Source: a bacterium
Lineage (GTDB): Bacteria > Myxococcota_A > UBA9160 > UBA4427
DNA: 64,000 nucleotides
Direction: 5' to 3'
NCBI GenBank assembly: GCA_024742285.1
Contig: JANSYR010000006.1
Span: 248,001-312,000 of the forward strand
The notes below the pieces were generated by a model. The model worked only from the letters and a program-made list of their open reading frames with translations, was not told the origin of the DNA and searched no databases. Within the stretch, counting starts at the first letter, position 1. Each line of letters opens with the position of its first letter. The translations under genes were made by a program, and so were the position numbers. This document shows positions 1-64,000 of this stretch, one piece after another.

Positions 1-1204
1 CCGCGGAGCGCGCCCCGGGCGTGAATCGGACGGGCATCGCGCGCGGCCCTGAGATGAAGTTCGACGGGAGCCATGAAGCCTCCCCCGCGAGCTCGAGGTC
101 GGGCATCCGCGTCAGCACTTCCCGCAGCATCGCGTCGATCTCGACCCGCGCCAGCTGCGCGCCCAGGCAGAAATGCGCGCCCGTCGCGCCGAAGGCCACG
201 TGGTGGTTCGGCGTTCGTGTGACGTCGAGCCGATCGGGCTCGTCGAAGACCGACCGGTCGCGATTCGCGCTCCCGTAGTAGAGGACGAGCTTGTCGCCCG
301 CGCGGATCGGGCGTCCGGCGACCTCCGTGTCCTGCTTCGCGGTCCGGCGCATGTACACGACGGGGCTCGTGAAGCGGAGGAGCTCTTCCCGCGCCGTCGG
401 CAGGACACGATCCAGGTCCCCTCGGAGGCGGGCGAGTTCGTCCGGTCGTTCGAGCAAGGCCAGCATGCCGCCCGCCACCAGATTGCGCGTCGTGTCGCCG
501 CCGGCATCCACCAGCAGCATGAAGAAGAGATTGAACTCCATGTCGCTCAGCCGATGGCCGTCGACCTCGGCGTGCAGCAGCTGCGTGGCCAGATCGTCGC
601 CGGGATTCGCCCGCTTCTCCGCGGCGACCCGCGCCGCGTAGGAGAACATCTCGATCCCCGCCGCGACCTGCGCGTCCTGGCCGACCGCGTCCGTCGACGA
701 GTGGATCGTCTCCGTCAGCTGGTAGAGCTTTCGCCCGTCGTCGAGGGGCAGTCCCAGGAGCTCCGCGATCACGTAGGAGGGGAGCTCTCCGGCGACGTCG
801 GCCACGAAGTCGCACTCGCCGCGCTCGATGACCTCGTCGACGATCTGCGTCGCGAGTCGCTCGACCCGCGGCTTCAGCGCCCGGGCCGCCTTCGGCGTGA
901 ACGCCCCGCTCACGATCCGCCGCAGCTGCGTCTGATACGGCGGGTCGCACATCAGCATCATCTTGTCGTCGGTGACCGGCGCATCCGCCGGCGGATCCGC
1001 GATCATGATCGACGGCTCGTTCGAGAAGACCGGGTGGTTCCGGCTGATCGCGCGGATGTCCTCGTAGCGCGTGATCGCCCAGTAGCCCGGGCCGCCGTCG
1101 CTCTCGGCGTGGCGATGGACCGGATCGTGCTCGCGCAGCCAGGCGAACTGTTCGTGGGGCTGTCCGCCGTCGTAGCTCTTCGGGTCGAGGAGATCGATCT
1201 TCAT
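1..1204 (-). CDS. Cytochrome P450, nearly complete, 3' end beyond window
   Basis: Heme-thiolate monooxygenase, predicted to hydroxylate a hydrophobic substrate with electrons from a separate ferredoxin/reductase. About 401 residues are visible and no stop is reached before base 1. The I-helix oxygen-activation motif AGGDTT is at about residues 234-239, the K-helix ExxR (ELLR) at about 274-277, and the heme-binding loop FGATGAHFCLG near 338-348 with Cys346 as thiolate ligand. The last visible residues match the usual P450 C-terminus, so probably only a few codons are missing. The ATG at 1204 begins MKIDLLDPKSY, a typical bacterial soluble P450 start. It resembles the CYP123/125-like group of actinobacterial steroid or terpenoid hydroxylases, but substrate cannot be read from sequence. 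It lies just downstream of a small secreted protein gene on the same strand. Confidence 0.95.
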   Translation of the reverse strand, partial: MKIDLLDPKSYDGGQPHEQFAWLREHDPVHRHAESDGGPGYWAITRYEDIRAISRNHPVFSNEPSIMIADPPADAPVTDDKMMLMCDPPYQTQLRRIVSGAFTPKAARALKPRVERLATQIVDEVIERGECDFVADVAGELPSYVIAELLGLPLDDGRKLYQLTETIHSSTDAVGQDAQVAAGIEMFSYAARVAAEKRANPGDDLATQLLHAEVDGHRLSDMEFNLFFMLLVDAGGDTTRNLVAGGMLALLERPDELARLRGDLDRVLPTAREELLRFTSPVVYMRRTAKQDTEVAGRPIRAGDKLVLYYGSANRDRSVFDEPDRLDVTRTPNHHVAFGATGAHFCLGAQLARVEIDAMLREVLTRMPDLELAGEASWLPSNFISGPRAMPVRFTPGARSA

Positions 1205-1214
1205 ATCACTCGCC

Positions 1215-1751
1215 CTAGGCCAGCGTCCTGCCGCGCCCCATCCCGGCGACGCGCGGAGTGGTTCGGAGCCGGAGATTCATCCCGAGCAGGACCCCCACCA
1301 CGAGCAGCGCGAGCCCCGTCGTGCCGAGCCCAGCGACCGTGGGAGCGAACAGGGCGCCTGGCGCGGGATAGACCTCGAATTGGTCCAGCACAGGGATCGT
1401 CGCCCCCGTGAGCTCACGATCGCCGGTCTCCGGGTCGATCCGCATCACCCCGTTGGGAAACGCGTCGCCGCTCCAGACCACGTGGACGAGTCCGTTGGGC
1501 CCGACCTTGACGTCGCCCAAGAGCGCGAACGCGGGGTCGATGGGGCCCGACCCGATGATCGAGTCACACTGGGCAGTCGACCAACACGAGACGATCGTCG
1601 TCACGTCCGTCTCGGTATCCCAGTGCAAGAGAGCCGACCCGCTATTCGTGAAGATGTCGCCCGGCGTGGGGGTCACCGCCGCCGCCGGCGTCGAAGCCAG
1701 ACCGATGACGATAAGGGCGACCAGGAAAGGGAACGAGAAGAGCGCGCGCAT
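1215..1751 (-). CDS. Small secreted or surface protein with C-terminal membrane anchor
   Basis: 178 residues, family not recognised. An N-terminal signal peptide (hydrophobic FPFLVALIVIGLAS followed by TPAAA) precedes a middle part rich in Asp, Gly and Trp (HWDTETD, GDVKVGPNG, MRIDPETGD) that reads like one or two blades of a beta-propeller with a residue pattern as in SMP-30 or NHL repeats. The C-terminus has a single hydrophobic helix (VAGLGTTGLALLVVGVLLGM) followed by an Arg-rich tail. That architecture is the one used by sorting signals such as PEP-CTERM, although no PEP motif precedes the helix. The stop is 10 bases before the P450 start, so the two may be co-transcribed. Export is well supported; function is unknown. 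Confidence 0.75.
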   Translation of the reverse strand: MRALFSFPFLVALIVIGLASTPAAAVTPTPGDIFTNSGSALLHWDTETDVTTIVSCWSTAQCDSIIGSGPIDPAFALLGDVKVGPNGLVHVVWSGDAFPNGVMRIDPETGDRELTGATIPVLDQFEVYPAPGALFAPTVAGLGTTGLALLVVGVLLGMNLRLRTTPRVAGMGRGRTLA

Positions 1752-1812
1752 GGGGCCTCCAAGGGGAGCGTTCGTTCGCTCCTTTCTATCACGCCCGGCG
1801 ATTCGGTGGCGC

Positions 1813-2697
1813 CTAGATCCGGCCTTCCACGTACTTGCCGATGTCGGCGAGCGCCTGCCGGCCCTCGGGCAGCATGTCGGCGAAGGTCTGCCAGACGTGG
1901 AGCATGTCGTCCCAGACTTCGAGCCGGACGTCGACGGCCGCCGCCTCTGCCTCCTTCGCGAAGGCCTCGATCTCTCCGATCAGGATCTCCCCCGTACCCG
2001 CCTGGATCAGGAGCGGCGGCAGGCCCGCGAGATCGGCGAAGGCCGGGCTCGCCGTCGCGGTCTTCGGGTCGGCACCGGCCAGATAGGCCTCTGCGAAGAC
2101 CTTCAGGACCGGAGGCGAGAGCATCGGATCCCTCGGCGCGACCTCTTCGATCCGCGGGTTCGAACACGTCATGTCGACCCACGGCGAGAGACACAGTCCC
2201 GTCGCCGGGAGCGGGTCCCCGGCGTCGCGGAGCGCGATCAGCGTCGCGACCGTCAGCCCGCCGCCCGCGGAGTCCCCGGCCAGGGCCGTCTTCGCGGGAT
2301 CCGCCCCCTGCCGGACCGCCCATCGATACGCGGTCAGCGCGTCGTCCACGGCGGCGGGGAACGGGTGCTCGGGGGCGAGGCGGTAGTCGACCGACAGAAC
2401 GCGGGCGCGCGCCGCGCGGGCGAGGTTCGAGCAGAGGCCCCGGTGGCCCTTCACCGAGCCGATGCCGTAGCCGCCCCCGTGGTAGTAGACGATCGTCCGT
2501 CCGTCCGCGCAGTCGTCGGGCACGTTCCATTCGCAGGGCACGCCGTCGGCGTCGACCGCCTCCCACGCCACGTCCGCCGGCTGTGGGTAGGGGGGCGCCG
2601 CGTCCATGAACGCGCGCATCGTCTCGATCTCCCCGCTCCCGAGCGGGTTCGTGGTCCGCATCATCTCGACGAGCTCTTCGTGTTCCTGGCTGGGCAT
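1813..2697 (-). CDS. Alpha/beta hydrolase, hormone-sensitive-lipase (HSL) type esterase
   Basis: 294-residue carboxylesterase of the HSL/GDXG family. The oxyanion-hole motif YYHGGGYGIGS and the nucleophile elbow GDSAGG are present, with the catalytic His in MLHVWQTF near the C-terminus. The acid position, usually Asp in a GSxExLxxD context, reads GTGEILIGE, so Glu may replace Asp. The start is taken at 2697: the upstream in-frame ATG at 2703 directly abuts the GAGAGGA ribosome-binding site, while 2697 has normal spacing of six bases. It is followed upstream by the dehydrogenase gene on the same strand with a 50-base gap, which suggests one operon. It probably cleaves short acyl or lactone esters in a degradation pathway; the substrate is not determinable. 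Confidence 0.92.
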   Translation of the reverse strand: MPSQEHEELVEMMRTTNPLGSGEIETMRAFMDAAPPYPQPADVAWEAVDADGVPCEWNVPDDCADGRTIVYYHGGGYGIGSVKGHRGLCSNLARAARARVLSVDYRLAPEHPFPAAVDDALTAYRWAVRQGADPAKTALAGDSAGGGLTVATLIALRDAGDPLPATGLCLSPWVDMTCSNPRIEEVAPRDPMLSPPVLKVFAEAYLAGADPKTATASPAFADLAGLPPLLIQAGTGEILIGEIEAFAKEAEAAAVDVRLEVWDDMLHVWQTFADMLPEGRQALADIGKYVEGRI

Positions 2698-2747
2698 GTG
2701 CATTCCTCTCTCGTGGGGTGCGTGGATGTCGATCGATCGGCGCGCGC

Positions 2748-3836
2748 TCAGCCGCCGCGGGCGAGCTCCGGGGCGATCCGCCCGGCGATCAGCGGGAGAT
2801 CGAGATAGGTCTTGATCCCGGCGCTGGCTTCGCACACGTAGGGGATCGCGCTCACGCAGTGCATCGCCGTCACGACGATCCCTTCGTTGCGGACGAGTCC
2901 TTCGGCGACGGAGTGCGGATGCCAGCCCTTGAACGTGAGCAACGTATCCGGATCGCCGCTGATCCCGACCTCGAAGCGCGGCCCCTGCTCGCCCCAGGTC
3001 CAGGGCGCGTCGGGATCGGCGCCGGGCACGGGGTCGAAGCCCTCGTCGCCCATGTGCCAGTTGACCGCCGCCGTGATCACGGGCTCGCCGTCGACGAGGC
3101 CCTGCCAGCAGAAGCGCTGGGCGGCGACGCGGCCTTTCTCGATCACGCCGATCGGCGCCTCGATCGGCTGGGTCGCGATCGCGATCGAATGCGTCGTCCG
3201 CTTCTCCGCGTCGAGGGTCACGCCGATGGCGTCGGCGACCATGTCGATCGACTGGAAGAAGCCGCCCGCGAGGAGCTTCCCCATCGGGCTGGTCCTCGCC
3301 TCTTCCGGCGTCTTCCCGAAGAGCATCATCTCGCCGACGACCTCCGCGGCGGCGTAGGTCCGGATGTCGGAGAACTCCTCGGCCCGCACGTGGGTGATCG
3401 CGCGCGAGAGCCCCGACACCATGAGCGGGAACCGCTCGGTGATCCCGCCCGGGTGGATGCCGGTTCCGTGGAGCGTGCTGTCCCCGGCTGCACAGGCCGC
3501 CTCGATGTCCGCGGTGTCGACGTGCTTCGGATACACCCAGCCGAGCGGCGTCACGATGTCGATCCCGGCCTCGAGGATCCGGCACACTTCCCGGGGATTC
3601 GCGACGATCGGGCTGTAGCAGACGCAATCCGCGCCGAGCCCGAGCAGCGCGTCGGCGTCGCGGGTCGCCGCCACGCCGACAGGATCGCGGCCGATGAGTT
3701 CGCCGACGTCGCGCCCTTCCTTCGACTCGCTGTGAACCCAGCACCCCACGAGCTCGAGCTCGGGATGGTCGAGGATGCCCTCGATGGCCGCGCGACCCAC
3801 ACCGCCGGTCGCCCACTGGATCACCTTGTACGTCAC
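2748..3836 (-). CDS. DapB-like NAD(P)-dependent dehydrogenase (2,4-diaminopentanoate dehydrogenase-like family)
   Basis: About 362 residues with an N-terminal Rossmann fold: KVIQWATGGVGRAAIEGI is the dinucleotide-binding loop, followed by the DapB-type core (GADCVCYSP, TPLGWVYP, HGTGIHPGGITER). This family is common in mycobacteria and uncultured Gram-negatives and is often annotated as dihydrodipicolinate reductase, but the length and the HPGG segment set it apart from DapB of lysine synthesis. The GTG at 3836 is preferred, being preceded by GAGAGGA at about eight bases; an in-frame GTG at 3866 lacks such a site. Divergent from the RND gene at 3963, with 126 bases between them that must hold both promoters. 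Its true substrate, probably a small amino or keto compound, is unknown. Confidence 0.88.
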   Translation of the reverse strand: MTYKVIQWATGGVGRAAIEGILDHPELELVGCWVHSESKEGRDVGELIGRDPVGVAATRDADALLGLGADCVCYSPIVANPREVCRILEAGIDIVTPLGWVYPKHVDTADIEAACAAGDSTLHGTGIHPGGITERFPLMVSGLSRAITHVRAEEFSDIRTYAAAEVVGEMMLFGKTPEEARTSPMGKLLAGGFFQSIDMVADAIGVTLDAEKRTTHSIAIATQPIEAPIGVIEKGRVAAQRFCWQGLVDGEPVITAAVNWHMGDEGFDPVPGADPDAPWTWGEQGPRFEVGISGDPDTLLTFKGWHPHSVAEGLVRNEGIVVTAMHCVSAIPYVCEASAGIKTYLDLPLIAGRIAPELARGG

Positions 3837-3962
3837 GCCACAGGTCCTCTCGTTCGATTCGAACACGCGCCCCGGATGCTAGCCGTCGCGGCGGAGAAAG
3901 TGGACCCGGCTTCCGGGATCCGTCGCCCGCGGGCGGGCCTTTCGGGCTAGATTCCTCGCGCC

Positions 3963-6374
3963 GTGAGAGCCCACATCGAAAGCCTGCTCGAAGCCCTGGG
4001 TCACCTCGCCTATCGACGGGCGTGGCCGATCCTCCTTGCGACCCTCCTGCTGATCGCCGCCGGCGCGACCCAGATCGCGAAGATCGAAGTCAAGACGTCG
4101 ATCGACGACTTCCTGAATCCGAACGACGCCACGAAGATCGCCTACGACGAGTTCCTCGAACAGTTCGGCCGCGACGACATCATCATGATCGTCATCGAGG
4201 CGGAGCGCCTCTTCTCGCTCCCGGCCCTCGAGCGGGTCCGCGATCTCCACCAGGCGATCGAAGACGAGGTGCCCTGGGTCCGCGAGGTCCAGAGCCTGGT
4301 CAACCTGCGGGAGACCCGCGGCGAGGACGACACCCTCGTCGTCGGCGACTTCCTCGAAGACTGGCCGACCAGCGAGGCGGAGGTCGAAGACCTGAAGGCG
4401 CGGGCCCTCGCAAACCCGCTCTACGTCGACTTCTTCCTGACGCGCGACGGCGACCTCACGCTCCTGACCGTCGAGCTCGAGGCCTTCGCGGAGGAGTTCG
4501 ACGACGCGAGCGCCTTCTCGGGCTTCGACGACGATTCGGGCGAGGCGCCGGCCGGCGACGACGTGCGCCTGACGAGCGAGCAGGAGCGCGCCGCGGTCGC
4601 TGCCCTCGAGGAGATCGTCGAGCGATTCGACACCGACGGGTTCCGTCTCCACGCCGGTGGCGCCCCGGTCCTCAACACGGCCATGATGCGCGGCCTCGTC
4701 ACGGACGTCGTCACGTTCACGATCCTCTCGACCGGCCTGATCGCGCTCTTCCTGGTGCTCGTCCTGCGGCGGGCGCTCGGCGTGCTGATCCCGCTCTCCG
4801 TCTCGCTGCTCGCGGTGACGAGCACCCTCGGCGTGATGGGCACGTTCGGCATCCCCTTCCTCCCGATCTCGGAGATCGTGCCTTCCTTCCTGCTGGCGAT
4901 CGGCGTCGGCGCGAGCGTCCACCTGATCGCGATCTTCCTCCAACGCGTCGAGGCCGGCGCCTCCCGGGAGGACGCGATCGCCGGCGCCCTCGCCCACTCC
5001 GGCCTCCCGATCATCATGACCGGACTCACCACCGCCGGCGGGCTGGCCTCCTTCAGCGTCGCCGCGCTCCGCCCGGTCGCGATGTTCGGCGTCGTCGCGC
5101 CGCTCGGCATCCTGCTCTGTCTGGTGCTCACGCTGCTGCTCACGCCGGCGCTCCTCGCGATCGCGCCCATGCGGCAGAGAGCGCCCCGACCGAAGGGCGA
5201 CGCCTCGCTCTCGATCCGACTCCTCACCGCCGCGGGCGAGTTTGCGCTGGCCCGTTCGACCTGGGTCCTGATCACCTGCGCCGCGCTGACCGTGGTCGCC
5301 CTGATCGGCATCCTCCAGCTGAAGGTCTCCTTCGACAGCCTCGAGTGGTTCCCGGACGAGATGCCGGCAAAGATCGCGGCGAACCTCCTCGACGAGCGGT
5401 TCGGGGGCTCGATGGCCCTCGAGATGGTGATCGACGCGGGGGAGGCGAACGGGCTCCACGATCCCGAGCTCCTCGGCGCGATCGACCGCGCCCATCACAC
5501 CCTCGACGGCCTGGAGACCGGCGAGATCACCGCGGGGCCGAGCCTCTCCCTCGTCGACGTGATCAAGGAAATCCACCAGGCCCTCAACGAGGGCCGCCCC
5601 GAGGCGCGCGTCGTGCCCGAGGACCGGACGCTGGTCTCGCAGGAGCTGATCCTCTTCGAGAACAGCGGGAGCGACGACCTCCAGGACGTCGTCGACACCG
5701 AGTTCCGGATGGGACGATTCACGATCCGGACGCCGATGGTCGACGCCCTCTTCTACGAGGACTTCGCCGAAGAAGTCGAGCGGATCATGGGCGAGACGCT
5801 GCCCGAGGACGTCGAGGCGAGCCTGACCGGCATGATGATGGTCTCGCGCCGGACCTTCGGTGCATCGATGGAGACGATCGTGCGGTCCTACGGGATCGCG
5901 CTCCTCGTGATCACGCCACTCATGATGCTCCTGCTGGGCAGCTTCCGCCTCGGACTGGTGGCGATGCTCCCGAACCTCTTCCCGATCTTCCTCACGCTGG
6001 GTCTCATGGGGTGGACCGGTCAGCCGCTCGAGATGTTCTCGCTCCTGATCGGCAGCGTCGCGCTCGGGCTCGCCGTCGACGACACCATCCACTTCATGCA
6101 CGGCTTCCGGCGGACCTACGCCGCGACGGGGAGCGTCGAGATCGCGGTCCGCGAGACCCTCCAGACGACGGGACAGGCCCTCCTCTTCACGAGCGTCGTG
6201 CTCTCCTGCGGCTTCCTCGTCTACCTCTTCTCGGAGATGAACAATCTCTGGCGCTTCGGGCTCTTCACGGCCTTCTCGGTCACGATGGCCTTCTTCGCCG
6301 ACGTCCTCTTCGCGCCGGCACTGATGAAGATCATGGCGCGTTGGAGCAGCGTGGCCCGCGACAAGTCGGAGTAG
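3963..6374 (+). CDS. RND transporter, MMPL / HAE3 family (first of three paralogues)
   Basis: 803-residue inner-membrane proton-driven exporter of hydrophobic molecules. The hallmark layout is present: one TM helix near residues 18-37, a large periplasmic loop, a block of five TM helices (about 235-400), a second TM plus loop, and a final five-helix block (about 640-795). The conserved charged TM motif VDDTIHFMHGF lies in the second block. The loop segment QELILFENSGSDD is shared with the two other pumps in this window. A GTG start at 3963 fits the amphipathic N-terminus. It heads a plus-strand run with a luciferase-like oxidoreductase and a methyltransferase. HAE3 relatives are known or suspected to move hopanoids, lipids or sterol-like compounds; the cargo here is unassigned. 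Confidence 0.93.
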   Translation: MRAHIESLLEALGHLAYRRAWPILLATLLLIAAGATQIAKIEVKTSIDDFLNPNDATKIAYDEFLEQFGRDDIIMIVIEAERLFSLPALERVRDLHQAIEDEVPWVREVQSLVNLRETRGEDDTLVVGDFLEDWPTSEAEVEDLKARALANPLYVDFFLTRDGDLTLLTVELEAFAEEFDDASAFSGFDDDSGEAPAGDDVRLTSEQERAAVAALEEIVERFDTDGFRLHAGGAPVLNTAMMRGLVTDVVTFTILSTGLIALFLVLVLRRALGVLIPLSVSLLAVTSTLGVMGTFGIPFLPISEIVPSFLLAIGVGASVHLIAIFLQRVEAGASREDAIAGALAHSGLPIIMTGLTTAGGLASFSVAALRPVAMFGVVAPLGILLCLVLTLLLTPALLAIAPMRQRAPRPKGDASLSIRLLTAAGEFALARSTWVLITCAALTVVALIGILQLKVSFDSLEWFPDEMPAKIAANLLDERFGGSMALEMVIDAGEANGLHDPELLGAIDRAHHTLDGLETGEITAGPSLSLVDVIKEIHQALNEGRPEARVVPEDRTLVSQELILFENSGSDDLQDVVDTEFRMGRFTIRTPMVDALFYEDFAEEVERIMGETLPEDVEASLTGMMMVSRRTFGASMETIVRSYGIALLVITPLMMLLLGSFRLGLVAMLPNLFPIFLTLGLMGWTGQPLEMFSLLIGSVALGLAVDDTIHFMHGFRRTYAATGSVEIAVRETLQTTGQALLFTSVVLSCGFLVYLFSEMNNLWRFGLFTAFSVTMAFFADVLFAPALMKIMARWSSVARDKSE

Positions 6375-6440
6375 TCGCCGCTCCCCACGCGTGCCATGCT
6401 CCCCCGAGCGGTCGACTCGTCGCACCGCGAGGAGGAGCTC

Positions 6441-7307
6441 ATGCAGATCGGCGCCGTCTTCCCCCAGACCGAGATCGGCGACGATCCGGAGCACGTCGCG
6501 GCCTTCGCCACGACCGCCGAGTCCCTCGGCTACCGCCACCTGCTCGCCTACGACCACGTGCTCGGCGCGAACACGGCGAGCCGACCCGACTGGTTCGGTC
6601 CCTACACGTCGAAGAGTCTCTTCCACGAGCCCTTCGTCCTCTTCGGCTTCCTGGCCGGGATCACCCGCACGATCGGCTTCGCCACCGGCGTCCTGATCCT
6701 GCCCCAGCGCCAGACGGCCCTGGTCGCGAAGCAGGCCGCGTCCCTCGACGTGCTGTGTGGCGGGCGGCTGCGGCTCGGTGTCGGGATCGGCTGGAACGAG
6801 GTCGAGTACGACGCCCTCGGTGAGAACTTCAAGAATCGCGGCCGCCGGAGCGAGGAGCAGATCGAGGTCATGCGGAAGCTCTGGGCGGCTTCGGAGGTCG
6901 AGTTCGAGGGCGAGTTCCACTCGATCCCCGACGCGGGCATCCTGCCGCTCCCCCCGCGCCGCAACATCCCGATCTGGATCGGCGGGATGGCCCCGATCAT
7001 CGCCGAGCGCGTCGGGCGGATCGCGGACGGTTGGCTCCCGATGGCGCAGAAGACGCTCCCCGACGAGATCGCCCGCATGCGCGCCTCTGCGAAGGCCGCC
7101 GGTCGTGACCCCGACCAGATCGGCATCGAGTGCATCATCCCGCCGTCGGCGACGCCCGATGCCGCCCGCGACCGGATCAAGGAGCTCGCGGACCTGGGCG
7201 TGAGCCACGTCTCCTACTCGCTGATGAACCTCGGGCTGGGCGGACCCACCGCGCACATCGATGCCCTGAAGGGCGTCTGGGACGCCGTGGGCGACCTGGC
7301 GGACTGA
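6441..7307 (+). CDS. Luciferase-like (LLM class) oxidoreductase, probably F420-dependent
   Basis: 288 residues, TIM-barrel fold of the bacterial luciferase superfamily, closest in pattern to the TIGR03619/Rv2161c group. Visible features are MQIGAVFPQTEIG at the start, the ATGVLILPQR and RLRLGVGIGWNEVEY segments of the flavin/F420 pocket, and IPIWIGGMAP plus RIADGW near the phosphate site. The ATG at 6441 is preceded by GAGGAGGAGCTC, a strong ribosome-binding site, and is chosen over a start 45 bases upstream. It follows the first MMPL pump by 66 bases and is followed by the methyltransferase, suggesting a three-gene unit. Such enzymes usually use F420 to oxidise or reduce alcohols, enones or aldehydes; FMN use cannot be excluded. 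Confidence 0.92.
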   Translation: MQIGAVFPQTEIGDDPEHVAAFATTAESLGYRHLLAYDHVLGANTASRPDWFGPYTSKSLFHEPFVLFGFLAGITRTIGFATGVLILPQRQTALVAKQAASLDVLCGGRLRLGVGIGWNEVEYDALGENFKNRGRRSEEQIEVMRKLWAASEVEFEGEFHSIPDAGILPLPPRRNIPIWIGGMAPIIAERVGRIADGWLPMAQKTLPDEIARMRASAKAAGRDPDQIGIECIIPPSATPDAARDRIKELADLGVSHVSYSLMNLGLGGPTAHIDALKGVWDAVGDLAD

Positions 7308-7335
7308 TCGTGACGGTCCCGAGCGAGGATCCGTC

Positions 7336-8187
7336 GTGATCGAAGGACGTCCGAGCGACACCGCCCTGCAGGTCGCCGCGGCCCGCGAGGCCCACCGACG
7401 CTTCGATGCCGGACCGCCGATCCTCGACGACGTCCACGCGGCGTCGCTGCTCGACGAGGCGGGGCTCGCCCTCGTCGAGACCTACGGCGACGAGGCGCCC
7501 TGGATCCTGCTCGAGAACCGCCTCTTCCTTCCGCTTCGCGCACGCCTGGTCGAGGACCGGCTGGCCGAGGCCTACGCACGGGGCGTCCGTCAGTACGTGA
7601 TCCTGGGTGCAGGCCTCGACTCCTACGCCTGGCGGCAGCCGGAGGACCAGGGCGAGCTCCGGATCTACGAGGTCGATCATCCGGCCACCCAGCAGTGGAA
7701 GGCCGATCGTCTGACCGGTCTCGGCTGGCCGACCCCCGCGAACACGCGGATGGTCGCCTGCGACTTCGAAGCCACGAGCGCGTCCGAAGCGCTGTCCGCG
7801 ACGGACTTCGACCCGGCGCAACCGACCGTCGTCTCGTGGATGGGCGTCATCTACTACCTGGAGCGGGAGACCGCGGCCGACGCGATGGCCGATCTGGCGA
7901 AGATCCTGGCGCCCGGGAGCGAGCTCGTCTTCGACGTGATGCTCCCCTGGGAGGCGATGCCCGAGCGGTACCAGGCGATCCGCGAGCAGATGGTGGCCTG
8001 GCTGAAGGGGGCCGGAGAGCCCCAGAAGAACCGCTATCGGCCGCCGGAGCTGGTCGACGCGTCGAGCGCCGCCGGCTTCGACGAGACTGCCGTGATCGAC
8101 GTCCCGTCGCTCTACGCCCGTTACGCGAGCGGAGAACCCGCGTCGCCGCTCTCGGAACGCTTCTTCCTGGCGATCGCCACACGTTAG
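7336..8187 (+). CDS. SAM-dependent methyltransferase, TIGR00027 / leucine carboxyl methyltransferase-like family
   Basis: 283-residue class I methyltransferase. Family signposts are the N-terminal EGRPSDTALQVAAARE, the central YVILGAGLDSYAWR glycine loop (SAM motif I) and the YEVDHPATQQWK acidic segment. These are the marks of the PF04072 family that is greatly expanded in mycobacteria, where most members have no known substrate. The start is GTG at 7336 behind CGAGGA. It is the last gene of the plus-strand run. Its TAG stop overlaps the TAA stop of the convergent pump gene (bases 8184-8187), leaving no room for a conventional terminator between them. Confidence 0.9.
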   Translation: MIEGRPSDTALQVAAAREAHRRFDAGPPILDDVHAASLLDEAGLALVETYGDEAPWILLENRLFLPLRARLVEDRLAEAYARGVRQYVILGAGLDSYAWRQPEDQGELRIYEVDHPATQQWKADRLTGLGWPTPANTRMVACDFEATSASEALSATDFDPAQPTVVSWMGVIYYLERETAADAMADLAKILAPGSELVFDVMLPWEAMPERYQAIREQMVAWLKGAGEPQKNRYRPPELVDASSAAGFDETAVIDVPSLYARYASGEPASPLSERFFLAIATR

Positions 8188-10655
8188 TCGGCGCGCGCGG
8201 CCTGCTGGTGGGCGTCGGCCTCCCGGCGATGGGTCAGGACGAGGAGCGCCGGGGTGACGGTCACGTCGAGCAGGAACGCCGCGCCGATCGCGAAGGACGT
8301 GAGGACCCCGACGTTCCAGAGATTCAGCATCTCGGACATCGTCAGGACACCGAAGCCCGAGGTCAGCACGATCGAGGTGAAGAGCAGCGCGCGTCCCGTC
8401 GACTGCATCGTCTCTTCGACGGCCCGAACCGGGTCGAGGCCCTGGGCGAGGTAGCGCCGGAAGCCCGCGATGAAGTGGATGCTGTCGTCGACGGCCAGGC
8501 CGATCGCGATGCACCCGGCGAGCAGCGTGAACATGTCGAGGGGAATCCCGATCGCCCCCATGAGGCCCAGGGTCATCGCGATCGGCACCAGGTTCGGAAC
8601 CATCGAGACGAGCCCGGACCGCAGGCTCCCGATCAGGAGGATCATGAGCGGCGTGATCAGGCAGAGCGCGAGGACGTAGCTCCGCAGGATGCTCTCGTAG
8701 ATCGCATCGACGGTCCGCGCGATCAGCGAGGACATGCCCGTCAGCGAGTACGAGCCGACGTCGCCGAGGACCGACGCGAGCTGCGGTTCGAAGTCGGCCA
8801 GGAAGGGCCGCATGAAGATCCCGTCGGTCCAGCCCGACCGGATCGTGTAGCGCGCGCGGCTGAACTGGGGATCGACGACCTTCTCGAGGTCCTCGCTCCC
8901 GGAGTTCTCGAAGAGCAAGAGCTCCTGGGCGAGCAGACGCCGATCGCCGGGGACGACGTAGTAGGCGGCGTCGTTCGCGTTCAGCGCCTGGTGCGTCTCC
9001 TTGGCGATGTCGACGAGCGAGTTCGAGTACGAGAGCCGGGCCCCGGACGATCGATATTCCGCGACGAGCGCGTCGACCTCCTCGAGGCGCGCGAGGACCG
9101 CGGGCTCCTTGAGCCCGTCCTCACGGCCCGTATCGACCACGACCTCGATCGCGGAGGTGCCCCCGAAGCGATCGTTCACGAGCTCGGAGGCCACGCGATA
9201 GGGATGGTCGGCGGGGAACCAGCTCGTGGGATCGGAGCTCGCGTAGAGCCGGGTCGATCCCGCGACCGCAGCGACCAGCAGGAGCAAGGTCGCGCCGACG
9301 ATCGGCCAGGGATGACGCGCGGAGACCGCCGCTAGACTCGCCAGGACCCGATCCGCGGCGGTTCCTTCCCGCCTCGCCCGGCCCTTCATCGGGAGCAGGA
9401 CCATCATCGCCGGAAGGAAGACCAGCGAGTAGAAGAGCATCACTATCACACCGATCACCGAGATCATCCCCATCTCCGCGATCGGCTTCATCGGCGCGAC
9501 CAGGAACGAGAGCAGCCCCGCCGAGGTCGTCAGTCCCGTCATCAGGATGGGCAGGCCCGTGTGCCGGAGGGCATGCTCGAGACTCGCGACGCGCTCCCTT
9601 CCCTCTCCGAGGTCGGTCAGGAAGATCGTCAGGAGGTGAACCGAGTACGAGACCCCGATCGCGAGCAGGAACGAGGGAATCAGCTGCGCCGGCGCGCTGA
9701 AGGGGAGATGGAAATAGCTGGCGAGGCCGAAGGTGGCCATCGTCGCGGGGACGACCACGCCCACGCAGAGGAAGATCGGCGCGATTCGGCGGAAGAGCGC
9801 GAAGAGGACGACTGCGATCATCACCAGGCCACCGCCGAAGAAGCGGGGCACGTCGACGCCGAGCTGCTTGGTCAGCTCGTAGGTGAGCATGGTCCCGCCC
9901 GCGGTCAGGATCGGGAAATCCGGACTCGCATGCCGGGCCGCGACCGAGTGGAGCGCCTCGATCACGGCGGCGTTCTCCGTGCCCGAGAGGAAGGCCCGCT
10001 TCGTCGAAGCCGTGTCGCCTGCCGTCTCCTCGAAGCCCCCCAGATCGAGATCGTCCTCGCCGGCGGCCTCACCCGGAGAGCCGTCGCCATAGACCGCGAC
10101 CTCGACCCGGACCCCCGTCATCTTCCGATCGCTCGAGAGGATCCCCGTCTTCACGTAGAAGGGCGTGTTCAGCACGCGCTCCTCGAACGCCGCGAGCTCC
10201 TCGGCGTTGGTCGGCATCTCGTCGAGCAGATCCTCGACGACGAGCTCGTCGCCGCGGCCGTAGGTCGAGCGGACGTTCACGAGGCTCGTCACTTCCTCGA
10301 GATAGGGAAGCTCGTCCTCGAGGTCCCGGTGGAAGGCTTCGAGCTTCTCGAGGAAGCCGAGGTCGAAGATCTCAGGCGGCGAGATCGCGACGATGGTGAC
10401 CTGATCCTGACCGAAGTCGTGTCGGAACGCGTCGTAGACCGCGCGGACCGGGTCGTCCTCGAAGAGGAAATCCTCGGAGGCCATCTTGACCTCCATCTGC
10501 GGGATGAGCGACGCGAGCCCCGCCGTGAGCACGAGGACGGCGGCGACGATCGGCCAGCGGAATCGCTCGACGAGGTGGGCCCATCGCCCGAGACCGTCTT
10601 CGATTCCCTGCCGCAGTCGTCCCTGCGGCACCCCCTCCGAATTCGCTTCGCTCAA
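8184..10655 (-). CDS. RND transporter, MMPL / HAE3 family (second paralogue)
   Basis: 823 residues with the same two-fold RND layout as the pump at 3963: TM helix near residues 35-52, periplasmic loop, five-helix block, TM helix, second loop, five-helix block. Paralogy shows in shared segments such as LPYLEEVTSLVNVRSTYG, QELLLFENSGSED and the TM motif VDDSIHFIAGF. The start is TTG at 10655, preceded by GGAG at six bases; no ATG is better placed. It begins 12 bases after the stop of a luciferase-like oxidoreductase gene on the same strand, repeating the pump-plus-oxidoreductase pairing seen at 3963-7307. The C-terminus carries a soluble His/Asp-rich tail of about ten residues. Confidence 0.93.
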   Translation of the reverse strand: MSEANSEGVPQGRLRQGIEDGLGRWAHLVERFRWPIVAAVLVLTAGLASLIPQMEVKMASEDFLFEDDPVRAVYDAFRHDFGQDQVTIVAISPPEIFDLGFLEKLEAFHRDLEDELPYLEEVTSLVNVRSTYGRGDELVVEDLLDEMPTNAEELAAFEERVLNTPFYVKTGILSSDRKMTGVRVEVAVYGDGSPGEAAGEDDLDLGGFEETAGDTASTKRAFLSGTENAAVIEALHSVAARHASPDFPILTAGGTMLTYELTKQLGVDVPRFFGGGLVMIAVVLFALFRRIAPIFLCVGVVVPATMATFGLASYFHLPFSAPAQLIPSFLLAIGVSYSVHLLTIFLTDLGEGRERVASLEHALRHTGLPILMTGLTTSAGLLSFLVAPMKPIAEMGMISVIGVIVMLFYSLVFLPAMMVLLPMKGRARREGTAADRVLASLAAVSARHPWPIVGATLLLLVAAVAGSTRLYASSDPTSWFPADHPYRVASELVNDRFGGTSAIEVVVDTGREDGLKEPAVLARLEEVDALVAEYRSSGARLSYSNSLVDIAKETHQALNANDAAYYVVPGDRRLLAQELLLFENSGSEDLEKVVDPQFSRARYTIRSGWTDGIFMRPFLADFEPQLASVLGDVGSYSLTGMSSLIARTVDAIYESILRSYVLALCLITPLMILLIGSLRSGLVSMVPNLVPIAMTLGLMGAIGIPLDMFTLLAGCIAIGLAVDDSIHFIAGFRRYLAQGLDPVRAVEETMQSTGRALLFTSIVLTSGFGVLTMSEMLNLWNVGVLTSFAIGAAFLLDVTVTPALLVLTHRREADAHQQAARAD

Positions 10656-10667
10656 GCGTCGCTCCGA

Positions 10668-11582
10668 TCACCGACTCGGAGCGAGCGCTTCGATCGCGCG
10701 CCAGGGAACCTCACCGTACCGGCCCTCTGGATCCACGAAGTGGATGCAGATCTGGGTCGCCCCCGCGTCCAGGTGACGCTGCAGGAAATCCTCGATCTGC
10801 GTCTCGGTTCCCCAGGCAACGGTCTCGTCGATCAGACGATCGGAGCCGCCGTCTTCGAAGTCGGCGTCTTCGAGCCCGTATTTCCGCCAGGTCTTGCGGT
10901 AGTTCTCGAGGGCGATGTTGGTCGCGCCCGCCGCGCGCGCGGCGTTCCGCGCCTTCGTCGGATCGGACTCGAGGACGACCTTCACCTCGGGGACGAGCAG
11001 CGGCTCGGACCCGAGGATCTCGCGCGCCTCCGCGGTATGGGCCGGAGGCATGAAGTAGGGATGCGCGCCCTGAGCGCGATCCCGGGAGAGCGCGAGCATC
11101 TTCGGACCGAGGGCAGCGAGGACGCGCGGGGGCCCGGTCTGGACCGGCGGCGCGTCGGAGGGCGCCGCCTCCGGCCCGAGCAGGACGCTCATGTCCGGCC
11201 CCCGGTCCATCGCGTCGAGATAGTTCCGCATCGACGTGAGCGGCGGGCCGTAGGTCAGGCCGTGCATCCCTTCGACGATCGGCGCGTGGGACACGCCGAG
11301 CCCCAGCAGGAAGCGCCCGCCGGACTGCTCGTTCAACGCGAAGTGGCCCGCCGCCATCACCGCAGGAGCCCGCTCGAAGATGGGGATGATCCCGGTCGCG
11401 ACGACCAGGTCCTGCGTCTCGGCGAGGAGCTGCGAAGCGACGACCATCAGATCGCGTTGCATCGCCATCGGGTGCCAGAGTGCGGTGTAGCCGAGGCGTT
11501 CGATCTTCTTCGCAGCCTCGGCTCGTCCCTTCGAGTCGAGGGCTTCGAGCGAGACCCAGATGCCGCGCGGGCCGAGCTCCAT
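10668..11582 (-). CDS. Luciferase-like (LLM class) oxidoreductase, TIGR03620-like, probably F420-dependent
   Basis: 304 residues, TIM-barrel. The segments LGRxGIWV-type start (MELGPRGIWVSLEAL), RLGYTALWHP, DLVVATGIIPIFER and GRFLLGLGVSHAP match the mycobacterial MSMEG_4141-like subfamily of predicted F420 enzymes. ATG at 11582 with AGAGGATCCC upstream. It is only distantly like the enzyme at 6441, so the two pump-linked oxidoreductases are not a simple duplication of one cassette. Spacing of 12 bases to the pump downstream suggests translation from one mRNA. Substrate unknown; F420 dependence is inferred from family, since no F420 synthesis gene lies in the window. Confidence 0.9.
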   Translation of the reverse strand: MELGPRGIWVSLEALDSKGRAEAAKKIERLGYTALWHPMAMQRDLMVVASQLLAETQDLVVATGIIPIFERAPAVMAAGHFALNEQSGGRFLLGLGVSHAPIVEGMHGLTYGPPLTSMRNYLDAMDRGPDMSVLLGPEAAPSDAPPVQTGPPRVLAALGPKMLALSRDRAQGAHPYFMPPAHTAEAREILGSEPLLVPEVKVVLESDPTKARNAARAAGATNIALENYRKTWRKYGLEDADFEDGGSDRLIDETVAWGTETQIEDFLQRHLDAGATQICIHFVDPEGRYGEVPWRAIEALAPSR

Positions 11583-11679
11583 GGGATCCTCTCTTCTGCC
11601 GAGACCTTCCGTCTCGGGGTCGCCAAGTATGTCAGGCGGATCGCGGGTCCGCGAGGCCGTTCTCGCGCGGCATCCCGCC

Positions 11680-13035
11680 TCAATCGCCGTCGGGCGCGGC
11701 CGCCTCGACGGCGCGCTCGGCCCGGGCGCGGGAAAGATCCTCGCGAACCGTCCGGGCCGCGAAGACGCAGGTCCCCGCGGCCAGCACGAATCCGAACGAG
11801 AGCCAGACGAGCCCCCAGCGCAGCGAGTCGTCGCCGTAGGCCACCGCGAAGGACTGGCTCAGATAGCCGACGACGAGTGGACCGATCGCGCTGCCCACGC
11901 CGGTCCCCGTGAGCGAGAAGAGCGCGGCGGCGGAGGCCCGCATGCGCACCTTCGCGAGTCCCTGCACGAGGGAGAGGAAGGGCGCGCTGTGCATCGCGCC
12001 GAGGATCGAGCTCGCCACGCTCCAGACGAACGCGACCGGGAAGAGCGGCAGTCCGCCGCCGAGATCGATCCGATGGTCCTCTGGCCAGAGCAGGAAGAGC
12101 ACCATGAAGGGAAGCGAGCTCAGGAAGGAGAGGATCGGCACCCAGAGGTAGGCGCGTTCATCTCGGGCGGACCAACGATCGCAGAGCCAGCCGCCGAGCC
12201 AGAGCCCGAACATGGACGGGATCGGCGTCGTGAGGAAGTACCAGGTCCCTGCCGCGCCCGTCCCCATGTCGAAGGTCCGGATGATGAAGGACGGCTCCCA
12301 CGCGCCCTTCCCGGACGTGTAGAGGAGCGCGAAGGCGTGGGCGACGATCAGCCAGCGCATCGCCGGGAGCGACCAGAGATAGCGCCCGTCGTCGAGCAGC
12401 GAGCTGCGCGCTTCGCTCCGGGCCGTACGGCCCTCGCTCTGGCCGCGCGCGGGCTCCCGGATCGTCAGCCGGAAGACGATCGCCATCAGGACGCCCGGTG
12501 CGCCCGCGATCACGAAGGCGGTCCGCCATCCCCAGAGCTCGCTCGCCCATCCGCCGCCGGCCATCCCGACGGCGAGCCCGAGCACCGCGCCGACGGAGAT
12601 GAACGAGAGTCCCTGGCCCCGATGCTCCGGCGGAACCGTGTCGGCGATGAGGGATTGGATCGCCGGGCTGGCGCTGGCCTCGCCGATCCCCACGCCCATC
12701 CGCATCGCGAAGAGCTGCACGTAGCCCTGGACCCAGCCGGTGGCCATCGTGAAGAGGCTCCAGACCGTGAGGCCGAGAGCGATGATGTTGCGCCGCACGC
12801 CGCGATCCGCCCACCGCGCGAGGGGGAGGACCGCCAGCGTGTAGACGAGGGTGAAGCTCGGACCGAGGATCCAACCCATCTGGCTGTCGGAGAGCCCGAG
12901 ATCGGCCTTGATCGGGTCGACGAGGATCGCGACGACGTGGCGATCCACCGTGTTCAGCATCATCACACCGACGATGACCGCGAAGAGGTAGCGGCGATAG
13001 GCGGCGGAAGGGACGTCCGGGGTCGGGCTGCTCAT
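11680..13035 (-). CDS. MFS transporter, spinster-like
   Basis: 451 residues, twelve predicted TM helices. The MFS loop 2-3 signature appears as LARWADRGVRRNI, and the first helix has NTVDRHVVAILV, typical of the spinster-like/Spns bacterial branch often found beside catabolic genes. The centre has a charged cytoplasmic loop (ARGQSEGRTARSEARSS) separating the two six-helix halves. It starts 19 bases after the stop of the upstream hydrolase gene, so both are probably on one transcript. It likely imports or exports a small organic acid or lipid-like compound; direction and cargo cannot be read. Confidence 0.92.
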   Translation of the reverse strand: MSSPTPDVPSAAYRRYLFAVIVGVMMLNTVDRHVVAILVDPIKADLGLSDSQMGWILGPSFTLVYTLAVLPLARWADRGVRRNIIALGLTVWSLFTMATGWVQGYVQLFAMRMGVGIGEASASPAIQSLIADTVPPEHRGQGLSFISVGAVLGLAVGMAGGGWASELWGWRTAFVIAGAPGVLMAIVFRLTIREPARGQSEGRTARSEARSSLLDDGRYLWSLPAMRWLIVAHAFALLYTSGKGAWEPSFIIRTFDMGTGAAGTWYFLTTPIPSMFGLWLGGWLCDRWSARDERAYLWVPILSFLSSLPFMVLFLLWPEDHRIDLGGGLPLFPVAFVWSVASSILGAMHSAPFLSLVQGLAKVRMRASAAALFSLTGTGVGSAIGPLVVGYLSQSFAVAYGDDSLRWGLVWLSFGFVLAAGTCVFAARTVREDLSRARAERAVEAAAPDGD

Positions 13036-13054
13036 CGGTCTCTTCGTTCCCCGA

Positions 13055-14059
13055 TCAGCGCACGCGAGCCAGGTGGGCCATCACGGCATCGACGATGACG
13101 GCCTCCTCGTCCTGGATGAGCCAGTGGCCGGCGTCGAGGGCGACGTGCTCGAAGGGGCCTTCGACGTAGTCGCGCAGACGCGCCTGGACGCGCTCGTTCA
13201 CGAAGGCCGCGATGTCCCGTTTTCCGTAGACGTAGAGGACGGGCTGCGAGACGGGCGGCAGGTCGCCGCCCGGCGGCCCTTCCGGCGCGAGCGCACGATA
13301 CCAGTTCAGCGCGGCGGTCAGCGCGCCGGGCTCGGAGAACACGGCGTCGTACTCGTCATGATGCTCATCGGTCATCGTCTGCCAGGCTACGCGATGGAGC
13401 ATCCGACGGCCCGCTGCCCCCAGCAACGTCTCGGCGAGCCCGGGCACGCGGAAGACCTTGATGTAGGTCGGGACCGAGGGCGCCACGTCGGGCTCCGGAA
13501 TCGCCCCTGGATGCGGGATCGAGAGCGAGGCCCACGAGAGCACGCGGTCCGGACGGGTCCCCGTCGCCGCCCACCCGACGATCGAGCCCCAGTCGTGGCC
13601 CACCAGATGGAAGCGGTCGAAGCCGACGGCGTCCGCCACCGCCATGACGTCGTCGACGAGCACGGGCACGGCGTAGTCCGAGATCGCGCCGGGACGCGCC
13701 CCCGGGCTGTAGCCGCGCTGATCGAAGGCCACGACGCGGAAGCCGGCCTCCGCGGCGCGACGCAGGAGCGGCTGCCACATGATCGAGGTCTCGGGGAAGC
13801 CGTGGAGCAGCACGAGCGCCGGGCCGTCCCCGTCGAGCCCCGCCACGCGCGCACGGAACTCCATCCCGCGCGCGGGGATCCGGACGAGCGACCCGCCGTC
13901 GACCCGGCTCGCCGTCCGCCCTTCTTCCTCGAGGAACGGCAGCGCGGCCGTCTCCTTCGTGTGGGTGCGATCCCGATCGAGGGTGATCTGGTGGGCGCCC
14001 CAGAGGAGCAGCGGGGGCGCGATCAGCATGGCCAGGAACACGACGAGAAACGTGGGCAA
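13055..14059 (-). CDS. Membrane-anchored alpha/beta hydrolase, epoxide-hydrolase / haloalkane-dehalogenase-like
   Basis: 334 residues. An N-terminal hydrophobic stretch (PTFLVVFLAMLIAPPLLLW) forms a signal anchor, so the catalytic domain probably faces the periplasm. Key motifs are HGFPETS (oxyanion hole), VGHDWGS with Asp as nucleophile, GKRDIAAF and the catalytic His in DAGHWLIQDE. Asp as nucleophile points to epoxide hydrolase or dehalogenase chemistry rather than an esterase. The start chosen is TTG at 14059, which has GGAGGT five bases upstream; an in-frame GTG at 14098 would add 13 residues but has no such site. Transcribed before the MFS gene at 13035. Confidence 0.85.
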   Translation of the reverse strand: MPTFLVVFLAMLIAPPLLLWGAHQITLDRDRTHTKETAALPFLEEEGRTASRVDGGSLVRIPARGMEFRARVAGLDGDGPALVLLHGFPETSIMWQPLLRRAAEAGFRVVAFDQRGYSPGARPGAISDYAVPVLVDDVMAVADAVGFDRFHLVGHDWGSIVGWAATGTRPDRVLSWASLSIPHPGAIPEPDVAPSVPTYIKVFRVPGLAETLLGAAGRRMLHRVAWQTMTDEHHDEYDAVFSEPGALTAALNWYRALAPEGPPGGDLPPVSQPVLYVYGKRDIAAFVNERVQARLRDYVEGPFEHVALDAGHWLIQDEEAVIVDAVMAHLARVR

Positions 14060-14429
14060 GCGGGACCTCCGGCAGAGAGCTTCGCCCCGGGACGTCACCG
14101 GCGAAAGGTGGCTCCACCGAAATGCCTCCGATGCCCCAAGACCCCGAAATCAAAACAGTTTCGGCAAGGGAGCGGTCGCCTTCGGGAATCGATGTCAACC
14201 GGTATACAGACCGCGGACGGCAGCTCACCGATGATGCGTGGGGTTTTCGGCGGCGCTCCCGCGCCGCGACCACGCCGTGACCGGTTGGTTCCATCCCGAT
14301 CCTTTCTCCGGGAGAAGGGTGGACCCGACCCGCCTGGGCCGGAGGACGACGGACGCTCTCCGGCCCGGGCATCGCGCGACGCCCACGGCGACGACGACGC
14401 CCGCGCCGCCTTGACCTCGGCCGGATCGT
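14060..14429. other. Intergenic region without a gene
   Basis: 370 bases between two minus-strand genes, visibly less GC-rich than the flanks (around 14140-14200). It contains a short inverted repeat (CCGAAA 14144-14149 with TTTCGG 14159-14164) and, on the minus strand, a perfect TTGACA at 14198-14193 but no convincing -10 box downstream of it. It must hold the 3' end signals of the amidohydrolase gene and the promoter of the hydrolase gene. No plausible coding frame was found on either strand. Confidence 0.6.
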
Positions 14430-16205
14430 CTATGCCTGGGCCGCGCTCCCGCGACCGCCGCCTTCGCCGCCGCCTTCGCCGCCGCCTTCGCCGCCGCGTA
14501 GGAGCTTCCCAGAGTAGGTCTGGGTCTCCTTGTCGTCCTCGATCGTGACCTCACCGTTCACGAGCACGTAGCGGTAGCCGGTTCCGGCGGACGCGACGCG
14601 GTACTCGTCTCCCGGCAGGTCGTGGCGGAAGTTCGGGAACTCGTAGTCGAGCTTCTCGAAGTCGTAGACGACGATGTCTGCGGCCGCGCCTTCGCGCAGC
14701 ACGCCCCGGTCCTGGAAGCCCGCACAGAAGGCGGGCAGCGCCGAGAGACGCCAGTGCGCCTCTTCGAGGGAGAGGAAGCCGTGCTCGCGCACGTACCGGG
14801 AGATCAGCTCGGTCGCGTAGCTCCCCGCCGCCAGGTATTTGAGGTGCGCGCCGCCGTCGGAGAGGCCCGGGATGACCCACGGATTGTCGAGGAGCTGCTT
14901 GATTCCCTCGAGACCGATGTCGAACTGCGGTGCCTGGAAGCTCGTCTTCAGGTCGTCGGAGACGACGAGGTCACAGAGCGCGTCGACCGGGTGGACGCCG
15001 CGCGCGTCGGCGATCTCCTGGACGCTCTTGCCGACCCACTGCTCGTTCTCGCTCTTCGCGACCGAGACGACCCGCGCCTCGTCGACGCCGCCGATGAACT
15101 GGTACTTGAGGGGCTCGGCGCGCAGCCGCTCGCGGACCGACTCGTCGGCGAGGTTCTTCAGGATCACGTCGTTCGAGACCTCGGGCCCGGCGACCTCCTC
15201 CCAGACGGGTCCCCACAGATCCCAGTAGTCGAAGGTGAAGAGCAGCGGCGGGTTCTGGGTGATGCCCTGCCCGTAGATCCGCAGCCCCTTTTCACCGCAG
15301 GAATCGAACCACGCGAAGAGGTTTTCGTGCATCTCGATCATCACGTTCGACGCGGGCAGCGCCTGGTAGATGATCGGCGCGCCGGACACCTCGGCGAGCT
15401 TCTCCCAGTGCTCCCGCGGCATCGTCGCGCCGGAGAGCTCGATGAAGCCTTCGCCCCGCTCGCCGAGCACCTCCGCCAGCGCCAGCTGGGTCTCGGGCCA
15501 CATCACGTCCGAGGGCATCGGCGTCCCGTCGAAGTCCGACTGGGCGGCCCCGCCGGCGGTCGGCGCCTTCGGATCTCCGGGTGTACCGAGGGTCTGCGAC
15601 GACCAGCCGCAGGCGCCGGCGTCCATCGCTTCGTGAAGCAGTCGCTTCAACTCTTCCGTCTCCGCCTCGGTGGGCTTGCGGCCGGCCTTCGCGTCCTCGA
15701 GGCCCATGACCCAGATGAGCAGCGGGTTCACGCCCACGTAGGGCAGCAGGTTCACCGCCTTCGGGACGCGGTCGATCGAGTCGAGCATCTCCGGGTAGCT
15801 CTCCCAGTCCCAGGGAATCGACGCTTCCATCGTCGCCATCGGGATCGCCTCGACCTTCGTCATCGACTCCATCGCCCGGTGCTGCAGCTCCTTCTTGCAC
15901 GGCGCGAAGCCGAAGCCGCAGTTGCCGACGACCACGCTCGTCACGCCGTTCCAGCCGCTCGTCGTCAGGTAGGGGTCCCAGAAGACCTGCGCGTCGTAGT
16001 GGGTGTGGAGGTCGATGAAGCCGGGGGCGACGACGAGCCCCTCCGCGTCGAGCTCCCGCGCGCCCTGCCCGGCCGGGATCCGTCCCATGCGGGCGACCCT
16101 GCCGTCCTTGATGCCGACGTCGCCCTTGTACCGGGGGTTGCGGGCACCGTCGACGATCATGCCGTTGCGGATGACGATGTCGTAGGTCGGATTCGGGGTG
16201 GCCAT
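14430..16205 (-). CDS. Amidohydrolase, D-aminoacylase / N-acyl-D-amino-acid deacylase family
   Basis: 591-residue metal-dependent hydrolase. The N-terminal small beta domain (YDIVIRNGMIVDGAR) leads to the metal motif FIDLHTHYDAQVFWDP and the GNCGFGFAPC segment diagnostic of the D-aminoacylase group. The C-terminal part PGLSDGGAHLKYLA carries the conserved Asp near the active site, and VVYDFEKLDYE belongs to the composite beta-sandwich. In this lineage such proteins often accompany fatty-acid or terpenoid genes and may act on amides or cyclic compounds other than D-amino acids. The last 20 residues form a Gly-Glu repeat tail not usual in the family, encoded by a 12-base tandem repeat. Confidence 0.92.
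   Translation of the reverse strand: MATPNPTYDIVIRNGMIVDGARNPRYKGDVGIKDGRVARMGRIPAGQGARELDAEGLVVAPGFIDLHTHYDAQVFWDPYLTTSGWNGVTSVVVGNCGFGFAPCKKELQHRAMESMTKVEAIPMATMEASIPWDWESYPEMLDSIDRVPKAVNLLPYVGVNPLLIWVMGLEDAKAGRKPTEAETEELKRLLHEAMDAGACGWSSQTLGTPGDPKAPTAGGAAQSDFDGTPMPSDVMWPETQLALAEVLGERGEGFIELSGATMPREHWEKLAEVSGAPIIYQALPASNVMIEMHENLFAWFDSCGEKGLRIYGQGITQNPPLLFTFDYWDLWGPVWEEVAGPEVSNDVILKNLADESVRERLRAEPLKYQFIGGVDEARVVSVAKSENEQWVGKSVQEIADARGVHPVDALCDLVVSDDLKTSFQAPQFDIGLEGIKQLLDNPWVIPGLSDGGAHLKYLAAGSYATELISRYVREHGFLSLEEAHWRLSALPAFCAGFQDRGVLREGAAADIVVYDFEKLDYEFPNFRHDLPGDEYRVASAGTGYRYVLVNGEVTIEDDKETQTYSGKLLRGGEGGGEGGGEGGGRGSAAQA
14456..14497. repeat. 12-base tandem repeat encoding a Gly-Glu tail
   Basis: About three and a half copies of GCCGCCTTCGCC (plus-strand view) at the 3' end of the amidohydrolase gene. 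They encode repeated GEGG on the minus strand. The unit length is a multiple of three, so changes in copy number would alter tail length but not frame. Confidence 0.85.
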
Positions 16206-16291
16206 GGATGCGCGGCTCCTTCTCTGCGGAATCGTGTCCTACGGAGCATAGAGCGCCCGCGCGCGCGCCTCACACCCCCGATCCAGCCAAT

Positions 16292-18700
16292 TCAGCGGTC
16301 GTCCGACCGCCCTGCGAGGCGTCCCGCGAAGCGCGCAACGAGCGCTGGAGCGAGCGTCACGTCCGCCAGGAAGGCGACGGCGATCGCCGAGGAGATGACG
16401 ACGCCGAAGGCGTACATGTTGAGCATGTAGGACTGGGTGTACACGAGGAAGCTGCAGGACAGGACGCACGAGGTGAAGAGGAGCGCCTGACCGGTGCTCT
16501 GGAGGGTGTGGTCGACGGCGGGCTCGACCGCTTCGCCGGCCTCGAACTCCCGCCGGAAGTTGTGCATGAAGTGGATCGTGTCGTCGACGGCGAGCCCGAT
16601 CACGATCGAGGCGGTCATCAGGCTGAGCATGTCGAGCGGAAACCCGAACCAGCCCATCAGGCCCAGAGACAAGATGACCGGCGCGAGGTTCGGGATCATC
16701 GTGAGCAGTCCCAGCCGCACCCGACCGATCAACAGGATCATGAGGAGCGTGATCACGACGAGCGCAGTCGAGTAGCTGCGCAGCATCGTCGTGAGCGCCG
16801 CCGCGATGGTGTTGCCGACGAGACGAAACTCCCCGGTGATCTCGTAGTCGAGCCCTTCGCCGAGGATCGCGGCGATCCCGGGTTCGACCGCGTCGAGGTA
16901 GGGCTTCACGAACGCGCCGTCGTCGAAGCGCACGCGCGCGGTCAGACGCGCGGTCTCGAAGTCACTCGTCACCAGGTCCTCGACGTCGTCGCTGCCCGAG
17001 TTCTCGAAGAGGAGCAGCTCCTGGGAGACGAGCTCCCGATCGTCCGGGATCGCATAGAACTCCGGGCGGTTCTCGTTCAGCGCCCGATGGGTCTCCTTCA
17101 CGATGTCCACGATCGAGACGACCTTGCCCGCGCGGAGCGTCGCGGCCTCCACCGAGAGCATGTGATCGGAGACTTCTTCGAGCTTTCGCAGGACAGCGGG
17201 CTCGTGGAGCCCGTCGTCGGCGCCCGTCGACACGAGGACCTCGTAGGTCACCGCCCCGCCGAAATGATCGTTCGTGTAGTCGACCGCCTGAAAGAGGCCC
17301 GAGTCCTCGGGAAACCACTCGATCATGTCGTGCCCGACGTGGATGCGCGGGATCCCGACGCCGGCCGCCAACAGGATCGCCGCCCAGACCGCGAGGACGA
17401 GACCAGATCGCCGGGTCGAGAAGCGACCGACCGAGAGGAGCAGGCGTTGGGAGACTGTTTCGGTTCCCGCTGCGGCCTCGGTCACGCGCCGGACAGGCGA
17501 AATGGCGAGCAACGCCGGGAGCAGCACCAGCACGTAGGCGAGCGAGAGCAGCACGCCGATCGGGCTGATGATCCCGAAATGCGAGATCGGCGCGAGGGCC
17601 GCGGGGATGAACGAGAGCAGGCCGCCCGCGGTCGTGAGGGACGTCATCAGGATCGGGAGTCCGGAATGCGCCAGCGCGTGTGGGACCGCCTCGTGGCGAT
17701 CCATTCCGGCGCGGATCCCCTGGTAGTAGATCGCGACCAGGTGCACCGCACCGCCGATCCCGACCGCGAGCAGGAAGGACGGGATGATCTGGGTCGGCGC
17801 CATGATCGGAATGCCGACCGCGCCCATCAGCGACATCGTCGAGAAGACCGAGAGGCCGACCGTCAGCAGCGGCAGCACGACCCCGAGCACGCTCCGGAAG
17901 AGCATCGCCAGGAAAACGGCCGCCACGACGATCGACAGGACGGTCGCCTGCGCCATGTCCGGCATCAGCGTCCGGGAGAGGACCGTCGTGAACGCCGCCA
18001 TCCCGGCCACGTGCACCTCCACCCCTTCCGGGACCGTCTTCGCGAGGACCGCCTCGATCGCGGACAGGATCTCGGCGTCCTCCTCCCCCGTGATCAGCTG
18101 GCGGGAGGCCGCGGCGGTCTCTTCGCTCACGTCGTCGAAGCCTTCGAGCGCGTCGATCTCGCCGAGCTGCGAGTAGGCCTCGGTCTCGATCACGATCATC
18201 GTCGCGCGCCCGTCCTCGGAGAGCACGAAGTTCCGGTAGAGCGCGTTCGATCGGGCGCGTTCCTCGAGGGCCGCGAGGGCTTCCGGCGTCTCGGGCCAGT
18301 CCTCGAGGAAGTCCCGGACGTCGAGTCCTTCCTCGTTCCCGAGCGTCTCGCGCACGTTCCAGAGACTGGTCACCTCGACGAGATGCGGCACCTCGTCCTC
18401 GATCGCGAGATGCGTGTCCCGCACGACCTCGAGGAAGGCCGGATCGAAGACGGAGCCCGCAGGCTCGAGCGCCACGGCCATCGCCGCGTCCCGACCGAAG
18501 ACCTCCTTGAAGGCGTCGTTCTGGAGGACGATCGGATCGTCCTTGTGGAAGAAGGCGTCGTTCGAGGTCTCGAGATAGAAGTGCTGGATCTGCGTCCCGA
18601 GCGCCCCGGTCAGGACGAGCACGGCGAAGATCACGGTCCACGGATGCGCGACGACCCAACGCCCCCAGGCCCCCAGCGCCGCCTCGATTCGATCCTTCAT
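16292..18700 (-). CDS. RND transporter, MMPL / HAE3 family (third paralogue)
   Basis: 802 residues, RND layout identical to the pumps at 3963 and 8184. Shared signposts are FGRDAAMAVALEP, VEVTSLWNVRETLG, QELLLFENSGSDD and the TM motif VDDTIHFMHNFRRE. The ATG at 18700 forms an ATGA overlap with the stop of the amidohydrolase gene upstream, so translation of the two is probably coupled; open frame continues further upstream but lies inside that gene. The protein ends shortly after the last TM helix with a basic tail (RFAGRLAGRSDDR). It is the only one of the three pumps paired with an amidohydrolase instead of a luciferase-like enzyme. Confidence 0.93.
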   Translation of the reverse strand: MKDRIEAALGAWGRWVVAHPWTVIFAVLVLTGALGTQIQHFYLETSNDAFFHKDDPIVLQNDAFKEVFGRDAAMAVALEPAGSVFDPAFLEVVRDTHLAIEDEVPHLVEVTSLWNVRETLGNEEGLDVRDFLEDWPETPEALAALEERARSNALYRNFVLSEDGRATMIVIETEAYSQLGEIDALEGFDDVSEETAAASRQLITGEEDAEILSAIEAVLAKTVPEGVEVHVAGMAAFTTVLSRTLMPDMAQATVLSIVVAAVFLAMLFRSVLGVVLPLLTVGLSVFSTMSLMGAVGIPIMAPTQIIPSFLLAVGIGGAVHLVAIYYQGIRAGMDRHEAVPHALAHSGLPILMTSLTTAGGLLSFIPAALAPISHFGIISPIGVLLSLAYVLVLLPALLAISPVRRVTEAAAGTETVSQRLLLSVGRFSTRRSGLVLAVWAAILLAAGVGIPRIHVGHDMIEWFPEDSGLFQAVDYTNDHFGGAVTYEVLVSTGADDGLHEPAVLRKLEEVSDHMLSVEAATLRAGKVVSIVDIVKETHRALNENRPEFYAIPDDRELVSQELLLFENSGSDDVEDLVTSDFETARLTARVRFDDGAFVKPYLDAVEPGIAAILGEGLDYEITGEFRLVGNTIAAALTTMLRSYSTALVVITLLMILLIGRVRLGLLTMIPNLAPVILSLGLMGWFGFPLDMLSLMTASIVIGLAVDDTIHFMHNFRREFEAGEAVEPAVDHTLQSTGQALLFTSCVLSCSFLVYTQSYMLNMYAFGVVISSAIAVAFLADVTLAPALVARFAGRLAGRSDDR

Positions 18701-19545
18701 GCGACCGGCGCGAGCTCCCCGTAGCGCGGGTTGCGCTCGCCCCAGAAGAAGCGATTCGCGTTCCCGTACATGAACTTCTCGAGCACGCCCTCGCGCAGGT
18801 CGAGCGCCCGCGCCTCGTTCACGCATCGCTCCCAGTCGAGGGCCGGGTGGTCGGAGGCGAAGAGGACCTTGTCCTTGCCGCGCGTGTTCATGAAGTGGAT
18901 GAGTTCGGGCGGGAAATGCTTCGGCGAGTACGCCGACGTCATCAGGTGGAGGTTCCGGTACTTGATCATGAGCCGCGTCGCGATCCCCCACCAGGGATCG
19001 GCGCCGTGGGCCATGCAGATCTTGAGCTCCGGGAAGCGGACACAGACCCGGTCGAGGTGGATCGGGTTCTGGCACTCGCCGGCGACCGGGGGACCGGGGA
19101 GCCCGGTGTTGATCGTGAGCGGCAGATCGAGCTCCACGCATTTCGTGTAGAGCGGGTAGTAGCGCTCGTCGGAGGGCGGGACGTCGGAGGAGAAGGGCAC
19201 GACCTTCGCGCAGACCGTCGGGTGGTTGCGGGCCAGGGCCTCCATCTCCCAGAGCCCCTTCATGATCGGCATCTGACCGGGGTCGACCGAGAGTCCGAGC
19301 GAGAAACGCTCCGGCGCCTTCTCGACGAAGCGCAGGACGCGCTCGGACGGCTTCGCCACGTTCAGCGTCACGATCGCCCGCTCGATCCCGAGCCGATCCA
19401 TCTCGGGGATCAGCTCGCCCGGCTCGAAGCTCCGGAAGAAGTCGTCTCCGCCCTTGAGGTAGTCCTCTTTGACCCGCTTCAGGTAGTCGACGTCGGCCTG
19501 GTCGCCCATGTCGACGTTGATCCAGCAGTCGATCGCCTTCTGCAT
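18697..19545 (-). CDS. Amidohydrolase-2 family protein (PF04909)
   Basis: 282 residues, TIM-barrel amidohydrolase fold. Recognisable segments are MDRLGIERAIVTLNV, ICMAHGADPWWG and the C-terminal VLFASDHPALDWERC, where the Asp of the metal site sits, followed by MYGNANRFF. The usual N-terminal metal motif (DxHxH-like) is replaced by AIDCWINVDMGD, so one or two metal ligands may be missing. The stop overlaps the start of the third MMPL pump by four bases. Probably a decarboxylase or hydrolase of the ACMSD-like group, or a non-metal relative; function not assigned. Confidence 0.88.
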   Translation of the reverse strand: MQKAIDCWINVDMGDQADVDYLKRVKEDYLKGGDDFFRSFEPGELIPEMDRLGIERAIVTLNVAKPSERVLRFVEKAPERFSLGLSVDPGQMPIMKGLWEMEALARNHPTVCAKVVPFSSDVPPSDERYYPLYTKCVELDLPLTINTGLPGPPVAGECQNPIHLDRVCVRFPELKICMAHGADPWWGIATRLMIKYRNLHLMTSAYSPKHFPPELIHFMNTRGKDKVLFASDHPALDWERCVNEARALDLREGVLEKFMYGNANRFFWGERNPRYGELAPVA

Positions 19546-19657
19546 CCACGCCTCCGCTCCGGCCCCGACGAGGGGCCGTCGGCGGCGACGATAGCGAGAC
19601 GGGGCGACGGCGCGCAGTCCAGCGCGCGGGCTGCGCTTCGGGGGCGGGGGACGCCGC

Positions 19658-20479
19658 CTACTGCCCGATGACCTCGTCCATCAGGCGGCGATTCGGGATC
19701 GACCACTTCGACTCCCCGTCCCGGAACGTCGTCGCGATCGGCCCGATCTGGTCGACGACGCCCCGGCGCCCGTCGACCTCGACCGCCTCGCCTTCGGGCA
19801 GGGTCTGCCGGAGATAGTGGCCCGCCAGGATGGCGGTCACGATGTCCCGGGAGCCGAGGGCGAAGGAGAGGCCCATGCCGGCGGTGATCGCGGCGACGGT
19901 CACGGTGATCACCGTGATCAGGATCTGGGTATCGACCCCGAGCTGCTCGAGGGTCACGACGACGACCATCACGACGATGCTCGTCTGGGCGACGGCCCCG
20001 AGACCCTTCGCGTAGGACAGGCCCGCGGCGCTCGCGGCGGAGGTCACGACGTTTCCGATGAAGCGCGCGAGGAAGACGCCGGCGGCGAGGACCAGCGCGG
20101 CGGAGATCACGCTCGGGATGTAGCCGAGGATCCGGGTGATCGCGGAGGTGACCGCGTGGAGGCCGACGATCTCGGCGGCGCCCATGACGAAGAGGATCAG
20201 GATCAGCCAGTAGGCGAGGCCACCGACGATCTGGGAGGGCTGGGCGCTGATCGAGGCCCGCTCGAGGGCCTCCATCAAGCCGGAGCGCTCGAGCAGGGCA
20301 TCGAGGGAGACCTGGATGGAACGCACGAGAACCGCACGGACGAGCTTTGCGATCAGCCAGCCGAGCATGAAGACGGCGAACGCGCCGACCGCCTTGGGCA
20401 GGAACTCGATCGCCGAGGCCGCCACGCCGTTCAGCATGTCGACGAGCAGGGTCTGGATCTCGGAAAACTGTTCATTCAT
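19658..20479 (-). CDS. Short MscS-type mechanosensitive channel with conserved TM-helix repeat
   Basis: About 273 residues, inner-membrane. An N-terminal TM helix block (EFLPKAVGAFAVFMLGWLIAKLV) and several further hydrophobic segments correspond to conserved TM-helix repeats, then the pore-lining helix AITAGMGLSFALGSRDIV, then the MscS beta domain (GEAVEVDGRRGVVDQIG, WSIPNRRLMDEVIG). The protein stops directly after the beta domain, so the C-terminal alpha/beta cage of E. coli MscS is absent. ATG at 20479 with GGAG upstream; the start overlaps the stop of the preceding small gene by eight bases, indicating coupled translation in the sigma-factor operon. Confidence 0.88.
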   Translation of the reverse strand: MNEQFSEIQTLLVDMLNGVAASAIEFLPKAVGAFAVFMLGWLIAKLVRAVLVRSIQVSLDALLERSGLMEALERASISAQPSQIVGGLAYWLILILFVMGAAEIVGLHAVTSAITRILGYIPSVISAALVLAAGVFLARFIGNVVTSAASAAGLSYAKGLGAVAQTSIVVMVVVVTLEQLGVDTQILITVITVTVAAITAGMGLSFALGSRDIVTAILAGHYLRQTLPEGEAVEVDGRRGVVDQIGPIATTFRDGESKWSIPNRRLMDEVIGQ

Positions 20480-20786
20480 CGGGGTCACTCCGATCGTGGG
20501 TTCGCGTTCGCGGCGCGCCCATCGACTGCGGCGGCGAGAGCGGATCGTGGCCGAAGAAGGCCGCCAGCAGGTCGAGGAGGGGCGCGCAGAAGCGCATGAG
20601 GAAGACGAAGGTCGTGAGGTCGATCAGGTCGCGGCTCGTGAGCTCGGCCTGGACCTTGCGGATGGTCTGGTCGTCGAGGGTCTCGGGCGGTGCGGGTCGG
20701 TCGCCTTCGAGACTTCCGAGCAGATCGCGGACGAAGTCCTCGTCGGAATCGAAGTCGAAGGGCTCACGGCGGTCGTCGTTCGACAT
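20472..20786 (-). CDS. Small protein of unknown function after ECF sigma gene, possible anti-sigma or membrane partner
   Basis: 104 residues. An acidic N-terminus (FDFDSDEDFVRDLLGSLE) is followed by a Pro-rich linker, the motif LDDQTIRKVQAEL and a moderately hydrophobic helix (TFVFLMRFCAPLLDLLAAFFG) that may touch or cross the membrane. It starts two bases after the sigma-factor stop and overlaps the MscS start. The central part, LL-x-P-PP-TIR(K/R)V-x-DL-x-L-x-T, is repeated in the 75-residue protein encoded upstream of the sigma factor, so the two are paralogues. A role in holding or recruiting the sigma factor is inferred from position only. Confidence 0.8.
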   Translation of the reverse strand: MSNDDRREPFDFDSDEDFVRDLLGSLEGDRPAPPETLDDQTIRKVQAELTSRDLIDLTTFVFLMRFCAPLLDLLAAFFGHDPLSPPQSMGAPRTRTHDRSDPDE

Positions 20787-20788
20787 CG

Positions 20789-21550
20789 CTACGCCCCTCC
20801 CCTGCGCTTGCGACCGAAGGCGGCCGCCTCGCCGCCGACGCGCGCTTCGTAGAGCGCCTTCAGCTTCTTCGTGCCGCGCGAGACGCGCATCTTGACCGCC
20901 GACTCGGACAGGTCGAGCTCCCGGGCCAGCTCCGGGTAGCTGTACCCCTCCACGTAGCGTAGGAGGAGCGGCACGCGGGTGCCCGGATCGAGCGCGTCGA
21001 GGAGCTCGAGGACGAGCTTGCGGAGCGCGACGTCCGGCGCCTCGGGTCGCTCCGGCGGCGGCGCCTGCTCCTCGGCCGCCTTGCGCTTGCGCTGCTCGCT
21101 GGCGCGCTTGCGGAGCACCATCCGACAGGCGTTCAGGGTGACGGTGTTCAGCCAGTGGACGAAGGGGCGCTCGAAGCGGAACCGAGGCAGGTTGCGGAAG
21201 ACCGCGAGGAAGACGTCCTGGACGGCCTCCTCGGCGTCGGCGGTCGAGCGGAGGATCCCGTACGAACGCGCGTAGACTCGACCCGAGTGTTTGCGCACCA
21301 GCTCGTTGTAGGCCGAAGTGCCGTAGGGCAGCTCCGCCTGGGCCTGCTCCACGAGCTCGCGATCGGGGTCTCCCTCCTGCCCCTGCAGGTCGTCCTCGCT
21401 CACAATCGCCGCCCTGCTCTCCCGTCCCACGAAGCTCGCCGTTCGCGTTCGCTCGACGATCGTCGCACGCCCCGCGCGGGGGCGCGCGAGCGATTCGCGA
21501 TCACGAATCTTGCCGCTCCCGCCGCCCGGACGCACCGCCATCGTGACCAT
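20789..21550 (-). CDS. RNA polymerase sigma factor, ECF subfamily
   Basis: Sigma-70 ECF factor. Region 2 is seen in YNELVRKHSGRVYARSYGI and ADAEEAVQDVFLAVFRNLPRF, region 4 in YVEGYSYPELARELDLSESAVKMRVSR, a complete helix-turn-helix. Between them lies a Glu/Lys/Pro-rich linker. Two starts are possible. ATG at 21550 has GGAGA seven bases upstream but adds a 49-residue basic extension and overlaps the upstream gene by 50 bases. GTG at 21403 gives a 204-residue protein, the usual ECF length. The operon order is small protein, sigma factor, small protein, MscS-type channel, which suggests an envelope or osmotic stress response. Its own promoter specificity is unknown. Confidence 0.92.
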   Translation of the reverse strand: MVTMAVRPGGGSGKIRDRESLARPRAGRATIVERTRTASFVGRESRAAIVSEDDLQGQEGDPDRELVEQAQAELPYGTSAYNELVRKHSGRVYARSYGILRSTADAEEAVQDVFLAVFRNLPRFRFERPFVHWLNTVTLNACRMVLRKRASEQRKRKAAEEQAPPPERPEAPDVALRKLVLELLDALDPGTRVPLLLRYVEGYSYPELARELDLSESAVKMRVSRGTKKLKALYEARVGGEAAAFGRKRRGGA

Positions 21551-21728
21551 TCGCCGATCTCCAGAGCCCCTCGAGGGTGACCAGACGAAGCAGATCTCCT
21601 ACGAGAATCCAGTTTCGGACTCTACGAATCGTTCGCGCGGCGAGGTCGGAGGGCGGCTGCGGAGCGTCCCGCGAGGCCTCCTGCCTGAGCAGTCCTTCGA
21701 TCTCGTCCGACGCCGATCCCTCGTCCAT
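21501..21728 (-). CDS. Small protein of unknown function preceding ECF sigma gene
   Basis: 75 residues if started at ATG 21728, which has GGGGGG upstream; an ATG at 21740 lacks a ribosome-binding site. Contains DEIEGLLRQEASRD, a PQPP linker, the motif ARTIRRVRNW and a hydrophobic segment (ILVGDLLRLVTLEGLW), then a hydrophilic tail. Sequence and layout parallel the 104-residue protein on the other side of the sigma gene. It overlaps or abuts the sigma factor start, depending on which start is used. No known family recognised; an anti-sigma or regulator role is a guess from position. Confidence 0.7.
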   Translation of the reverse strand: MDEGSASDEIEGLLRQEASRDAPQPPSDLAARTIRRVRNWILVGDLLRLVTLEGLWRSANGHDGGASGRRERQDS

Positions 21729-21870
21729 CGCACCCCCCATCTGTCGGGAGGGGAAATGCGGGGGCGTAACAAAGCGTCACCGCCCCCCGCTCCCGGTCGG
21801 CCGCCGGCGGTTCGGCGCGGCGCGGCGGCGCAAGGCGGGATCAGGCCTCGGCGCGGCGGCGAAGGCGGGC

Positions 21871-22638
21871 TCAGGTCTCGACGACGCTCGGGTCCCCGAG
21901 ATGACGGCTCACCAGCGAATGGAAGGCGGGCACCCCGGCGCCGTACTGGATCAGGTCGGCCTTCGCGTAGCGCGCGGCCGCCGCCGAGATCGGCTTCGCG
22001 TCCCGGGCCTTCATGTGGGCCTCGGCCACCCGCTCCATCAGGACGAAGCTGCCGACCGCCTCGGCGACGCTCTGTCCGACCGTGAGCAGGCCGTGGTTCG
22101 CCAGGATGACGGACCGGTTCTGGCCGAGCGCCTCGGCGATCCGGCGCCCGCCGTCGGTGTCCTGGATCTGGACCTCTTCGTCGTCGAAGAGCGCGTGGTC
22201 CTCGAAGAAGATGCAGGACTCCTGGGTGATCGGCAGGAGCGGACGCCGCTCTGCGGCGAAGGGCGTCCCCCAGCCCGTGTGGACGTGGGTGGCGCTGACC
22301 GCCTCGGGGCGCGCGGCCAGAATCGGCCCGTGGATGTAGTAGGCGGCGACGTTGATCCCGCCAGCGCCCTCGCCTTCGACGATCTTGCCGTCGGGGCCGA
22401 TCAGCACGAGATCGGCGACGGTCGCCTGATGGAAGGACACGCCCCAGCGCAGGACCCAGAAATGGTCCGTCCGCTCGGGATCGCGCGCGCTGATGTGACC
22501 GTCGCCGGTGTCGCCCCAGCGCTGGGCCGCGAGGATGCGGTAGCCGAGGGCGACGTCGCGCTTGCGCCTGGCGCGGACCGCTTCGGGAGAGTCCTCGGCG
22601 CGGTCGCCGCCGAGGTCGATCGTTGCTGCTTCGGCCAT
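21871..22638 (-). CDS. Class II aldolase / adducin family protein
   Basis: 255 residues. Zinc-binding His residues appear in SATHVHTGWGTPFA and in VILANHGLLTVG, and the N-terminus has RDVALGYRILAAQRWGDTGDGHISAR, where the GHIS segment fits the family phosphate-binding loop (usually GN.S). Members cleave or epimerise sugar phosphates, or act as decarboxylases and hydratases on small acids. The long GDTGDGHISARDP form is common in adducin-like proteins of catabolic clusters. Next to an amidase on the same strand with an 86-base gap. Substrate unknown. Confidence 0.9.
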   Translation of the reverse strand: MAEAATIDLGGDRAEDSPEAVRARRKRDVALGYRILAAQRWGDTGDGHISARDPERTDHFWVLRWGVSFHQATVADLVLIGPDGKIVEGEGAGGINVAAYYIHGPILAARPEAVSATHVHTGWGTPFAAERRPLLPITQESCIFFEDHALFDDEEVQIQDTDGGRRIAEALGQNRSVILANHGLLTVGQSVAEAVGSFVLMERVAEAHMKARDAKPISAAAARYAKADLIQYGAGVPAFHSLVSRHLGDPSVVET

Positions 22639-22724
22639 GTCCGGTCCTCTCCTCGTCGTCTTCTTCGTGAACTCGCGAGACGAGATCGTAGCGAGGTCCG
22701 GTCGCCCGTGACCGCCTCGCCGCT

Positions 22725-24146
22725 TCAGTCGAGCGGGGGACGACGATCGAAGAAGGGGCGCTCCCGCTCGAGCTGTCCCGCCAGTCGGAAGAGCGTCGCC
22801 TCGTCGTCGGTTCGCCCCATGAACTGCAGCCCGATCGGCAGTCCCTCTTCATTCCAGTGGAGCGGGACCGACATCGCCGGATTGCCCGTCAGGTTCGCCA
22901 GCTGGGTGTAGCCCGTGGTCTGGAGCAGCGTCCGCGTCTGCGCCTCCCGGTCGGGATTCGAGAGCGAGAGCACCCCGAGCGGCGCCGGCGGGATCGCCAT
23001 CGTCGGCGAGAGCACGACGTCGAAGCGCGTCATGTGTTCGGCGAGCGCGCGACCTGCGGCGTGCATCGTCCGGACCGCATTCACGTAGTCCGTGGCCGTC
23101 CTCGAGCCGGCGAGCTCCACCATCGCCCAGGTGCCGAGCTCGACGTCGCCCTGCTCGAGGGGACGACCGAGATCCGCGGCACGCTCCTCGAGGGAGGCCC
23201 GGGTGCTCGCGCTGATGATCGTGACGCCGGCCAGGGCGAGCCCTTCCGGCAGGTTCTCGAAGGGCGCCTCTTCGACTTCGTGCCCGAGCACGCGACAGAG
23301 TGCGATCGCCTCGTCGAGTGCAGCCTCGCAGTCCTCGTGCGGTGCCACACCGTTGAAGCCGAGACGCTGGACCGCGATCCGCAGCCGACCGGGATCCGCC
23401 CCGACCTCCTCGAGGAACGGACGGGCCGGCGGCGGCGCGGCATAGGGCGCACCCGGATCGGCCCCCGACGTCGCGTCGAGGAGCGCCGCGCTGTCGCGGA
23501 CCGAGCGGGAGACCGCGTGGATCGTGCTCATCCCCGACCAGTTCTCACCCAGCTGCGGTCCCATCGGCGTGCGCCCGCGGGCCGGCTTCATCCCGAAGAG
23601 GCCGCAGCACGAAGCCGGGATCCGGATCGAGCCGCCTCCATCGCTGGCGTTCGCGAGAGGCAGGTAGCCGGCGGCGACCGCCGAGGATGCGCCGCCGGAC
23701 GAGCCACCGGAGGTGTGGGTCGTCTTCCAGGGATTGCGGGTCTGCCCGAAGAGGCGCGACTCGGTGGACGTGGTCAACCCGAACTCCGGGGAATGGGTCC
23801 GTCCGAACGTGACGAGGCCCGCGCGGCGGTAGCGCGCGACGAGCTCGCTCTCGACGGTCGGGACGTATCCCTCGTAGAGGGCGCTGCCGTGGGTCAGGGG
23901 CGACCCGGGGATCGCCAGCGCGAGGTCCTTGAGGAGGAAGGGCACGCCGCGGAAGGGCCCGTCGGGAAGACCGTCGTCGATCGCCCGGCGCGCGTCGTCC
24001 TCGAATCGGGCGACCACCGCGCCCAGGACTTCGTCGCGGGCATCGACCCGCGCGATCGCTGCGTCGAGCAGCTCGTGGGGCGTCACGTCCCCGCTCGCGA
24101 CGAGCGCCGCGAGGGCGAGGGCATCATGGTCCTCGTAGCCATCCAC
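22725..24146 (-). CDS. Amidase, amidase-signature family
   Basis: 473 residues. The Ser-cisSer-Lys triad is in place: Lys in [10 protein letters not shown], the two serines in [16 protein letters not shown], followed by [21 protein letters not shown]. Hydrolyses amide bonds of carboxylic amides; family members also include acylamidases and GatA, but no gatB or gatC is present and the C-terminal part ([13 protein letters not shown]) matches stand-alone amidases. The start is GTG at 24146 with GGGAGGA seven bases upstream; the longer open frame upstream runs into the enoyl-CoA hydratase gene. It follows that gene by 53 bases and may share its transcript. Confidence 0.93.
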
Positions 24147-24199
24147 GTGCAGATCCTCCCGATCGATGCCCGCAGCGTACCCGACCGACCCGCGTGCCC

Positions 24200-24994
24200 C
24201 TACTTCCGGAACTGTTTGAAGTCGGCGGGACGCTTCTCGATGAAGGCCTTGATCGCCTCGATGTTCTCCGGCGAGCCCTGGGCCTTCGACATCTCGTCGT
24301 GCTCGATGTCGAGGGCTGCGGCGATTCCGGCCCGGTGGGCCTGGTTCATGATCTTCTTGATCGCGACCAGCGCCGAGATCGGCCACTGCGCGATCTCGCG
24401 GGCCTTCTCGAGGGCCGCCGCCAGGAGCGCGTCGTCCGGGTAGGCCCGCGCCGCCATCCCGAGTTCGACGGCCTTCGCCGCATCGATCCACTCCGCGGTG
24501 AACATCAGCTCGTTCGCGCGCTGTCGGCCGATCGAGCTCTGGAGCGTGTAGCTACTCGCGATCTCGGGCACGAGGCCGAGGTTCGCGAAGGGGAGCCGCG
24601 CCCGCAGACTCTCGCCGACGTAGACGATGTCCGAGGCGATCGCGATCGTGCAGCCTCCCCCCACGGCCACTCCGGGGACCGCCGCGATCAGCGGCTTGCC
24701 GAAGGCCAGCACCGTCGCCTCCGCGGCGAAGAAGCCGCTCGCGAAGCCGTCCTCCCGCGGCGGGCGCTCGCCCCCGCCGAAGCCCCCGAGATCGGCCCCC
24801 GAAGAGAAGTTCCCACCGGCCCCGGTCAGGACCACGACCGCCACCTTCGGGTCGGCTTCCGCGTCCCGCAGCGCCTGACAGAAGGCGTCCCACTGATCCT
24901 CGTCGAAGGCGTTCTTCTTCTCGGGCCGATTCATCGTGATCAGCAGCACGCCCTCTTCGTCGAGGTCGGTCAGCACGCGGGATTCGTCGCTCAT
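24200..24994 (-). CDS. Enoyl-CoA hydratase / isomerase family protein
   Basis: 264 residues, crotonase fold. Segments GAGGNFSSGADLGGFGGG and AAVPGVAVGGGCTIAIASD form the oxyanion hole that polarises the CoA thioester; FANLGLVPEIASSYTLQSSIGR carries a Glu at the position of the catalytic glutamate (LVPE). Acts on trans-2-enoyl-CoA or a related CoA ester, in beta-oxidation or side-chain degradation. A Gly-rich surface loop (GGFGGGERPPRED) is longer than in E. coli homologues. Starts the minus-strand run toward amidase and aldolase genes. Confidence 0.93.
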   Translation of the reverse strand: MSDESRVLTDLDEEGVLLITMNRPEKKNAFDEDQWDAFCQALRDAEADPKVAVVVLTGAGGNFSSGADLGGFGGGERPPREDGFASGFFAAEATVLAFGKPLIAAVPGVAVGGGCTIAIASDIVYVGESLRARLPFANLGLVPEIASSYTLQSSIGRQRANELMFTAEWIDAAKAVELGMAARAYPDDALLAAALEKAREIAQWPISALVAIKKIMNQAHRAGIAAALDIEHDEMSKAQGSPENIEAIKAFIEKRPADFKQFRK

Positions 24995-25065
24995 GTCTTC
25001 TCCGTCCGGTTCGTCCGGGCCGACAACGATGGCGGATGCACCCCGAGGTAGCCAGTCCCGCTCGA

Positions 25066-25626
25066 TCAGTCGGCGACGACGACTCTCGTGCCGGCCAGAT
25101 GGTCGTGTCCGCAGCGGCGAGCCGAGCCGAAGATCAGCAGCAGCTCGAAGAGCACGACGAAGGATCCGACGACGGGCACGACCGCGACCGCATAGAGCGA
25201 GGCCTCTCGGATCCAGAACACGCGGGTGAAGGAGACCAGCCGCCCGTCGACACCCACGATACGAATCCCGAGCATGCGTTTCCCGATCGTCTGACCCCGA
25301 TCGGCGAGCAGATAGCCATGGAGCGTCACGAAGAGCGCAAGAGAGAGGGCGTTGTCGATGAAGACATCGACCAGGGCGGGCAAGGTGAACAGCGCCCCGA
25401 ACACCTCTCCGGCCGTCTCCGGCGGAACGGCGGACGCCTCGGAGAGCTCGAGCCGGCCGAGCAACGACATGAGCGGGAAGTAGATGGCCATCTGGAGAAC
25501 GGCGTCGATGGACGCGGCGACGAACCGCGACGAGCGGCTCGCGTCGTCCGCGGTCGTGCGAGCCTCGTCGGGGAGCAGAGAGGACTGCGGGGGGTCGTAG
25601 GCGTGAGCGTCCAGCGGATCCGACAC
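25066..25626 (-). CDS. RDD family membrane protein
   Basis: About 186 residues. The RDD domain is visible as SSRFVAASIDAVLQMAIYF in helix 1 (Arg and Asp of the name motif), then GQTIGKRMLGIRIVGVDG between helices, and a last pair of hydrophobic segments (LYAVAVVPVVGSFVVLFELLLIF). An N-terminal soluble part of about 50 residues precedes it. Function of RDD proteins is mostly unknown; some act as ion transporters. GTG at 25626 is chosen because longer starts would run into the divergent gene at 25751. The remaining 124 bases between them must hold both promoters. Confidence 0.85.
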   Translation of the reverse strand: MSDPLDAHAYDPPQSSLLPDEARTTADDASRSSRFVAASIDAVLQMAIYFPLMSLLGRLELSEASAVPPETAGEVFGALFTLPALVDVFIDNALSLALFVTLHGYLLADRGQTIGKRMLGIRIVGVDGRLVSFTRVFWIREASLYAVAVVPVVGSFVVLFELLLIFGSARRCGHDHLAGTRVVVAD

Positions 25627-25750
25627 GCCGCCGAGATTAGCAGGAGGGAGGGTCTGCCCGCGGTCCGCGGCTGTATTAGAGTCGGTCGTTCGACGGGACA
25701 CGTCGCGAGCCCGCGCGCCCCGAATCGCACACCCGCGCAGAGGATCCAGC

Positions 25751-26860
25751 ATGCCGATCAGCCCCATGGACGACTACCTCGCCCACCAGACCACCGACAC
25801 CTTCGACCACGTCTTCACGAGCGACCGCAACTTCTTCGACCGCTACTACTTCAATCTCCACGCGTCGAGCGACGAGCTCTTCATGGTCTTCGGCCTCGGC
25901 CAGTATCCGAACCTCGGGGTGACCGACGCCTTCGCCTCGATCTCCCACGGCGACACCCAGTACACGGTTCGCGCGTCCCGCGAGCTCGGCAGCGACCGGA
26001 TGGACACGTCCTGCGGCCCCTTCAAGTTCGAGGTCCTCGAGGGACTCAAGAAGCTCCGGATCCAGTGCGACGACAACGAGTGGGGCCTCGCCTTCGACGT
26101 GACCTGGGACGGCGCGCAGCCTCCGCTCGAGGAGCCCAAGTCGATCAAGAAGAGCTTCAACCGCACGGTCATGGAGAACGCGCGCTTCGCCCAGACCGGC
26201 TGCTACACGGGCTCCCTCGAGATCGACGGCCAGCACTACACGGTCGAGCCCACGAAATGGAAGGGCGCGCGGGACCGCTCCTGGGGCGTACGCGGCGTGG
26301 GCGAGCCCGAGCCGCCGGGCATCCGCGTGACCGAGGAGCGCGCCCACGGCTTCTTCCACAACTGGATGCCGATGCAGTTCGACGACTACATGATCAAGAC
26401 CTTCATCGAGGAGGGCCCCGACGGCGAGCGCCAGATGGAGGAAGGGATCAAGGTCTGGAACTACGGAATCGACAAGCCCAACGAGATCCTCGGCTCCCCG
26501 AACCACAAGATGCGGTACCACTCGGGCACGCGGGAGGTCGCCGGCGCGACGATCGGCTACGCGAACAGCGACCTGACCGTCGAGAACGTCCCGCTCCGGA
26601 CGGTCAACCTCGGCATGGGCTCGGGCTACATCAACACCGACGGCTGGGGCCACGGCGTCTACCAGGGCAAGGAGAAGGTCGAGGGCGTCAAGTACGACGT
26701 CTCGACCCCGGCGAAGCGCGCCGAAGTCTTCGGCCTGAACGAGACCCTCTGCCGCTTCGAAGCCAGCAACGGCGACGTCGGCTACGGCATGCACGAGAAC
26801 TTCATCGTCGGGATCTATCGACCCTACGGGTTCGACGAACCGGGCACAATGGCGCCCTGA
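25751..26860 (+). CDS. RDRSWG-motif protein, AttH/CrtC-like beta-barrel suspected (paralogue of 59348-60484)
   Basis: 369 residues, soluble, no signal peptide. Begins MPISPMDDYLAHQTTDTFDH, with conserved FDRYYFN, GQYPNLGVTDAF and the strongly conserved KGARDRSWGVRGVGEPEPPG near the middle, then FHNWMPMQFDDYMIK. The pattern of beta-rich segments and the WG motif resemble the AttH/CrtC lipocalin-like hydratase superfamily, whose mycobacterial and proteobacterial relatives sit beside steroid and fatty-acid genes. This fold call is by pattern only. A paralogue with the same RDRSWG segment is at 59348-60484. Convergent with the acyl-CoA dehydrogenase gene, with 27 bases between stops. Confidence 0.85.
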   Translation: MPISPMDDYLAHQTTDTFDHVFTSDRNFFDRYYFNLHASSDELFMVFGLGQYPNLGVTDAFASISHGDTQYTVRASRELGSDRMDTSCGPFKFEVLEGLKKLRIQCDDNEWGLAFDVTWDGAQPPLEEPKSIKKSFNRTVMENARFAQTGCYTGSLEIDGQHYTVEPTKWKGARDRSWGVRGVGEPEPPGIRVTEERAHGFFHNWMPMQFDDYMIKTFIEEGPDGERQMEEGIKVWNYGIDKPNEILGSPNHKMRYHSGTREVAGATIGYANSDLTVENVPLRTVNLGMGSGYINTDGWGHGVYQGKEKVEGVKYDVSTPAKRAEVFGLNETLCRFEASNGDVGYGMHENFIVGIYRPYGFDEPGTMAP

Positions 26861-26875
26861 CCCGCGCGGGCGGGT
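26860..26875. terminator. Weak hairpin between convergent genes
   Basis: ACCCGC (26860-26865) and GCGGGT (26870-26875) form a six-pair GC-rich stem with a four-base loop between two converging genes. No T-run follows on either strand, so it is only a possible terminator. Confidence 0.3.
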
Positions 26876-26887
26876 CTGCGCGCCCGC

Positions 26888-28159
26888 TCAGTCTTCCTGC
26901 ACGCCCTTCGGCGCCCTCTGCTTCATGAAGCCGAAGAGGTAGCCCGCGACGCGCCGCATCTGGATCTCCTCCGCGCCCTCGGTGATCCGGTAGCGGCGGT
27001 GGTGTCGGTAGATGTGCTCGAAGGGCTTGTGGCGCGAGTAGCCGAGACCGCCGTGGACCTGCATGGCGCGGTCCGCCGCCTCGCAGCAGAGCCGATTCGA
27101 CCAGTAGTTGCACATCGAGACCTTGTCCGAGACCGAGAAGGCCCCGTACTGGTCCATCTGCCAGGCCGTCTTGTGGATCAGCGCCCGGAGCATCTCGCAC
27201 TGGGTCTGGAGCTCGACGAGCGGGAACTGGATGCCCTGGTTCGTGGCGAGGGGCTTGCCGAAGGGCGCGCGGGTCTTCGCATACTCGATCGACTCGTCGA
27301 TGCAGAACTGGGCGGCGCCGAGAGACGACGCCGCCTGACGGATCCGGTTCTCGTTGAAGAAGTGCTGGACGACCTGCAGGCCCCGCCCCTCTTCCCCGAA
27401 GATCGACGAGTGCGGAACCCGGACGTCCTGCATCGTGAAGCGGCCGTGGTCCGTCGGCATGTTGAAGGTCCAGAGGAGCTCCTCGACCTTGAAGCCCTCG
27501 CTATCCGTCGGCACGAGGAACGCGGTGATCCCGTGGCCGTCGCCGGGCCCGCCGTCGGTCCGCGCCATCACCATCGCGTGGGCGGCGTTGTGGATGCCGG
27601 TGTTCCAGCTCTTCTCGCCGTTCAGGATCCAGTCGTCGCCATCGCGGACGCCGCTCGTCTCCATGTGCGTCGCGTCGGAGCCGTGAGCGCTCTCGGTGAT
27701 GCCGAACGTGAAGCCGCGCCGCCCGGCCGCAGCGTCCTCGAGCCAGTTCGCCTTCTGCTCCTCGCTTCCGTAGTGCAGGAGCAGCAGGAGGCCGACGCTG
27801 TTCCCGACGATCGAGTGCTCGTTCTGGAGGTCGTTGTGGAGCCCCAGCCCCTTCCGCGCGAGGTGCTCGCGGATCACGGCCATCCCGAGGTTGGTGCCGT
27901 CCCGGCCGCCGTACTCCTCGGGGAAGGCGTAGCGATAATGACCGGCCGCGTCCGCGCGCCGCTTCGCCTCTCTCAGGAGCGCCTCCCATTCCTCGGTCGG
28001 TCGCCCGCCCTCTTCCCAGTTTGTGCGCGCGTCCTCTCGCCGATGGTCGAAGAAGCGGACGTTGTCGTTTTCCTCCTCGAGCGGCCGGATCTCGGCCTCG
28101 ATGAAGCGGTCGAGCTCGTCGAGGTAGTCCTGCAGGTCCTGCGGAATCTCGAAATCCAA
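26888..28159 (-). CDS. Acyl-CoA dehydrogenase family protein
   Basis: 423 residues, FAD flavoenzyme oxidising an acyl-CoA to the 2-enoyl-CoA. Typical segments are FTFGITESAHGSDATHMET (FAD/substrate loop), WILNGEKSWNTGIHNA and the C-terminal DRAMQVHGGLGYSRHKPFEHIYR, then YRITEGAEEIQ with the Glu usually used as catalytic base. The N-terminal insertion (HRREDARTNWEEGGRPTEE) is longer than in short-chain enzymes and typical of the ACAD10/11-like group. The start is TTG at 28159 behind GGAGGG. It follows the phosphotransferase-family gene by 25 bases; the same pairing occurs in fused form in animal ACAD10/11. Confidence 0.93.
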   Translation of the reverse strand: MDFEIPQDLQDYLDELDRFIEAEIRPLEEENDNVRFFDHRREDARTNWEEGGRPTEEWEALLREAKRRADAAGHYRYAFPEEYGGRDGTNLGMAVIREHLARKGLGLHNDLQNEHSIVGNSVGLLLLLHYGSEEQKANWLEDAAAGRRGFTFGITESAHGSDATHMETSGVRDGDDWILNGEKSWNTGIHNAAHAMVMARTDGGPGDGHGITAFLVPTDSEGFKVEELLWTFNMPTDHGRFTMQDVRVPHSSIFGEEGRGLQVVQHFFNENRIRQAASSLGAAQFCIDESIEYAKTRAPFGKPLATNQGIQFPLVELQTQCEMLRALIHKTAWQMDQYGAFSVSDKVSMCNYWSNRLCCEAADRAMQVHGGLGYSRHKPFEHIYRHHRRYRITEGAEEIQMRRVAGYLFGFMKQRAPKGVQED

Positions 28160-28184
28160 AATCGTGCCCTCCGGCGTGCGGGGT

Positions 28185-29615
28185 TCAGTCCTCGTTCGCC
28201 GCGAGCGCGGCGGCGAGTCCCGAGTAGCGGGGTTGGTCGATGGCGAGCTGGTTCACGACGGTCACGCGGAGGTGATCCGCGAGACCGGGACGATCGAGCG
28301 CGACGGAGCCGTCGCGCAGCCCCTCGGCGAGGCGTCGCCGAAGCGCGTCGATCGGCTCGGCGGCCTCGGCTCCGAGCAGCGCGACGAGACGCGCCTGCTC
28401 GGCGGCGACGTGGGCGGGTCCGCGGGTGAGCTCGCGAAGCACGATGTCGAGGGAGTTCGAGGCCACGAGCGACAGGAACGCATCCCGCCCCTTCAGTCGC
28501 CCGCGCAGGTCGTTCCTCAGGAAGTCGCGCACGCTCTCCAGCAGCTCGTCGGTCCGCGGCATGTCGAGCGAGCTCGCCGCCGGTCCCTCCGCGACGAGCT
28601 CGACGGGACCGGGGATGATCAGGTTCGCGCAGTCGACCTGACACTCGGAGCTGCGTCGCGCGATCCCCGGTCGTTCGACGCTCGCGTCCACGCCGCCCCG
28701 ATACATCGCCGCCATCTGCAGCGTCCCGACCGCCCACCAGAACGAACCGAAGACCTCCCACCAGCGAAGGTGATCCGGCGTGATCCGGATCCCCGATTCG
28801 GTTTCGTAGCCCTCGAGGAGCGACTCGCGCGAGCCGAAGCCACCCACGGGCTGGTCGTGGCGACCGAAGCGCCAGGAGTTGGTGCAGATCCAGCCGAGGT
28901 CGCGTACGGGGTCGCCGAGATAGGCGACCTCCCAGTCGAGCACGGCCATGATCCCGTCCGGCGTGATCATCAGGTTGCCGTTCCGGAAATCGTTGTGGAC
29001 GAGGCGCGGCGTGTCGTAGATCGGCTCGGGGAGATGGTCGAGCAGCCAACGCGCCGTGTAGTCGATCATCGGCTGCGGGGTGTCGTAGGCGCGATAGCCC
29101 GCCCAGAGCTGCTCCACGTAGGCCCGGGTCGACTGCTCTTCGAGGAACGAAGACAGCCCGGCGGCGACGGGATCGACACCGTGGATCCGCGCCAGGATCC
29201 GACCGCACTCGAAGGCCAGCGTCGGACGGACGGCCTCGAGCGCCGGATCCTTCAGGATCTTTCCGCCGAGGGTCTCGCCCTCGAGCCACTCCATGAGGAA
29301 GCCCTCGCCGAGGCCGTCGTCCTCCTCGAGCACCAGTACGACCGCAGGCTCCGGCACCCCCACCTGCCGGGCGACCTGCATGAGCCGCGCCTCGCCCGCG
29401 AGACCGGGTCCCGGGTTCGCGCCCGTGCGCTCCTTCGAACCACCACCGGCCGCGCGGCGGAACGCCAGGGTCCGCGGCCCGCCGGTCGCCTCGATCTCGA
29501 CGCGATAGGTCTCCTGACTCGCTCCGCCGGAGAGTCGACGAACGGACACGAGCGCGGCGAAGTCGGAGAGTCCGCGCGTGAGCGCCGCGGCGAGTCGGGC
29601 GTCGAAGTCTTCCAT
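28185..29615 (-). CDS. Phosphotransferase family protein (APH-like kinase) with C-terminal DUF6285-like domain
   Basis: 476 residues. The N-terminal 310 residues are an aminoglycoside-phosphotransferase-like kinase: catalytic loop LVHNDFRNGNLMI and metal-binding LDWEVAYLGDP are intact. The last 130 residues (ELLESVRDFLRNDLRGRL through VVNQLAIDQPRYSG) fit the helical DUF6285 pattern, often a separate gene beside such kinases and here fused. Next to an acyl-CoA dehydrogenase gene, the layout matches the ACAD10/11 system, in which the kinase phosphorylates 4-hydroxyacyl-CoA before elimination. So a role in degrading hydroxylated acyl-CoAs is likely by analogy, not antibiotic resistance. Confidence 0.9.
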   Translation of the reverse strand: MEDFDARLAAALTRGLSDFAALVSVRRLSGGASQETYRVEIEATGGPRTLAFRRAAGGGSKERTGANPGPGLAGEARLMQVARQVGVPEPAVVLVLEEDDGLGEGFLMEWLEGETLGGKILKDPALEAVRPTLAFECGRILARIHGVDPVAAGLSSFLEEQSTRAYVEQLWAGYRAYDTPQPMIDYTARWLLDHLPEPIYDTPRLVHNDFRNGNLMITPDGIMAVLDWEVAYLGDPVRDLGWICTNSWRFGRHDQPVGGFGSRESLLEGYETESGIRITPDHLRWWEVFGSFWWAVGTLQMAAMYRGGVDASVERPGIARRSSECQVDCANLIIPGPVELVAEGPAASSLDMPRTDELLESVRDFLRNDLRGRLKGRDAFLSLVASNSLDIVLRELTRGPAHVAAEQARLVALLGAEAAEPIDALRRRLAEGLRDGSVALDRPGLADHLRVTVVNQLAIDQPRYSGLAAALAANED

Positions 29616-29775
29616 CGGCGTTCGACTCTAGTCGAACGCCACGCCCCCCCGCATTGGACGCGGAGTACACGCGCCGGCCGCGCGACGCGAAGGCTCAGGC
29701 GGACGGTCGAAACACGAGCGGCGCGACGACCGAAGTCGACGCGCCGCCGGCGCTTCCCCCGTACGCTTCGGAAGA

Positions 29776-29811
29776 AGCGGTACTCCTCCGCTCAGGAGCG
29801 GTACTCCTCCG
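29776..29811. repeat. 15-base direct repeat at end of the acetoacetate-decarboxylase-like gene
   Basis: AGCGGTACTCCTCCG occurs at 29776-29790 and again at 29797-29811. The second copy encodes the last residues of the gene (EEYR), the first lies just past its stop. It looks like a local duplication of the gene end. Confidence 0.8.
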
Positions 29812-30601
29812 GATAGCTGCTCCAGTCGATCTCGCGGATCGGCCCGCCCATCTTGCCGGGCCAGCGCGAGCTGCCGATCGTGTCGACGAAGGGCCAGAAC
29901 GCATCCGGGTCGAGCGCGCCCTGGCGCGAGATCTCGCGCTGGATCGGCTTGCCGATCGCGAGATAGGCCTCGACCTCACCCAGGATCGGGAGCCGCTCGG
30001 CGATCGGGTCCCACGGGCTCTCCCGCAGGAGCAGCTCGCCTTCGACCTTCTCGCGGTAGACCGGCTGGGTCCTCGACTCGACGGAGACGACGAAGGGTTC
30101 GATGTCGTAGGCCTTCTCGGCGCCGCCGACCGCGCGGGAGCACTTGATCCACCACTGGAAGTCGTGCTCCTCCTCCGGCATCTCGAGGGCGCCCGCGGTC
30201 CGTCCCTTGTACTCGAGGAACGTGTATCCCTGGTGTGTGCAGCGCGCCTTGACCGCTTCGCCGATCCGGTAGTACTCGATCTCGCAGGGGAACTTGGGCT
30301 GCCCGTTCATGTCCTTCGAGATGTAGATCGCGCTCTCCTGGTCGATCCCGTACCCGAGGCAGTACCGGCCCTTCTGTCCCCGGTAGTCCGCGTCGACGTC
30401 GATCACGACGCCGAACTCCGGCTCGTCCGGCACCGGAATCAGATAGATGTTGAGGTGCACGTTCGAGGTGTCCGAGGGCTCGAGCCCCGGCGGAAGCAGC
30501 TCGGCGAGCTTCGCCGGGTCGGTCGGATACTTGATCCGGAGATTGGGCCAACCGAGCACTTCGCCGGGGTTGATCTTGAAGGCGTCGTTCGGAATGGACA
30601 T
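29792..30601 (-). CDS. Acetoacetate decarboxylase-like protein (ADC family, PF06314)
   Basis: 269 residues. The pattern of the ADC fold is visible: LAELLPPGLEPSD near the N-terminus, YLIPVPDEPEFGVVIDVDADYRG, and YISKDMNGQPKFPCEIEYYR, where the Lys in QPKFP is a candidate for the Schiff-base lysine. It lacks the tight EEPKK-type motif of clostridial ADC, so it may be one of the ADC relatives that act as aldolase-dehydratases. The ATG at 30601 has AGGAGGACGCC directly upstream, a near-perfect ribosome-binding site. Lies downstream of two amidohydrolase genes on the same strand. Confidence 0.85.
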   Translation of the reverse strand: MSIPNDAFKINPGEVLGWPNLRIKYPTDPAKLAELLPPGLEPSDTSNVHLNIYLIPVPDEPEFGVVIDVDADYRGQKGRYCLGYGIDQESAIYISKDMNGQPKFPCEIEYYRIGEAVKARCTHQGYTFLEYKGRTAGALEMPEEEHDFQWWIKCSRAVGGAEKAYDIEPFVVSVESRTQPVYREKVEGELLLRESPWDPIAERLPILGEVEAYLAIGKPIQREISRQGALDPDAFWPFVDTIGSSRWPGKMGGPIREIDWSSYPEEYRS

Positions 30602-30659
30602 GGCGTCCTCCTGTTCTTGGGTCGCCGCGGCGCGTCGACGCAAGGAAGTGTAGTGCGGC

Positions 30660-31910
30660 CTAGGCCGGCTGCTCCAGCTGGAACTGGCTCTTCTCGGGGC
30701 CGATCCGGTCGACGAGGGGCTGGAGCGCCGCCACATCGAAGCCGTAGAACTCGGCGGCGTTGCCTCCGAGGATCGCGGCGATCTCCTCCTCCGGGAGCCC
30801 GCCGAGCACCTCGACCATCATCTTCTGCGTCGCGGGCCAGGTCCCTTCCGGATGGGGGTAGTCCGACCCCCACATGATCGTCCCGAGACCGATCTCGTGG
30901 CGGAGCTCCGCCTCCCGGCGCGACATGGCCGAGCTGCCGACCTTGATGTTCCGCCGGAAGTACTCCGAGGGCTTCATCGAAAGGTGCTTCTTGTATCCCG
31001 TGCCGAGCTTGGCCGAGAAGTGGTGGTCGCCGTAGCGCTGATCCATCAGGTGGAGCAGCTCCGGCACCCAGATCGTCGAGCCCTCGGTGACGGCGGTCTT
31101 GAGCGTGGGGAAGCGTTCGAAGACACCGCCCCAGATCATGTAGACGAGCGGACGCGTGAGCCACCACGCGACCTCGGTCACGTAGATGCCGAGCGCCCCG
31201 GGCAGCTCGACCGGCGGCTCCGAGAGCTGCTCCGGATCCCGGGCGCGGAAGATGTCGAGCCCGTAGTACTCGTGCATCGGCGCGGCGCCCGAATGGAAGT
31301 GGATCACCATCGCGCGCTCGGCGCAGGCGCGCCAGATCGGGTCGTACTTCGGGTGGTGGTAGGGATCCTGGCCCGTGAACATGTGGGGCAACATGATTCC
31401 GCGAAGGCCGTTCTCCTTCGCCCACTCGATCTCGGCGACCGCCTGGTCGACACCCCAGAAGGGCGTGATCAGCGCGAGGCCGTAGCGCCGCTCCGGACTC
31501 TCCGAGCAGAACCCGGACATCCAGCGGTTGTGCGCGCGGCAGCCGGCCCACTGGTGCTCCGGGTCGACGCCGACCGGCATCAGCCCCAGGTCGCCGCCGA
31601 AGGGCGGCGAGTTCTCCTCCGTCAGGCCGTCGACGAAGAGGATCTCCGCCGCGACGCCGTCTGCGTCCAGGACCTCGTTGCGCCGGTCGCCGTCCCACGC
31701 GCCCGCCAGGCCGTGGGCCTTGTCGGAGGCCCACTGCTGGCTCTCCTGGCGCATCTCGAGGCGCTCGCCGGCGAGCTCGAGCGCCTTCATGCGCGCTTCG
31801 TTCTGGCGGTCGAATTCGTCCCGGTACTGCGGGTCGAGGTAGTCGCGATAGACCTCCGGCCGAGGTCCGGCGTGGCCATCGGAAGAGATCACGAGATAGC
31901 GATCCGTCAT
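30660..31910 (-). CDS. Amidohydrolase-2 family protein (PF04909), first of a tandem pair
   Basis: 416 residues. Starts MTDRYLVISSDGHAGP, where SSDGHAG carries the N-terminal metal His. Other conserved parts are GVDPEHQWAGCRAHNRWM, MVIHFHSGAAP and IMWGSDYPHPEGTWP, with the metal-site Asp in GSDYPH. It ends with the typical IAAILGGNAAEFYGFD helix. The family includes ACMSD-like decarboxylases and is widespread in mycobacterial steroid and aromatic degradation gene sets. It shares most of these motifs with its neighbour at 31992, so the two arose by tandem duplication. Spacing to that gene is 81 bases. Substrate unknown. Confidence 0.92.
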   Translation of the reverse strand: MTDRYLVISSDGHAGPRPEVYRDYLDPQYRDEFDRQNEARMKALELAGERLEMRQESQQWASDKAHGLAGAWDGDRRNEVLDADGVAAEILFVDGLTEENSPPFGGDLGLMPVGVDPEHQWAGCRAHNRWMSGFCSESPERRYGLALITPFWGVDQAVAEIEWAKENGLRGIMLPHMFTGQDPYHHPKYDPIWRACAERAMVIHFHSGAAPMHEYYGLDIFRARDPEQLSEPPVELPGALGIYVTEVAWWLTRPLVYMIWGGVFERFPTLKTAVTEGSTIWVPELLHLMDQRYGDHHFSAKLGTGYKKHLSMKPSEYFRRNIKVGSSAMSRREAELRHEIGLGTIMWGSDYPHPEGTWPATQKMMVEVLGGLPEEEIAAILGGNAAEFYGFDVAALQPLVDRIGPEKSQFQLEQPA

Positions 31911-31991
31911 GGTCGTCTCCTGGATGCGTCGGGCGGCTGCGGAGGAGGCGCTTGGTAGGCGCGTAGGACGTGCGCCGTGGGCGGCGGGGCG

Positions 31992-33254
31992 TCAGCCCTG
32001 GCCGCGGATCTGCGCGATGGTCGGGCCGATTTCGTTCGCGATCGGCTGGAGCTTGTCCTCGTCGAAGCCGTAGATCCGAGCCGCGTTGAGGCCGAGGATG
32101 TCCCGGATCTCCTGCTCCGGGTACGTCCCGAAGGTCTCCTGGAGCTCTTTCATGGTGGACGGCCAGGTCCCTTCCAGGTGCGGGTAGTCCGTGCCCCACA
32201 TCAGCTTGTCCACGCCGACCTCGTCCTTGAACTTCGCCTCGTGCGGGCGGAGGAAGGACGCGCCCACGAAGCAGTTCTGCTCGTAGTAGCCGGTCGGGCT
32301 CTTCGAGAGGTCCTTCGTGAAGTGCTTGAAGATCGGGTCCGCCGCCTTGAACTCGAGGACCCGGAGCTTCTCGACGATCCAGCCGACCCCGACCTCCGTC
32401 AGGATGTACTTGAGATCAGGGTGTCGCTCGAAGGCCCCCGACCACATGAGCGCGGTGAAGGGTCGCTGCGCCCACATGTCCACCTCGCTGATGAACATCG
32501 CCGTCGCGCACTCGACGTCGCCGTAGTCGGGCGCCCAGCCCGAGTGGGTCTGGAGCGGCATGTCGAGCTCTTCGCAGACGGCCCAGATCGGCTCGTAGCG
32601 GGGATGGTGGTAGAAGGGGTGCGTCCCCGTGCTCGAGGGCAGAAGCACGCCGCCCCAGAGTCCCATCGCCTTCGCGTCGCGGATCTCCTGCACCGTCACG
32701 TCGATGTCGTCGACGTTGATGAGGGCCACGCCGGCCATCCGTTCCGGGTGGGTGCTGCAGAAGTCGGCCAGCCAGCGGTTGTAGGAGCGGCAGCCTTCGA
32801 GGTTCTGCTCGGGGCTCACGTCGTGGCGATACTGCATGAGCCCCGCGCCGAAGGGCGCCATCTGCGGGAAGATGATCTCTCCTGCGACGCCGTCGTCGTC
32901 GAGCTCCTTCATTCGGACCGTCGCGTCCCACTCCCCCGGCCTCGGCGCGAAGGGATTGGCCGGGTCGGAGAGCATGTCGAGCAGGTCCTGGTCGCTCGGA
33001 GCGACGTTCGGGTCCGACATCGCCTTCATGCGATTGCCGCCCTGCTCGCCCGCGCCCTCGCTGTAGGCCTCGACCGCCTCCTGGTCGAAGAAGGTCCCGA
33101 CGCGATTCATCATCTCGCGGGTGTACTGGACCCACCAGGCATTGGCGGCGTCGTGGTACCGGGGATCCATGTGCTCGTTGTAACCGGACGGCAGCGTACC
33201 GGCGTGGCAGTCCGAGCTGATGATCAGGACGGGATCGTTCGTGTCTGCGCTCAT
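31992..33254 (-). CDS. Amidohydrolase-2 family protein (PF04909), second of a tandem pair
   Basis: 420 residues. LIISSDCHAGTLPSGYNE has the N-terminal metal His with Cys in place of the Gly seen in the neighbour. Further conserved segments are MAGVALINVDDIDVTVQ, PLQTHSGWAP and LMWGTDYPHLEGTWP, ending in IRDILGLNAARIYGFDE. Same fold and length as the product of 30660, with clear but moderate similarity, so divergence of substrate is likely. Follows the SDR gene at 33346 on the same strand, 91 bases away. Confidence 0.92.
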   Translation of the reverse strand: MSADTNDPVLIISSDCHAGTLPSGYNEHMDPRYHDAANAWWVQYTREMMNRVGTFFDQEAVEAYSEGAGEQGGNRMKAMSDPNVAPSDQDLLDMLSDPANPFAPRPGEWDATVRMKELDDDGVAGEIIFPQMAPFGAGLMQYRHDVSPEQNLEGCRSYNRWLADFCSTHPERMAGVALINVDDIDVTVQEIRDAKAMGLWGGVLLPSSTGTHPFYHHPRYEPIWAVCEELDMPLQTHSGWAPDYGDVECATAMFISEVDMWAQRPFTALMWSGAFERHPDLKYILTEVGVGWIVEKLRVLEFKAADPIFKHFTKDLSKSPTGYYEQNCFVGASFLRPHEAKFKDEVGVDKLMWGTDYPHLEGTWPSTMKELQETFGTYPEQEIRDILGLNAARIYGFDEDKLQPIANEIGPTIAQIRGQG

Positions 33255-33345
33255 GGCGTGGACTCCTCGAATTTCGGGTCGCGACTCGTTTCGGATATCA
33301 GGAAAACAGAAGCGGGACGGGCGATCCGCTCGTCGCGCTTCGGGC

Positions 33346-34221
33346 CTAGGAAAGCCCCATGTGCTCGAGCTCGATCGGGCACTCTCCGGCGGCGAGCTTC
33401 TTCGCCCGCTCGACGAGCGTGGCCTCCATCGTCTCTCGACCGATCATGATCACGAAGTCTTCGTTGCGGATGCCCTCGAGGCAGAACTGCGCGAGCTCGT
33501 CGAGATCCTGGACGGGCATCTCGAAGCCCGCCGCCTTCGCGCCCTCCATGAAGGCGTCGAAGGTCGTCTCCTGGGACGCGTCGACCTCGTTCTCGCGCGC
33601 GAGCTCCGCGGGTCGGTTCCGCTTGGTCGTCCAAATGCCCGTGTCGAGCATCCCGCCGGAGGGGTAGAAGATCGCCGCGCGGAGGTTCGTCCCGCGGCCG
33701 ATGAGCTGCGCCGCGAGGCACTCGGTCATCGTCGAGACGGCGGCCTTGCTCGAGGCATAGACGACCTGCTGCGCGAGCGGCGAGATCCCGCCGTCACCCG
33801 AGGACGTGTTCAGCACGTAACCCTCTTCACCGGACGCGATCATGCGCGGTACGAAGGCCTGGATGCCATGGGCGACGCCCGCGACGTTCACGCCGTGGAC
33901 CCACGTGAAGTCCGAGGGCTCGGTCTCCCAGACGTCCAGGTTCGGGGCCGAGACCCCGGCGTTGTTGAAGAGGATGTGGCACGCGCCGTGCTTCTCGAAC
34001 GTGTAGTCGGCGAGGGCCTGGACCGAGGCCGGATCCGAGACGTCGGTCACGACGCCGCTGACCGCGTCCCCGAGCTCTTCGCAGGTCGCCTTCAGGACCG
34101 GCTCTTCGACGTCACCGATCACGACCTTCATGCCGACACCGACGAACGCCTTGACGAGGGCCTTGCCGATCCCGCCGGCGCCGCCGGTCACGACCGCGAC
34201 CTTGTCCTTGAAATCCTTCAT
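33346..34221 (-). CDS. Short-chain dehydrogenase/reductase (SDR)
   Basis: 291 residues, NAD(P)-dependent oxidoreductase. The cofactor loop VTGGAGGIGKA, the structural NNAG motif, the catalytic Ser in LNTSSGDGG and the YASSK catalytic Tyr-Lys are all present. Asp in VIGDVEE at the end of beta-2 suggests preference for NAD. A C-terminal helical extension (DELAQFCLEGIRNEDFVIMIG) is common in SDRs of actinobacterial catabolic clusters. Transcribed after the TetR regulator with a 67-base gap, so it may be under that regulator's control. Substrate unknown. Confidence 0.93.
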   Translation of the reverse strand: MKDFKDKVAVVTGGAGGIGKALVKAFVGVGMKVVIGDVEEPVLKATCEELGDAVSGVVTDVSDPASVQALADYTFEKHGACHILFNNAGVSAPNLDVWETEPSDFTWVHGVNVAGVAHGIQAFVPRMIASGEEGYVLNTSSGDGGISPLAQQVVYASSKAAVSTMTECLAAQLIGRGTNLRAAIFYPSGGMLDTGIWTTKRNRPAELARENEVDASQETTFDAFMEGAKAAGFEMPVQDLDELAQFCLEGIRNEDFVIMIGRETMEATLVERAKKLAAGECPIELEHMGLS

Positions 34222-34288
34222 CTCGATGTCGTCTCCTGTTCGAGTACGTCTGCGTACTCAGGGGGCCCGCGTCTCCCGACGCGGGAAT

Positions 34289-34924
34289 TCAACGGCGCGG
34301 AAGCAGGCTCGCCAGGAAGCGGCCGACTTCCGACGTCCGCGCTTCGACGTCGTAGTCGTCGCGATGGACCCACTCGAGGGTCGTCGCGTAGATCGAGCCG
34401 AGCACGACCTCCGCGAAGGTCTCGATCGAGGCGCCGGGCGGGAGCTGATCCGGCCCGCCCTCGGCGAGCAGGGCCTGGATCGCGTCCGAGACGCGGATCT
34501 CCCCTTCGCTCGCGTCCGGGGTGCCGTGGGCGGCGCCGAAGAAGGCGCCGACGAACTCGCGGTGGACCGGGCCGATCTCGAAATCGCCCGAGAAGAATCC
34601 GTCGAAGAGGAGGGTGATCCGCTCCCGGGTCGTCGCCCCCGCGACGCGCGCTTCGTCGATGCTCGCGACCATCCTGGAGACCGCTTCGCGGGAGAGCGCC
34701 TGGACGATGTCGGCCTTGGTCGGGAAGTGGTTGCAGAGGGTCCGTTTCGCGACGTCCGCCGCCTCGCAGATGTCGTCGATCTTCGTCGCCTCGATCCCGC
34801 GCTCCGTGAAGAGCTCCTCCGCGGTCGTCAGGACACGCGCGCGAAACTCCTGGACGCGTCGATCGCCGCGGCCCGGCGGCGAGGACGCCTCGGCGTCGGT
34901 AGAGAGGGGGGAGTCGGTCGGCAT
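34289..34924 (-). CDS. TetR family transcriptional regulator
   Basis: 211 residues. The helix-turn-helix lies in AAEELFTERGIEATKIDDICEAADVAKRTLCNHFPTK, the standard TetR N-terminal domain; the all-helical C-terminal part is the ligand and dimerisation domain. ATG at 34924 with AGAGGA five bases upstream is preferred to a start at 34960 that would lie inside the operator. A perfect 16-base palindrome 31-46 bases upstream of the start is the probable operator, so autorepression is likely. It is the first gene of a minus-strand run with SDR, two amidohydrolases and the ADC-like gene, which it probably controls. Confidence 0.93.
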   Translation of the reverse strand: MPTDSPLSTDAEASSPPGRGDRRVQEFRARVLTTAEELFTERGIEATKIDDICEAADVAKRTLCNHFPTKADIVQALSREAVSRMVASIDEARVAGATTRERITLLFDGFFSGDFEIGPVHREFVGAFFGAAHGTPDASEGEIRVSDAIQALLAEGGPDQLPPGASIETFAEVVLGSIYATTLEWVHRDDYDVEARTSEVGRFLASLLPRR

Positions 34925-34934
34925 TCGAGGTCCT

Positions 34935-34954
34935 CTTGGCGAGCAGCCGCCAAG
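34935..34954. promoter_or_regulatory. Inverted repeat in the leader of the TetR gene
   Basis: CTTGGCG (34935-34941) and CGCCAAG (34948-34954) form a perfect seven-base inverted repeat with a six-base spacer. It shares the TGGC/GCCA half-site core with the palindrome next to it, so it could be a second, weaker operator or a leader hairpin close to the ribosome-binding site. Confidence 0.5.
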
Positions 34955-34990
34955 TGGCATTTAAATGCCATTCAGGAACGGCCCCGTCAA
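34955..34990 (-). promoter_or_regulatory. Predicted TetR operator overlapping the tetR promoter
   Basis: TGGCATTTAAATGCCA at 34955-34970 is a perfect 16-base palindrome and AT-rich in a GC-rich region. On the minus strand a TTGACG box (34990-34985) lies 14 bases upstream of it, so the palindrome covers the place of the -10 element and transcription start. This is the usual geometry of TetR autorepression. No good -10 sequence apart from the palindrome itself is seen. Confidence 0.7.
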
Positions 34991-35063
34991 CCCCGAAGCA
35001 CCACGTTTCGTGGCGAATCGCCCCGCCGGCCGAGAATCCCCTGTCGAATCAAGGCTTTCCGGA

Positions 35064-35534
35064 CTAGCCGCCGGCCAGCCCATCGAGCACGGACTGCGGA
35101 ATCTCGAAGTACGAGACCTCGTTCGGCTCCTCGAGGCCGGCGAAGAGGTCCCGGAGCAGCGGCCCCGAGTCTCGCAAGGCCGCGCCATCGAGGGCCGAGC
35201 CGAGCCCGGCGTAGCCGGCCTCTTCGGCGAGCGCGGGCGCGCGGGTCGTCAGCGCGTCGATGCCCCAGTCGACGGCATCGCCGGCCTCGATCCGGGTCTC
35301 TTCCTTCCGCTCCGCGGGCGCGTGGTAGTGGGGCCGCTCGCGGAAGAGATCCATGCGCAGGACCTCGACTTCGTCGGCGGCGTCGGCTTCCCGACCCCAG
35401 ACGTAGAGCGTGATCCCGCCGTCGATGTCACCGACCTCGCGACGACAGGCGACGAAGCGAAGGCCGCCGGCGGCGACCTCGGCGTCGGGTCCTTTCCGGA
35501 TCTCGAGCTTGGCCATGGGTACGGATTCGCTCAT
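35064..35534 (-). CDS. Conserved-looking hypothetical protein
   Basis: 156 residues, no signal peptide or membrane helix. MAKLEIRKGPDAEVAAGGL is followed by a beta-rich region with GDIDGGITLYVWGRE and a His-rich segment RERPHYHAPAERKEE, then a helical C-terminus (ALAEEAGYAGLGSAL, LRDLFAGLEEPNEVSYFEI). The HYHAP segment might bind a metal or ligand. ATG at 35534 sits five bases after AGGAGGTGAC, an excellent ribosome-binding site, which supports a real, well translated gene. It lies between the glycan operon and the TetR-controlled genes; its own control is unclear. No known family recognised. Confidence 0.8.
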   Translation of the reverse strand: MSESVPMAKLEIRKGPDAEVAAGGLRFVACRREVGDIDGGITLYVWGREADAADEVEVLRMDLFRERPHYHAPAERKEETRIEAGDAVDWGIDALTTRAPALAEEAGYAGLGSALDGAALRDSGPLLRDLFAGLEEPNEVSYFEIPQSVLDGLAGG

Positions 35535-35580
35535 GTCACCTCCTCGTTTCGACCCGGGTCCACCGAGCCGCCGTGCGAGA

Positions 35581-37740
35581 CTAGCGCCCCGATCGGCGCC
35601 GCGCGGAGGCCTCGAGCCAGCGACGCCGCAGGGCGTGCACCCATCGATCACGAGAGACCTCGCCGACCCAGTTGCCGAGGGCGTCCTTCACGTGATGCCG
35701 ATACAGGTCCGCGGCCCACGCGTACGCCCGCCCCGAAGGACCGGCGCGCGCCGCCCCGAGGCCGCGCAGGTCGGAAGCGCTCGCCAGATAGACCTCGAAC
35801 GCGCTCCGCAGCTCCGGCGGAAGCGTCTCGAGGTGGGGCGCGACGATGCGCGCCACGAGGTCTGCGTGCCGCACGTGTGCGGCGGCGGCGAGTCCGGCGG
35901 GGCGCTGGCGGTAGCGGTGGAAGACCGCCGGCAACCCTTCCCCCGCATGCCCCGCGACCGCGAGTCGGAGCTGGAGATCCCAGTCTTCGTAGGCGGGCAG
36001 CTCCTCCCGGTAGGGGAACGCCTCGAGGGTCTCACGCCGAAAGACGGCGGCTGCGGTTCCGCATCCGTTCTCGTAGAAGAGCATCCCGGGCGTCGGGTCG
36101 TAGGGCACGACCCAATCGCTGGCGAGGGCCGGATCGTCCCCGTCGGCGAAGGCCGCCGAGATGCCGTTCACCCAGCAGAGCTCTTCGTGCGCGTCGAGCG
36201 CGGCGACGGCGGTACCGAGGTAGCCGGGCACGATCAGGTCGTCGGGGTCGAGCGGAAGCACGAACTCCCCGCGCGCTTCGGCGACGCCGGCGTTGCGCGC
36301 GCTCGCGAGCCCGCCGTTGGCCTTGCGCACGACTCGCAGCTCGCACGCGTCGAAGGTGGACGCGATCGAATCGAGCAGGTCGCGCGCTTCCGGGGACGGT
36401 GAACCGTCGTCGACGAGGAGGATCTCCTTGCGGGGATGGGGATCCGCGACGATCGAATCGAGGCACGCCTCGAGGTAGGCCTGCATCTCGTAGAAGGGAA
36501 TCACGATCGACACGAGCGCCGGTTCGGCGCGAGGGGGTTCGCGCTCGGGCGTCGCGGGAGCGCGCGGGGGATCGACTGCACGAACGGGGTCCCCTCCCCC
36601 GCCCCGCGGCGCGGCTGGCCACTCGCCGGCGTCGAGCGCGCGGCACCATCGGTCCAGGATCTGGGCGAGCGCATCGACGGCGTCGACCGGAAAACGGTCG
36701 ATCGATCCCCCGGACGCTCCGTCTCCGAGATCGCGGAACGCCCCCAGATCCGTCACGGCGAGCGGGAGCCCGATCGAGGCGAGCTCCCTCGCGGCGAGGC
36801 CGAAGGTCTCCGTTCGACTCGGTACGACCGCCGCATGGCAATCGGCCATCCGACGCAACGCCGCTTCGCGCGGCAACGCCCCATGGAAGTGGACCCGGCC
36901 CGCGTGCTCCGGAGCGACCAGACGACGCAGCTCCTCCGCGTGACTCGCCCGAAAACGACCGGGCTCGTCCGCGCCGACCAGATGCAGCTCGAGGGCGTCC
37001 CCGCCCCGCGCCTCGAACACGCTCGAAGCGGCTCGAAGCAAGGTCTCCGGCCCCTTCAGCGGCTGCAGCTTGCCGAGGAACCCGATCCGAAGCGGCCGCC
37101 CCTCGGCGATCGGCGGAGGCGACCACGCGATTCCCGGTCTTTCGAACGAGGGCGGCGAGATCGCGCGATTCGGCGCGAGCGGCTGCGCGTCGGCGTACTC
37201 GTCGAGGACCGCCGCCGACGGCGCGACGATTCGATCGGCGTGGCGGAGCGCATAGCGTTCGATCGCGAGTCGCTGCTTGTCTTCCAGGGAGAGCATGGCC
37301 CGATCGTCCGCCGCGGAGACCCGCGCGACCGTTCCGTGCAGGCGGACCGTGACTGGCGGAAGCGGGGGGCCGAGTCCGAGCCGGCGCGCCTTGATCGAGA
37401 CGAAGCCGGGACCATCGAAGTCCGGAAACTCGATCGACTCGACCGCCTCCGACTCGACGATCGAACACAGCGCGAGCCAGATGCGATGGGAGCGCCAGTG
37501 CGCGCGGGATCGGAAGACGCGCCGGGGAAGCATGCCCTGCCCCCGCGCCGCCACGTGCTCGACCCGCGCTTCCGCAGGAACGCTCTTCCGAACGCGCGTC
37601 ACGACGGAGGCCGACGCATCGAGGACCACCAGCGCGCGCGCAGGATCCCGCTCGACTTCCGCTCGCACGGCCTCGCCGATCCCGCCGCGCGTTTCGCCCC
37701 CCCACTCGTCCGTCACGAAGGCGATTCGGGTGAGGCTCAT
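35581..37740 (-). CDS. Bifunctional glycosyltransferase, GT4 followed by GT2
   Basis: 719 residues. The first half has a GT-B fold with the GT4 donor-site region IGFLGKLQPLKGPETLL and a VPSRTETFGLAARELASIGLP acceptor/nucleotide segment. From about residue 430 a GT2 GT-A domain begins: VSIVIPFYEMQAYLEACLDSI, the ILLVDDGS motif, KANGGLASARNAGV and LPLDPDDLIVP containing the metal-binding Asp pair. A basic helical tail ends the protein. Cytoplasmic, probably membrane-associated, adding two different sugars to a lipid-linked chain. The ATG at 37740 overlaps the stop of the upstream gene by four bases (ATGA). Last gene of the glycan operon. Confidence 0.9.
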   Translation of the reverse strand: MSLTRIAFVTDEWGGETRGGIGEAVRAEVERDPARALVVLDASASVVTRVRKSVPAEARVEHVAARGQGMLPRRVFRSRAHWRSHRIWLALCSIVESEAVESIEFPDFDGPGFVSIKARRLGLGPPLPPVTVRLHGTVARVSAADDRAMLSLEDKQRLAIERYALRHADRIVAPSAAVLDEYADAQPLAPNRAISPPSFERPGIAWSPPPIAEGRPLRIGFLGKLQPLKGPETLLRAASSVFEARGGDALELHLVGADEPGRFRASHAEELRRLVAPEHAGRVHFHGALPREAALRRMADCHAAVVPSRTETFGLAARELASIGLPLAVTDLGAFRDLGDGASGGSIDRFPVDAVDALAQILDRWCRALDAGEWPAAPRGGGGDPVRAVDPPRAPATPEREPPRAEPALVSIVIPFYEMQAYLEACLDSIVADPHPRKEILLVDDGSPSPEARDLLDSIASTFDACELRVVRKANGGLASARNAGVAEARGEFVLPLDPDDLIVPGYLGTAVAALDAHEELCWVNGISAAFADGDDPALASDWVVPYDPTPGMLFYENGCGTAAAVFRRETLEAFPYREELPAYEDWDLQLRLAVAGHAGEGLPAVFHRYRQRPAGLAAAAHVRHADLVARIVAPHLETLPPELRSAFEVYLASASDLRGLGAARAGPSGRAYAWAADLYRHHVKDALGNWVGEVSRDRWVHALRRRWLEASARRRSGR

Positions 37741-38855
37741 GCTCGGTGCCCCGATCCGTCGGCGAGGAAGCGATCGATCGAAGCCCGTGCGACCTCCGCG
37801 TAGGCAGGCGCCCAGACCGCGTACGCGTCGAGGATCGCGTCCCGATCCGAGACCGCCCGTCGAATCGCGGCCTCGATCGCGCGGGGATCGTCGGCGCGCG
37901 GCACCACGAGACGTGTCTCGAGGAGCTGCGCCGCTTCGTCCACCGCGGGCGTCGAGACGACCGGCGTCCCTACGAAGAGGTGACTGGATGCGCCGATCAG
38001 GCAGGGCACGCCGAGATGGAGACTCTCGAGCGGCAGGAGCGGTGAACACTCCGAGAGCGTCACGTAGAGATTGCAGTCCTGGGCGCGGAGAAGGCCGACG
38101 AGCGCCGGCGCGTCGAAGGGATGGGCCCGGACGTGGGCCAGCGCGATCCCGAGCCCTCGCGCGTGGGCCTGCGCCGGCGCGTCGAGTACGCCCGTCAGCC
38201 GGGCCTCTTCGAGGCGGGCCACCGCGGCGAGCATCGCGTAGGGGTTCTTCCGCCAGGAGGGACCTGCGACGAAGAGTCCCAGGCGAAGCGTCGCCTCCTT
38301 CCCATCACCAGGGCGGGGGCTTCGCTCCGGCGAGCCGGTCGGCGGCGGGTTGAAGACGTCCACGGCAGGCAGGCCTCTGCTCGCTTGCGCTCCGCCCTCC
38401 CCGGACTTGAAGAACCCGATCCGATCGATCACGCCTTCCGCCGCGAGGGCCATGACCTCCGCGTAGTGCCTCCGCTCGTCGGCGTCGGCGAGCTGCATCG
38501 GCGAGCCGTGCCAGAGCACGCCGAGAAAACGTTCCGGCGCGCGCGCTGCGAGCGCGCGCGCGACCGCCGCGTAGCCGTCGACCCAGCCGGAGAAGACGAT
38601 CCGCTCGGCGGCGGAATCGAGGATCGCAGCGACGAGCCCGCGGCGATCGGAAGCGAGGACGAGCGCGGCCCCATCGACGTCGACGGTCGCCGGAAACAGG
38701 CGCCGCGTCGCGGCCGAGACACCGAGATAGTCGCCCGGCGCGATCGCGACCGTGCCGTCCTCGCAGCCGTCGATCCCGGCCGTCGTCCAGTCGACCCGTC
38801 CGCGCCGAGCTCGAGCGCCCCAACGAGCCAGGCCTGCGCGCGCGCGGCCGATCAT
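37737..38855 (-). CDS. Glycosyltransferase-like protein, paralogous to the C-terminal part of 41858-44059
   Basis: 372 residues. Segments GVLWHGSPMQ, DRIGFFKSGEGG, GLFVAGPSWRKNPYAML and NLYVTLSEC-x-P-LPLESL-x-G-PCLIGASSHLF match the last 300 residues of the fusion protein at 41858 in order. They look like a GT-B glycosyltransferase C-terminal (donor) half with an unusual N-terminal half; the classical GT4 EX7E motif is not clear. ATG at 38855 overlaps the upstream stop (ATGA); the open frame further upstream lies inside that gene. Third-last gene of the glycan operon by position; sugar specificity unknown. Confidence 0.85.
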   Translation of the reverse strand: MIGRARAGLARWGARARRGRVDWTTAGIDGCEDGTVAIAPGDYLGVSAATRRLFPATVDVDGAALVLASDRRGLVAAILDSAAERIVFSGWVDGYAAVARALAARAPERFLGVLWHGSPMQLADADERRHYAEVMALAAEGVIDRIGFFKSGEGGAQASRGLPAVDVFNPPPTGSPERSPRPGDGKEATLRLGLFVAGPSWRKNPYAMLAAVARLEEARLTGVLDAPAQAHARGLGIALAHVRAHPFDAPALVGLLRAQDCNLYVTLSECSPLLPLESLHLGVPCLIGASSHLFVGTPVVSTPAVDEAAQLLETRLVVPRADDPRAIEAAIRRAVSDRDAILDAYAVWAPAYAEVARASIDRFLADGSGHRA

Positions 38856-40930
38856 CTTCCCGACCGCGAGACCGCGCGCCCCAGGAGCTTTCGGCGGAGC
38901 TTGGTCCACGCCATGCGCAGCAACGTCGTACCGTTCAGGTGATCGCTGGCGATCCTCCGCGCCCGCGCCTCGTCGAGCGCCGGTGCAGGAACCGCTGCGG
39001 GGCGCTCTCCGTCCTCCGAGAGCGCGAGCAGCGAGAGCCTCTCCCGGATCGCGCCGGGCGCCGCGGCCTGAACGAGGAAGGCCAGCTGCCCGGGCTCGCG
39101 GATCTCCTCTTCGGCACTGCTCGCCGTGAGTCGGGCCTGGGCGAGCAGGGAGCCGCGTCCGTAGTCGACCTGGGCACGCCAGAGGACGCCGACTTCCCCG
39201 TAGTGGCCGGCCTGGGAATCGAAGAGCTCGACGAGGAGCGTCTCGGGACGCGTTCGGATCAGCGCTCGACTCCTGCGCGCACCGAAGTCGAAGGGGTAGC
39301 GCTCGGGGACGAGGTCGAGCGCCGAGATCACGAGCCGCCCTTCGAAGTCGCGGAACCAGGTGCCGGCAAAGCCCATGCTCGGGTTGCGTTCGAGGGCGCC
39401 CCGACAGAGCGCGAGGAAGTCGTCGTCCGGATGATCGCCGGCAACGAGAAGCCAGAGCGCGTCCTGTGTCCTCACGCTCGCCAGAGCCGCCGGCTCGCCG
39501 TTCGCGGACGCGACACGTCGGGTCGCTCCGAGCCAGCGGACGCCGCTCGCCGCTTCCGGCGCTCGTGGGTCCTCGTCGTGATAGGCCAGCAGGAGCCGGT
39601 CGCCCTCCTCCATCTGCGCGCGGACGGCGCCGACGGTGGCCTCGATCTGGGGCTCGGTCGCCGCGAGCGGCACCTCGACGATCGTCGTGACGTAAAGACG
39701 CACCTCGGTTTCCCGCGCGATCGGGCGGAGCGCTCGAGGCCGCTCGTAGAAGTCTCCGAGGGGCGCAGTCGCGAGCGGTGTGCCCTTCTCGAGCCCCGCC
39801 AGGCGCTCCGGGTTCTCGAGGAGTGTCCCGATCTGGTCGGCGAGATCCGTGCTCGACCCGTCGAAGTACCAGGCGTGGACCCCTTCCTCGAAGTAGTTCC
39901 GGAACGCGGGGATGTCGGCCATGAGGAGCGGGACACCCGCCTCGTGAGCTTCGTGCGCGGCGTAGCAGAACGACTCGAAGCGATTCGGGAAGACGGTGAC
40001 GCGCGCCCTTCCGAAACGCTCCGCCACCTGGTCGTGCGGGAGGTGTCCCGTGAACTCGAAACGATTCCGGAAGCGCTCGGGGATCGTGCCGAGCAGGTAT
40101 TCCGTGTAGCTGGCGCCGCCGGGACCGTCCCGGCCGTCGTTTCCGATGAAGACGAAGTCGACGTCGAGGTCGGGCTGCCGCTCGAGCAGGAGGAGCGCGG
40201 CGCGCACGAGCCGTTCCACGCCCTTGAACTCGAAGATCCGACCGAAGAACTGGACCTCACGGACGTCGCCCGGCGCGAGGATGGGGCGCGCCGGAAAGCG
40301 AGCCGTCGGCGGTTCCGAGATCCGGATCGCCGTCGGGTCGAGCTCGTACCGGTCGAGATAGTAGGCGTCGGCATAGCTCTGCGACGGCAGGAGCGTCGCC
40401 TCGGAGAGCGCCAGCCCCGCGCGCTCGAGGCCGTAGAGGATCGATCGATCCCGATCGATGCCGTGCGTTCCTTCGTGGAGATCGATCAACTCCACGCTGT
40501 TGTGGACCCGCATGCCCAGCACCGGCATCCGGGGCTGGAGCCCGAAACGCTTCTCGACCAGCGCGTGATAGCCGACGCCGCAGTACTCGAAGAACTCGAC
40601 GAAGTCGACCGGATCGAGCTCCGCCAGGCGCCTCACCGCATGGGCGAAGCGCAGACTCTTCGCGAGGAAGGGGTTCTCGACCTCGGCCAGGAGCGACGGC
40701 GCGTCTTCGCACAGGGCGTCGGCGTGATGGGCGCGACATCGCTCGGGAACGCTGAGCGTCGGGAGGTCGTCCTTCTCGAAACGATCGAAGTAGACCTTCG
40801 GCACGTCGAGCAGGAGGACGACTTCATGCCCCTGCTGGAGGAGCAGATCCGTCGCGTGTCTCAGGAGGACGCCACACCCTCCCCAGGTGGTCGGATGGAA
40901 CTCGTAGGTGGCGAAGAGAATGCGAGCCAC
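38852..40930 (-). CDS. Glycosyltransferase, GT4 domain plus C-terminal GT2-like domain
   Basis: 692 residues. The N-terminal half is GT4-like: MARILFATYEFHPTTWGGCGVL start, VQFFGRIFEFKGVERLVRAAL donor-site segment and VFPNRFESFCYAAHEAHEAGVPLL, containing the E-x7-E-type pattern. The C-terminal half from about residue 420 has a GT-A-like plan (VRLYVTTIVEVPLAA, RLLLAYHDEDPR) but lacks a clear DXD, and so may be a degenerate or binding domain. The start is GTG at 40930. Stop overlaps the next gene's ATG by four bases; the sulfotransferase gene stop is six bases upstream, so this is one tightly packed operon. Confidence 0.88.
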   Translation of the reverse strand: MARILFATYEFHPTTWGGCGVLLRHATDLLLQQGHEVVLLLDVPKVYFDRFEKDDLPTLSVPERCRAHHADALCEDAPSLLAEVENPFLAKSLRFAHAVRRLAELDPVDFVEFFEYCGVGYHALVEKRFGLQPRMPVLGMRVHNSVELIDLHEGTHGIDRDRSILYGLERAGLALSEATLLPSQSYADAYYLDRYELDPTAIRISEPPTARFPARPILAPGDVREVQFFGRIFEFKGVERLVRAALLLLERQPDLDVDFVFIGNDGRDGPGGASYTEYLLGTIPERFRNRFEFTGHLPHDQVAERFGRARVTVFPNRFESFCYAAHEAHEAGVPLLMADIPAFRNYFEEGVHAWYFDGSSTDLADQIGTLLENPERLAGLEKGTPLATAPLGDFYERPRALRPIARETEVRLYVTTIVEVPLAATEPQIEATVGAVRAQMEEGDRLLLAYHDEDPRAPEAASGVRWLGATRRVASANGEPAALASVRTQDALWLLVAGDHPDDDFLALCRGALERNPSMGFAGTWFRDFEGRLVISALDLVPERYPFDFGARRSRALIRTRPETLLVELFDSQAGHYGEVGVLWRAQVDYGRGSLLAQARLTASSAEEEIREPGQLAFLVQAAAPGAIRERLSLLALSEDGERPAAVPAPALDEARARRIASDHLNGTTLLRMAWTKLRRKLLGRAVSRSGR

Positions 40931-40936
40931 GCCGGC

Positions 40937-41833
40937 CTAGTTCCCGACGGCGAACACGGAGCGCCAGCCTCGACGGGGCACCAGGGGCGGGTTGCCGAGA
41001 TCCCGGTACCCGAGCGCCTCCATGGCGGCGCCACACTCCCGGTAGACGATCCGACGGAAATAGCTCGCTCGAGAGATCGCCCGCCGGGAGTCCACCGCGA
41101 GCGCGGCAGGGCTCACCTGGTTCCGGAACGAGCTGTTGAAGGTCGGCCCGCCCAGCTGCGCGCCCATCTCCGGCACGTACTCGACCCCCGCGTGCGCGGC
41201 CAGGCGCTCGGCCCACTCCTCGGGCGCCTCGAGCAGGTCCTCGTGCCGCGCCAGCAGGACCGCATCACCGAACTCCCCGTCCGCGACCCGCTGAGCGACG
41301 GAAGCATGCTGGCACCAGTGATGCGCCACCTGACGGAGATTCTCGGGGTCGCGGGTCCGGGCCGGGTCCGCCCACGGCGCGTGGACCGCACTCCAGACCA
41401 CCTCCTCGGCGTGGCGAAGGACGTAGACGAAACGCGCTTCGGGCATCGCTTCGATCATCTCCGCGAGGTAGAGCCCGTCGCCCGGATGCGCGTTCACGAA
41501 GCGCCCGGTTCGCGATCCGTGCTCCTCGACACAGTGGCGGATCGTGGCCTCGACCATCCGCGCGAGGTAGCGATCGTCGACGTCCCAGCCGTACATCGGA
41601 CTTCCGAACGAGGACCGCGCGCCGAAGAGGTTCCGGAAGTAGTAGAGCTCCTTCGGGTCGTAGCCCGTTTCCGGGTCGTACCCGCGAAGCGGCGCCAGGT
41701 CGGGATGGGCCGTCAAGGCGGCCCAGACCACGCTCGTGCCGGAACGCTGACAACCGACCACGAAGACGTTGTCGCGCCGAAGATCCTCCGACGCGACTTC
41801 CTTCCGTTCGTTGGCACGGGATTCCGACGACAC
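40937..41833 (-). CDS. Sulfotransferase family protein
   Basis: 298 residues. The PAPS-binding P-loop NVFVVGCQRSGTSVVWAAL lies near residues 22-40 and the 3'-phosphate-binding segment is seen in RFVYVLRHAEEVVWSAV. Transfers sulfate from PAPS to a hydroxyl, presumably on the glycan built by the surrounding genes. No signal peptide or membrane segment; a cytoplasmic reaction before export is inferred. The start is GTG at 41833 behind GGAGAGAAGC. It lies between two glycosyltransferase genes with gaps of 6 and 24 bases, which supports sulfation of the same polymer. No PAPS synthesis gene is in the window. Confidence 0.92.
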   Translation of the reverse strand: MSSESRANERKEVASEDLRRDNVFVVGCQRSGTSVVWAALTAHPDLAPLRGYDPETGYDPKELYYFRNLFGARSSFGSPMYGWDVDDRYLARMVEATIRHCVEEHGSRTGRFVNAHPGDGLYLAEMIEAMPEARFVYVLRHAEEVVWSAVHAPWADPARTRDPENLRQVAHHWCQHASVAQRVADGEFGDAVLLARHEDLLEAPEEWAERLAAHAGVEYVPEMGAQLGGPTFNSSFRNQVSPAALAVDSRRAISRASYFRRIVYRECGAAMEALGYRDLGNPPLVPRRGWRSVFAVGN

Positions 41834-41857
41834 GCTTCTCTCCGCTCGGCTCGCTCT

Positions 41858-44059
41858 CTAGAGAGCGAGGAAGGCCTCGACGCTCTTCCGGGCGCGGGCG
41901 ACGTAGCCCGGCGCGTAGGCGCGGTACGCCTCGACGATCTCGTCGCGTTCCTCCATCGCCTGGAGGAGCTTCTCGTAGATCGATTCACTCGAGTCGGCGA
42001 AGGGAACGACCAGACGATCGTAGAGGTATCGGTCGTCTCGGAACAGGTGGCTGTTCGCTCCGACCAGGCAGGGCGTGCCGACGGAGAGGCTCTCGAGCGG
42101 GAGCATGGGGCAGCACTCGGACAGCGTCACGTAGAGGTTCACGTGCATCAGCCGCATCCACTTGCGTAGCTCGTCGGGGCCGAAGAGTCCGTCTCCGTGC
42201 GGCTGGACCTTGAGCCCGATCAGCCGGGAGAACTCCAGCAGCCGCCGCCGCTCTCCGTTGTAGTGGAGGTTGCCGCCGGGCACGCGCGCGACGCCCGCCG
42301 CCATCGCGTAGGGCACCTTTCGCCAGCCCTCGTTCGAGATCCACATCCCGAAGTGCGGACCGCCCTCGGCATGCTCCGAGGGACCGTCCGGGACGTCCTC
42401 GACGTAGTTGAGGACGAAGCCGGCGTTGATCCCCTGCTGGGTCATCAGCTCCGCCATCCCCTCCTTCACGAATCCGAGCGCGTGGACGTGCCCGCGGCGT
42501 GCCATCTCGGTCATGAGACGGAGCCCACGCCAGGCGTAGTCTTCGCGCGCCTGGAGATAGCTGCCGTGCCAGAGAACGCGAATCCGCGTGTTCGGACTGC
42601 GATCGCGGATCTCTCGCGCGAGATGCAGGTGGTCGAGCGCCCCACCCGAGAGAACGAGCGACTCGCAGCCCGAATCCTCGATCACCGCGAGAAACCGGTC
42701 TCGCGCGGCCGTCGTCAGTCGTTCGGAGAGCGGCGCGTGGACCCTGAAGAGGGCTTGCGTCGAGTTGCCGATCCCCGTCCACCCGGGTGGATAGACCGCG
42801 AGGCATCGATCCGGATCCGCCTGGATCATCTCGCTCAGCGCCGCGTCCTCCGTCGTGAACGCGCTCTCCGTCGCGCCGTCGGTCCCGGTCATCAGCGGGA
42901 CCGGCACGTCTTCGTCGAGGAGGATTCCCGAAGAGGCGTCGAAGACCAGGGGCGTCGATCGGTTTCGCGAGAGATCGAGGTCGTAGTCTTCCTTGCCCAC
43001 GCTGATGCGACAGCGCCCGGCGTCGGTCCCGCCGAGCAGTCCGATCTCGATCGACGCGCCGTAGTCGAAGAAATGGATCGAGTCTCCGGGCGTCGTCGAC
43101 AGCAGGGCTTCGCCGAACGCGGCGTCCTTGTCCGACTCGGCCTCCCAGCCTCCACGCGTGCGAAGGAAGTCCCAGAGCACCGAGGTGTCGTCGCTCGTCA
43201 CGCGGTTCACGCGCAGCGGACTCCCATCGACGTTCCGGATCGAGATCGCCTCCCCGGGCGCGCGGCGAAGTCGCTTCCCGAGCTGCCAGACCAGCGCATT
43301 GTTGCGAGCCTGATTCACCGCTCGCCAGGCACCGGAAGCACGAATCGACTCGAGCGCCTGCACGCGCTCGCGCACGTGCGCCAGGAGATCCTTGTCGCCG
43401 AGATCGAGCGCGGCCGGAACGAAGCTCGCGCGGGACGTCGACGCTCCACCGACGGGGCCCTGCCCGTCACCGCCGAAGAGCCCGAGTCGAAGATTGCGTG
43501 GGTCTTCCCGCGAGAGCACGACGCTCGCGAAGGGCCGCTCCTCGAAGTCGAGGAAGCACTGTTGGGCGACGACCAGCGCGGGGTCGAAGTCGGTGAGCTC
43601 CCAGACCGCCTTGTGCTCTTCGTAGGGATTGTCGTACATGTCCTCCTGGGGCCAGTCCTCGCCCAGGGGCAGGTTCACCATCACGTAGTCGGAGCGCTCG
43701 ACCAGATCCGAGAGCAGCCTCTCGCCGTCGGACTTGTAGAAATGCTCGAGGACGTCCCCGAGGATCGCGAGGGTCCAGTTCCCGTCGAGCCCGGGAAGGA
43801 CTTCGAGCGCGTCCCCCACGTGGATACGGTTGTAGAACTGCCGGTGGTAGTCGACGATGCTGCCCTCGAAGGCCTCGATGCCCTCGATGTCGATCTCCCA
43901 CTGCTCGGGCAGGACGCGGTTGAACCAGACTTCGCCGAACTCGCGAAGGATCATCCCCCAACGACCGAAACCGACGCCGATGTCGACGACGCGCTTCGGC
44001 TGGATCTGCATGATCGCCTGGACGCACCAGGGGATGTTGTGCCAGTTACTCGTTCCCAT
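41858..44059 (-). CDS. Methyltransferase-glycosyltransferase fusion protein
   Basis: 733 residues. Residues 1 to about 175 form a class I SAM methyltransferase: RVVDIGVGFGRWGMI is motif I, followed by VLPGLDGNWTLAILGDVLEHF. A linker of mixed helix (HVRERVQALESI) and beta content covers 200-420. From about 425 to the end the sequence aligns in order with the whole 372-residue protein at 37737: VLWHGSYLQ, LGFVKEGM, NEGWRKVPYAMA, and NLYVTLSECCPMLPLESL. The fusion suggests that addition and methylation of a sugar are physically linked. It follows the coiled-coil methyltransferase gene by 62 bases in the glycan operon. The middle region has no recognised family. Confidence 0.88.
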   Translation of the reverse strand: MGTSNWHNIPWCVQAIMQIQPKRVVDIGVGFGRWGMILREFGEVWFNRVLPEQWEIDIEGIEAFEGSIVDYHRQFYNRIHVGDALEVLPGLDGNWTLAILGDVLEHFYKSDGERLLSDLVERSDYVMVNLPLGEDWPQEDMYDNPYEEHKAVWELTDFDPALVVAQQCFLDFEERPFASVVLSREDPRNLRLGLFGGDGQGPVGGASTSRASFVPAALDLGDKDLLAHVRERVQALESIRASGAWRAVNQARNNALVWQLGKRLRRAPGEAISIRNVDGSPLRVNRVTSDDTSVLWDFLRTRGGWEAESDKDAAFGEALLSTTPGDSIHFFDYGASIEIGLLGGTDAGRCRISVGKEDYDLDLSRNRSTPLVFDASSGILLDEDVPVPLMTGTDGATESAFTTEDAALSEMIQADPDRCLAVYPPGWTGIGNSTQALFRVHAPLSERLTTAARDRFLAVIEDSGCESLVLSGGALDHLHLAREIRDRSPNTRIRVLWHGSYLQAREDYAWRGLRLMTEMARRGHVHALGFVKEGMAELMTQQGINAGFVLNYVEDVPDGPSEHAEGGPHFGMWISNEGWRKVPYAMAAGVARVPGGNLHYNGERRRLLEFSRLIGLKVQPHGDGLFGPDELRKWMRLMHVNLYVTLSECCPMLPLESLSVGTPCLVGANSHLFRDDRYLYDRLVVPFADSSESIYEKLLQAMEERDEIVEAYRAYAPGYVARARKSVEAFLAL

Positions 44060-44121
44060 CTGCCCTGCGCCCCCACGTCGCTTCGCTGCAGCACCGGCCC
44101 GGGTGAATGGCCGGATCTCTT

Positions 44122-46548
44122 CTAGTCACCATCGAACAGCGTGCCCAGGCCGGCACGCAATGCTTCGAGTTCCTGCTCCGCCCGCTGCTGGAGACGACGC
44201 GCTTCGTCGATTCTACCGAGGGCCTCGTTGGCACGCTGCCGCTCGAGTCCGCATTCCCGGCGGATCGCCTGGATTTCGCCCTCGATCTCGTCGACGCGAT
44301 CCTCGGCGCTCCGCGCGCGGCGACGCTCCCGATCCGCCTTCTCTTCGCCGCGCTCGGCCCGGAGTCGATTCTCGCCGACGCGCGCCTCGGCATCGACCGC
44401 TCGATCCCGGAGCTCGATGATCGTCGCCTCGGCCCGCTCCGCCCGCCGCCGCAACGCGATCAGGCGACTCTGGGCGTCCCGTTCCTGTTCGATCACCCGC
44501 TCCTGCGCCGACTGGGTCCGCATCAGGGCTTCGGCGAGCTCGTCCCCTCGCGCAGTCTCGATCGCGAGGGCCTCGTTCACCTCGTCGACCCGCGCGATCG
44601 CGGATTCCTCGCGCTCCCGAAGGTCGCGCCGTTCCCGTTCGAGCTCGGCGCGCCTGGACCTCGCCCCGTCGAGCCGCTCGTTCAGCCCCGAGATCCGTTC
44701 CTTCAGGGCGGCGACCTCCTCCTCCGAGCGCGTCCGTGCGCGCTCGAGCGCCTCGTCGAGAGACGCGACCCGACCTCGTTCGGTCGCGAGCCGCTCGGCA
44801 GCCTCGACGACCTGTCCCTCGGCGGCCTCCGCGCGCTCGACGGCCTCGGTGGCCCGCCCCTCGGCCCGGCGGGCCCGATCCTGCAGCTCGCCGATCCGTC
44901 CCTCGGCCGTTCGCGAACGCTCGAGGATCGATTCTGCGCGCGCCTCGAGCTCCCGGATCCGCTCGATCCGCTCCTCGGCGACGACCCGAACGCGCTCCAG
45001 ATCCGCACGCAGCGCGTCCTGGACCTCGACCGCGCGGCGAGTCCCCTCCCCGGCCTCGCGAAGCCGTTCCGCCATCTCGCGGGTCCGGGCTTCCGATTCG
45101 GTCGCGCGCGTTCGAAGCTCCGCCCCGCGCTCCTCGGCTCGACGCGCACGCTCGATCGTCTCTTCGACGGTCGTCCGGACGCTTCGGAGCTCGTCCGTCA
45201 ACTCCTCCGCACGCCCCTCTGCGAGCGTGGCTCGCGCAAGCAGCGGCTCGACCCGTCCTTCGGCGTTCCGCGCCCGATCGAGGAGGGACGCGTTCGCCTC
45301 CTCGGCTTCCTTCGCACGATCGAGCAGCGCCGCGTTGGCTTCCTCCGCGCGCCGCGCTCGATCGACCAGCGCCGAGTTGGATTCCTCCGCTCGCCGCGCT
45401 CGATCGAGGGCCGACGTCCGACTCGCCTCTGCCTGCTTCGCGCGCTCGCGGAGCGAAGCGGAAGTCGTCTCGGCGATCCGCGCGCGCTCGCGCTGTTCGT
45501 CCAGGGCACCGCGTGCCGTCGCGAGGTCCTCCTCGAGACCCGCGAACCGGGCGGTCGACTCCTCGAGCCGCCCTTCGGCCTCGAGGGCCCGCTCGCGCTG
45601 GGCCTCACGGTCCTGCTCCGCGCTTCGGGCGCGCTCCCGCAGTCGCTCGAGGTCGGCCTCCGCCGCCAGGGCGCGCTCCCGCTGCCGCTCGAGCTCCGTC
45701 TCCGCCGCGACCGCGCGCTCCCGCTGGACTTCCCGATCTCCCTCCGCGCTCCGGGCCCGCGCGACGAGATCGTTCGCCCGCGTGCCCAGGTCCGCGACAC
45801 GGTCCTCGAGCGTGCGTGTCCGGCCCTCGCTCTTCGCGCGATCCCGTTCGCGGCGCACGAGCTCGCCGGTGAGGGTCCGATCGAGGGCGAGGAAGCGCTT
45901 CGCGCGCGCGGGCGTCATGAAGGACGGAGCCTCGACTTCGGGTCCGATCGCGCGGTACACGTCCTCGATCTCGAAGAGCGAGGGGGCGATCTCGAGGCGT
46001 GCCTCGGGAACGGCGGCGGCATAGGCGGCCTTCAAGTCGTGCGCCCAGCAGCCGTCGTGCGCTTCCGACGTCACGTAGGTCTCGTCCGTGTCGTTGTTCT
46101 CGATGTGGACGACGTGGCCACCGCTCACCCGCCAGAGCTCGCGCAGGATCTTCTCGAGATCACGCGGGCGGATGTGGATCAGGACCGACACGGTGAAGAC
46201 GACGTCGAACTCGCCATCGGCGTAGGGCAGCTTGTTGAGGGGACGTCCGACCTTGACGTGCTTCTCGCGCCACGAGCGGCGCGCCCATCGCATCCCCTCG
46301 AGCATCGATTCGCTCTGGTCGAAGCCGTACACGTCGAGCTTCGGGATTCGCCGCAGGTATTCGAGGTGCCGGCCGAAGCCACAGCCGAACTCGAGCACCT
46401 TCGCGGGCGCCAGACGCGAGAAATACTCCTCCAGGAAGATCTCCTGGAGGTGGTAGATCGGCATGTAGGCCTTGCGGGCGGCGACCTCGTCTCGCCAGCC
46501 GTCGCCGTGGTCCTGCCACCACCGATAGTTCTTCGGCGGTCTGCTCAT
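44122..46548 (-). CDS. Methyltransferase with very long C-terminal coiled coil, WbdD-like architecture
   Basis: 808 residues. A class I methyltransferase fills residues 1 to about 200 (KVLEFGCGFGRHLEYL motif I, YGFDQSESML, GEFDVVFTVSVLIHI). From about 225 to 800 the protein is an almost unbroken coiled coil rich in Arg, Glu and Ala, with 14-residue (two-heptad) units such as RARRAEEANAALLD. It follows the Wzt-like gene with an ATGA overlap, the position held in E. coli O8/O9a by wbdD, whose methyltransferase caps the O-chain and whose coiled coil sets chain length. Unlike O9a WbdD no kinase domain is visible between the two parts. Role as chain terminator and ruler is inferred from architecture and synteny. 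Confidence 0.9.
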   Translation of the reverse strand: MSRPPKNYRWWQDHGDGWRDEVAARKAYMPIYHLQEIFLEEYFSRLAPAKVLEFGCGFGRHLEYLRRIPKLDVYGFDQSESMLEGMRWARRSWREKHVKVGRPLNKLPYADGEFDVVFTVSVLIHIRPRDLEKILRELWRVSGGHVVHIENNDTDETYVTSEAHDGCWAHDLKAAYAAAVPEARLEIAPSLFEIEDVYRAIGPEVEAPSFMTPARAKRFLALDRTLTGELVRRERDRAKSEGRTRTLEDRVADLGTRANDLVARARSAEGDREVQRERAVAAETELERQRERALAAEADLERLRERARSAEQDREAQRERALEAEGRLEESTARFAGLEEDLATARGALDEQRERARIAETTSASLRERAKQAEASRTSALDRARRAEESNSALVDRARRAEEANAALLDRAKEAEEANASLLDRARNAEGRVEPLLARATLAEGRAEELTDELRSVRTTVEETIERARRAEERGAELRTRATESEARTREMAERLREAGEGTRRAVEVQDALRADLERVRVVAEERIERIRELEARAESILERSRTAEGRIGELQDRARRAEGRATEAVERAEAAEGQVVEAAERLATERGRVASLDEALERARTRSEEEVAALKERISGLNERLDGARSRRAELERERRDLREREESAIARVDEVNEALAIETARGDELAEALMRTQSAQERVIEQERDAQSRLIALRRRAERAEATIIELRDRAVDAEARVGENRLRAERGEEKADRERRRARSAEDRVDEIEGEIQAIRRECGLERQRANEALGRIDEARRLQQRAEQELEALRAGLGTLFDGD
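45275..45442. repeat. 42-base tandem repeats in the coiled-coil region
   Basis: Four units with exact 42-base period, each beginning CGATCG on the plus strand at 45275, 45317, 45359 and 45401. They encode 14-residue units of the coil on the minus strand. More diverged units of the same period continue on both sides. The period equals two heptads, so gain or loss of a unit keeps both reading frame and coiled-coil register. Confidence 0.9.
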
Positions 46549-47864
46549 GCGCGCGCGTCTCTCCCGGTCGACGGCGCACCCGCTTCGACGCCGATCTGCG
46601 CGTCGAACTTGTAGTGGATGGGCCGATCCTCTGCGGGATGGCTCAAGAAGGTGGCTACGCCGTCGATCTGATCATAGAGAATCGGGCGTCGATGGTCCTC
46701 TCGGTTGATTCGCGTGACGGCGACGGAGACGCCGAATCGTCCCGGCCGGAGTCTGTTCACGAAGCGAAACGAAACCTCGCCCACGTCCCCTGGAGAAGCC
46801 GGAGAGAGCTCCACACCTTCGTCCCACGTCATCGTCCCGCAGAGGTTCACGCCCGTCTCGTCCCTGACGAGGAAGGACACGTTCAGGTCGACGCTCTCGA
46901 TCGAGGACTCGTAGCGGACGAAGACGACGATCTCGTCGAGGTAGTCGAACGCCTCAGCGGGTCGCCCATTCGCATCACGGATCTCGACGACGCGGAGCCG
47001 GACCTCCTGGCTGCCGTAGCGATCGAGTCCGCGGGTCTGGCGGTCGATGTTCGCGCTCCGCGACGCCGGCTCTTCCTTCGCTCCCGGATGCTCGCGAGGC
47101 GCCGACTCGGCGGGCGCGTCCGTTCGAACCGACTGCAGGTAGAGGTCCGTCGCCTTCGCGGTCTCTCCGAAGAATTGGACCCGGCCGGCCTCGAGCAGCA
47201 GTGAACGATCGCAGAGGGCATTCACGCGATCGACCGAATGACTGACGAAGAGCAGGGTCGCGCCCTGCGAGCGCATGCGCTCGATCCGGGTCACGCACTT
47301 CTGCTGGAAGGGTGCGTCGCCGACCGCGAGGATCTCGTCGACGATCAGGATGTCCGGCTGGAAGGCCGTCGCGACCGCGAAGGCGAGCCGGGCATACATC
47401 CCGCTCGAGTAGGTCTTGACGGGCTCCTCGAGGAAGTGGCCGATGTCGGCGAAGGCTGCGATCTCGTCGAAACGAGACTCGACCTCGGCACGACCGAAGC
47501 CCTGGATCGAGCCCGAGAGGAAGACGTTCTCGCGCCCCGTGAAGTCCGGGTGGAAGCCGGCGCCGAGCTGGAGGAGTGCGGCGACGCGTCCGCGCACGAC
47601 GCCCCGCCCCTCGGTCGGCGTGCGGGTCCCGGCGATGATCTCGAGCAGCGTGCTCTTGCCCGCGCCGTTGCGACCCACGATCCCGACCGCTTCGCCTGCG
47701 GCGACCTCGAAGGAAACGTCCCTGAGTGCCCAGATCTCGGAGCGCTTCCCGCGCATCCGGAATCGCTTCGAGATCCCGGACGCCTCGATGACCCACTCGC
47801 GACTTCCCGCTGCGCCATGGGCGAGGCCCGCGCCTTCCGTGGGCTTCGCCTCGTCAGAGGGCAT
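46545..47864 (-). CDS. wzt: ABC transporter ATPase with C-terminal glycan-binding-type domain, Wzt-like
   Basis: 439 residues, ATPase of a polysaccharide/O-antigen exporter. Walker A GRNGAGKST is at 64-72, the signature YSSGMYARL, Walker B ILIVDEILAVGD and the switch His in VSHS follow. After about residue 290 a separate beta-sandwich-like domain begins (QEVRLRVVEIRDANGRPAEAF, VDLNVSFLVRD, GVSVAVTRINRED), the plan of Wzt C-terminal domains that recognise the capped chain end. ATG at 47864 is used; it overlaps the permease stop by 11 bases. The stop overlaps the start of the coiled-coil methyltransferase by four bases, linking export and predicted capping at the translational level. Confidence 0.93.
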   Translation of the reverse strand: MPSDEAKPTEGAGLAHGAAGSREWVIEASGISKRFRMRGKRSEIWALRDVSFEVAAGEAVGIVGRNGAGKSTLLEIIAGTRTPTEGRGVVRGRVAALLQLGAGFHPDFTGRENVFLSGSIQGFGRAEVESRFDEIAAFADIGHFLEEPVKTYSSGMYARLAFAVATAFQPDILIVDEILAVGDAPFQQKCVTRIERMRSQGATLLFVSHSVDRVNALCDRSLLLEAGRVQFFGETAKATDLYLQSVRTDAPAESAPREHPGAKEEPASRSANIDRQTRGLDRYGSQEVRLRVVEIRDANGRPAEAFDYLDEIVVFVRYESSIESVDLNVSFLVRDETGVNLCGTMTWDEGVELSPASPGDVGEVSFRFVNRLRPGRFGVSVAVTRINREDHRRPILYDQIDGVATFLSHPAEDRPIHYKFDAQIGVEAGAPSTGRDARA

Positions 47865-48705
47865 CGGCGAAGCCCTCGCGCGAGCGCAGGAAGATCGCGT
47901 AGCCCAGCAGGAAGACGACGAAGGAGACCGCCCCAGGCCCGAGCAGCGCTTCGGGAGAGGGAGCGACACCGAGGAGCAGAACACTCCGTGAGACGTCCAC
48001 CGCCGCGGCGGTCGGCACGAGCCGGATCCACGCTTCGACGTCGTCCGGAAGGCGTTCGAGGGGATAGAAGATCCCGCTCGCGAAGAAGAGACCGGTCATA
48101 CCGATCCCCACCAGGGGCTCGAGGTCACGCACGGAGACCGAGATCGCCGCGACCGCATAGCAGACCCCCAACGAGAAGACGGCGAAGAACGCCCAGACGA
48201 CGGGGAGCCAGAGCGCGGTCCATCCGATCGAAACGCCCGATGCGACCAGGAAGACCAGGAGCACGCCGAGGCCCGCAGCCGCGTGGACGCAGGCGGCCGC
48301 GATCTGGACGACGGGCAGGACCTCGAGGGGGAACACGACGCGCTGGACGAAGTTCCGATGGGCGAGAATGAGCTTCGGACAAGCGCGCACGGACTCGGCG
48401 AAGATGTTGAAGGTCACGAGTCCCGTGAACACGATGACGGCGTACCCGGCGATGTCACTGTCGTAGATGCCGGGCCAGCTCGCGCCGAAGACGAACGAGA
48501 ACACGAAGGTATAGACCGCGAGCAGAAGCAGCGGCTGCAGGACGGGCCAGCAGAAACCGAGCCAGGAGCCGCGGTAGCGGACCTCGAGCTCCCGAGCCGT
48601 CAGGCTTCGGACGAGCCCGAGGTTGCGCCAGATCGCCATCGCGAAGAGGACGTCGACGAGGCGCCGAGGCGCGACGCCGGGCGGCTGGAGAATGCGCTCT
48701 TCCAA
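47854..48705 (-). CDS. wzm: ABC-2 type polysaccharide exporter permease, Wzm-like
   Basis: 283 residues, six predicted TM helices, inner membrane. The motif region YRGSWLGFCWPVLQPLLLLAVY near the N-terminus is characteristic of Wzm/TagG/KpsM-type permeases, and FASGIFYPLERLPDD with the following helix pair matches the C-terminal half. Pairs with the ATPase encoded directly downstream to form the channel that moves a lipid-linked glycan across the inner membrane. The start is TTG at 48705, with GAGG upstream. First gene of the tightly packed part of the glycan operon; the methyltransferase gene lies 114 bases before it. Confidence 0.93.
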   Translation of the reverse strand: MEERILQPPGVAPRRLVDVLFAMAIWRNLGLVRSLTARELEVRYRGSWLGFCWPVLQPLLLLAVYTFVFSFVFGASWPGIYDSDIAGYAVIVFTGLVTFNIFAESVRACPKLILAHRNFVQRVVFPLEVLPVVQIAAACVHAAAGLGVLLVFLVASGVSIGWTALWLPVVWAFFAVFSLGVCYAVAAISVSVRDLEPLVGIGMTGLFFASGIFYPLERLPDDVEAWIRLVPTAAAVDVSRSVLLLGVAPSPEALLGPGAVSFVVFLLGYAIFLRSREGFADAL

Positions 48706-48819
48706 CCCGATTCCTCACTCAGCCGGGGGCCACCCTCCGCACCCGCAGAGGAGCCACCCCGCCCTTCGATGCGCCCCCCGGAGCCGCCGCGCGACCAGCA
48801 CGGGGCCGGAGCAGGCCGC

Positions 48820-49599
48820 TCAGAACGTCTCGCAGTCCGCGTCCGGCCCGTCGCCCTTGAAGGCGAGCAGCAGGACCCGGCGCCCTTCGCGATACATGAC
48901 CGGTGCCCACGCGGGCGGTTCGACCTGCGTCACGATCCCGAAGCCACCTGCCTGGAGCATCTCGATCAGCGCGCGCCGGTTGGGAACCATGACCGAAGTC
49001 TCCACCGCGTTGTGATGAAGGTCGGGATCCTCGCTCCGGTAGACGCAGACGCTGCCGGGCTGCGTGTTCACGTTGCTGTCGACGACGCAGACGTCGCGGG
49101 TGATCGTCGCGAGCTGACGCGCGATCTCGATCGGGTCGCTCAGGTGGTACATGAAGCCGAGCGCGAGCACGACGTCGTGGGGGCCGAACTGCTTCTCCAT
49201 GTCGTAGAGGTTGGCCTGCTGGAAGCGAAGCTCTTCCTCCGGAATGCCCCGCACCTCCCGGATGAACTCGCATTTCGCCACGTTCTCCGCGCGCGCATCG
49301 AAAGCGTCGATGCTCCGCGCGCCCGCGCGATGGAGCTCGAAAGACCAGAGCCCCGCGTTGCATCCGCCGTCGAGAAACGTACGGCCGGCGAATCCGTCGC
49401 GCCCGAGGGCCGCCGCGAGGGCGCCGAAGATCATGCGGCGCCGCAATGCGTTCCACTCGTGGTGCTCGTCCGAGTTCGGCGTGAAGACGCCCGGCGCGAT
49501 CTCGTAGCGATACTGCCAGGGCGCGAGCGAGTCGGCCTCCTGCTGCAGGCGTGCCTTCTCCTCGTCCGTGATTCCAGCTTCGGCGATCTTGTCGCTCAT
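48820..49599 (-). CDS. SAM-dependent methyltransferase (CmoB/DUF1698-like)
   Basis: 259 residues, class I methyltransferase. TFLDGGCNAGLWSFELHRAG is motif I, DAFDARAENVAKCEF motif II and DVVLALGFMYHLSDPIEIA motif IV. The N-terminal part WQYRYEIAPGVFTPNSDEHHEW resembles the lead-in of DUF1698-type enzymes such as CmoB, which modifies tRNA wobble uridine; members of this broad group also act on glycans and small molecules. Being directly upstream of wzm on the same strand favours a sugar-methylation role, which cannot be proven from sequence. ATG at 49599 with GGGGGG upstream. Confidence 0.88.
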   Translation of the reverse strand: MSDKIAEAGITDEEKARLQQEADSLAPWQYRYEIAPGVFTPNSDEHHEWNALRRRMIFGALAAALGRDGFAGRTFLDGGCNAGLWSFELHRAGARSIDAFDARAENVAKCEFIREVRGIPEEELRFQQANLYDMEKQFGPHDVVLALGFMYHLSDPIEIARQLATITRDVCVVDSNVNTQPGSVCVYRSEDPDLHHNAVETSVMVPNRRALIEMLQAGGFGIVTQVEPPAWAPVMYREGRRVLLLAFKGDGPDADCETF

Positions 49600-49712
49600 C
49601 GATCCCCCCTGGTCCTCGGCGCCGTCCATGGACCCCACCGAAGCGCTGCGCGCGAGAGCCTAGCCCTTCCTGCCCGCGACCGGTGCCGAGGGCGACCAGC
49701 CCGTCGGCCGGA

Positions 49713-51929
49713 TCATTCCGGGCACGAGGCGCTTCCGCGGGTCGAACCCAGAAAGGCGACGAGATCGTTCACCTGCGCGGGCGTATCGAAGACCACGCCC
49801 GCCATGGTCGTTCCGGGCGCGAACCCGGACGGACCCGAGAGGAAGGCGACGAGGGACACCGCATCCCAGCGCGAGCCTCGCATTTCGCGCAGAGCCTCGG
49901 AGTACCGGAATCCGGGGGCGGACCCGATCGCGCGCCCGAGGACGCAGCCGAGAGAGGGCCCGACCACCACCGCACCCGGTTCGAGGGAATGACACTCGGC
50001 GCAGCCCCCCTCGAAGGTCGAGCGACCTCGATCCCTGTCCCCGACCGCCAGCGCGCTCGCGATGGCCTCGTCCAGCGCTTCCCCCGAGAAGGGCGCGGCG
50101 GGTTCGATTCCGTCGGCGGAGGATGGGGCACCGTCCACGTTCTGGAGAACGAGGAGCTCGTGCCCATCGGTCAGGATCACCGGGCGGCCGTCGGAGAACT
50201 CGATCACGTCGCGCAGACGCGCCCCGAGCAGGATCGGTTCGGCGTAGACGAGGCGCCCCTTCTCCTCGTGAACCCGATAGAGGGTCCGCGCCTTCAGGGA
50301 TCCGACGAAGAAGTCGCCCTGCCAGGCCGGGAACTCGCGTCCGCTCTCGAGGCGCCGGATCTGGGAGATCCCGGGCGAGGGAAGGAATGCGAAGCGCGGC
50401 GGCTCGAACCCGTCGTGGTGGTTCGGTCGAGCCGAGCGGGGCCAGGTCAGCCCGCCGTAGGTCGAGCCGAGCGTGACTTCGGGGAAGCCGTAGTTCAGGC
50501 CTTCCTGGATCAGGTTGATCTCGTCTCCGCCCTCGGGCCCGTGCTCCGTCGACCACAAGCGCCCTTCCCCGTCGAAGCCGAGGCCCTGGGCGTTGCGATG
50601 GCCGGTCGTGTGGAAGACGACTTCACCGCTCTCGAGGTCGATCCGGACGAGCTTGCCGTTTCCGTACTCGGGAAGCTGGCCGACGGCCGGGCCGCCGCCC
50701 ACGTCCATCGCGAAGTCGCCGACCGTCAGGAAGAGCCGGCCGCCGTCGAGGGCGAGGCGTCCGCCGCCCTGGAGGAGCGAGCCGGGGCGGAGATCGTCGA
50801 TCGGGATGCAGGGCGACGAACGGTAGAGCGACGTCCACCCCCCGTCCTGGCGGAGCGTGCCGTTCTCGTCCATGCGAAGTCCGGTCGTCGACAGCTCGAC
50901 GAAGACGCAACGTCCGGGCGGGTCGACTCCGATGTGACTGACGTAGAAGCCGTACGCGCCGGAGGCGACGCCTTCGGAGGGACGCCGCACGGCGACGCCC
51001 AGCACGCTCACGTGTGCCTCGATGAACTTGTCGAGGACGGGGTTCTCGTGATCGAAGGGGACGACCGCGACCTCGTAGGCCGCGGAAGCGCCATCGGGAT
51101 CGAGGCTCGGCAGGAAGAAGACCCTGCCCTTCTGCGCTGCGTAGACGATGCCGTCGCCGAGCTGCGCGATTCCGCCGCGCTTGGAATGGACCCGCGGCAA
51201 CCGCAGGTGCACCACTTCGACGTCGTGGAAGGCGGTGAGCACGCGGTTCACCGGTCCCGACGTGATCGCCGCCGACGCGCCCGGCGAGGCGAGCTCGGGC
51301 GGCGGCTCGATCACCACGCCCGCCTTGTCGAGAGCGACCGCCAGGACCTCGATCTCTGCGCCACCGCCGGAGACGTCGGGCAGGAGGCCGACGTAGTCTC
51401 CGGAGAAAGTCGTCTGTTCGCGGACGGTGAACTCGAACTGGAAGTGCTGGAAGCGGTCGCTCAGCTCGAACTCCCGCCACCCGCTGTTGCCGGCGGAGTT
51501 GGTCGAGTAGGCGACCGCGAAGGTGTGACCACGGACGGCGGTCGTGGAGCGCGCAGCGACGTGGACCGTGACCGGACCGTCGTTCATCAGCGCTTCGAGG
51601 TCCCCCTCGATCGCGAGGAAGACACCGGGGCGGCCGGTCGACGGCGTCTCGGCCGGGACGTTCTTGATTCGAAGCGTCTCCCGTCCTGACGGCGTCCGCC
51701 CGACGACGATCTCACCCCCGACGCGCGTCTCCGCCAGCGGCGCGCCGGACTCGACGAGGGGAAGCCAGGCATCGACCACGCCGCGCGCGGGCGGTTGCGG
51801 GAAGCCGAGGACCTCGAGCTCGTCCTGCTCCGCACAGCCGAAGACGAGCGCGACCAGAACGAGTGCGAGCCCCCGTCGCCACCGAAGGGCCTCGCGTGCG
51901 CTCTGCTTCCTTCGCTCGGGATCCATCAT
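49713..51929 (-). CDS. Lipoprotein: PQQ-dependent sugar-dehydrogenase-like propeller fused to cytochrome c
   Basis: 738 residues. A basic N-terminus and hydrophobic stretch end in the lipobox LVFGC, so the mature protein is lipid-anchored at Cys near residue 32. A beta-sandwich-like part of about 190 residues precedes a GSDH-type six-bladed propeller (NGKLVRIDLESGEVVFHTTGHRNAQ..., LWSTEHGPEGGDEINLI, NYGFPEVT). The C-terminal 110 residues form a class I cytochrome c: heme site CAECH, LGRAIGSAPGFRYSEAL and axial Met in GTTMAG. Predicted to oxidise a sugar or sugar-like aldehyde at the cell surface or in the periplasm and pass electrons to its own heme. The gene ends about 110 bases before the methyltransferase gene. 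Confidence 0.9.
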   Translation of the reverse strand: MMDPERRKQSAREALRWRRGLALVLVALVFGCAEQDELEVLGFPQPPARGVVDAWLPLVESGAPLAETRVGGEIVVGRTPSGRETLRIKNVPAETPSTGRPGVFLAIEGDLEALMNDGPVTVHVAARSTTAVRGHTFAVAYSTNSAGNSGWREFELSDRFQHFQFEFTVREQTTFSGDYVGLLPDVSGGGAEIEVLAVALDKAGVVIEPPPELASPGASAAITSGPVNRVLTAFHDVEVVHLRLPRVHSKRGGIAQLGDGIVYAAQKGRVFFLPSLDPDGASAAYEVAVVPFDHENPVLDKFIEAHVSVLGVAVRRPSEGVASGAYGFYVSHIGVDPPGRCVFVELSTTGLRMDENGTLRQDGGWTSLYRSSPCIPIDDLRPGSLLQGGGRLALDGGRLFLTVGDFAMDVGGGPAVGQLPEYGNGKLVRIDLESGEVVFHTTGHRNAQGLGFDGEGRLWSTEHGPEGGDEINLIQEGLNYGFPEVTLGSTYGGLTWPRSARPNHHDGFEPPRFAFLPSPGISQIRRLESGREFPAWQGDFFVGSLKARTLYRVHEEKGRLVYAEPILLGARLRDVIEFSDGRPVILTDGHELLVLQNVDGAPSSADGIEPAAPFSGEALDEAIASALAVGDRDRGRSTFEGGCAECHSLEPGAVVVGPSLGCVLGRAIGSAPGFRYSEALREMRGSRWDAVSLVAFLSGPSGFAPGTTMAGVVFDTPAQVNDLVAFLGSTRGSASCPE

Positions 51930-51981
51930 GTAGACCTGGGTGGGGCGGAGCGGCGGGACGAAGCAGCGTCCCGAACGGACC

Positions 51982-52012
51982 GAGGGGGCCGCTCCATCGG
52001 AGCGACCCCCTC
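51982..52012. terminator. Strong hairpin, probable bidirectional terminator
   Basis: GAGGGGGCCGCTCC and GGAGCGACCCCCTC form a 14-base stem with one C-A mismatch and a three-base loop. On the plus strand it is followed by a pyrimidine-rich stretch (TTGGTTCTCTC). It lies between the secreted repeat protein gene and the lipoprotein gene, both on the minus strand, so it probably ends transcripts of the former. Confidence 0.6.
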
Positions 52013-52083
52013 TTGGTTCTCTCGAACGAGCCTCGCGCGCATCGTCGCGATCGGCTCGTTCTGCGGTCCGGAAGACCGGCGTC

Positions 52084-53076
52084 CTACTCGCCGACGGCGC
52101 TCAGGCCGTTGAACCGGCCGACGAAGGGCGTGTCCGTGTCATCGCCGAAGGGCTGGCTCTGGCCGACGACGCCATCCAGGGCCGGGCTCGTCTGGAAGAG
52201 GAGCCGGGTCTGGGCCGCCTGGACGCGCGCGATACCGACCTCGGTGTTCGCGTCGCTGAACTCGCAGACGAGCGGCGCGTCGTTCGCCGAGTTGCCGAAG
52301 GCGAAGTTGAAGTCCGCGGTGCCGTCCATGTCGGAGTCGAGGCGGAAGCGGAACGTGCCGCTGGGCTGCTCGTCGATCACGCCGATGTCGTCGTCCCCAT
52401 CGTCGTCCCAGTCGCCGACGATCGGGATGTCGCCGTCGAAGCCGAAGTCGACGAAGCCGGTGGAGCCACCGGCGTCGTTCGCCATGAACCAGCGGAGGCG
52501 GTTGTCCGCGCCGACGACGCGGACGATGCCGATGTTGTCGGTGTCGCTGCCGTCCCAGTCACCGACGACGGCGATCTCGGTGAAGGCGCCGAAGACGAAC
52601 GAAGTCTCGTGGCCGACCGCACCATCGTTGTCGAGGAAGAACTTGCCGCGGCCACCGATGTTGCGGCGAATCCCGACCTCATCGGTTCCGTCACCGTCCC
52701 AGTCACCCGAGATCGGCTCGGCGGTGTCCTCGCCGAGGACGAAGGAGTTCTCCGGCGACGGGTCGCCGTCGTTGTCGAAGAAGAACTTGCCGCGATCGGT
52801 CGCGCGGGTCTCGCGGATCGCGATGGTGTCGATCCCGTCGCCGTCCCAGTCACCGACGAGGAAGTCGGAGCCGAACTGGCCGAACACGAAGGACGCGTCC
52901 GACGAGCCGTCCGCCTCTTCGTCGAAGAAGAACTTGGCGGAACCGCCGATGTCACGGACGACGCCCCACACGCAATCGGGGTCCGGGCCCGCAACGCCAC
53001 CCGCGAGAGCGGGGCCAGCGAAGAGGCCACCGAGGCCCACGATCAGGGCCACGTTGAGGAGAATTCGAACGATCAT
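52084..53076 (-). CDS. Secreted FG-GAP/VCBS-type repeat protein
   Basis: 330 residues. Signal peptide ILLNVALIVGLGGLFAGPALA, cleavage after ALA. The mature part has about six copies of a 48-residue unit with the calcium-loop-like core GDWDGDGxDxxGI, each followed by a strand segment such as RGKFFLDNDG and a phenylalanine-rich end (SFVFG). Units 1-4 keep all Asp residues; the last two are degenerate (CEFSDANTEVGI, GRFNG). The copies should form a closed beta-propeller that binds calcium and is exported. No sorting signal or anchor is visible at the C-terminus, so it is probably released or held by other factors. Neighbours are the surface lipoprotein and the exosortase. Confidence 0.85.
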   Translation of the reverse strand: MIVRILLNVALIVGLGGLFAGPALAGGVAGPDPDCVWGVVRDIGGSAKFFFDEEADGSSDASFVFGQFGSDFLVGDWDGDGIDTIAIRETRATDRGKFFFDNDGDPSPENSFVLGEDTAEPISGDWDGDGTDEVGIRRNIGGRGKFFLDNDGAVGHETSFVFGAFTEIAVVGDWDGSDTDNIGIVRVVGADNRLRWFMANDAGGSTGFVDFGFDGDIPIVGDWDDDGDDDIGVIDEQPSGTFRFRLDSDMDGTADFNFAFGNSANDAPLVCEFSDANTEVGIARVQAAQTRLLFQTSPALDGVVGQSQPFGDDTDTPFVGRFNGLSAVGE

Positions 53077-53549
53077 TGTCTGTTGGTTCCCCCAGGCGAT
53101 CCGGGTCGTGACAAACGTGATGAGTTCACGACGACGGACGTGCCAGTGTTCAAGAGCGAGATTCGACGCCTGCTCGATGCGATTTGTCTATCCGTTCCGT
53201 TTCGGATTCGCTCGGACGCGGTCGGGAATTGCACCGACATCGACTGCGGTGCGCCCGCGACCACGAAGCCGATAATATACGCATTGGACCCGTCTGACCA
53301 AGCCTCAGTGGCGTGGGCCTGATCCGGATTCAGAATTCCGATGGACCGCATTCCCGAGCGGCTGGATGCGCTACGGGCGCGAATCCGGCACTCCGACCAC
53401 CCGATGAATCGTTCCGCCTTCGAACCCTTCGTCGCAGGCACCCCGAACGCGCGCCATCCGCGCGGAATCGCGGCCGATCCGTCGTCCCCGAGCCAAACCG
53501 GGGCCGGACCCCCTCGATCCAGTCGATTCGGAAGGGTTCCGATCCCCGC
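53077..53549. other. Intergenic region without a convincing gene
   Basis: 473 bases between the exosortase gene end and the start of the secreted repeat protein. The part at 53260-53310 is AT-rich compared with the surroundings and holds a candidate promoter. Open frames here have atypical composition and no start signal. A non-coding RNA or long leader is possible but no conserved structure could be recognised. Confidence 0.5.
53274..53301 (-). promoter_or_regulatory. Candidate sigma-70-type promoter for the secreted repeat protein
   Basis: On the minus strand TTGGTC (53301-53296) and TATATT (53279-53274) are separated by 16 bases. The -10 matches five of six consensus bases, the -35 three of six. 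It would give a leader of about 190 bases. Confidence 0.35.
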
Positions 53550-55244
53550 TCAGGGTCGATCCGAGCGGACCAGCCCCTGTTGGACCATCGCCCGCTCGAC
53601 CCCTTCCGCGACCTCGACGACGCGCTGCGCCGCCCGTTCCGGTCCGAGCACCTCCGCGCCGACTTTCACCGCGACACGAACCGAAAAAGTCCGTTCGGCG
53701 CGATGCAAGACGCTCTGGTCGAGCGCGAAGGCGGAACGCCCGACCTCCTCGGCGAGGGACCGCGCACCGACTCGCCAGTGAAGCGTCTGGAACGCGTCCC
53801 GGATCCCGGTGAGCTCGTAGCGATCGACCGTTCTTCCCGTCGCTGAGAGCACCGTCTGCCCGAGCGAACGGATGTCGTAGCCGGGTCGCGCCGTGATGGT
53901 CTTCGGCGACAGGATGCCCTGGCCGGAGGCGCGATGATCGTCTTCCAGGATCAGCACCTCGAACTCCCGATCGCCGTCCCGATACCGCCGATGGAGGCGA
54001 CTCGATGGCTGCACGGATCCGAAGAACTCCCGATCGAACCCGAGGGCACGAGCCGCCCGCCAGTCCTCGAGGCGCTTCGGGAAGTCGCGGAGCCGAGGCG
54101 TCTCGGCTTCCGGGGCCTCCCAGGCCGGCACGAACGCGCCGAGAGCGGCGTAGAGCGCCGCGGCGGCGGTGATCGACACGAGGACGGGTGGGCCGAGCGA
54201 CGCCGTCGAAGCCGCTTGCTCACGCGCCACCCGGGTGGAGGTCCCGGAGCTCGAATCGCGGGCTTCCTCGACGCGCTGCACGCCCGCGTCCACGAGGGCG
54301 ATGCATACGATCCCGAGGACGAGCATCGCGATGCCCTGCGCGTCGTGGTCGGCGGAAAGATCCGCCTGCGGACTCAGCACGATCGTCAGGATCCGAAGCT
54401 GATTGACCGCGAAGGCGACGAAGGGCGTCGCCATGAGCAGCACCGCGAGCTGCGTGCGACTCCGGAACAAGAGACCGCAGTAGAGCAACGTGCTCGACAG
54501 GAGGATCTGCTGGGCGCGAAGGCCCGCGCAGCCCTCGATCACGTAGAAGATGTGCGCGCGGGCATGGATCTGTTCCCCGGCCAGGAGATGAGGCTCCCCG
54601 ATCCATCCGAGCAGGACCGACACGCTCTCGGCCGTCACCCCCTGCAGCCCATGCATCACGGCGTTCACGATCGCGGTGGGAAGCGGCATCGCCACGACGA
54701 GCAGGCAGGCCGCGGGCGCCATCCCGCGCACGCCGAGGCGACCGGTCAGGCAGGCGGCGCCACCGAGCAACGCGAAGGCGAGCGCCGGAAACTGGAGAGG
54801 GACCGAGGAGGTGTGCGCCGCCCATCCGCGCACGAAGAGCGCCGCCAGGAGCAGCGGAATCGCCCACCGCGCACGCTCGCCCGCCGACACGTCGCCCAGG
54901 CGCACGAGCGCCGCGCGCCCTTGCCAGACCAGCAGCGCCGCTGCCGCCAGCCCGAAGATCCTCGCGCCTCCCGAAACGTCGTAGAGGAAGGACTCGGTCT
55001 GATCCGCGTGCTCGTAGGCGGCGGTCACGGGTGCGTCCGTCAACAGGTCGAGTCCGAGCAACGCCAGCAACCCGAGCGCAACGAGCGCACGCACGTCTTC
55101 CCGTCGTCCGCGAACGATTCCCGCGCTCCCCAATCGCTGGCTCCCCCGATCATCGACCGCCGCCCGCTCCCGACCCGCGCTGGGCAGGCGACCTGGAGCG
55201 ACTGGAGCGCTCGAGGATGCCGCAGTCGTCCCGTGATCTGCCAT
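53550..55244 (-). CDS. Exosortase fused to a C-terminal EpsI-like domain
   Basis: 564-residue integral membrane transpeptidase that cleaves PEP-CTERM signals. The first 330 residues hold about eight TM helices with the catalytic triad residues of the family: Cys239 in YVIEGCAGLRAQQ, Arg284 in VNQLRILTIV and His300 in SADHDAQGI. A hydrophobic helix near 350 leads to a periplasmic EpsI-like domain (DFPKRLEDWRAARALG, YRDGDREFEVLILEDD, SPKTITARPGYDI). This fusion resembles the exosortase D type. ATG at 55244 has GGGGAGG upstream. Divergent from gmhB with 85 bases between. A PEP-CTERM protein is encoded 0.9 kb away. Confidence 0.9.
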   Translation of the reverse strand: MADHGTTAASSSAPVAPGRLPSAGRERAAVDDRGSQRLGSAGIVRGRREDVRALVALGLLALLGLDLLTDAPVTAAYEHADQTESFLYDVSGGARIFGLAAAALLVWQGRAALVRLGDVSAGERARWAIPLLLAALFVRGWAAHTSSVPLQFPALAFALLGGAACLTGRLGVRGMAPAACLLVVAMPLPTAIVNAVMHGLQGVTAESVSVLLGWIGEPHLLAGEQIHARAHIFYVIEGCAGLRAQQILLSSTLLYCGLLFRSRTQLAVLLMATPFVAFAVNQLRILTIVLSPQADLSADHDAQGIAMLVLGIVCIALVDAGVQRVEEARDSSSGTSTRVAREQAASTASLGPPVLVSITAAAALYAALGAFVPAWEAPEAETPRLRDFPKRLEDWRAARALGFDREFFGSVQPSSRLHRRYRDGDREFEVLILEDDHRASGQGILSPKTITARPGYDIRSLGQTVLSATGRTVDRYELTGIRDAFQTLHWRVGARSLAEEVGRSAFALDQSVLHRAERTFSVRVAVKVGAEVLGPERAAQRVVEVAEGVERAMVQQGLVRSDRP

Positions 55245-55329
55245 CGCGCCTCCCCGCGCCAACCCGCCGCGGTCCATCCGGTAGTGTCTGCGCCGTGCGC
55301 CACGGATCGCGATCCGCGTGCGCCGGCGC

Positions 55330-55893
55330 ATGCGAGGAAAGGCCTTGGCCGGAAGACTGCTGATCCTGCTCGATCGCGACGGCGTCGTGAACGCCGAATC
55401 CGACGCGTTCGTGAAGGACGTGAGCGAGTTCAATCCCCTGGCCGGGAGCCTCGAAGCGATCGCGCGCCTGTCCCGGGCGGGACATGCGATCGCGGTCGTC
55501 TCGAATCAGTCGGGCGTCGGACGGGGATTCATCGACCCGTCGGATCTCGAGCAGATCCATCGGGTGCTCCGAGGCGGCGTCGAACGAGAAGGCGGACGAA
55601 TCGATCGGATCGAGGTCTGCCCCCATCTTCCGGGCGACGACTGCGCCTGCCGCAAGCCGCGCCCGGGACTGCTCGAATCCGCCGCGCGAGCCCTGGGCCA
55701 CGCCCCATCCACCTGCGTGTTGATCGGAGATCGTGCAACGGATCTCGCGGCCGCGGGCCGCTTCGGCTGCCCCGCGTTCCTGGTGCGCACGGGCCACGGG
55801 CGCGCGACGGAAGACGCACTCGATCCGAGGGACGAGACCCCCGTCTTCGACGACCTGGCGGCCGCAGCGAGCAGGATCCTGACGCGCAACTGA
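55330..55893 (+). CDS. gmhB: D-glycero-D-manno-heptose 1,7-bisphosphate 7-phosphatase
   Basis: About 187 residues, HAD-IIIA phosphatase of heptose synthesis. Motif I LLDRDGVVN with the nucleophile Asp, SNQSGVGRG, the zinc loop CPHLPGDDCACRKPRPG and the last motif IGDRATDLAAA are all present. The start is uncertain: GTG 55318, ATG 55330 or TTG 55345; the last has GAGGA six bases upstream and gives the shortest, most family-like N-terminus. Together with gmhA at 56796 it gives activated heptose precursors for LPS core or a surface glycan. The kinase/adenylyl- or guanylyltransferase and epimerase genes are not in the window. Confidence 0.92.
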   Translation: MRGKALAGRLLILLDRDGVVNAESDAFVKDVSEFNPLAGSLEAIARLSRAGHAIAVVSNQSGVGRGFIDPSDLEQIHRVLRGGVEREGGRIDRIEVCPHLPGDDCACRKPRPGLLESAARALGHAPSTCVLIGDRATDLAAAGRFGCPAFLVRTGHGRATEDALDPRDETPVFDDLAAAASRILTRN

Positions 55894-55899
55894 CCGGCA

Positions 55900-55922
55900 A
55901 GAGGGCTGGCACGCGGCCCTCT
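55900..55922 (+). terminator. Possible terminator hairpin after gmhB
   Basis: AGAGGGC (55900-55906) and GCCCTCT (55916-55922) make a seven-pair stem with a nine-base loop, seven bases after the gmhB stop. A run of five T occurs only about 18 bases later, so termination strength is doubtful. Confidence 0.45.
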
Positions 55923-56103
55923 GCGTGGGTTCCGGGGCGATTTTTGCCAGGAGGTGCGGGTTTTCTCGACATATCCGCCCCGCCACCACCACTCCGCACT
56001 GAACGGCCACATGGCGTGAGCAACGCCGTGCGAGCCGGGCCATTGCCGGGTGTGTGGACGGGCGCGACCACCGCGTTCGGGCGCCCCCCGAGAGGACCCC
56101 CGC

Positions 56104-56685
56104 GTGCGTACCAACGGAATCATCGCTCTTCTTTCTCTCCTGATCGGCCTCGCCCTGCCCTCCAGCGCGATGGCCGTCGACTTCGTCTCCGATTTCGTCG
56201 ACTTCGAATCGGACTGGCTGCTCGAAGACGGTTCCGATGCGCTCCAGGACCTGGACTCGATCGTCCTTTCCGCCGCCGAGATCTCCCCGCGGCAGCGCGG
56301 CCGGATCCTGACGCAGTCGCTGCTCGCGGCGACGCCCGAGGACATCCGTAACGCGACCTACATCCTCGATGCGAGTGACGTGAGCGCGCCGATCGCCGCC
56401 CGCGCCATCTACTTCGACGCCGCCGGCGACTTCATCCGCTCGGAGCCCCTCTTCGGGACCCTCGAGGGCGGTCGCATCATCGCGCTCGGCACGGTCCTGA
56501 ATCCCGACGCGAACACGGCCGGCCTGAAGATCCGCCTCTACTCGAACGCGCCGACCGGCAGCGTGCGCTTCAGCGAGTTCAAGATCGAAGAAGGCCTGAA
56601 CCCGATCCCGGAGCCCGGCACCACGCTCCTGATGGGCCTCGGGCTCGCGGGGCTCGCTTCGGTCCGGCGCACCTCCCGCGTCTGA
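56104..56685 (+). CDS. PEP-CTERM sorting-signal protein, predicted exosortase substrate
   Basis: 193 residues. N-terminal signal peptide IIALLSLLIGLALPSSAMA, then a beta-rich domain of about 140 residues (FVDFESDWLLEDGSDALQD, IYFDAAGDFIRS, IRLYSNAPTGSVRFSEF) without a known family name. The C-terminus is a complete sorting signal: NPIPEPGTTLLMGLGLAGLA then the basic RRTSR tail. The exosortase at 53550 is the obvious processing enzyme. GTG at 56104 is preferred; it has GAGAGGA eight bases upstream and directly begins the signal peptide. Expected to be cut at the PEP site and attached or released at the outer surface with extracellular polysaccharide. Confidence 0.9.
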   Translation: MRTNGIIALLSLLIGLALPSSAMAVDFVSDFVDFESDWLLEDGSDALQDLDSIVLSAAEISPRQRGRILTQSLLAATPEDIRNATYILDASDVSAPIAARAIYFDAAGDFIRSEPLFGTLEGGRIIALGTVLNPDANTAGLKIRLYSNAPTGSVRFSEFKIEEGLNPIPEPGTTLLMGLGLAGLASVRRTSRV

Positions 56686-56795
56686 ACGGGGCCGAGCCCA
56701 AGCGGCTCGTCGTTCCCTCTCGAACTACGCACGCCCCGCCCCGATCCCGGCGAGAAGCCTTGCGCCGGCTCGCCGGGATAGCGGACACTGGGGCC

Positions 56796-57392
56796 ATGTC
56801 GTCTCGGCCGATCATCGAAGGCGCCCTCCTCGACGCGCGATCGACCCTCGACGCCCTCCTGGCCGACCCGCGCCAGCTGGACGCGATCGGCGCCTTCGCC
56901 GACGCCGTCGTCACGACCGTCCGCGCCCAGGGCAGGCTCCTCTCCTGCGGAAACGGCGGAAGCATGAGCGATGCCGTCCACTTCGCGAGCGAGTGGACCG
57001 GTCGCTTCCGCGACGACCGGCGTCCCGTCTCGGCGATCTCGCTCTCGGACGCCGCGACGATCACGTGCATCGCGAACGACTACGGCTTCGACCAGGTCTT
57101 CGCTCGCCAGGTCGAAGCGCACGGGCGCGAGGGAGACCTCCTCGTCGCGATCTCGACGAGCGGCCTGTCCCCGAACGTCGTCGCCGCGGTCCAGACCGCG
57201 CGCCGGCGTGGGCTCCGCACGGTCGGCCTCCTCGGCCGCGGCGGCGGGAAGCTGGCGAGCGAGGTGGAGATCCCCATCGTGGTGCCCCGCGCGACCACCG
57301 CCGACCGGATCCAGGAGGTGCACATCCAGATCATCCACGCGGTCATCGAAGCGGTCGAGCGCCAGCTCTTCCCCGAGATCTACGCCGACTGA
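56796..57392 (+). CDS. gmhA: Phosphoheptose isomerase, SIS domain
   Basis: 198 residues. SCGNGGSMSDAVHFASEWTGRF matches the sugar-phosphate-binding signature of GmhA, and VAISTSGLSPNVVAAVQTA plus LLGRGGGKLAS complete the SIS fold. Converts sedoheptulose 7-phosphate to D-glycero-D-manno-heptose 7-phosphate, the first step of heptose synthesis. The ADAQH motif usual in GmhA reads SDAVH here, with the His kept. Same strand as gmhB but separated by the PEP-CTERM gene. Convergent with rfbC, stops 25 bases apart. Confidence 0.92.
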   Translation: MSSRPIIEGALLDARSTLDALLADPRQLDAIGAFADAVVTTVRAQGRLLSCGNGGSMSDAVHFASEWTGRFRDDRRPVSAISLSDAATITCIANDYGFDQVFARQVEAHGREGDLLVAISTSGLSPNVVAAVQTARRRGLRTVGLLGRGGGKLASEVEIPIVVPRATTADRIQEVHIQIIHAVIEAVERQLFPEIYAD

Positions 57393-57417
57393 CGCCGGCG
57401 GATCCCGGTATCGGCCG

Positions 57418-57972
57418 TTAGAACTTCGCCTCGACGTCGGAGAGCCCCGGCGCCTCCGCGTCCTTCTGCGTCACGATCGTCGGCTCGATCGGCCATTCGA
57501 TCCCGACGTCCGGATCCGCGTAGTGGAGCGCGCGCTCGGTCTCAGGCGCATGCATGTCGGTGCACTTGTAGTGGACCAGGGTCTCGTCCTCGAGCGCCAG
57601 GAAGCCGTGCGCGAAACCGACGGGCACCCAGAGCGAGACGTCCCCGTCCCCCGTGAGCTCTCGCCCGACCCATCGACCGTAGGATTCCGAGCCGGCGCGG
57701 AGGTCGACGGCGACGTCGAAGATGGCGCCCTGGACGCAGCGCACGAGCTTGCCCATCGCGCGCGGGGCGATCTGGAAATGCATTCCACGCAAGGTGCCGC
57801 GGCAGGACTTCGAGAGGTTGTCCTGGACGAAGACCTCTTCGAGCCCGGCCTGGCGCCACATCTCGGCCGAATGGGTCTCGGCGAAGAACCCGCGATCGTC
57901 GGCGACGCGGCCGGTCCGGACTTCGAGTACGTCGGAGATCTCCGTCGATCGGATCTCCACCTTCATCGGCAT
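57418..57972 (-). CDS. rfbC: dTDP-4-dehydrorhamnose 3,5-epimerase family protein
   Basis: 184 residues, cupin fold. DDRGFFAETHSAEMWRQAGL, then FVQDNLSKSCRGTLRGMHFQ with the catalytic His, and WVPVGFAHGFLAL are the family hallmarks; a Tyr in LVHYKCTDM is near the usual catalytic acid. Makes dTDP-L-rhamnose precursor or a related 3,5-epimerised sugar. rfbA, rfbB and rfbD are not in the window, so the final sugar is not certain. ATG at 57972 with GGGAG six bases upstream. Precedes or follows the GT2 gene on the same strand with a 55-base gap. Confidence 0.92.
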   Translation of the reverse strand: MPMKVEIRSTEISDVLEVRTGRVADDRGFFAETHSAEMWRQAGLEEVFVQDNLSKSCRGTLRGMHFQIAPRAMGKLVRCVQGAIFDVAVDLRAGSESYGRWVGRELTGDGDVSLWVPVGFAHGFLALEDETLVHYKCTDMHAPETERALHYADPDVGIEWPIEPTIVTQKDAEAPGLSDVEAKF

Positions 57973-58027
57973 CGCTCACTCCCTGCGGCGCGCACCGTCC
58001 ATCACGGCCGCGGCGACGGCGGAAGAT

Positions 58028-59029
58028 TCAGCTACGCCCGATCGCTTCGCAAGCACGAGCGGCGATCACCTTCCGCTTTCGGAGAGCGTCGGGCAGGGCC
58101 CGCGCAGCATCGACGTAGGCCGGTAGCAGTCGTGGGTCCCGGAGCACCGTGAAACCGAAGCGGAGGATCTCCCATCCGAGGATCGACGGAGCATTCCGGA
58201 TGAAGTCGCGTCGCGGCTCGTTCTTCACGAGCTGCAGGTAGTGGTTCTTGAACGAGTGTCTTCGAATCGCGACGGGCACACGATTCCGCCCGGCTTTCTT
58301 CCAACCCCGCGCGTGGACGGCGACGGCCGCCGGCACGTACCGCACCCGGTACCCGAGCCGCCGCGCCCTCCACCCGAGATCCGTATCCTCGTGGTAGGCG
58401 AAGAACATCTCGTCGAAGAGCTCCCCGTCGATCGCGAGCCGCTCGATCGCCTCGGTGCGCACGAGGAGCGCTGCGCCGCTCGCGGCATCCACGTCCTCCG
58501 CGCAGTCGAAGCGACCGTCGTCGAGGGACTCGCTCCCGCGATCCCGGGGGCGACGATGTCGCGGGAACACGATGCCGGCGCTGTCGAGGGTGCGCCGGTC
58601 GGGTCGCAGGAGCTTGCCCGTCGCGATCGCGACGGTTGGCTGCGCGGCCACGGCGGCGAGCAGCGTCGCCGCGAAGTCCTCGTCGAGGGCGACGTCCGGG
58701 TTCAACAGGAGGACGAAGTCCGGAGGACTCGCAAGGGATCGGTCGCGCAGGATCCGAACGACCCGGTTCCCGCCGCCGGCGTACCCTTCGTTCGAGCCGC
58801 CATCGAAGTGGACCGCCGGGTGGTCCCTCGCGACCCGCGCGATCGCGTCGGCATCCTCGCCCGTGTCCCAGACGGCGACGTCGCGGGGCGGATGAGACTG
58901 CGCCGCGATCGCGTCGAGGCAAGCGCCGAGATCGTCGAAGCTGCCGTGGTTCACGATCCCGACGGACCACGTGGGGAGCGCCTCGGGCGCCGCCGAGCCT
59001 TCAGCGCTCACAGAGCCCTCAGCGGTCAC
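58028..59029 (-). CDS. Glycosyltransferase family 2 (rhamnosyltransferase-like)
   Basis: 333 residues, GT-A fold. WSVGIVNHGSFDDLGACLDAI and VAVWDTGEDADAIA start the nucleotide-binding domain, GGSNEGYAGGGNRV is the sugar-nucleotide loop, and FVLLLNPDVALDEDF carries the DXD-like NPDV motif, typical of rhamnosyltransferase-like GT2 members. MFFAYHEDTDLGWRARRLGY is the acceptor-side signature. The start is ambiguous: GTG at 59047, 59029 and 59011 are in frame within an 18-base tandem repeat. 59029 has GAGGG four bases upstream and lies after the stop of the upstream gene. Next to rfbC, it may use dTDP-rhamnose. Confidence 0.9.
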   Translation of the reverse strand: MTAEGSVSAEGSAAPEALPTWSVGIVNHGSFDDLGACLDAIAAQSHPPRDVAVWDTGEDADAIARVARDHPAVHFDGGSNEGYAGGGNRVVRILRDRSLASPPDFVLLLNPDVALDEDFAATLLAAVAAQPTVAIATGKLLRPDRRTLDSAGIVFPRHRRPRDRGSESLDDGRFDCAEDVDAASGAALLVRTEAIERLAIDGELFDEMFFAYHEDTDLGWRARRLGYRVRYVPAAVAVHARGWKKAGRNRVPVAIRRHSFKNHYLQLVKNEPRRDFIRNAPSILGWEILRFGFTVLRDPRLLPAYVDAARALPDALRKRKVIAARACEAIGRS

Positions 59030-59047
59030 AGAGCCCTCAGCTCTCAC
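58994..59047. repeat. 18-base tandem repeat across the start of the GT2 gene
   Basis: Three units reading GTGA(G/C)(A/C/G)GCTGA(G/A)GGCTC(T/G) on the minus strand. They encode VRAEGS, VTAEGS and VSAEGS. Each unit contains a GAGGG-like ribosome-binding sequence (one is GAAGG) and a possible GTG start for the next. The first unit overlaps the end of the upstream gene. Confidence 0.85.
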
Positions 59048-59321
59048 AAAAGTACCGCTCGTAGTACTCCTCGATCTTGCCTTCGAGCTTGCCCTTGAGC
59101 GGTCGCAACATGAGCGGCAGCGAAACGTCGATGGAGATCGCCTCCTGGTCGTACCCGACGCGCGCCTTGGCGCCCCGGGCCTCGCAGACCGCATCGTCCC
59201 CTTCCCATCGCCAGGTTCCGCCGAGTCGTTCCGCGACCTTCTCGGCGAGCCCCTCGATCCGCGACCGCACGTCGGTGGGATCCTCGAAACCATGAACACG
59301 TCGCATCGAGATCTCGGCCAT
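59037..59321 (-). CDS. Polyhydroxyalkanoic acid system family protein-like small protein
   Basis: 94 residues. ISMRRVHGFEDPTDVRSRIEGLAEKVAERLGG, TWRWEGDDAVCEARG and ISIDVSLPLMLRPLKGKLEGKIEEYYERYF follow the plan of PF09650-type proteins found beside PHA granule genes: a short alpha/beta domain with a hydrophobic surface. No phaC or phasin gene is in the window, so granule association is not shown here. ATG at 59321 with GGGAGAGCCAG upstream. Its stop lies between two of the alternative starts of the GT2 gene. Confidence 0.8.
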   Translation of the reverse strand: MAEISMRRVHGFEDPTDVRSRIEGLAEKVAERLGGTWRWEGDDAVCEARGAKARVGYDQEAISIDVSLPLMLRPLKGKLEGKIEEYYERYFCES

Positions 59322-59347
59322 CTGGCTCTCCCGTTCGGCCGGGCGAC

Positions 59348-60484
59348 TCAGGTCGCCGGGTCGAGGAACTCCTTGAAGCCGTACCGCTTCGACGGCCCCA
59401 TGTGGATCTGCTCCATCACGCCGACGCCCTGCTGATCGCCGCAGGTCGCCCGCATGACGGACTGGATGTGCTGGTTCGACACTTCCATGTTGTCGCACTC
59501 TTCGATCGTCCACGAGCTGCCGCCCACGGCGAGCTCGCCCTTCCAACGGCCGTGGCCCCACTCGGGATGGGTGTACCCGATCCCCTTCATCCGGTACACG
59601 AGGAGGCTCTCGAGCTCGATCTCCGTCGTCTTGCCGTCGAGGTGCTTGAGGGAGACCTGCGCGCGGCGGGCCCGACGGGTTCCGGGGAAGAACTCGTGGA
59701 TCCGGTGGTCGACGCCGGCCAGCGGCTCCATTGCGGGGTCCTCGACGCCGGGGATCTGATCCGGCGAGGCATAGGTCGGCATGATCATCCCATCCCAGTG
59801 CCAGGTTACGCCGTGCTCGTTCTCGAACATGCCGGCGTGGGTGCAGCGGTCGTCCCAGTGGATCGGGAACCAGAGGAAGTTGATCGCCGGCGCTTCCGTC
59901 GGCGGCGCCCCGGGCGGAGCGGGATCACCGACGGGTCGGATCCCCCAGGAGCGGTCCTTCGTGCCGAAGACGCGCTTCGGGTCGATCGTGACGGTCTTGC
60001 CCTTGTAGCGGATCTCGCCCTGCCAGTTGCCGAACTGGTTGAAGCGGGTCGCCTCCATGTGGCGAGCGCCGCCGCCGGGCGTGCGCTTCGAGCGCTGGAA
60101 TTCCTCGGCGAAGCTGGCGGTCCGGGGGATCCAGAGCAGGTCCGCGCTGACGCCGCTCTCGTTGTCGTCGAGGGTCACACGGAGACTCATCATCGGCTCG
60201 ATGATGTCGATCTTGAAGGGACCGACCTCGATCTCGCTCCGCTCCTTGCCCGCGCGCCGCGAGCCGTGGAACGAGTTCTGCTCGCCGTCGTGGACGATCG
60301 AGAGACCGCAATCGACGATCCCGAGGTTCGGATAGACCGCGGCGCCGATTCCGAAATAGAACTCGCCGTCGTCCTGATAGCCGTTGAACCAGTAGCGGTC
60401 GTAGGCGTGCCGGTCGGTCGTCGCGACGATCGCGAGAGGCTCGGGGGTCTGGTGGATCGGGTAGTCGTCGAATTTCGTCAGCAT
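59348..60484 (-). CDS. RDRSWG-motif protein, AttH/CrtC-like beta-barrel suspected (paralogue of 25751-26860)
   Basis: 378 residues, soluble. Shares with the protein at 25751 the N-terminal plan FDDYPIHQTPEPL, YDRYWFNGYQDDGEFYFGIG, YPNLGIVD and the central TKDRSWGIRPVGDPAPPG, as well as a C-terminal region with EWGHGRWKGEL comparable to its GWGHGVYQG. Middle segment FLWFPIHWDDRCTHAGMF replaces the Trp-rich part of the paralogue. The AttH/CrtC fold is suspected by pattern. ATG at 60484 behind CCAGGAGAG. Between a PHA-like small protein and a luciferase-like oxidoreductase on the same strand, with gaps of 26 and 32 bases. Confidence 0.85.
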   Translation of the reverse strand: MLTKFDDYPIHQTPEPLAIVATTDRHAYDRYWFNGYQDDGEFYFGIGAAVYPNLGIVDCGLSIVHDGEQNSFHGSRRAGKERSEIEVGPFKIDIIEPMMSLRVTLDDNESGVSADLLWIPRTASFAEEFQRSKRTPGGGARHMEATRFNQFGNWQGEIRYKGKTVTIDPKRVFGTKDRSWGIRPVGDPAPPGAPPTEAPAINFLWFPIHWDDRCTHAGMFENEHGVTWHWDGMIMPTYASPDQIPGVEDPAMEPLAGVDHRIHEFFPGTRRARRAQVSLKHLDGKTTEIELESLLVYRMKGIGYTHPEWGHGRWKGELAVGGSSWTIEECDNMEVSNQHIQSVMRATCGDQQGVGVMEQIHMGPSKRYGFKEFLDPAT

Positions 60485-60516
60485 GGTGGTCTCTCCTGGG
60501 TACGAAGCGACGCGGT

Positions 60517-61503
60517 CTAGCCCTTCACGGACTCGACGGCGCGGAAGAAGGTCTCGGCCTGGCCGATCAGGTCGTCGCCGGCCGGCGTATACAGGATCTC
60601 GGTCGTGCCCGCGGCGGCGCTCTCTTCCGCGCGCTTGCGAACGGCTTCCGCCTCGCCGACCCAGCCCCACCACGGCACGGCGTCGCCGTAGGCGGCGACG
60701 GCCTTCCGGTCGGCCTCGTTCAGGTGGGTGCAGTGGCCGCTGTGGACGGCGAGGTGGCGCTCGGCCTCGGCGCGCTCGCTCTCGATCTGTGCGAGCCAGT
60801 CCGCACCCCCGGGCATGTCCGGCAGGCCCGTCGGATTCGTCTCCCATCCCATGTGGTAGGCGCCGACGAGCCACGGCCCTGCCTCGTCGATCACGCGCGG
60901 TGCCGACGGCGACTCGCCGGGGGCGAGAACGGTTCCATTCACCATGTGCACCGACCAGTCGGTCTCGAAGGGCGGCGGCGACATGCCCATCCAGCCGTCC
61001 GCGATCTCCTGCGTGATCGCCTGGCCCTTCGGGCCGAAGGCGGAGATCAGGATCGGCACGTCGATCGGCCGGGCCTTGGCGAGCTCGGGGCGGTGGATCA
61101 TCTGGCAGGGGCGGCCGTCGATCTCGACGACCTCACCGGCGAGGAGCCCCTTCACCTGCTCGATCCACGTGCGCGTGGTCTTCCAGGAGAGCGCGCCCTG
61201 CCCGAGGACGAGGCGTGCCGTGTAGCCGGTCCCGACGGCACAGGCGAGGCGCCCCGGCGCGAGCCGGTCGACCGTCGCGATCGCCGAGGCGGTCGTCATC
61301 GGGTGCCTCAAGTTGGGAACCAGCACCGCGGTCCCGAGGCCGATCCGCTCGGTGGCCTCCCCGATCCGCGCGAGGTGGATCCAGATGTCCTCGTAGATGG
61401 CGGCGGAGTCGTAGAGCCAGATCCGGTCGTAGCCGAGCGCCTCGGCGCGCTTCGCCAGCTCGACGGTCTGAGGGCCGGGGGGACATCCGATCGAGATCTT
61501 CAA
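60517..61503 (-). CDS. Luciferase-like (LLM class) oxidoreductase, probably F420-dependent
   Basis: 328 residues, TIM-barrel of the luciferase superfamily, third in the window. KISIGCPPGPQTVELAKRAEALGYDRIWLYDS, IGLGTAVLVPNLRHPMTTASAIATVD and GRLACAVGTGYTARLVLG are the usual beta1-4 segments; IPVLISAFGPKG-like DVPILISAFGPKGQ and IADGWMG follow. The start is TTG at 61503 with AGGAG about ten bases upstream; the longer frame begins in the promoter zone of the divergent gene. Transcribed first in the minus-strand run with the RDRSWG protein and the PHA-like protein. Substrate unknown. Confidence 0.9.
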   Translation of the reverse strand: MKISIGCPPGPQTVELAKRAEALGYDRIWLYDSAAIYEDIWIHLARIGEATERIGLGTAVLVPNLRHPMTTASAIATVDRLAPGRLACAVGTGYTARLVLGQGALSWKTTRTWIEQVKGLLAGEVVEIDGRPCQMIHRPELAKARPIDVPILISAFGPKGQAITQEIADGWMGMSPPPFETDWSVHMVNGTVLAPGESPSAPRVIDEAGPWLVGAYHMGWETNPTGLPDMPGGADWLAQIESERAEAERHLAVHSGHCTHLNEADRKAVAAYGDAVPWWGWVGEAEAVRKRAEESAAAGTTEILYTPAGDDLIGQAETFFRAVESVKG

Positions 61504-61640
61504 GGCAGCCGTTCTCCTGTGGGTCGTGGACGGGCGACGGGTGATGGGCATAGCCTACCGCGCGCGGGGCGGGCGTGAGGCTGGATTTTCGATGGCGCGG
61601 GCGCCCCTCCCCGAGCGCCCGACTGGGATAGACTCGGGGG

Positions 61641-62663
61641 ATGCCGCGCGCCGCCGCCTGGGAGAAGTGTACGAACCAAGAGCTCCTCGAGTGGCGGATC
61701 TGCGACCTCGGCCTCGAGCTCGAGGGCAGCGGACTCGAGGCGCCGATCGAACGGCTCTATCGGGAGCTCGAGGCGCGCAACCTCCGACTGAAGCCCCACT
61801 GCTGGCTCTCGGAGGAGTGGTTCTCCCCGGACGGCGTCCCCGGGATCGCCATTCCTTTCTATCTGGCCCACCCGCGCCTCAAGCGTCTCGAGCGCTCCCA
61901 GATCCTCGAGGTCGAAGGAGGCACCCACGCCGAGTGCCTGCGACTCCTTCGCCACGAAGCGGGCCACGCCATCCAGCACGCCTTTCGACTCCACCGGCGA
62001 AAGCGCTGGCGCGAGTTCTTCGGCTCGACCACGCAGCCCTACCCCGACTACTACCGCCCCAACCCGGGCAGCCGACGCTACGTCGTCCACCTGCCGAACT
62101 GGTACGCCCAGAGTCACCCGGACGAGGACTTCGCCGAGACCTTCGCGGTCTGGCTGACGCCGGGATCCCGCTGGCGCCGCAAGTACCAGGGCTGGCCGGC
62201 GCTCCGAAAGCTCCGCTACGTCGACCAGCTGATGCACGAGCTCGCCGGCGAGAAGCCGCCGGTCCGCTCGACGGCGAAGCCCGATCCGGTCCACCGGATC
62301 AAGACGACGCTCGGAGACCACTACCGCGCCAAGCGACAGCGCTACAGCGCCCTCGCCAGTCGCGCCTACGATCAGGACCTGTTCCGGCTGTTCACGCCGA
62401 TCGAGGAGAGCAGCGCGCGGTCGCCCTCGGCCGCGGCCTTCCTCCGCAGCCACCGGACCGAGATCCGCCGGATGGTCGCTCGCTCGACGGGCAAGCACGA
62501 GCTCTCCCTCGACGTCGTCCTCGGCGAGATGATCGCGCGATCGCGGGAGCTCAAGCTCCGGGCCGTCGGTCCGAAGCGCCAGCTGATCGTCGACTTCTCG
62601 ATCCTGCTCGCCGCACGCAGCGTCGAGTTCCTCTACCGCGGAAGGGACTGGCACGCGCTATGA
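61641..62663 (+). CDS. Putative zinc metallopeptidase with HExxH motif
   Basis: 340 residues, cytoplasmic (no signal peptide). The core LLRHEAGHAIQHAFRL holds HEAGH, and about 60 residues later HPDEDFAETFAVWL supplies a Glu that would be the third zinc ligand, a gluzincin-like arrangement. The segment RRYVVHLPNWYAQS lies between them. N-terminal ELLEWRICDLGLELEGS and a C-terminal helical part complete the protein. ATG at 61641 lies directly after a GGGGG stretch. The stop overlaps the ATG of the ATP-grasp gene (ATGA), so the two are translationally coupled and almost certainly work together. Substrate unknown. Confidence 0.85.
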   Translation: MPRAAAWEKCTNQELLEWRICDLGLELEGSGLEAPIERLYRELEARNLRLKPHCWLSEEWFSPDGVPGIAIPFYLAHPRLKRLERSQILEVEGGTHAECLRLLRHEAGHAIQHAFRLHRRKRWREFFGSTTQPYPDYYRPNPGSRRYVVHLPNWYAQSHPDEDFAETFAVWLTPGSRWRRKYQGWPALRKLRYVDQLMHELAGEKPPVRSTAKPDPVHRIKTTLGDHYRAKRQRYSALASRAYDQDLFRLFTPIEESSARSPSAAAFLRSHRTEIRRMVARSTGKHELSLDVVLGEMIARSRELKLRAVGPKRQLIVDFSILLAARSVEFLYRGRDWHAL

Positions 62664-63763
62664 CGGACGACAAGAAACGCGCCGCAAAGAACGCCGGCTC
62701 CAAACCGGGCTCGAAGGCCGCGTACAAGGGCCCCGAACGGCGACGCAAGACGCGGCGCAAGAAGCTCCGCGTCCTCGCGCTCATGCACGAGGACCTGGTC
62801 CCGCCCGAGGACGTCTCCACGCTGAGCGAGTCCGAGTTCCACCGCATCAAGACCGAGAGCGACATCCTCGACGCGCTCGCGAAGCTCGGCCACGAGGCCC
62901 GTCCCCTCGGCGTTCGCGACGCCGTTCTCCCGATTCGTCACGCAGTCGAAGACTGGGAGCCGGACATCGTCTTCAACCTCCTCGACGAGTTCCAGGGGGA
63001 AGCGATCTACGATCAGCACGTCGTCGCCTTCCTCGAGCTCCTGCGGGTGCCCTACACCGGCAACAATCCCCGGGGTCTCGTCCTCGCCCGGGACAAGGCG
63101 CTCTCGAAGAAGGTCGCCATGTACCACCGGATCACGGTGCCCCGCTTCTTCACCGTGCGCCGGAACCGGAGCGTGCGTCGACCGAAGCGGATGGAGTTCC
63201 CGCTGATCGTGAAATCCCTGGTCGAGGAGGCTTCGATGGGGATCTCGAAGGCCTCGATCGTGCGCGACCAGGAAGCCCTCGAGACCCGCGTCGCCTTCAT
63301 GCACGACCGCATCGGCACCGATGCGATCGTCGAGCAGTTCATCCCGGGTCGCGAGATCTACGTCGGCGTCCTCGGGAACGAGCGGCTGATCGCCCTCCCC
63401 CCGCGCGAGCTGATCGTCGACGAGCTCGAGCCCGGCGAGGACCTGATCGCGACCGAGAGTCTGAAGCACAACATCCATTACCAGAAGAAGCACGGCGTAC
63501 GGATCCAGGGGGCGAAGAAGCTCCCGGACGGCGTCGCGTCGAGCCTCGAACGCGTCAGCAAGCGCATCTATCGCATGCTTTCTCTCGAGGGCTACGCGCG
63601 GATCGACTACCGCCTCTCGGAGGACGGCAAGCTCTACTTCCTCGAGGCGAATCCCAACCCGGAGCTCGCCAACTACGAGGAGCTGGCCCACGCAGCCGCG
63701 AAGGCCGGCATCTCCTACGAGAATCTGATCCAACGGATCCTGAGCCTCGGGTTGCGGCGCTAG
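62660..63763 (+). CDS. ATP-grasp ligase, D-alanine-D-alanine-ligase-like
   Basis: 367 residues. A basic, disordered N-terminus (KGPERRRKTRRKKLR) precedes the pre-ATP-grasp domain (LRVLALMHEDLVPPEDV, PDIVFNLLDEFQGE, PYTGNNPRGLVLARDK) and the ATP-grasp core (FPLIVKSLVEEASMGISKASIV, AIVEQFIPGREIYVGVLG, GYARIDYRLSEDGKLYFLEANPNPELA). The last segment carries the metal-binding Asp, Glu and Asn. Forms a peptide-like or amide bond using ATP. No cell-wall genes surround it, and the coupling with a metallopeptidase suggests a peptide-making or peptide-tagging pair instead of the main Ddl. Exact substrates unknown. Confidence 0.92.
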   Translation: MTDDKKRAAKNAGSKPGSKAAYKGPERRRKTRRKKLRVLALMHEDLVPPEDVSTLSESEFHRIKTESDILDALAKLGHEARPLGVRDAVLPIRHAVEDWEPDIVFNLLDEFQGEAIYDQHVVAFLELLRVPYTGNNPRGLVLARDKALSKKVAMYHRITVPRFFTVRRNRSVRRPKRMEFPLIVKSLVEEASMGISKASIVRDQEALETRVAFMHDRIGTDAIVEQFIPGREIYVGVLGNERLIALPPRELIVDELEPGEDLIATESLKHNIHYQKKHGVRIQGAKKLPDGVASSLERVSKRIYRMLSLEGYARIDYRLSEDGKLYFLEANPNPELANYEELAHAAAKAGISYENLIQRILSLGLRR

Positions 63764-63842
63764 GCGCCCGAGCGGGCACGACGCCGGCGGCGCGCGAGAT
63801 CGTCCCGACACGAGGCGGGAACTCGGAGAATCCAGCGATTCC

Positions 63843-64000
63843 ATGATGCAGGCCGCCGCCCTTCTCGCGGGCTTGTCGATCGTCACGTTCCTCGGCAGCC
63901 TGATCGCCGTCCCCTGGCTACTCGCGCGATTGCCCGCCGACTACTTCGTCGCGGAGAAGCGCGAGCCGGCCCTCTTGCGCGACGCGCACCCGGTCCTGCG
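63843..64000 (+). CDS. N-terminal part of a membrane protein, cut by window end
   Basis: 53 residues visible. MMQAAALLAGLSIVTFLGSLIAVPWLLARL is one hydrophobic helix with Pro-Trp at its end, followed by PADYFVAEKREPALL, a soluble stretch. This PADYF-type lead-in occurs in small inner-membrane proteins of unknown role. It starts 79 bases after the ATP-grasp stop on the same strand and could be the third gene of that unit. Nothing more can be said from the visible part. Confidence 0.7.
   Translation, partial: MMQAAALLAGLSIVTFLGSLIAVPWLLARLPADYFVAEKREPALLRDAHPVL

Follow-up and report, generated by a model that had tools for sequence, protein, structure and literature searches.

At the level of sequence, we show here that genes for an ECF sigma factor, a small protein (B) and a CmpX-type channel protein (M) form a triad, that this triad is accompanied by a promoter-like motif of fixed spacing, GTGACG-N15-GCATT, and that the motif links the triad to genes for mechanosensitive channels. 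In our reading, which we regard as evenly poised, the locus would be a membrane-tension module (osmotic or envelope stress) built on the ECF sigma factor, with B as its anti-sigma factor and M as its sensor. The features lie in the window, which is the whole stretch of 64,000 nucleotides that was analysed, and are as follows.

21755-21780, minus strand: promoter-like motif GTGACG-N15-GCATT (blocks 21780-21775 and 21759-21755), upstream of A
21501-21728, minus strand: small protein A, 75 aa (ORF call; alternative start 21740)
20789-21403, minus strand: ECF sigma factor, 204 aa (probable start GTG at 21403; ORF open to 21550)
20472-20786, minus strand: small protein B, 104 aa (ORF call; one membrane-type helix) FVFLMRFCAPLLDLLAAFF
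19658-20479, minus strand: CmpX-type MscS-like protein M, 273 aa (ORF call; lacks the C-terminal MscS domain)

The ORF calls bear out the four minus-strand genes of the preliminary description, in the operon order A, sigma, B, M. The genes had been described as lying nearly without gaps, which holds for sigma and B (gap of 2 nt) and for B and M (overlap of 8 nt), but not for A and sigma. These are spaced by ∼97 nt, since the conserved part of the sigma orthologues begins at the equivalent of the GTG at 21403. The neighbors in the window are metabolic genes: upstream lies a member of the aldolase_II family, downstream an amidohydrolase gene.

The neighborhood is conserved in relatives. Sigma, B and M are found side by side and in one order in at least eight genomes of one class (G000, which is the genome of the window, and G003, G007, G025, G039, G053, G305 and G334), and G305 carries an additional, divergent second triad. 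Every complete triad has B in the middle, with sigma and M on either side, and the triad M proteins are 61–95% identical. A search of 379 genomes of the phylum returned 11 with a match to A or B, one of them marginal. A itself stands first in the operon only in G000, G003 and G025; in G039, an A-like gene follows M. Incomplete loci are also seen. In G313, B and M sit together at the edge of a contig, which ends before a sigma gene could be seen, and G033 retains of the triad no more than the final 52 codons of M. In G027 (L084, G027:C135), the end of sigma region 4 runs into B in a single frame, and M was not found nearby; a deletion within a triad probably left this remnant. The search of plasmids for triad parts gave weak sigma and channel matches at most, and no SigX relatives were found on viral contigs. 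A contig scan with the N-terminus of SigX joined to B as the query (SigX patterns only) returned Pseudomonas loci and no named B relatives.

Several of the genes adjoining the triads encode channels, transporters or envelope proteins. MscL adjoins the triad in G039 and G334, a full MscS adjoins that of G053, an ion channel that of G007, and the Mg transporter MgtE that of G305; OmpA-type proteins, peptidoglycan-binding proteins and DUF4332 proteins are further neighbors in relatives. In G039, G305 and G334, DUF4332 genes turn up repeatedly, either next to a triad or downstream of the motif (L022:5261-5737, minus strand; L079:6174-6581, plus strand; L128). The second triad of G305 has a divergent neighbor, the gene for the c-di-AMP synthase CdaA (L081:3109-4296, minus strand), which hints that osmotic control by c-di-AMP may be connected with the triad.

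The promoter-like motif emerged from a two-block Gibbs search of eight triad upstream regions, in which it scored 91, compared with 82–85 in four shuffled sets. Upstream of the triads it is exact in four genomes (G000, G003, G007 and G025) and nearly so in two more (G053 and G305), and the spacer sequences between its blocks have diverged between genomes. On the opposite strand of divergent triad regions, the motif precedes MscS (G053), MscL (G334) and DUF4332 (G305). Genome-wide, the eight triad genomes contain 42 matches with a spacing of 15, versus 7, 9, 10, 7, 7 and 18 matches for spacings of 12, 13, 14, 16, 17 and 18, respectively. The excess over the mean of these other spacings (9.7) has a Poisson p of ∼1e-14; codon periodicity may underlie the count at 18, which is larger than those at the other five. 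Among the relatives, exact matches average 5.8 per genome in the six triad genomes versus ∼1.9 in the 55 others. Gene-caller counts of intragenic motif positions were not used, as start codons are often chosen too far upstream. These observations make it quite likely that the triad sigma factor reads GTGACG-N15-GCATT.

The motif leads from the triad to channel genes elsewhere in the same genomes. An exact copy precedes MscS in G000 (G000:C6:214305-214330, 55 kb from the triad) and in G003, G025, G007 and G053. We compared genomes with and without the triad in a paired test that took the best MscS match from each of 30 genomes. The motif is present with zero mismatches in 5/5 triad genomes, 62–144 nt before the aligned region, whereas 0/23 genomes without the triad have an exact copy, their best sites carrying 2–5 mismatches; in two genomes with decayed triad remnants there are 3 mismatches. 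The Fisher p for 5/5 versus 0/23 is 1e-5, with two qualifications: close orthology among three of the five makes the MscS cases non-independent, and the G053 MscS has its upstream region in common with a triad used in motif discovery. A related site, GTGACG-N16-GCATT, lies at G000:C16:107009-107035 (minus strand), ∼120 nt upstream of the second MscS gene of the same genome (G000:C16:106126-106890). In G022, where no triad was detected, the motif remains intact at an MscS pseudogene that contains a stop codon in frame (L156, G022:C58:73140-73477).

Exact copies are also found before the tandem PF05552 channels of G007, G039 and G053 and before MscL in G334. MscL in G003, G007 and G053 lacks the motif, which rules it out as a universal target. 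Further exact copies precede genes for PBP1a (G000 and G003), a BrkB/YihY-type membrane protein (G000), PG_binding_1 proteins (G039 and G053) and DUF481 proteins (G053 and G334). Outside the triad operons, 9/38 exact matches in triad genomes are at channel genes, versus 1/30 in genomes without the triad, where the single case is the MscS pseudogene of G022; the enrichment test, which was run with 9/40, gives p 0.02. From this pattern of sites, we infer that the motif-bearing genes form a putative envelope-tension regulon. The role in membrane tension suggested in the preliminary description thus fits the conservation of the triad and the motif that ties sigma to mechanosensitive channel genes, but the part of it that makes M the sensor is an inference.

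M resembles channels of the CmpX type. It matches PF05552 with 58.8 bits, scores 13.1 bits against PF00924 (below the 20.2 cutoff) and has no match to PF21082, the MS_channel_3rd C-terminal domain, in the Pfam search. With Pseudomonas CmpX it shares 37% identity over 215 aa, and the two align end to end with identical domain layouts, both lacking the C-terminal domain. By fold, M matches MscS structures in the PDB with a TM of ∼0.3. Rather than the full MscS layout (transmembrane helices, beta domain and C-terminal domain), it has that of the cage-less PF05552 channels, with helices, about 275 aa and an end after the beta-like domain. By its domains, M belongs to the CmpX channel family, although in the channel tree CmpX does not cluster specifically with M. 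The absence of the C-terminal cage, which the preliminary description took to fit a sensor, is confirmed. It is weak as evidence for sensing, however, because the whole CmpX-type family has the trait, including members for which no neighboring sigma gene was found; indeed, none was seen beside CmpX-type channels 38–45% identical to M.

How might these parts work together? B, made directly after sigma, would hold sigma inactive at the membrane, and M would sit with B, change state under tension and free sigma. Free sigma would then transcribe its own operon and MscS from GTGACG-N15-GCATT promoters and, in relatives, may also target MscL, the tandem PF05552 channels, and peptidoglycan-binding and outer-membrane proteins; PBP1a, which likewise carries the motif, would be a further candidate. 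We favor a membrane-held sigma freed by M because the B gene directly follows sigma and overlaps M, and because B has a helix of the membrane type. That M is a sensor rather than merely a target is a tentative proposal, to which we give somewhat less than even weight.

Indeed, M may be a regulon member only. B would still be the anti-sigma factor, but another signal, such as proteolysis of B or a change in membrane order, would free sigma, and M would be one relief channel of several. MscS, MscL and the tandem PF05552 channels are all predicted targets to which no sensor role is assigned, and the operon itself carries the motif, so that M is a predicted target too. Moreover, overexpression of cmpX in P. 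aeruginosa left the expression of sigX and cfrX unchanged (PMC10965496). We nevertheless consider this explanation unlikely, since M alone among the channels is fixed directly after B in all complete triads, with the 8-nt overlap seen in the window.

The proposal that M frees a membrane-held sigma depends on B, and B is best described together with A. The preliminary description had noted that the two small proteins share several elements in the same order. This likeness is real: profile–profile comparison (hhalign) gives a score of 72, a probability of 98% and an E value of 1e-13, compared with a maximum score of 19 among 150 column-shuffled alignments. One of the shared elements had to be corrected, the motif being DLxxLxT and not DLxLxT. 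A and B are true paralogues. Neither has a match in Pfam or NCBIfam, in agreement with the earlier remark that they do not resemble a known anti-sigma factor; likewise, no relatives of A or B were found in the PDB and no fold match was found for B. In six B orthologues, the 19-residue hydropathy reaches 1.97–2.29, as expected for a membrane-type helix, and the AlphaFold model of B shows helices at residues 11–26 and 38–77 with modest confidence (pLDDT 68). A looks soluble, with a hydropathy peak of ∼1.0 or less. It is also the least constrained part of the locus because its dN/dS between G000 and the congener G003 is 0.53, as against 0.06 for sigma, 0.06–0.10 for B and 0.09 for M. A probably represents a soluble, optional duplicate of B. 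The two small proteins had been proposed to act as a two-part anti-sigma system; given that A is absent or displaced in most triads and is only weakly constrained (dN/dS ∼0.5), we reject this as a general design.

B alone remains as the candidate anti-sigma or coupling protein. It occupies the usual gene position of an anti-sigma factor and has a membrane-type helix, but no anti-sigma domain is recognizable in it by Pfam or NCBIfam. On these grounds, we rate it slightly better than even that B is an anti-sigma factor. An improbable alternative makes B an auxiliary subunit or chaperone of M, with sigma activity governed mainly by how much sigma is made or by a regulator encoded elsewhere. The overlap of the B and M genes, the hydrophobic character of B, the missing anti-sigma domain and the B-M pair of G313 (where the contig ends before a sigma gene could be seen) would all be consistent with such a partnership. 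However, where a CmpX-type channel has no sigma gene next to it, no B-like gene was seen there either, which argues that B tracks sigma as well as M.

The assignment of the motif to the triad sigma factor was weighed against the possibility that it is the motif of another sigma factor, such as the paralogue L103 of the same genome, which is 45% identical to the triad sigma, and that the triad sigma has other targets. The PBP1a sites (L120, L148 and L161) occur in G000 and G003 but also in G005, where no triad was found, and in G004 the motif precedes an unnamed gene, again with no triad found. Given G005 and G004, a second sigma factor may share the motif. That the motif belongs to another factor altogether is quite improbable, as the MscS copy tracks the triad in the paired test, and in the decayed cases either the remnant of the triad still has the motif with it (G033) or the gene behind the motif has itself become a pseudogene (G022).

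The sigma factor itself matches Sigma70_r2 (PF04542) with 50.0 bits and Sigma70_r4_2 (PF08281) with 55.4 bits, both above the cutoff, and no region 3 match was found in the Pfam search; it thus has the ECF layout of regions 2 and 4 without region 3. It is 33% identical to SigX and, in a small tree, clusters with SigX and one paralogue of its own genome (support 86/93). Against the SigX equivalog model NF007222, it scores 79.5 bits, below the cutoff of 194, whereas P. aeruginosa SigX scores 381.7 bits. The triad sigma factor is therefore not a SigX equivalog. Comparison of A/B with three near-identical Pseudomonas CfrX sequences gives an hhalign score of 10.3, and 57/150 shuffles score as high. 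That the locus is a genuine SigX (ECF102) family member, its CfrX and CmpX orthologues merely reshuffled, is very unlikely, since for all the likeness in the three kinds of part, in the lengths of small protein and channel, in the overlap of cfrX and cmpX and in the clustering of sigma with SigX, sigma falls far below the NF007222 cutoff, A/B match CfrX no better than shuffled alignments do, CmpX does not cluster with M, and the gene order is unlike.

The locus bears on how, and whether, bacteria convert membrane tension into transcription via mechanosensitive proteins. It could be such a relay, in which a mechanosensitive channel-type protein would act, by way of a small protein anchored in the membrane, on an ECF sigma factor in charge of wall synthesis and of relief channels (MscS, MscL and tandem PF05552); the relay would be distinct from SigX-CfrX and have a promoter code of its own, GTGACG-N15-GCATT. 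Taken as a whole, this chain is possible but on balance doubtful. What the locus contributes is a lineage that is probably separate, together with a defined promoter motif and a predicted regulon in which mechanosensitive channels abound. Because the motif is defined and the predicted regulon is rich in channels, the idea is testable with a reporter and three small genes.

Among known systems, the locus recalls those with a membrane-bound anti-sigma factor, such as RpoE-RseA, in that the gene for a membrane-type protein directly follows the sigma gene. It differs in that B, in which no anti-sigma domain is recognized, has too little length to include a periplasmic sensor domain, and in that a channel gene comes next. 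With the MscS family, M shares PF05552 helices, an MscS-like end domain and MscS fold matches, but it lacks MS_channel_3rd and is placed in a regulatory operon. The closest parallel is Pseudomonas SigX (ECF102), described as a "mechanosensing" ECF system with the small putative anti-sigma factor CfrX and the channel CmpX (PMC8999054, PMC7641640) and called the sole studied case of its kind (PMC8999054). In the cmaX-cfrX-cmpX-sigX-oprF neighborhood, as here, an ECF sigma factor, a small protein suspected of regulation and a CmpX-type channel occur together, the genes for the small protein and the channel overlap (cfrX-cmpX and B-M), and the channels are of the same length and lack the C-terminal domain; in some relatives, Mg transporter and OmpA-type genes neighbor the triad as they do near Pseudomonas sigX. 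There are also differences. The order in the window is A-sigma-B-M rather than cfrX-cmpX-sigX-oprF, the hydrophobic helix of B is stronger than that of CfrX (2.0–2.3 versus 1.15), and the locus has a second paralogue, A. The publications consulted describe neither the promoter motif nor the channel regulon for SigX and say that its consensus is not precisely defined. On our best reading, the locus resembles SigX-CfrX-CmpX in kind but probably differs from it in lineage.

Follow-up and report, generated by a model that had tools for sequence, protein, structure and literature searches.

In Escherichia coli O8 and O9, a head carried on a coiled coil is the chain terminator, and in O9a WbdD a kinase lies between the methyltransferase and the coil, according to the description in PMC3482155. 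Klebsiella pneumoniae O7 ORF6 combines a methyltransferase, a kinase, a CBM, a coil and two glycosyltransferases on one chain; as presented in PMC11231755, its methyltransferase model resembles CgnL (7pd7), other chain terminators carry other heads, and this assembly strategy has as its characteristic marker a coiled coil within the terminator. In the cap-reading domain of Aquifex aeolicus, residues Asn313, His350, His355 and Trp362 are described as surrounding the 3-O-methyl-capped chain end (PMC9445017). The reference loci used here were those of E. coli IAI1 for O8 (L090; serotype by the Wzm and Wzt names in the record) and E. coli HS for O9/O9a (L088).

Gene organization of the locus

The window analyzed is a stretch of 64,000 nucleotides from a member of the Myxococcota. 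It contains consecutive genes for the glycan ABC exporter permease Wzm (47854..48705, 283 aa; PF01061, 2.1e-20), for Wzt with an ATPase and a C-terminal cap-reading domain (46545..47864, 439 aa; PF00005, 2e-22; PF14524) and for a methyltransferase/coiled-coil protein (44122..46548, 808 aa), which, like all other features described below, lie on the minus strand. The sequence-only reading had proposed such a set with overlaps of 11 bases between wzm and wzt (47854-47864) and 4 bases between wzt and the methyltransferase/coil gene (46545-46548), and both the coordinates and the Pfam matches agree with it. The gene order wzm-wzt-methyltransferase/coil-glycosyltransferase is the same as in E. coli O8, where the genes have one-base overlaps, and the order in O9/O9a also corresponds.

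On the 5' side of wzm, a SAM methyltransferase of 272 aa (48820..49638; PF13489, 1.5e-8) shows a TIGR04290-like match (6.6e-19, 68 bits, under the cut-off of 300). The next gene after the rod protein (41858..44059) encodes a two-domain protein, here MT-GT, with an N-terminal methyltransferase-like part, an SGAWR segment and a C-terminal glycosyltransferase-like part (Glyco_trans_1_4 at 0.011, a weak match). Both genes are kept in the orthologous locus L033 (homologues at 2.4e-123 and 1.5e-105, respectively), where the N-terminus of the MT-GT homologue matches Methyltransf_23 at 2e-7 and bears SGSWRLVTRLRDN. Thus, the conserved gene set has three methyltransferase domains, in the upstream methyltransferase, the head of the rod protein and the N-terminus of MT-GT.

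Further along lie a stand-alone sulfotransferase (40937..41833; PF13469, 4.7e-18), a 692-residue glycosyltransferase with a GT4-type domain (38852..40930; PF00534, 3.4e-18), a glycosyltransferase-like protein (37737..38909; PF13692 at 7.1e-5, under the cut-off) akin to the C-terminal part of MT-GT (phmmer 1.2e-43), and a double glycosyltransferase (GT4 + GT2) which is a polymerase candidate (35581..37740; PF13692, 4.1e-15; PF00535, 1.2e-24), with a presumed start near 37740 in an open frame extending to 38049. The same genome encodes LpxC (4.0e-89) and a candidate Wzy_C-family ligase (2.8e-18), and the exported glycan is probably an O-polysaccharide.

Exporter and cap-reading domain

The window Wzm shares 27% identity over 260 aa with E. 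coli O9 Wzm, and its best PDB match is 6m96_B (1.5e-17), a protein of A. aeolicus (PMC9445017). Wzt is 41% identical to O9 Wzt over 386 aa and 39% identical to O8 Wzt over 348 aa, in each case across the ATPase and the reader domain. The Wzt_C domain (46647..47024, Wzt residues 281-406; PF14524, 1.5e-19) belongs to a family whose profile matches the structures 2r5o, 7k2t and 6o14, in agreement with the earlier proposal that this part of Wzt is related to carbohydrate-binding domains. Overall, the Aquifex WzmWzt (7k2t, 8dku) represents the best PDB relative of the window Wzt and Wzm and has a reader of the same family, but the chain-end residues around its 3-O-methyl cap are not kept in the window Wzt.

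The equivalents of Asn313/His350/His355/Trp362 are M/T/E/Q in the window Wzt and M/T/D/Q in L033, whereas O8 Wzt has N/H/H/W. Of nine mapped pocket residues of the Aquifex protein, O8 Wzt keeps six, L033 one (Val380) and the window Wzt none. Because the window pocket retains none of the four chain-end residues kept by O8 Wzt, an O8/Aquifex-type cap (3-O-methyl-mannose or -rhamnose) appears unlikely at this locus, and the cap is probably not the 3-O-methyl-mannose of O8. The suggestion of a methyl-only cap as in O8 is therefore not supported.

Methyltransferase head

The head (residues 1-230, 45859..46548) matches Methyltransf_25 (4.7e-15 at residues 51-141) and contains the SAM motif ExGxGxG at residues 53-59 and an HDGCWAHDL motif at residues 164-172, both kept in L033. 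The two heads are 60% identical, with third codon positions varying most. Comparison with WbdD gave blastp values of 0.04 for O9 and 0.50 for O8, and hhalign values of 71% over 105 columns and 63% over 39 columns, respectively; a PDB search with the head gave 22 sequences, none of them named WbdD. As judged by these comparisons, the head resembles WbdD at the superfamily level only, with no demonstrable WbdD homology. This bears on descent rather than on function, since other terminators also have other heads. Thus, of the proposed O8/O9a-like system, the gene order, the Wzt homology and the presence of an orthologue in the same place stand, but descent from WbdD is not supported.

The head scores 43.2 bits against TIGR03587 (pseudaminic-acid-associated methylases), under the curated cut-off of 112 bits. 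When modelled by itself with AlphaFold2, the head reached a pLDDT of only 49, and a fold search with this low-confidence model returned generic methyltransferases only, with CgnL (7pd7) as a weak match at rank 18. No kinase family match was found in the 808-residue protein or in the Pfam-scanned operon proteins, and the O9 kinase segment as a query retrieved no ORF at 1e-4 in the window and 34 loci. A hidden kinase was considered and rejected: the coil begins where the head ends, near residue 230, leaving no space for one. The kinase is absent, as had been supposed, and in this respect the protein is similar to O8 WbdD, which also has a methyltransferase head with a coil and no kinase, and differs from O9 WbdD.

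Coiled-coil rod and its repeats

The rod comprises about residues 214-801 (44146..45909), as defined by a composition rule, periodicity and the AlphaFold2 helix. By the composition rule, the 808-residue protein is the only one among window ORFs of more than 150 aa with a coil-like stretch of at least 100 residues, the next longest being 82 residues. The 3.5-residue hydrophobic periodicity reached a power of 34.3 over 578 residues (maximum of 4.5 in 300 shuffles), and the residue identity at lag 14 was 0.31 (maximum of 0.18 in 1000 shuffles). The heptad phase holds from approximately residue 285 to 802, drifting slowly, with a weak amplitude in residues 229-326. AlphaFold2 with a two-row alignment predicted a near-continuous helix (residues 213-240, 247-333, 342-499, 505-729 and 734-803) at a low mean pLDDT of 57, with breaks at 241-246, 334-341, 500-504 and 730-733. 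The coil of about 580 residues accords with the approximately 575 given in the sequence-only reading, and one register is mostly kept. The estimate in that reading of a reach of roughly 85 nm is correct as arithmetic from the residue count (85.8 nm if fully extended), but it is not a measurement.

Tandem Repeats Finder identified two 42-base arrays in the rod gene, one of 3.4 copies (45268..45408), coding for 14-residue coil units, and one of 2.3 copies (45629..45726). The units differ more at third than at second codon positions in two of the three runs counted, their differences include synonymous ones, and the heptad pattern is kept. Duplication of a 42-base unit, each copy adding 14 residues or about 2.1 nm, seems to have lengthened the rod. 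A chance or wrong-frame coil is contradicted by the high third-position GC of the rod frame, which is like that of the head, by the synonymous differences between units and by an orthologue of the same design. Given the strength of the heptad signal, a single alpha-helix (SAH) rod was rejected as the primary interpretation.

The reference proteins have much shorter coils, of which about 76 residues precede the SRSWRITQPLRWL motif in O8 WbdD and about 138 precede SRSWRMTKGYRYL in O9 WbdD. The WbdD-type motif after the coil (SRSWR in O8 and O9 WbdD), which from its position we infer to be the membrane part of WbdD, is absent from the window protein and from L033, and a similar segment is found in the next gene (MT-GT). 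K. pneumoniae O7 ORF6, whose gene cluster also includes wzm/wzt, resembles the window protein in that its coil parts the methyltransferase head from the polymerase modules, but, as described in PMC11231755, it carries a 223-residue kinase domain and the glycosyltransferases on one chain, and the window protein has neither.

Orthologue and distant relatives

A scan of genome contigs found a close orthologue at one locus, L033, and at 1e-15 the head was found in two of 90 genomes of the class, including the window genome. The gene order in L033 is the same (upstream methyltransferase, wzm, wzt, head-coil, MT-GT), in line with the expectation that close homologues adjoin glycan export genes. Its head-coil protein has 619 aa and is 189 residues shorter, a difference of 27 heptads that carries no weight, since a whole-heptad fit is expected one time in seven by chance. 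The L033 rod gene also has 42-base tandem arrays, and the two coils are hardly alignable.

Across the phylum, relatives of the head at 1e-15 occur in at least six of 377 sampled genomes (the two orthologues included), with seven first-look candidates scored per genome among the matches listed. For the four distant relatives, the 20 kb fetched showed no wzm or wzt, and the relatives themselves lack a coil. On visual inspection, the genes surrounding two of them (L127 and L130) resemble a pseudaminic acid pathway, and two distant stand-alone relatives score 150 and 151 bits on TIGR03587. The nearest stand-alone relatives of the head are sugar-pathway methylases. Homologues located away from glycan export were considered as a refutation and set aside, as the close orthologue adjoins wzm/wzt and the distant relatives have no coil.

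Other Wzt_C loci of the class

Of the 34 Wzt_C loci fetched from the class, 17 also encode a coil linked to a transferase. Five loci (L031, L033, L046, L054 and L061) have a protein with a methyltransferase head and a coil adjoining wzt, and 11 (e.g. L055 and L058) have a sulfotransferase-like head with a coil. In the remaining one (L045, genome G054 of the same order), the coil comes first and an O8-type methyltransferase stands behind it, at a distance of 2.5 kb from wzm/wzt; this domain is 33% identical to the O8 WbdD methyltransferase over 155 aa (7e-22), a relationship that the window head does not share. The other 17 loci, several of them on short contigs, showed no transferase/coil protein by the criteria used. 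By this survey, the window locus is not exceptional within the class in having a long coil next to Wzt.

Like the window protein, the sulfotransferase-like proteins have a long coil after a transferase head and are encoded next to wzm/wzt, but they have another head and the adjacent Wzt readers form a separate clade. Their label is based on weak Pfam matches (in five proteins, at values from 0.00015 to 0.015, below the curated cut-off) and on HRSGTS and RNP motifs, which we take to be sulfotransferase signatures; their profile gave no PDB match at 0.001. The coil proteins of L055, L057, L058 and L050 (N-terminally cut) end in [ST]WRxxLPxRxLGxxA, like the post-coil segment of WbdD. The heads of the class include at least two unrelated methyltransferase kinds and a sulfotransferase-like domain. 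Several of the rods have short in-frame repeats, which measure 42 or 84 bases behind three kinds of methyltransferase and 66 or 138 bases behind sulfotransferase-like heads.

Proposed function and alternative explanations

We consider it reasonably likely that the 808-residue protein is a chain terminator with the rod as a ruler for an ABC-exported surface glycan, probably a new variant of the known principle of a measuring stick which stops chains at a set length. The head would methylate the lipid-linked chain at its non-reducing end and thereby stop its growth. The long coil would keep the head far from the membrane polymerase, so that only chains reaching the head would be capped, and the Wzt C-terminal domain would read the capped end and admit the chain to Wzm-Wzt. 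Since the rod is without the post-coil WbdD motif, a partner probably secures it at its membrane end, and MT-GT is the first candidate because it carries a similar motif before its glycosyltransferase-like part. The sequence itself shows the parts in this order, with a heptad coil, a reader domain and no kinase; chain-end methylation, the ruler function, and the oligomeric state and extension of the rod protein are what we infer. In favour of this reading are the gene order and Wzt homology shared with E. coli O8 and O9, the orthologous locus, the coil statistics, the 42-base arrays in both orthologues, the similar loci of the class, the coil as a marker of such terminators, LpxC and the ligase candidate, and the sugar-pathway relatives of the head. 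Against it weigh the superfamily-level match of the head to WbdD, the missing post-coil motif in both orthologues, the three methyltransferase domains, the low AlphaFold2 confidence and the 17 loci that showed no transferase/coil protein.

The protein may cap chains without being a full-length ruler, its rod folding back or being partly flexible and chain length being set otherwise, in which case the calculated 86 nm would be meaningless. Residues 226-808 include 28 glycines and a single proline. These, the predicted helix breaks, the weak heptad amplitude in residues 229-326 and the shorter orthologue are consistent with this reading, which we nevertheless hold to be unlikely. The heptad register is largely kept over the breaks, so a continuous coil fits better than independent helices, and rod length varies among other members of the class too, as that of a ruler may. 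It is very improbable that the coil is a side effect of the expansion of a GC-rich 42-base repeat, its length unselected and only the head mattering. Tandem 42-base arrays in both orthologues and similar arrays in L031 (42 bases) and L046 (84 bases), where the head is a different one, point in this direction, as do two orthologous coils that hardly align, but the codon-position pattern of the units and their conserved heptads speak against it, and among the 16 coil genes scanned in the class, 10 encode long coils without any tandem array at score 80.

With three methyltransferase domains in the locus, the terminator may instead be another methyltransferase, either the N-terminal domain of MT-GT or the upstream enzyme, with the rod protein as an organiser whose methyltransferase modifies in-chain sugars. 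The SxSWR-type motif, which follows the coil in WbdD, sits in MT-GT and not in the rod protein, as this explanation would have it. We regard it as quite unlikely, since an organiser needs no fused catalytic head and since in O8 and O9 the head on a coil at the same gene position is the terminator, as described in PMC3482155.

Implications for glycan export in the class

Beyond the terminator proposed here, it is conceivable, if doubtful, that capped-glycan export is modular in this class, with exchangeable heads, a Wzt reader varying with the head and several rods built of short in-frame repeats of changeable copy number, and that it includes sulfate-capped glycans. Sulfate-cap chemistry was not found in the literature searched. 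On this reading, repeat slippage would alter the copy number, and chain length could in this way evolve or differ between members of a population. The idea of the coil as a ruler rests on few enterobacterial prototypes, and the two measured here have short coils. The window rod is about four times as long as the O9 WbdD coil and consists of in-frame repeats, and such rods occur with various heads beside the same kind of exporter. Thus, the rods of this class represent a natural length series for testing rod length against chain length, and a cap chemistry worth seeking is predicted by the versions with sulfotransferase-like heads.

Organization of the wzm-wzt-rod operon

Three minus-strand genes overlapping by 11 and 4 bases span 44122-48705, as the sequence-only reading described: wzm (47854-48705; Pfam ABC2_membrane, 2.1e-20), wzt (46545-47864; ABC_tran, 2e-22, and the C-terminal reader domain Wzt_C, 1.5e-19) and a methyltransferase/coil gene (44122-46548; Methyltransf_25, 4.7e-15) encoding the 808-residue rod protein. 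The window, part of a 6.55 Mb genome, contains a single Wzt_C match. Downstream on the same strand lie the gene of a methyltransferase/glycosyltransferase (MT-GT) protein (41858-44059), a stand-alone sulfotransferase gene (40937-41833; PF13469, 4.7e-18) and, in order, the genes of a GT4-type glycosyltransferase, another protein resembling glycosyltransferases and a double glycosyltransferase of GT4+GT2 type. Given the sulfotransferase within this operon, the glycan chain itself may be sulfated. An additional methyltransferase gene (48820-49638) lies upstream of wzm. Besides LpxC, the genome encodes a single Wzy_C-family protein that may act as O-antigen ligase, so a lipopolysaccharide-linked glycan would be a plausible product of the locus.

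Two genes sit immediately upstream of the operon: one encodes a GSDH-domain protein (49713-51929; 2e-43), and the 330-residue product of the other (52084-53076) has no convincing family match. A HAD hydrolase (55318-55893, plus strand; PF13242, 4.6e-18) and a dTDP-4-dehydrorhamnose 3,5-epimerase (57418-57972, minus strand; PF00908, 1.9e-61) are also encoded near the operon and may supply sugar precursors.

A single close relative of the rod protein's methyltransferase head, 62% identical over residues 1-209, is encoded in G021, a genome of the same family (contig JANQSB010000437.1). The orthologous locus, L033, has the order upstream methyltransferase, extra gene, wzm, wzt, head-coil (619 residues), MT-GT. 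Head matches at 1e-15 were found in two of 90 class genomes, the window genome counted. Six of 377 genomes in the phylum sample gave head matches at that threshold, four of them to distant stand-alone methyltransferases with no wzm/wzt match within the 20 kb fetched; the two scanned score 150 and 151 bits with TIGR03587.

Coiled coil of the rod protein

The proposed coil of about 575 residues is borne out by a strong hydrophobicity period of 3.5 (power 34.3, against a maximum of 4.5 among 300 shuffles). Residues 231-808 are rich in Arg (20.8%), Glu (19.4%) and Ala (18.3%) with a single proline, and the heptad signal is weak at residues 229-326. In 56-residue windows the heptad phase stays at about 117-183 degrees through residue 690; beyond it the phase drifts as far as 214 before coming back to 169 at the C-terminal end, leaving room for about one stutter. 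Lag-14 residue identity is 0.31 in this coil (shuffle maximum 0.18) and 0.41 in the L033 orthologue (0.22). At 0.1485 nm per residue, the extended coils would measure 85.8 nm (578 residues) and 57.8 nm (389 residues), respectively; PMC5082667 gives about 20 nm for O9a WbdD. Plus-strand composition changes abruptly at 44001-46000 (GC 0.723, AT skew -0.254, GC skew -0.134), in keeping with an Arg/Glu/Ala-rich coil encoded on the opposite strand.

Comparison with the E. coli O8 and O9 systems

The gene order wzm, wzt, MT/coil, glycosyltransferase is shared with the prototype loci of E. coli HS (O9) and IAI1 (O8). The window Wzt is 41% identical to O9 Wzt (386 residues) and 39% to O8 Wzt (348 residues), and Wzm is 27% identical to O9 Wzm. 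Gene order and Wzt homology agree with the proposed O8/O9a-like set, but the head aligns with both WbdDs at the superfamily level only, and the SRSWR[MI]T motif immediately behind the coil in both WbdDs is absent from the C-termini of the rod protein and its L033 orthologue. PMC11231755 assigns the membrane helix and the polymerase recruitment site to the WbdD C-terminal region, to which we infer that this motif belongs. The MT-GT protein contains SGSWRLVTRLRDN in L033 and SGAWRAVNQARNN in the window, and the WbdD design may be divided between the rod protein and the MT-GT protein.

In the Aquifex reader domain, Asn313, His350 and Trp362 lie at the 3-O-methyl cap and His355 at the adjacent sugar, according to PMC9445017. 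These residues were mapped through an alignment of 13 distant sequences, in which loop positions, chiefly His355, are least certain. O8 Wzt keeps all four and O9 Wzt the Asn only, whereas the window has Met, Thr, Glu and Gln and L033 Met, Thr, Asp and Gln. Of nine mapped residues from the same paper, O8 keeps six (without Tyr233, Ile299 and Asp354), L033 one (Val380) and the window none. Asn313 and Trp362 are retained in two other methyltransferase-type loci, L031 and L061. Since the window Wzt does not keep the reader residues, an O8-type cap at this locus is unlikely, and the suggested O8-like methyl cap is left unsupported.

Rod proteins at Wzt_C loci of the class

Wzt_C occurs in 37 of the 90 class genomes at 41 places; of the 40 other than the window's, 34 were fetched. 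A methyltransferase-head/coil protein adjoins wzt in five (L031, L033, L046, L054 and L061; the L054 coil is short and interrupted), and a sulfotransferase-like head with a coil, alone or with glycosyltransferases, lies near Wzt_C in 11 (L032, L034, L037, L047, L048, L050, L055, L057, L058, L059 and L064). The L050 and L059 proteins are truncated at contig ends, and that of L037 adjoins wzm, 7 kb from a Wzt_C fragment. No transferase/coil protein was seen in 17 of the 34 loci, several of which lie on short contigs. At L045 (5713-7416, minus strand), 2.5 kb from wzm/wzt, the coil precedes an O8-type methyltransferase (33% identity to that of O8 WbdD over 155 residues, 7e-22), the reverse of the WbdD order.

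The window head as query left the L031, L046, L054 and L061 heads unmatched at 1e-4; those of L031, L054 and L061 match one another, with E-values no higher than 1e-53 in the pairs searched, and a weak link joins L046 to L031. By these searches, the methyltransferase heads on class rods are of different kinds. By one measure, coil-like stretches span 595 residues in the window, 397 in L033, 516 in L031, 676 in L046 and 232 in L061, as against 146 in O9 WbdD and 194 in O8 WbdD (a count that includes residues past the motif). Past its reader domain, the L031 Wzt frame (8003-11425, minus strand; 1140 residues) goes on to encode a glycosyltransferase (PF00534, 3.1e-27) and thus may be a Wzt-glycosyltransferase fusion adjoining the MT/coil protein.

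Two tandem arrays with a 42-base unit (45268-45408 and 45629-45726) lie in the DNA of the window coil, and the L033 coil gene has arrays of its own. Repeat-unit differences at codon positions 1/2/3 in three runs, two from the window and one from L033, were 31/19/34, 35/56/76 and 38/20/51, indicating a constrained frame, weakly so in the first run. In a scan of 16 class coil genes (L045 and L054 left out) and two WbdDs, arrays scoring at least 80 had 42-base units in the window, L033 and L031 (5749-5899), 84-base units in L046 (8135-8309), 66-base units in L048 (6853-7207) and 138-base units in L059 (3522-3922); the other ten class genes and the WbdDs gave none. Repeat-built rods extend beyond the window family, with arrays in coil genes bearing other heads.

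Sulfotransferase-like heads

An HRSGTS motif marks the sulfotransferase-like heads on coils beside Myxococcota Wzt_C exporters. The proteins of L055 (2860-5004), L057 (7820-9721), L058 (10420-12579) and L050 (10600-12042) share a basic C-terminal segment, [ST]WRxxLPxRxLGxxA, that resembles the one behind the coil of E. coli WbdD. Such proteins may be sulfate-capping terminators.

A search of the 90 genomes with a profile built from eight of these heads, scoring no more than 26 first-look candidates in each genome, gave 27 matches at a threshold of 1e-20. Measured from where the matches start, 11 are no more than 4.1 kb from a Wzt_C, eight of which had served to build the profile, and four more are within 7-22 kb; the 19 matches outside the profile set divide into three within 4.1 kb, four within 7-22 kb and 12 without Wzt_C on the contig. 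Head and Wzt_C occur together in 19 genomes, the head only in four, Wzt_C only in 18 and neither in 49 (Fisher p 4e-6, for related and hence not independent genomes).

Trees built from 26 Wzt proteins place all nine exporters that have sulfotransferase-like neighbours in a single group, with support of 0.989 in the reader-domain tree and 0.978 in the ATPase tree. Five exporters with unclassed neighbours share this group, and the seven methyltransferase-type Wzt, two from E. coli, fall outside it. All 14 genomes with a Wzt in this group have a sulfotransferase-like head somewhere (seven contributed to the profile), as does one of the nine others (G013). G001 carries both head kinds, each adjoining its own Wzt (L046 and L047). 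Being one group, these Wzt cannot serve as evidence that head and reader co-evolved repeatedly.

Relation to known chain terminators

Among the matches listed in full-text literature searches the prototypes appeared, but no title or abstract described a sulfotransferase-type terminator or a repeat-built ruler; the listed titles and abstracts likewise gave no Myxococcota terminator, although a 2019 terminator census may include such systems. In Aeromonas salmonicida, a stand-alone 216-residue sulfotransferase-domain protein adjoins wzt, and the authors of PMC4483657 give it no role. PMC11231755 describes the coil-terminator strategy as widespread among bacteria, so this kind of system is already known. 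The best reading of the window rod protein is that it is probably a chain terminator, and the window system would represent a variation on the known terminator strategy.
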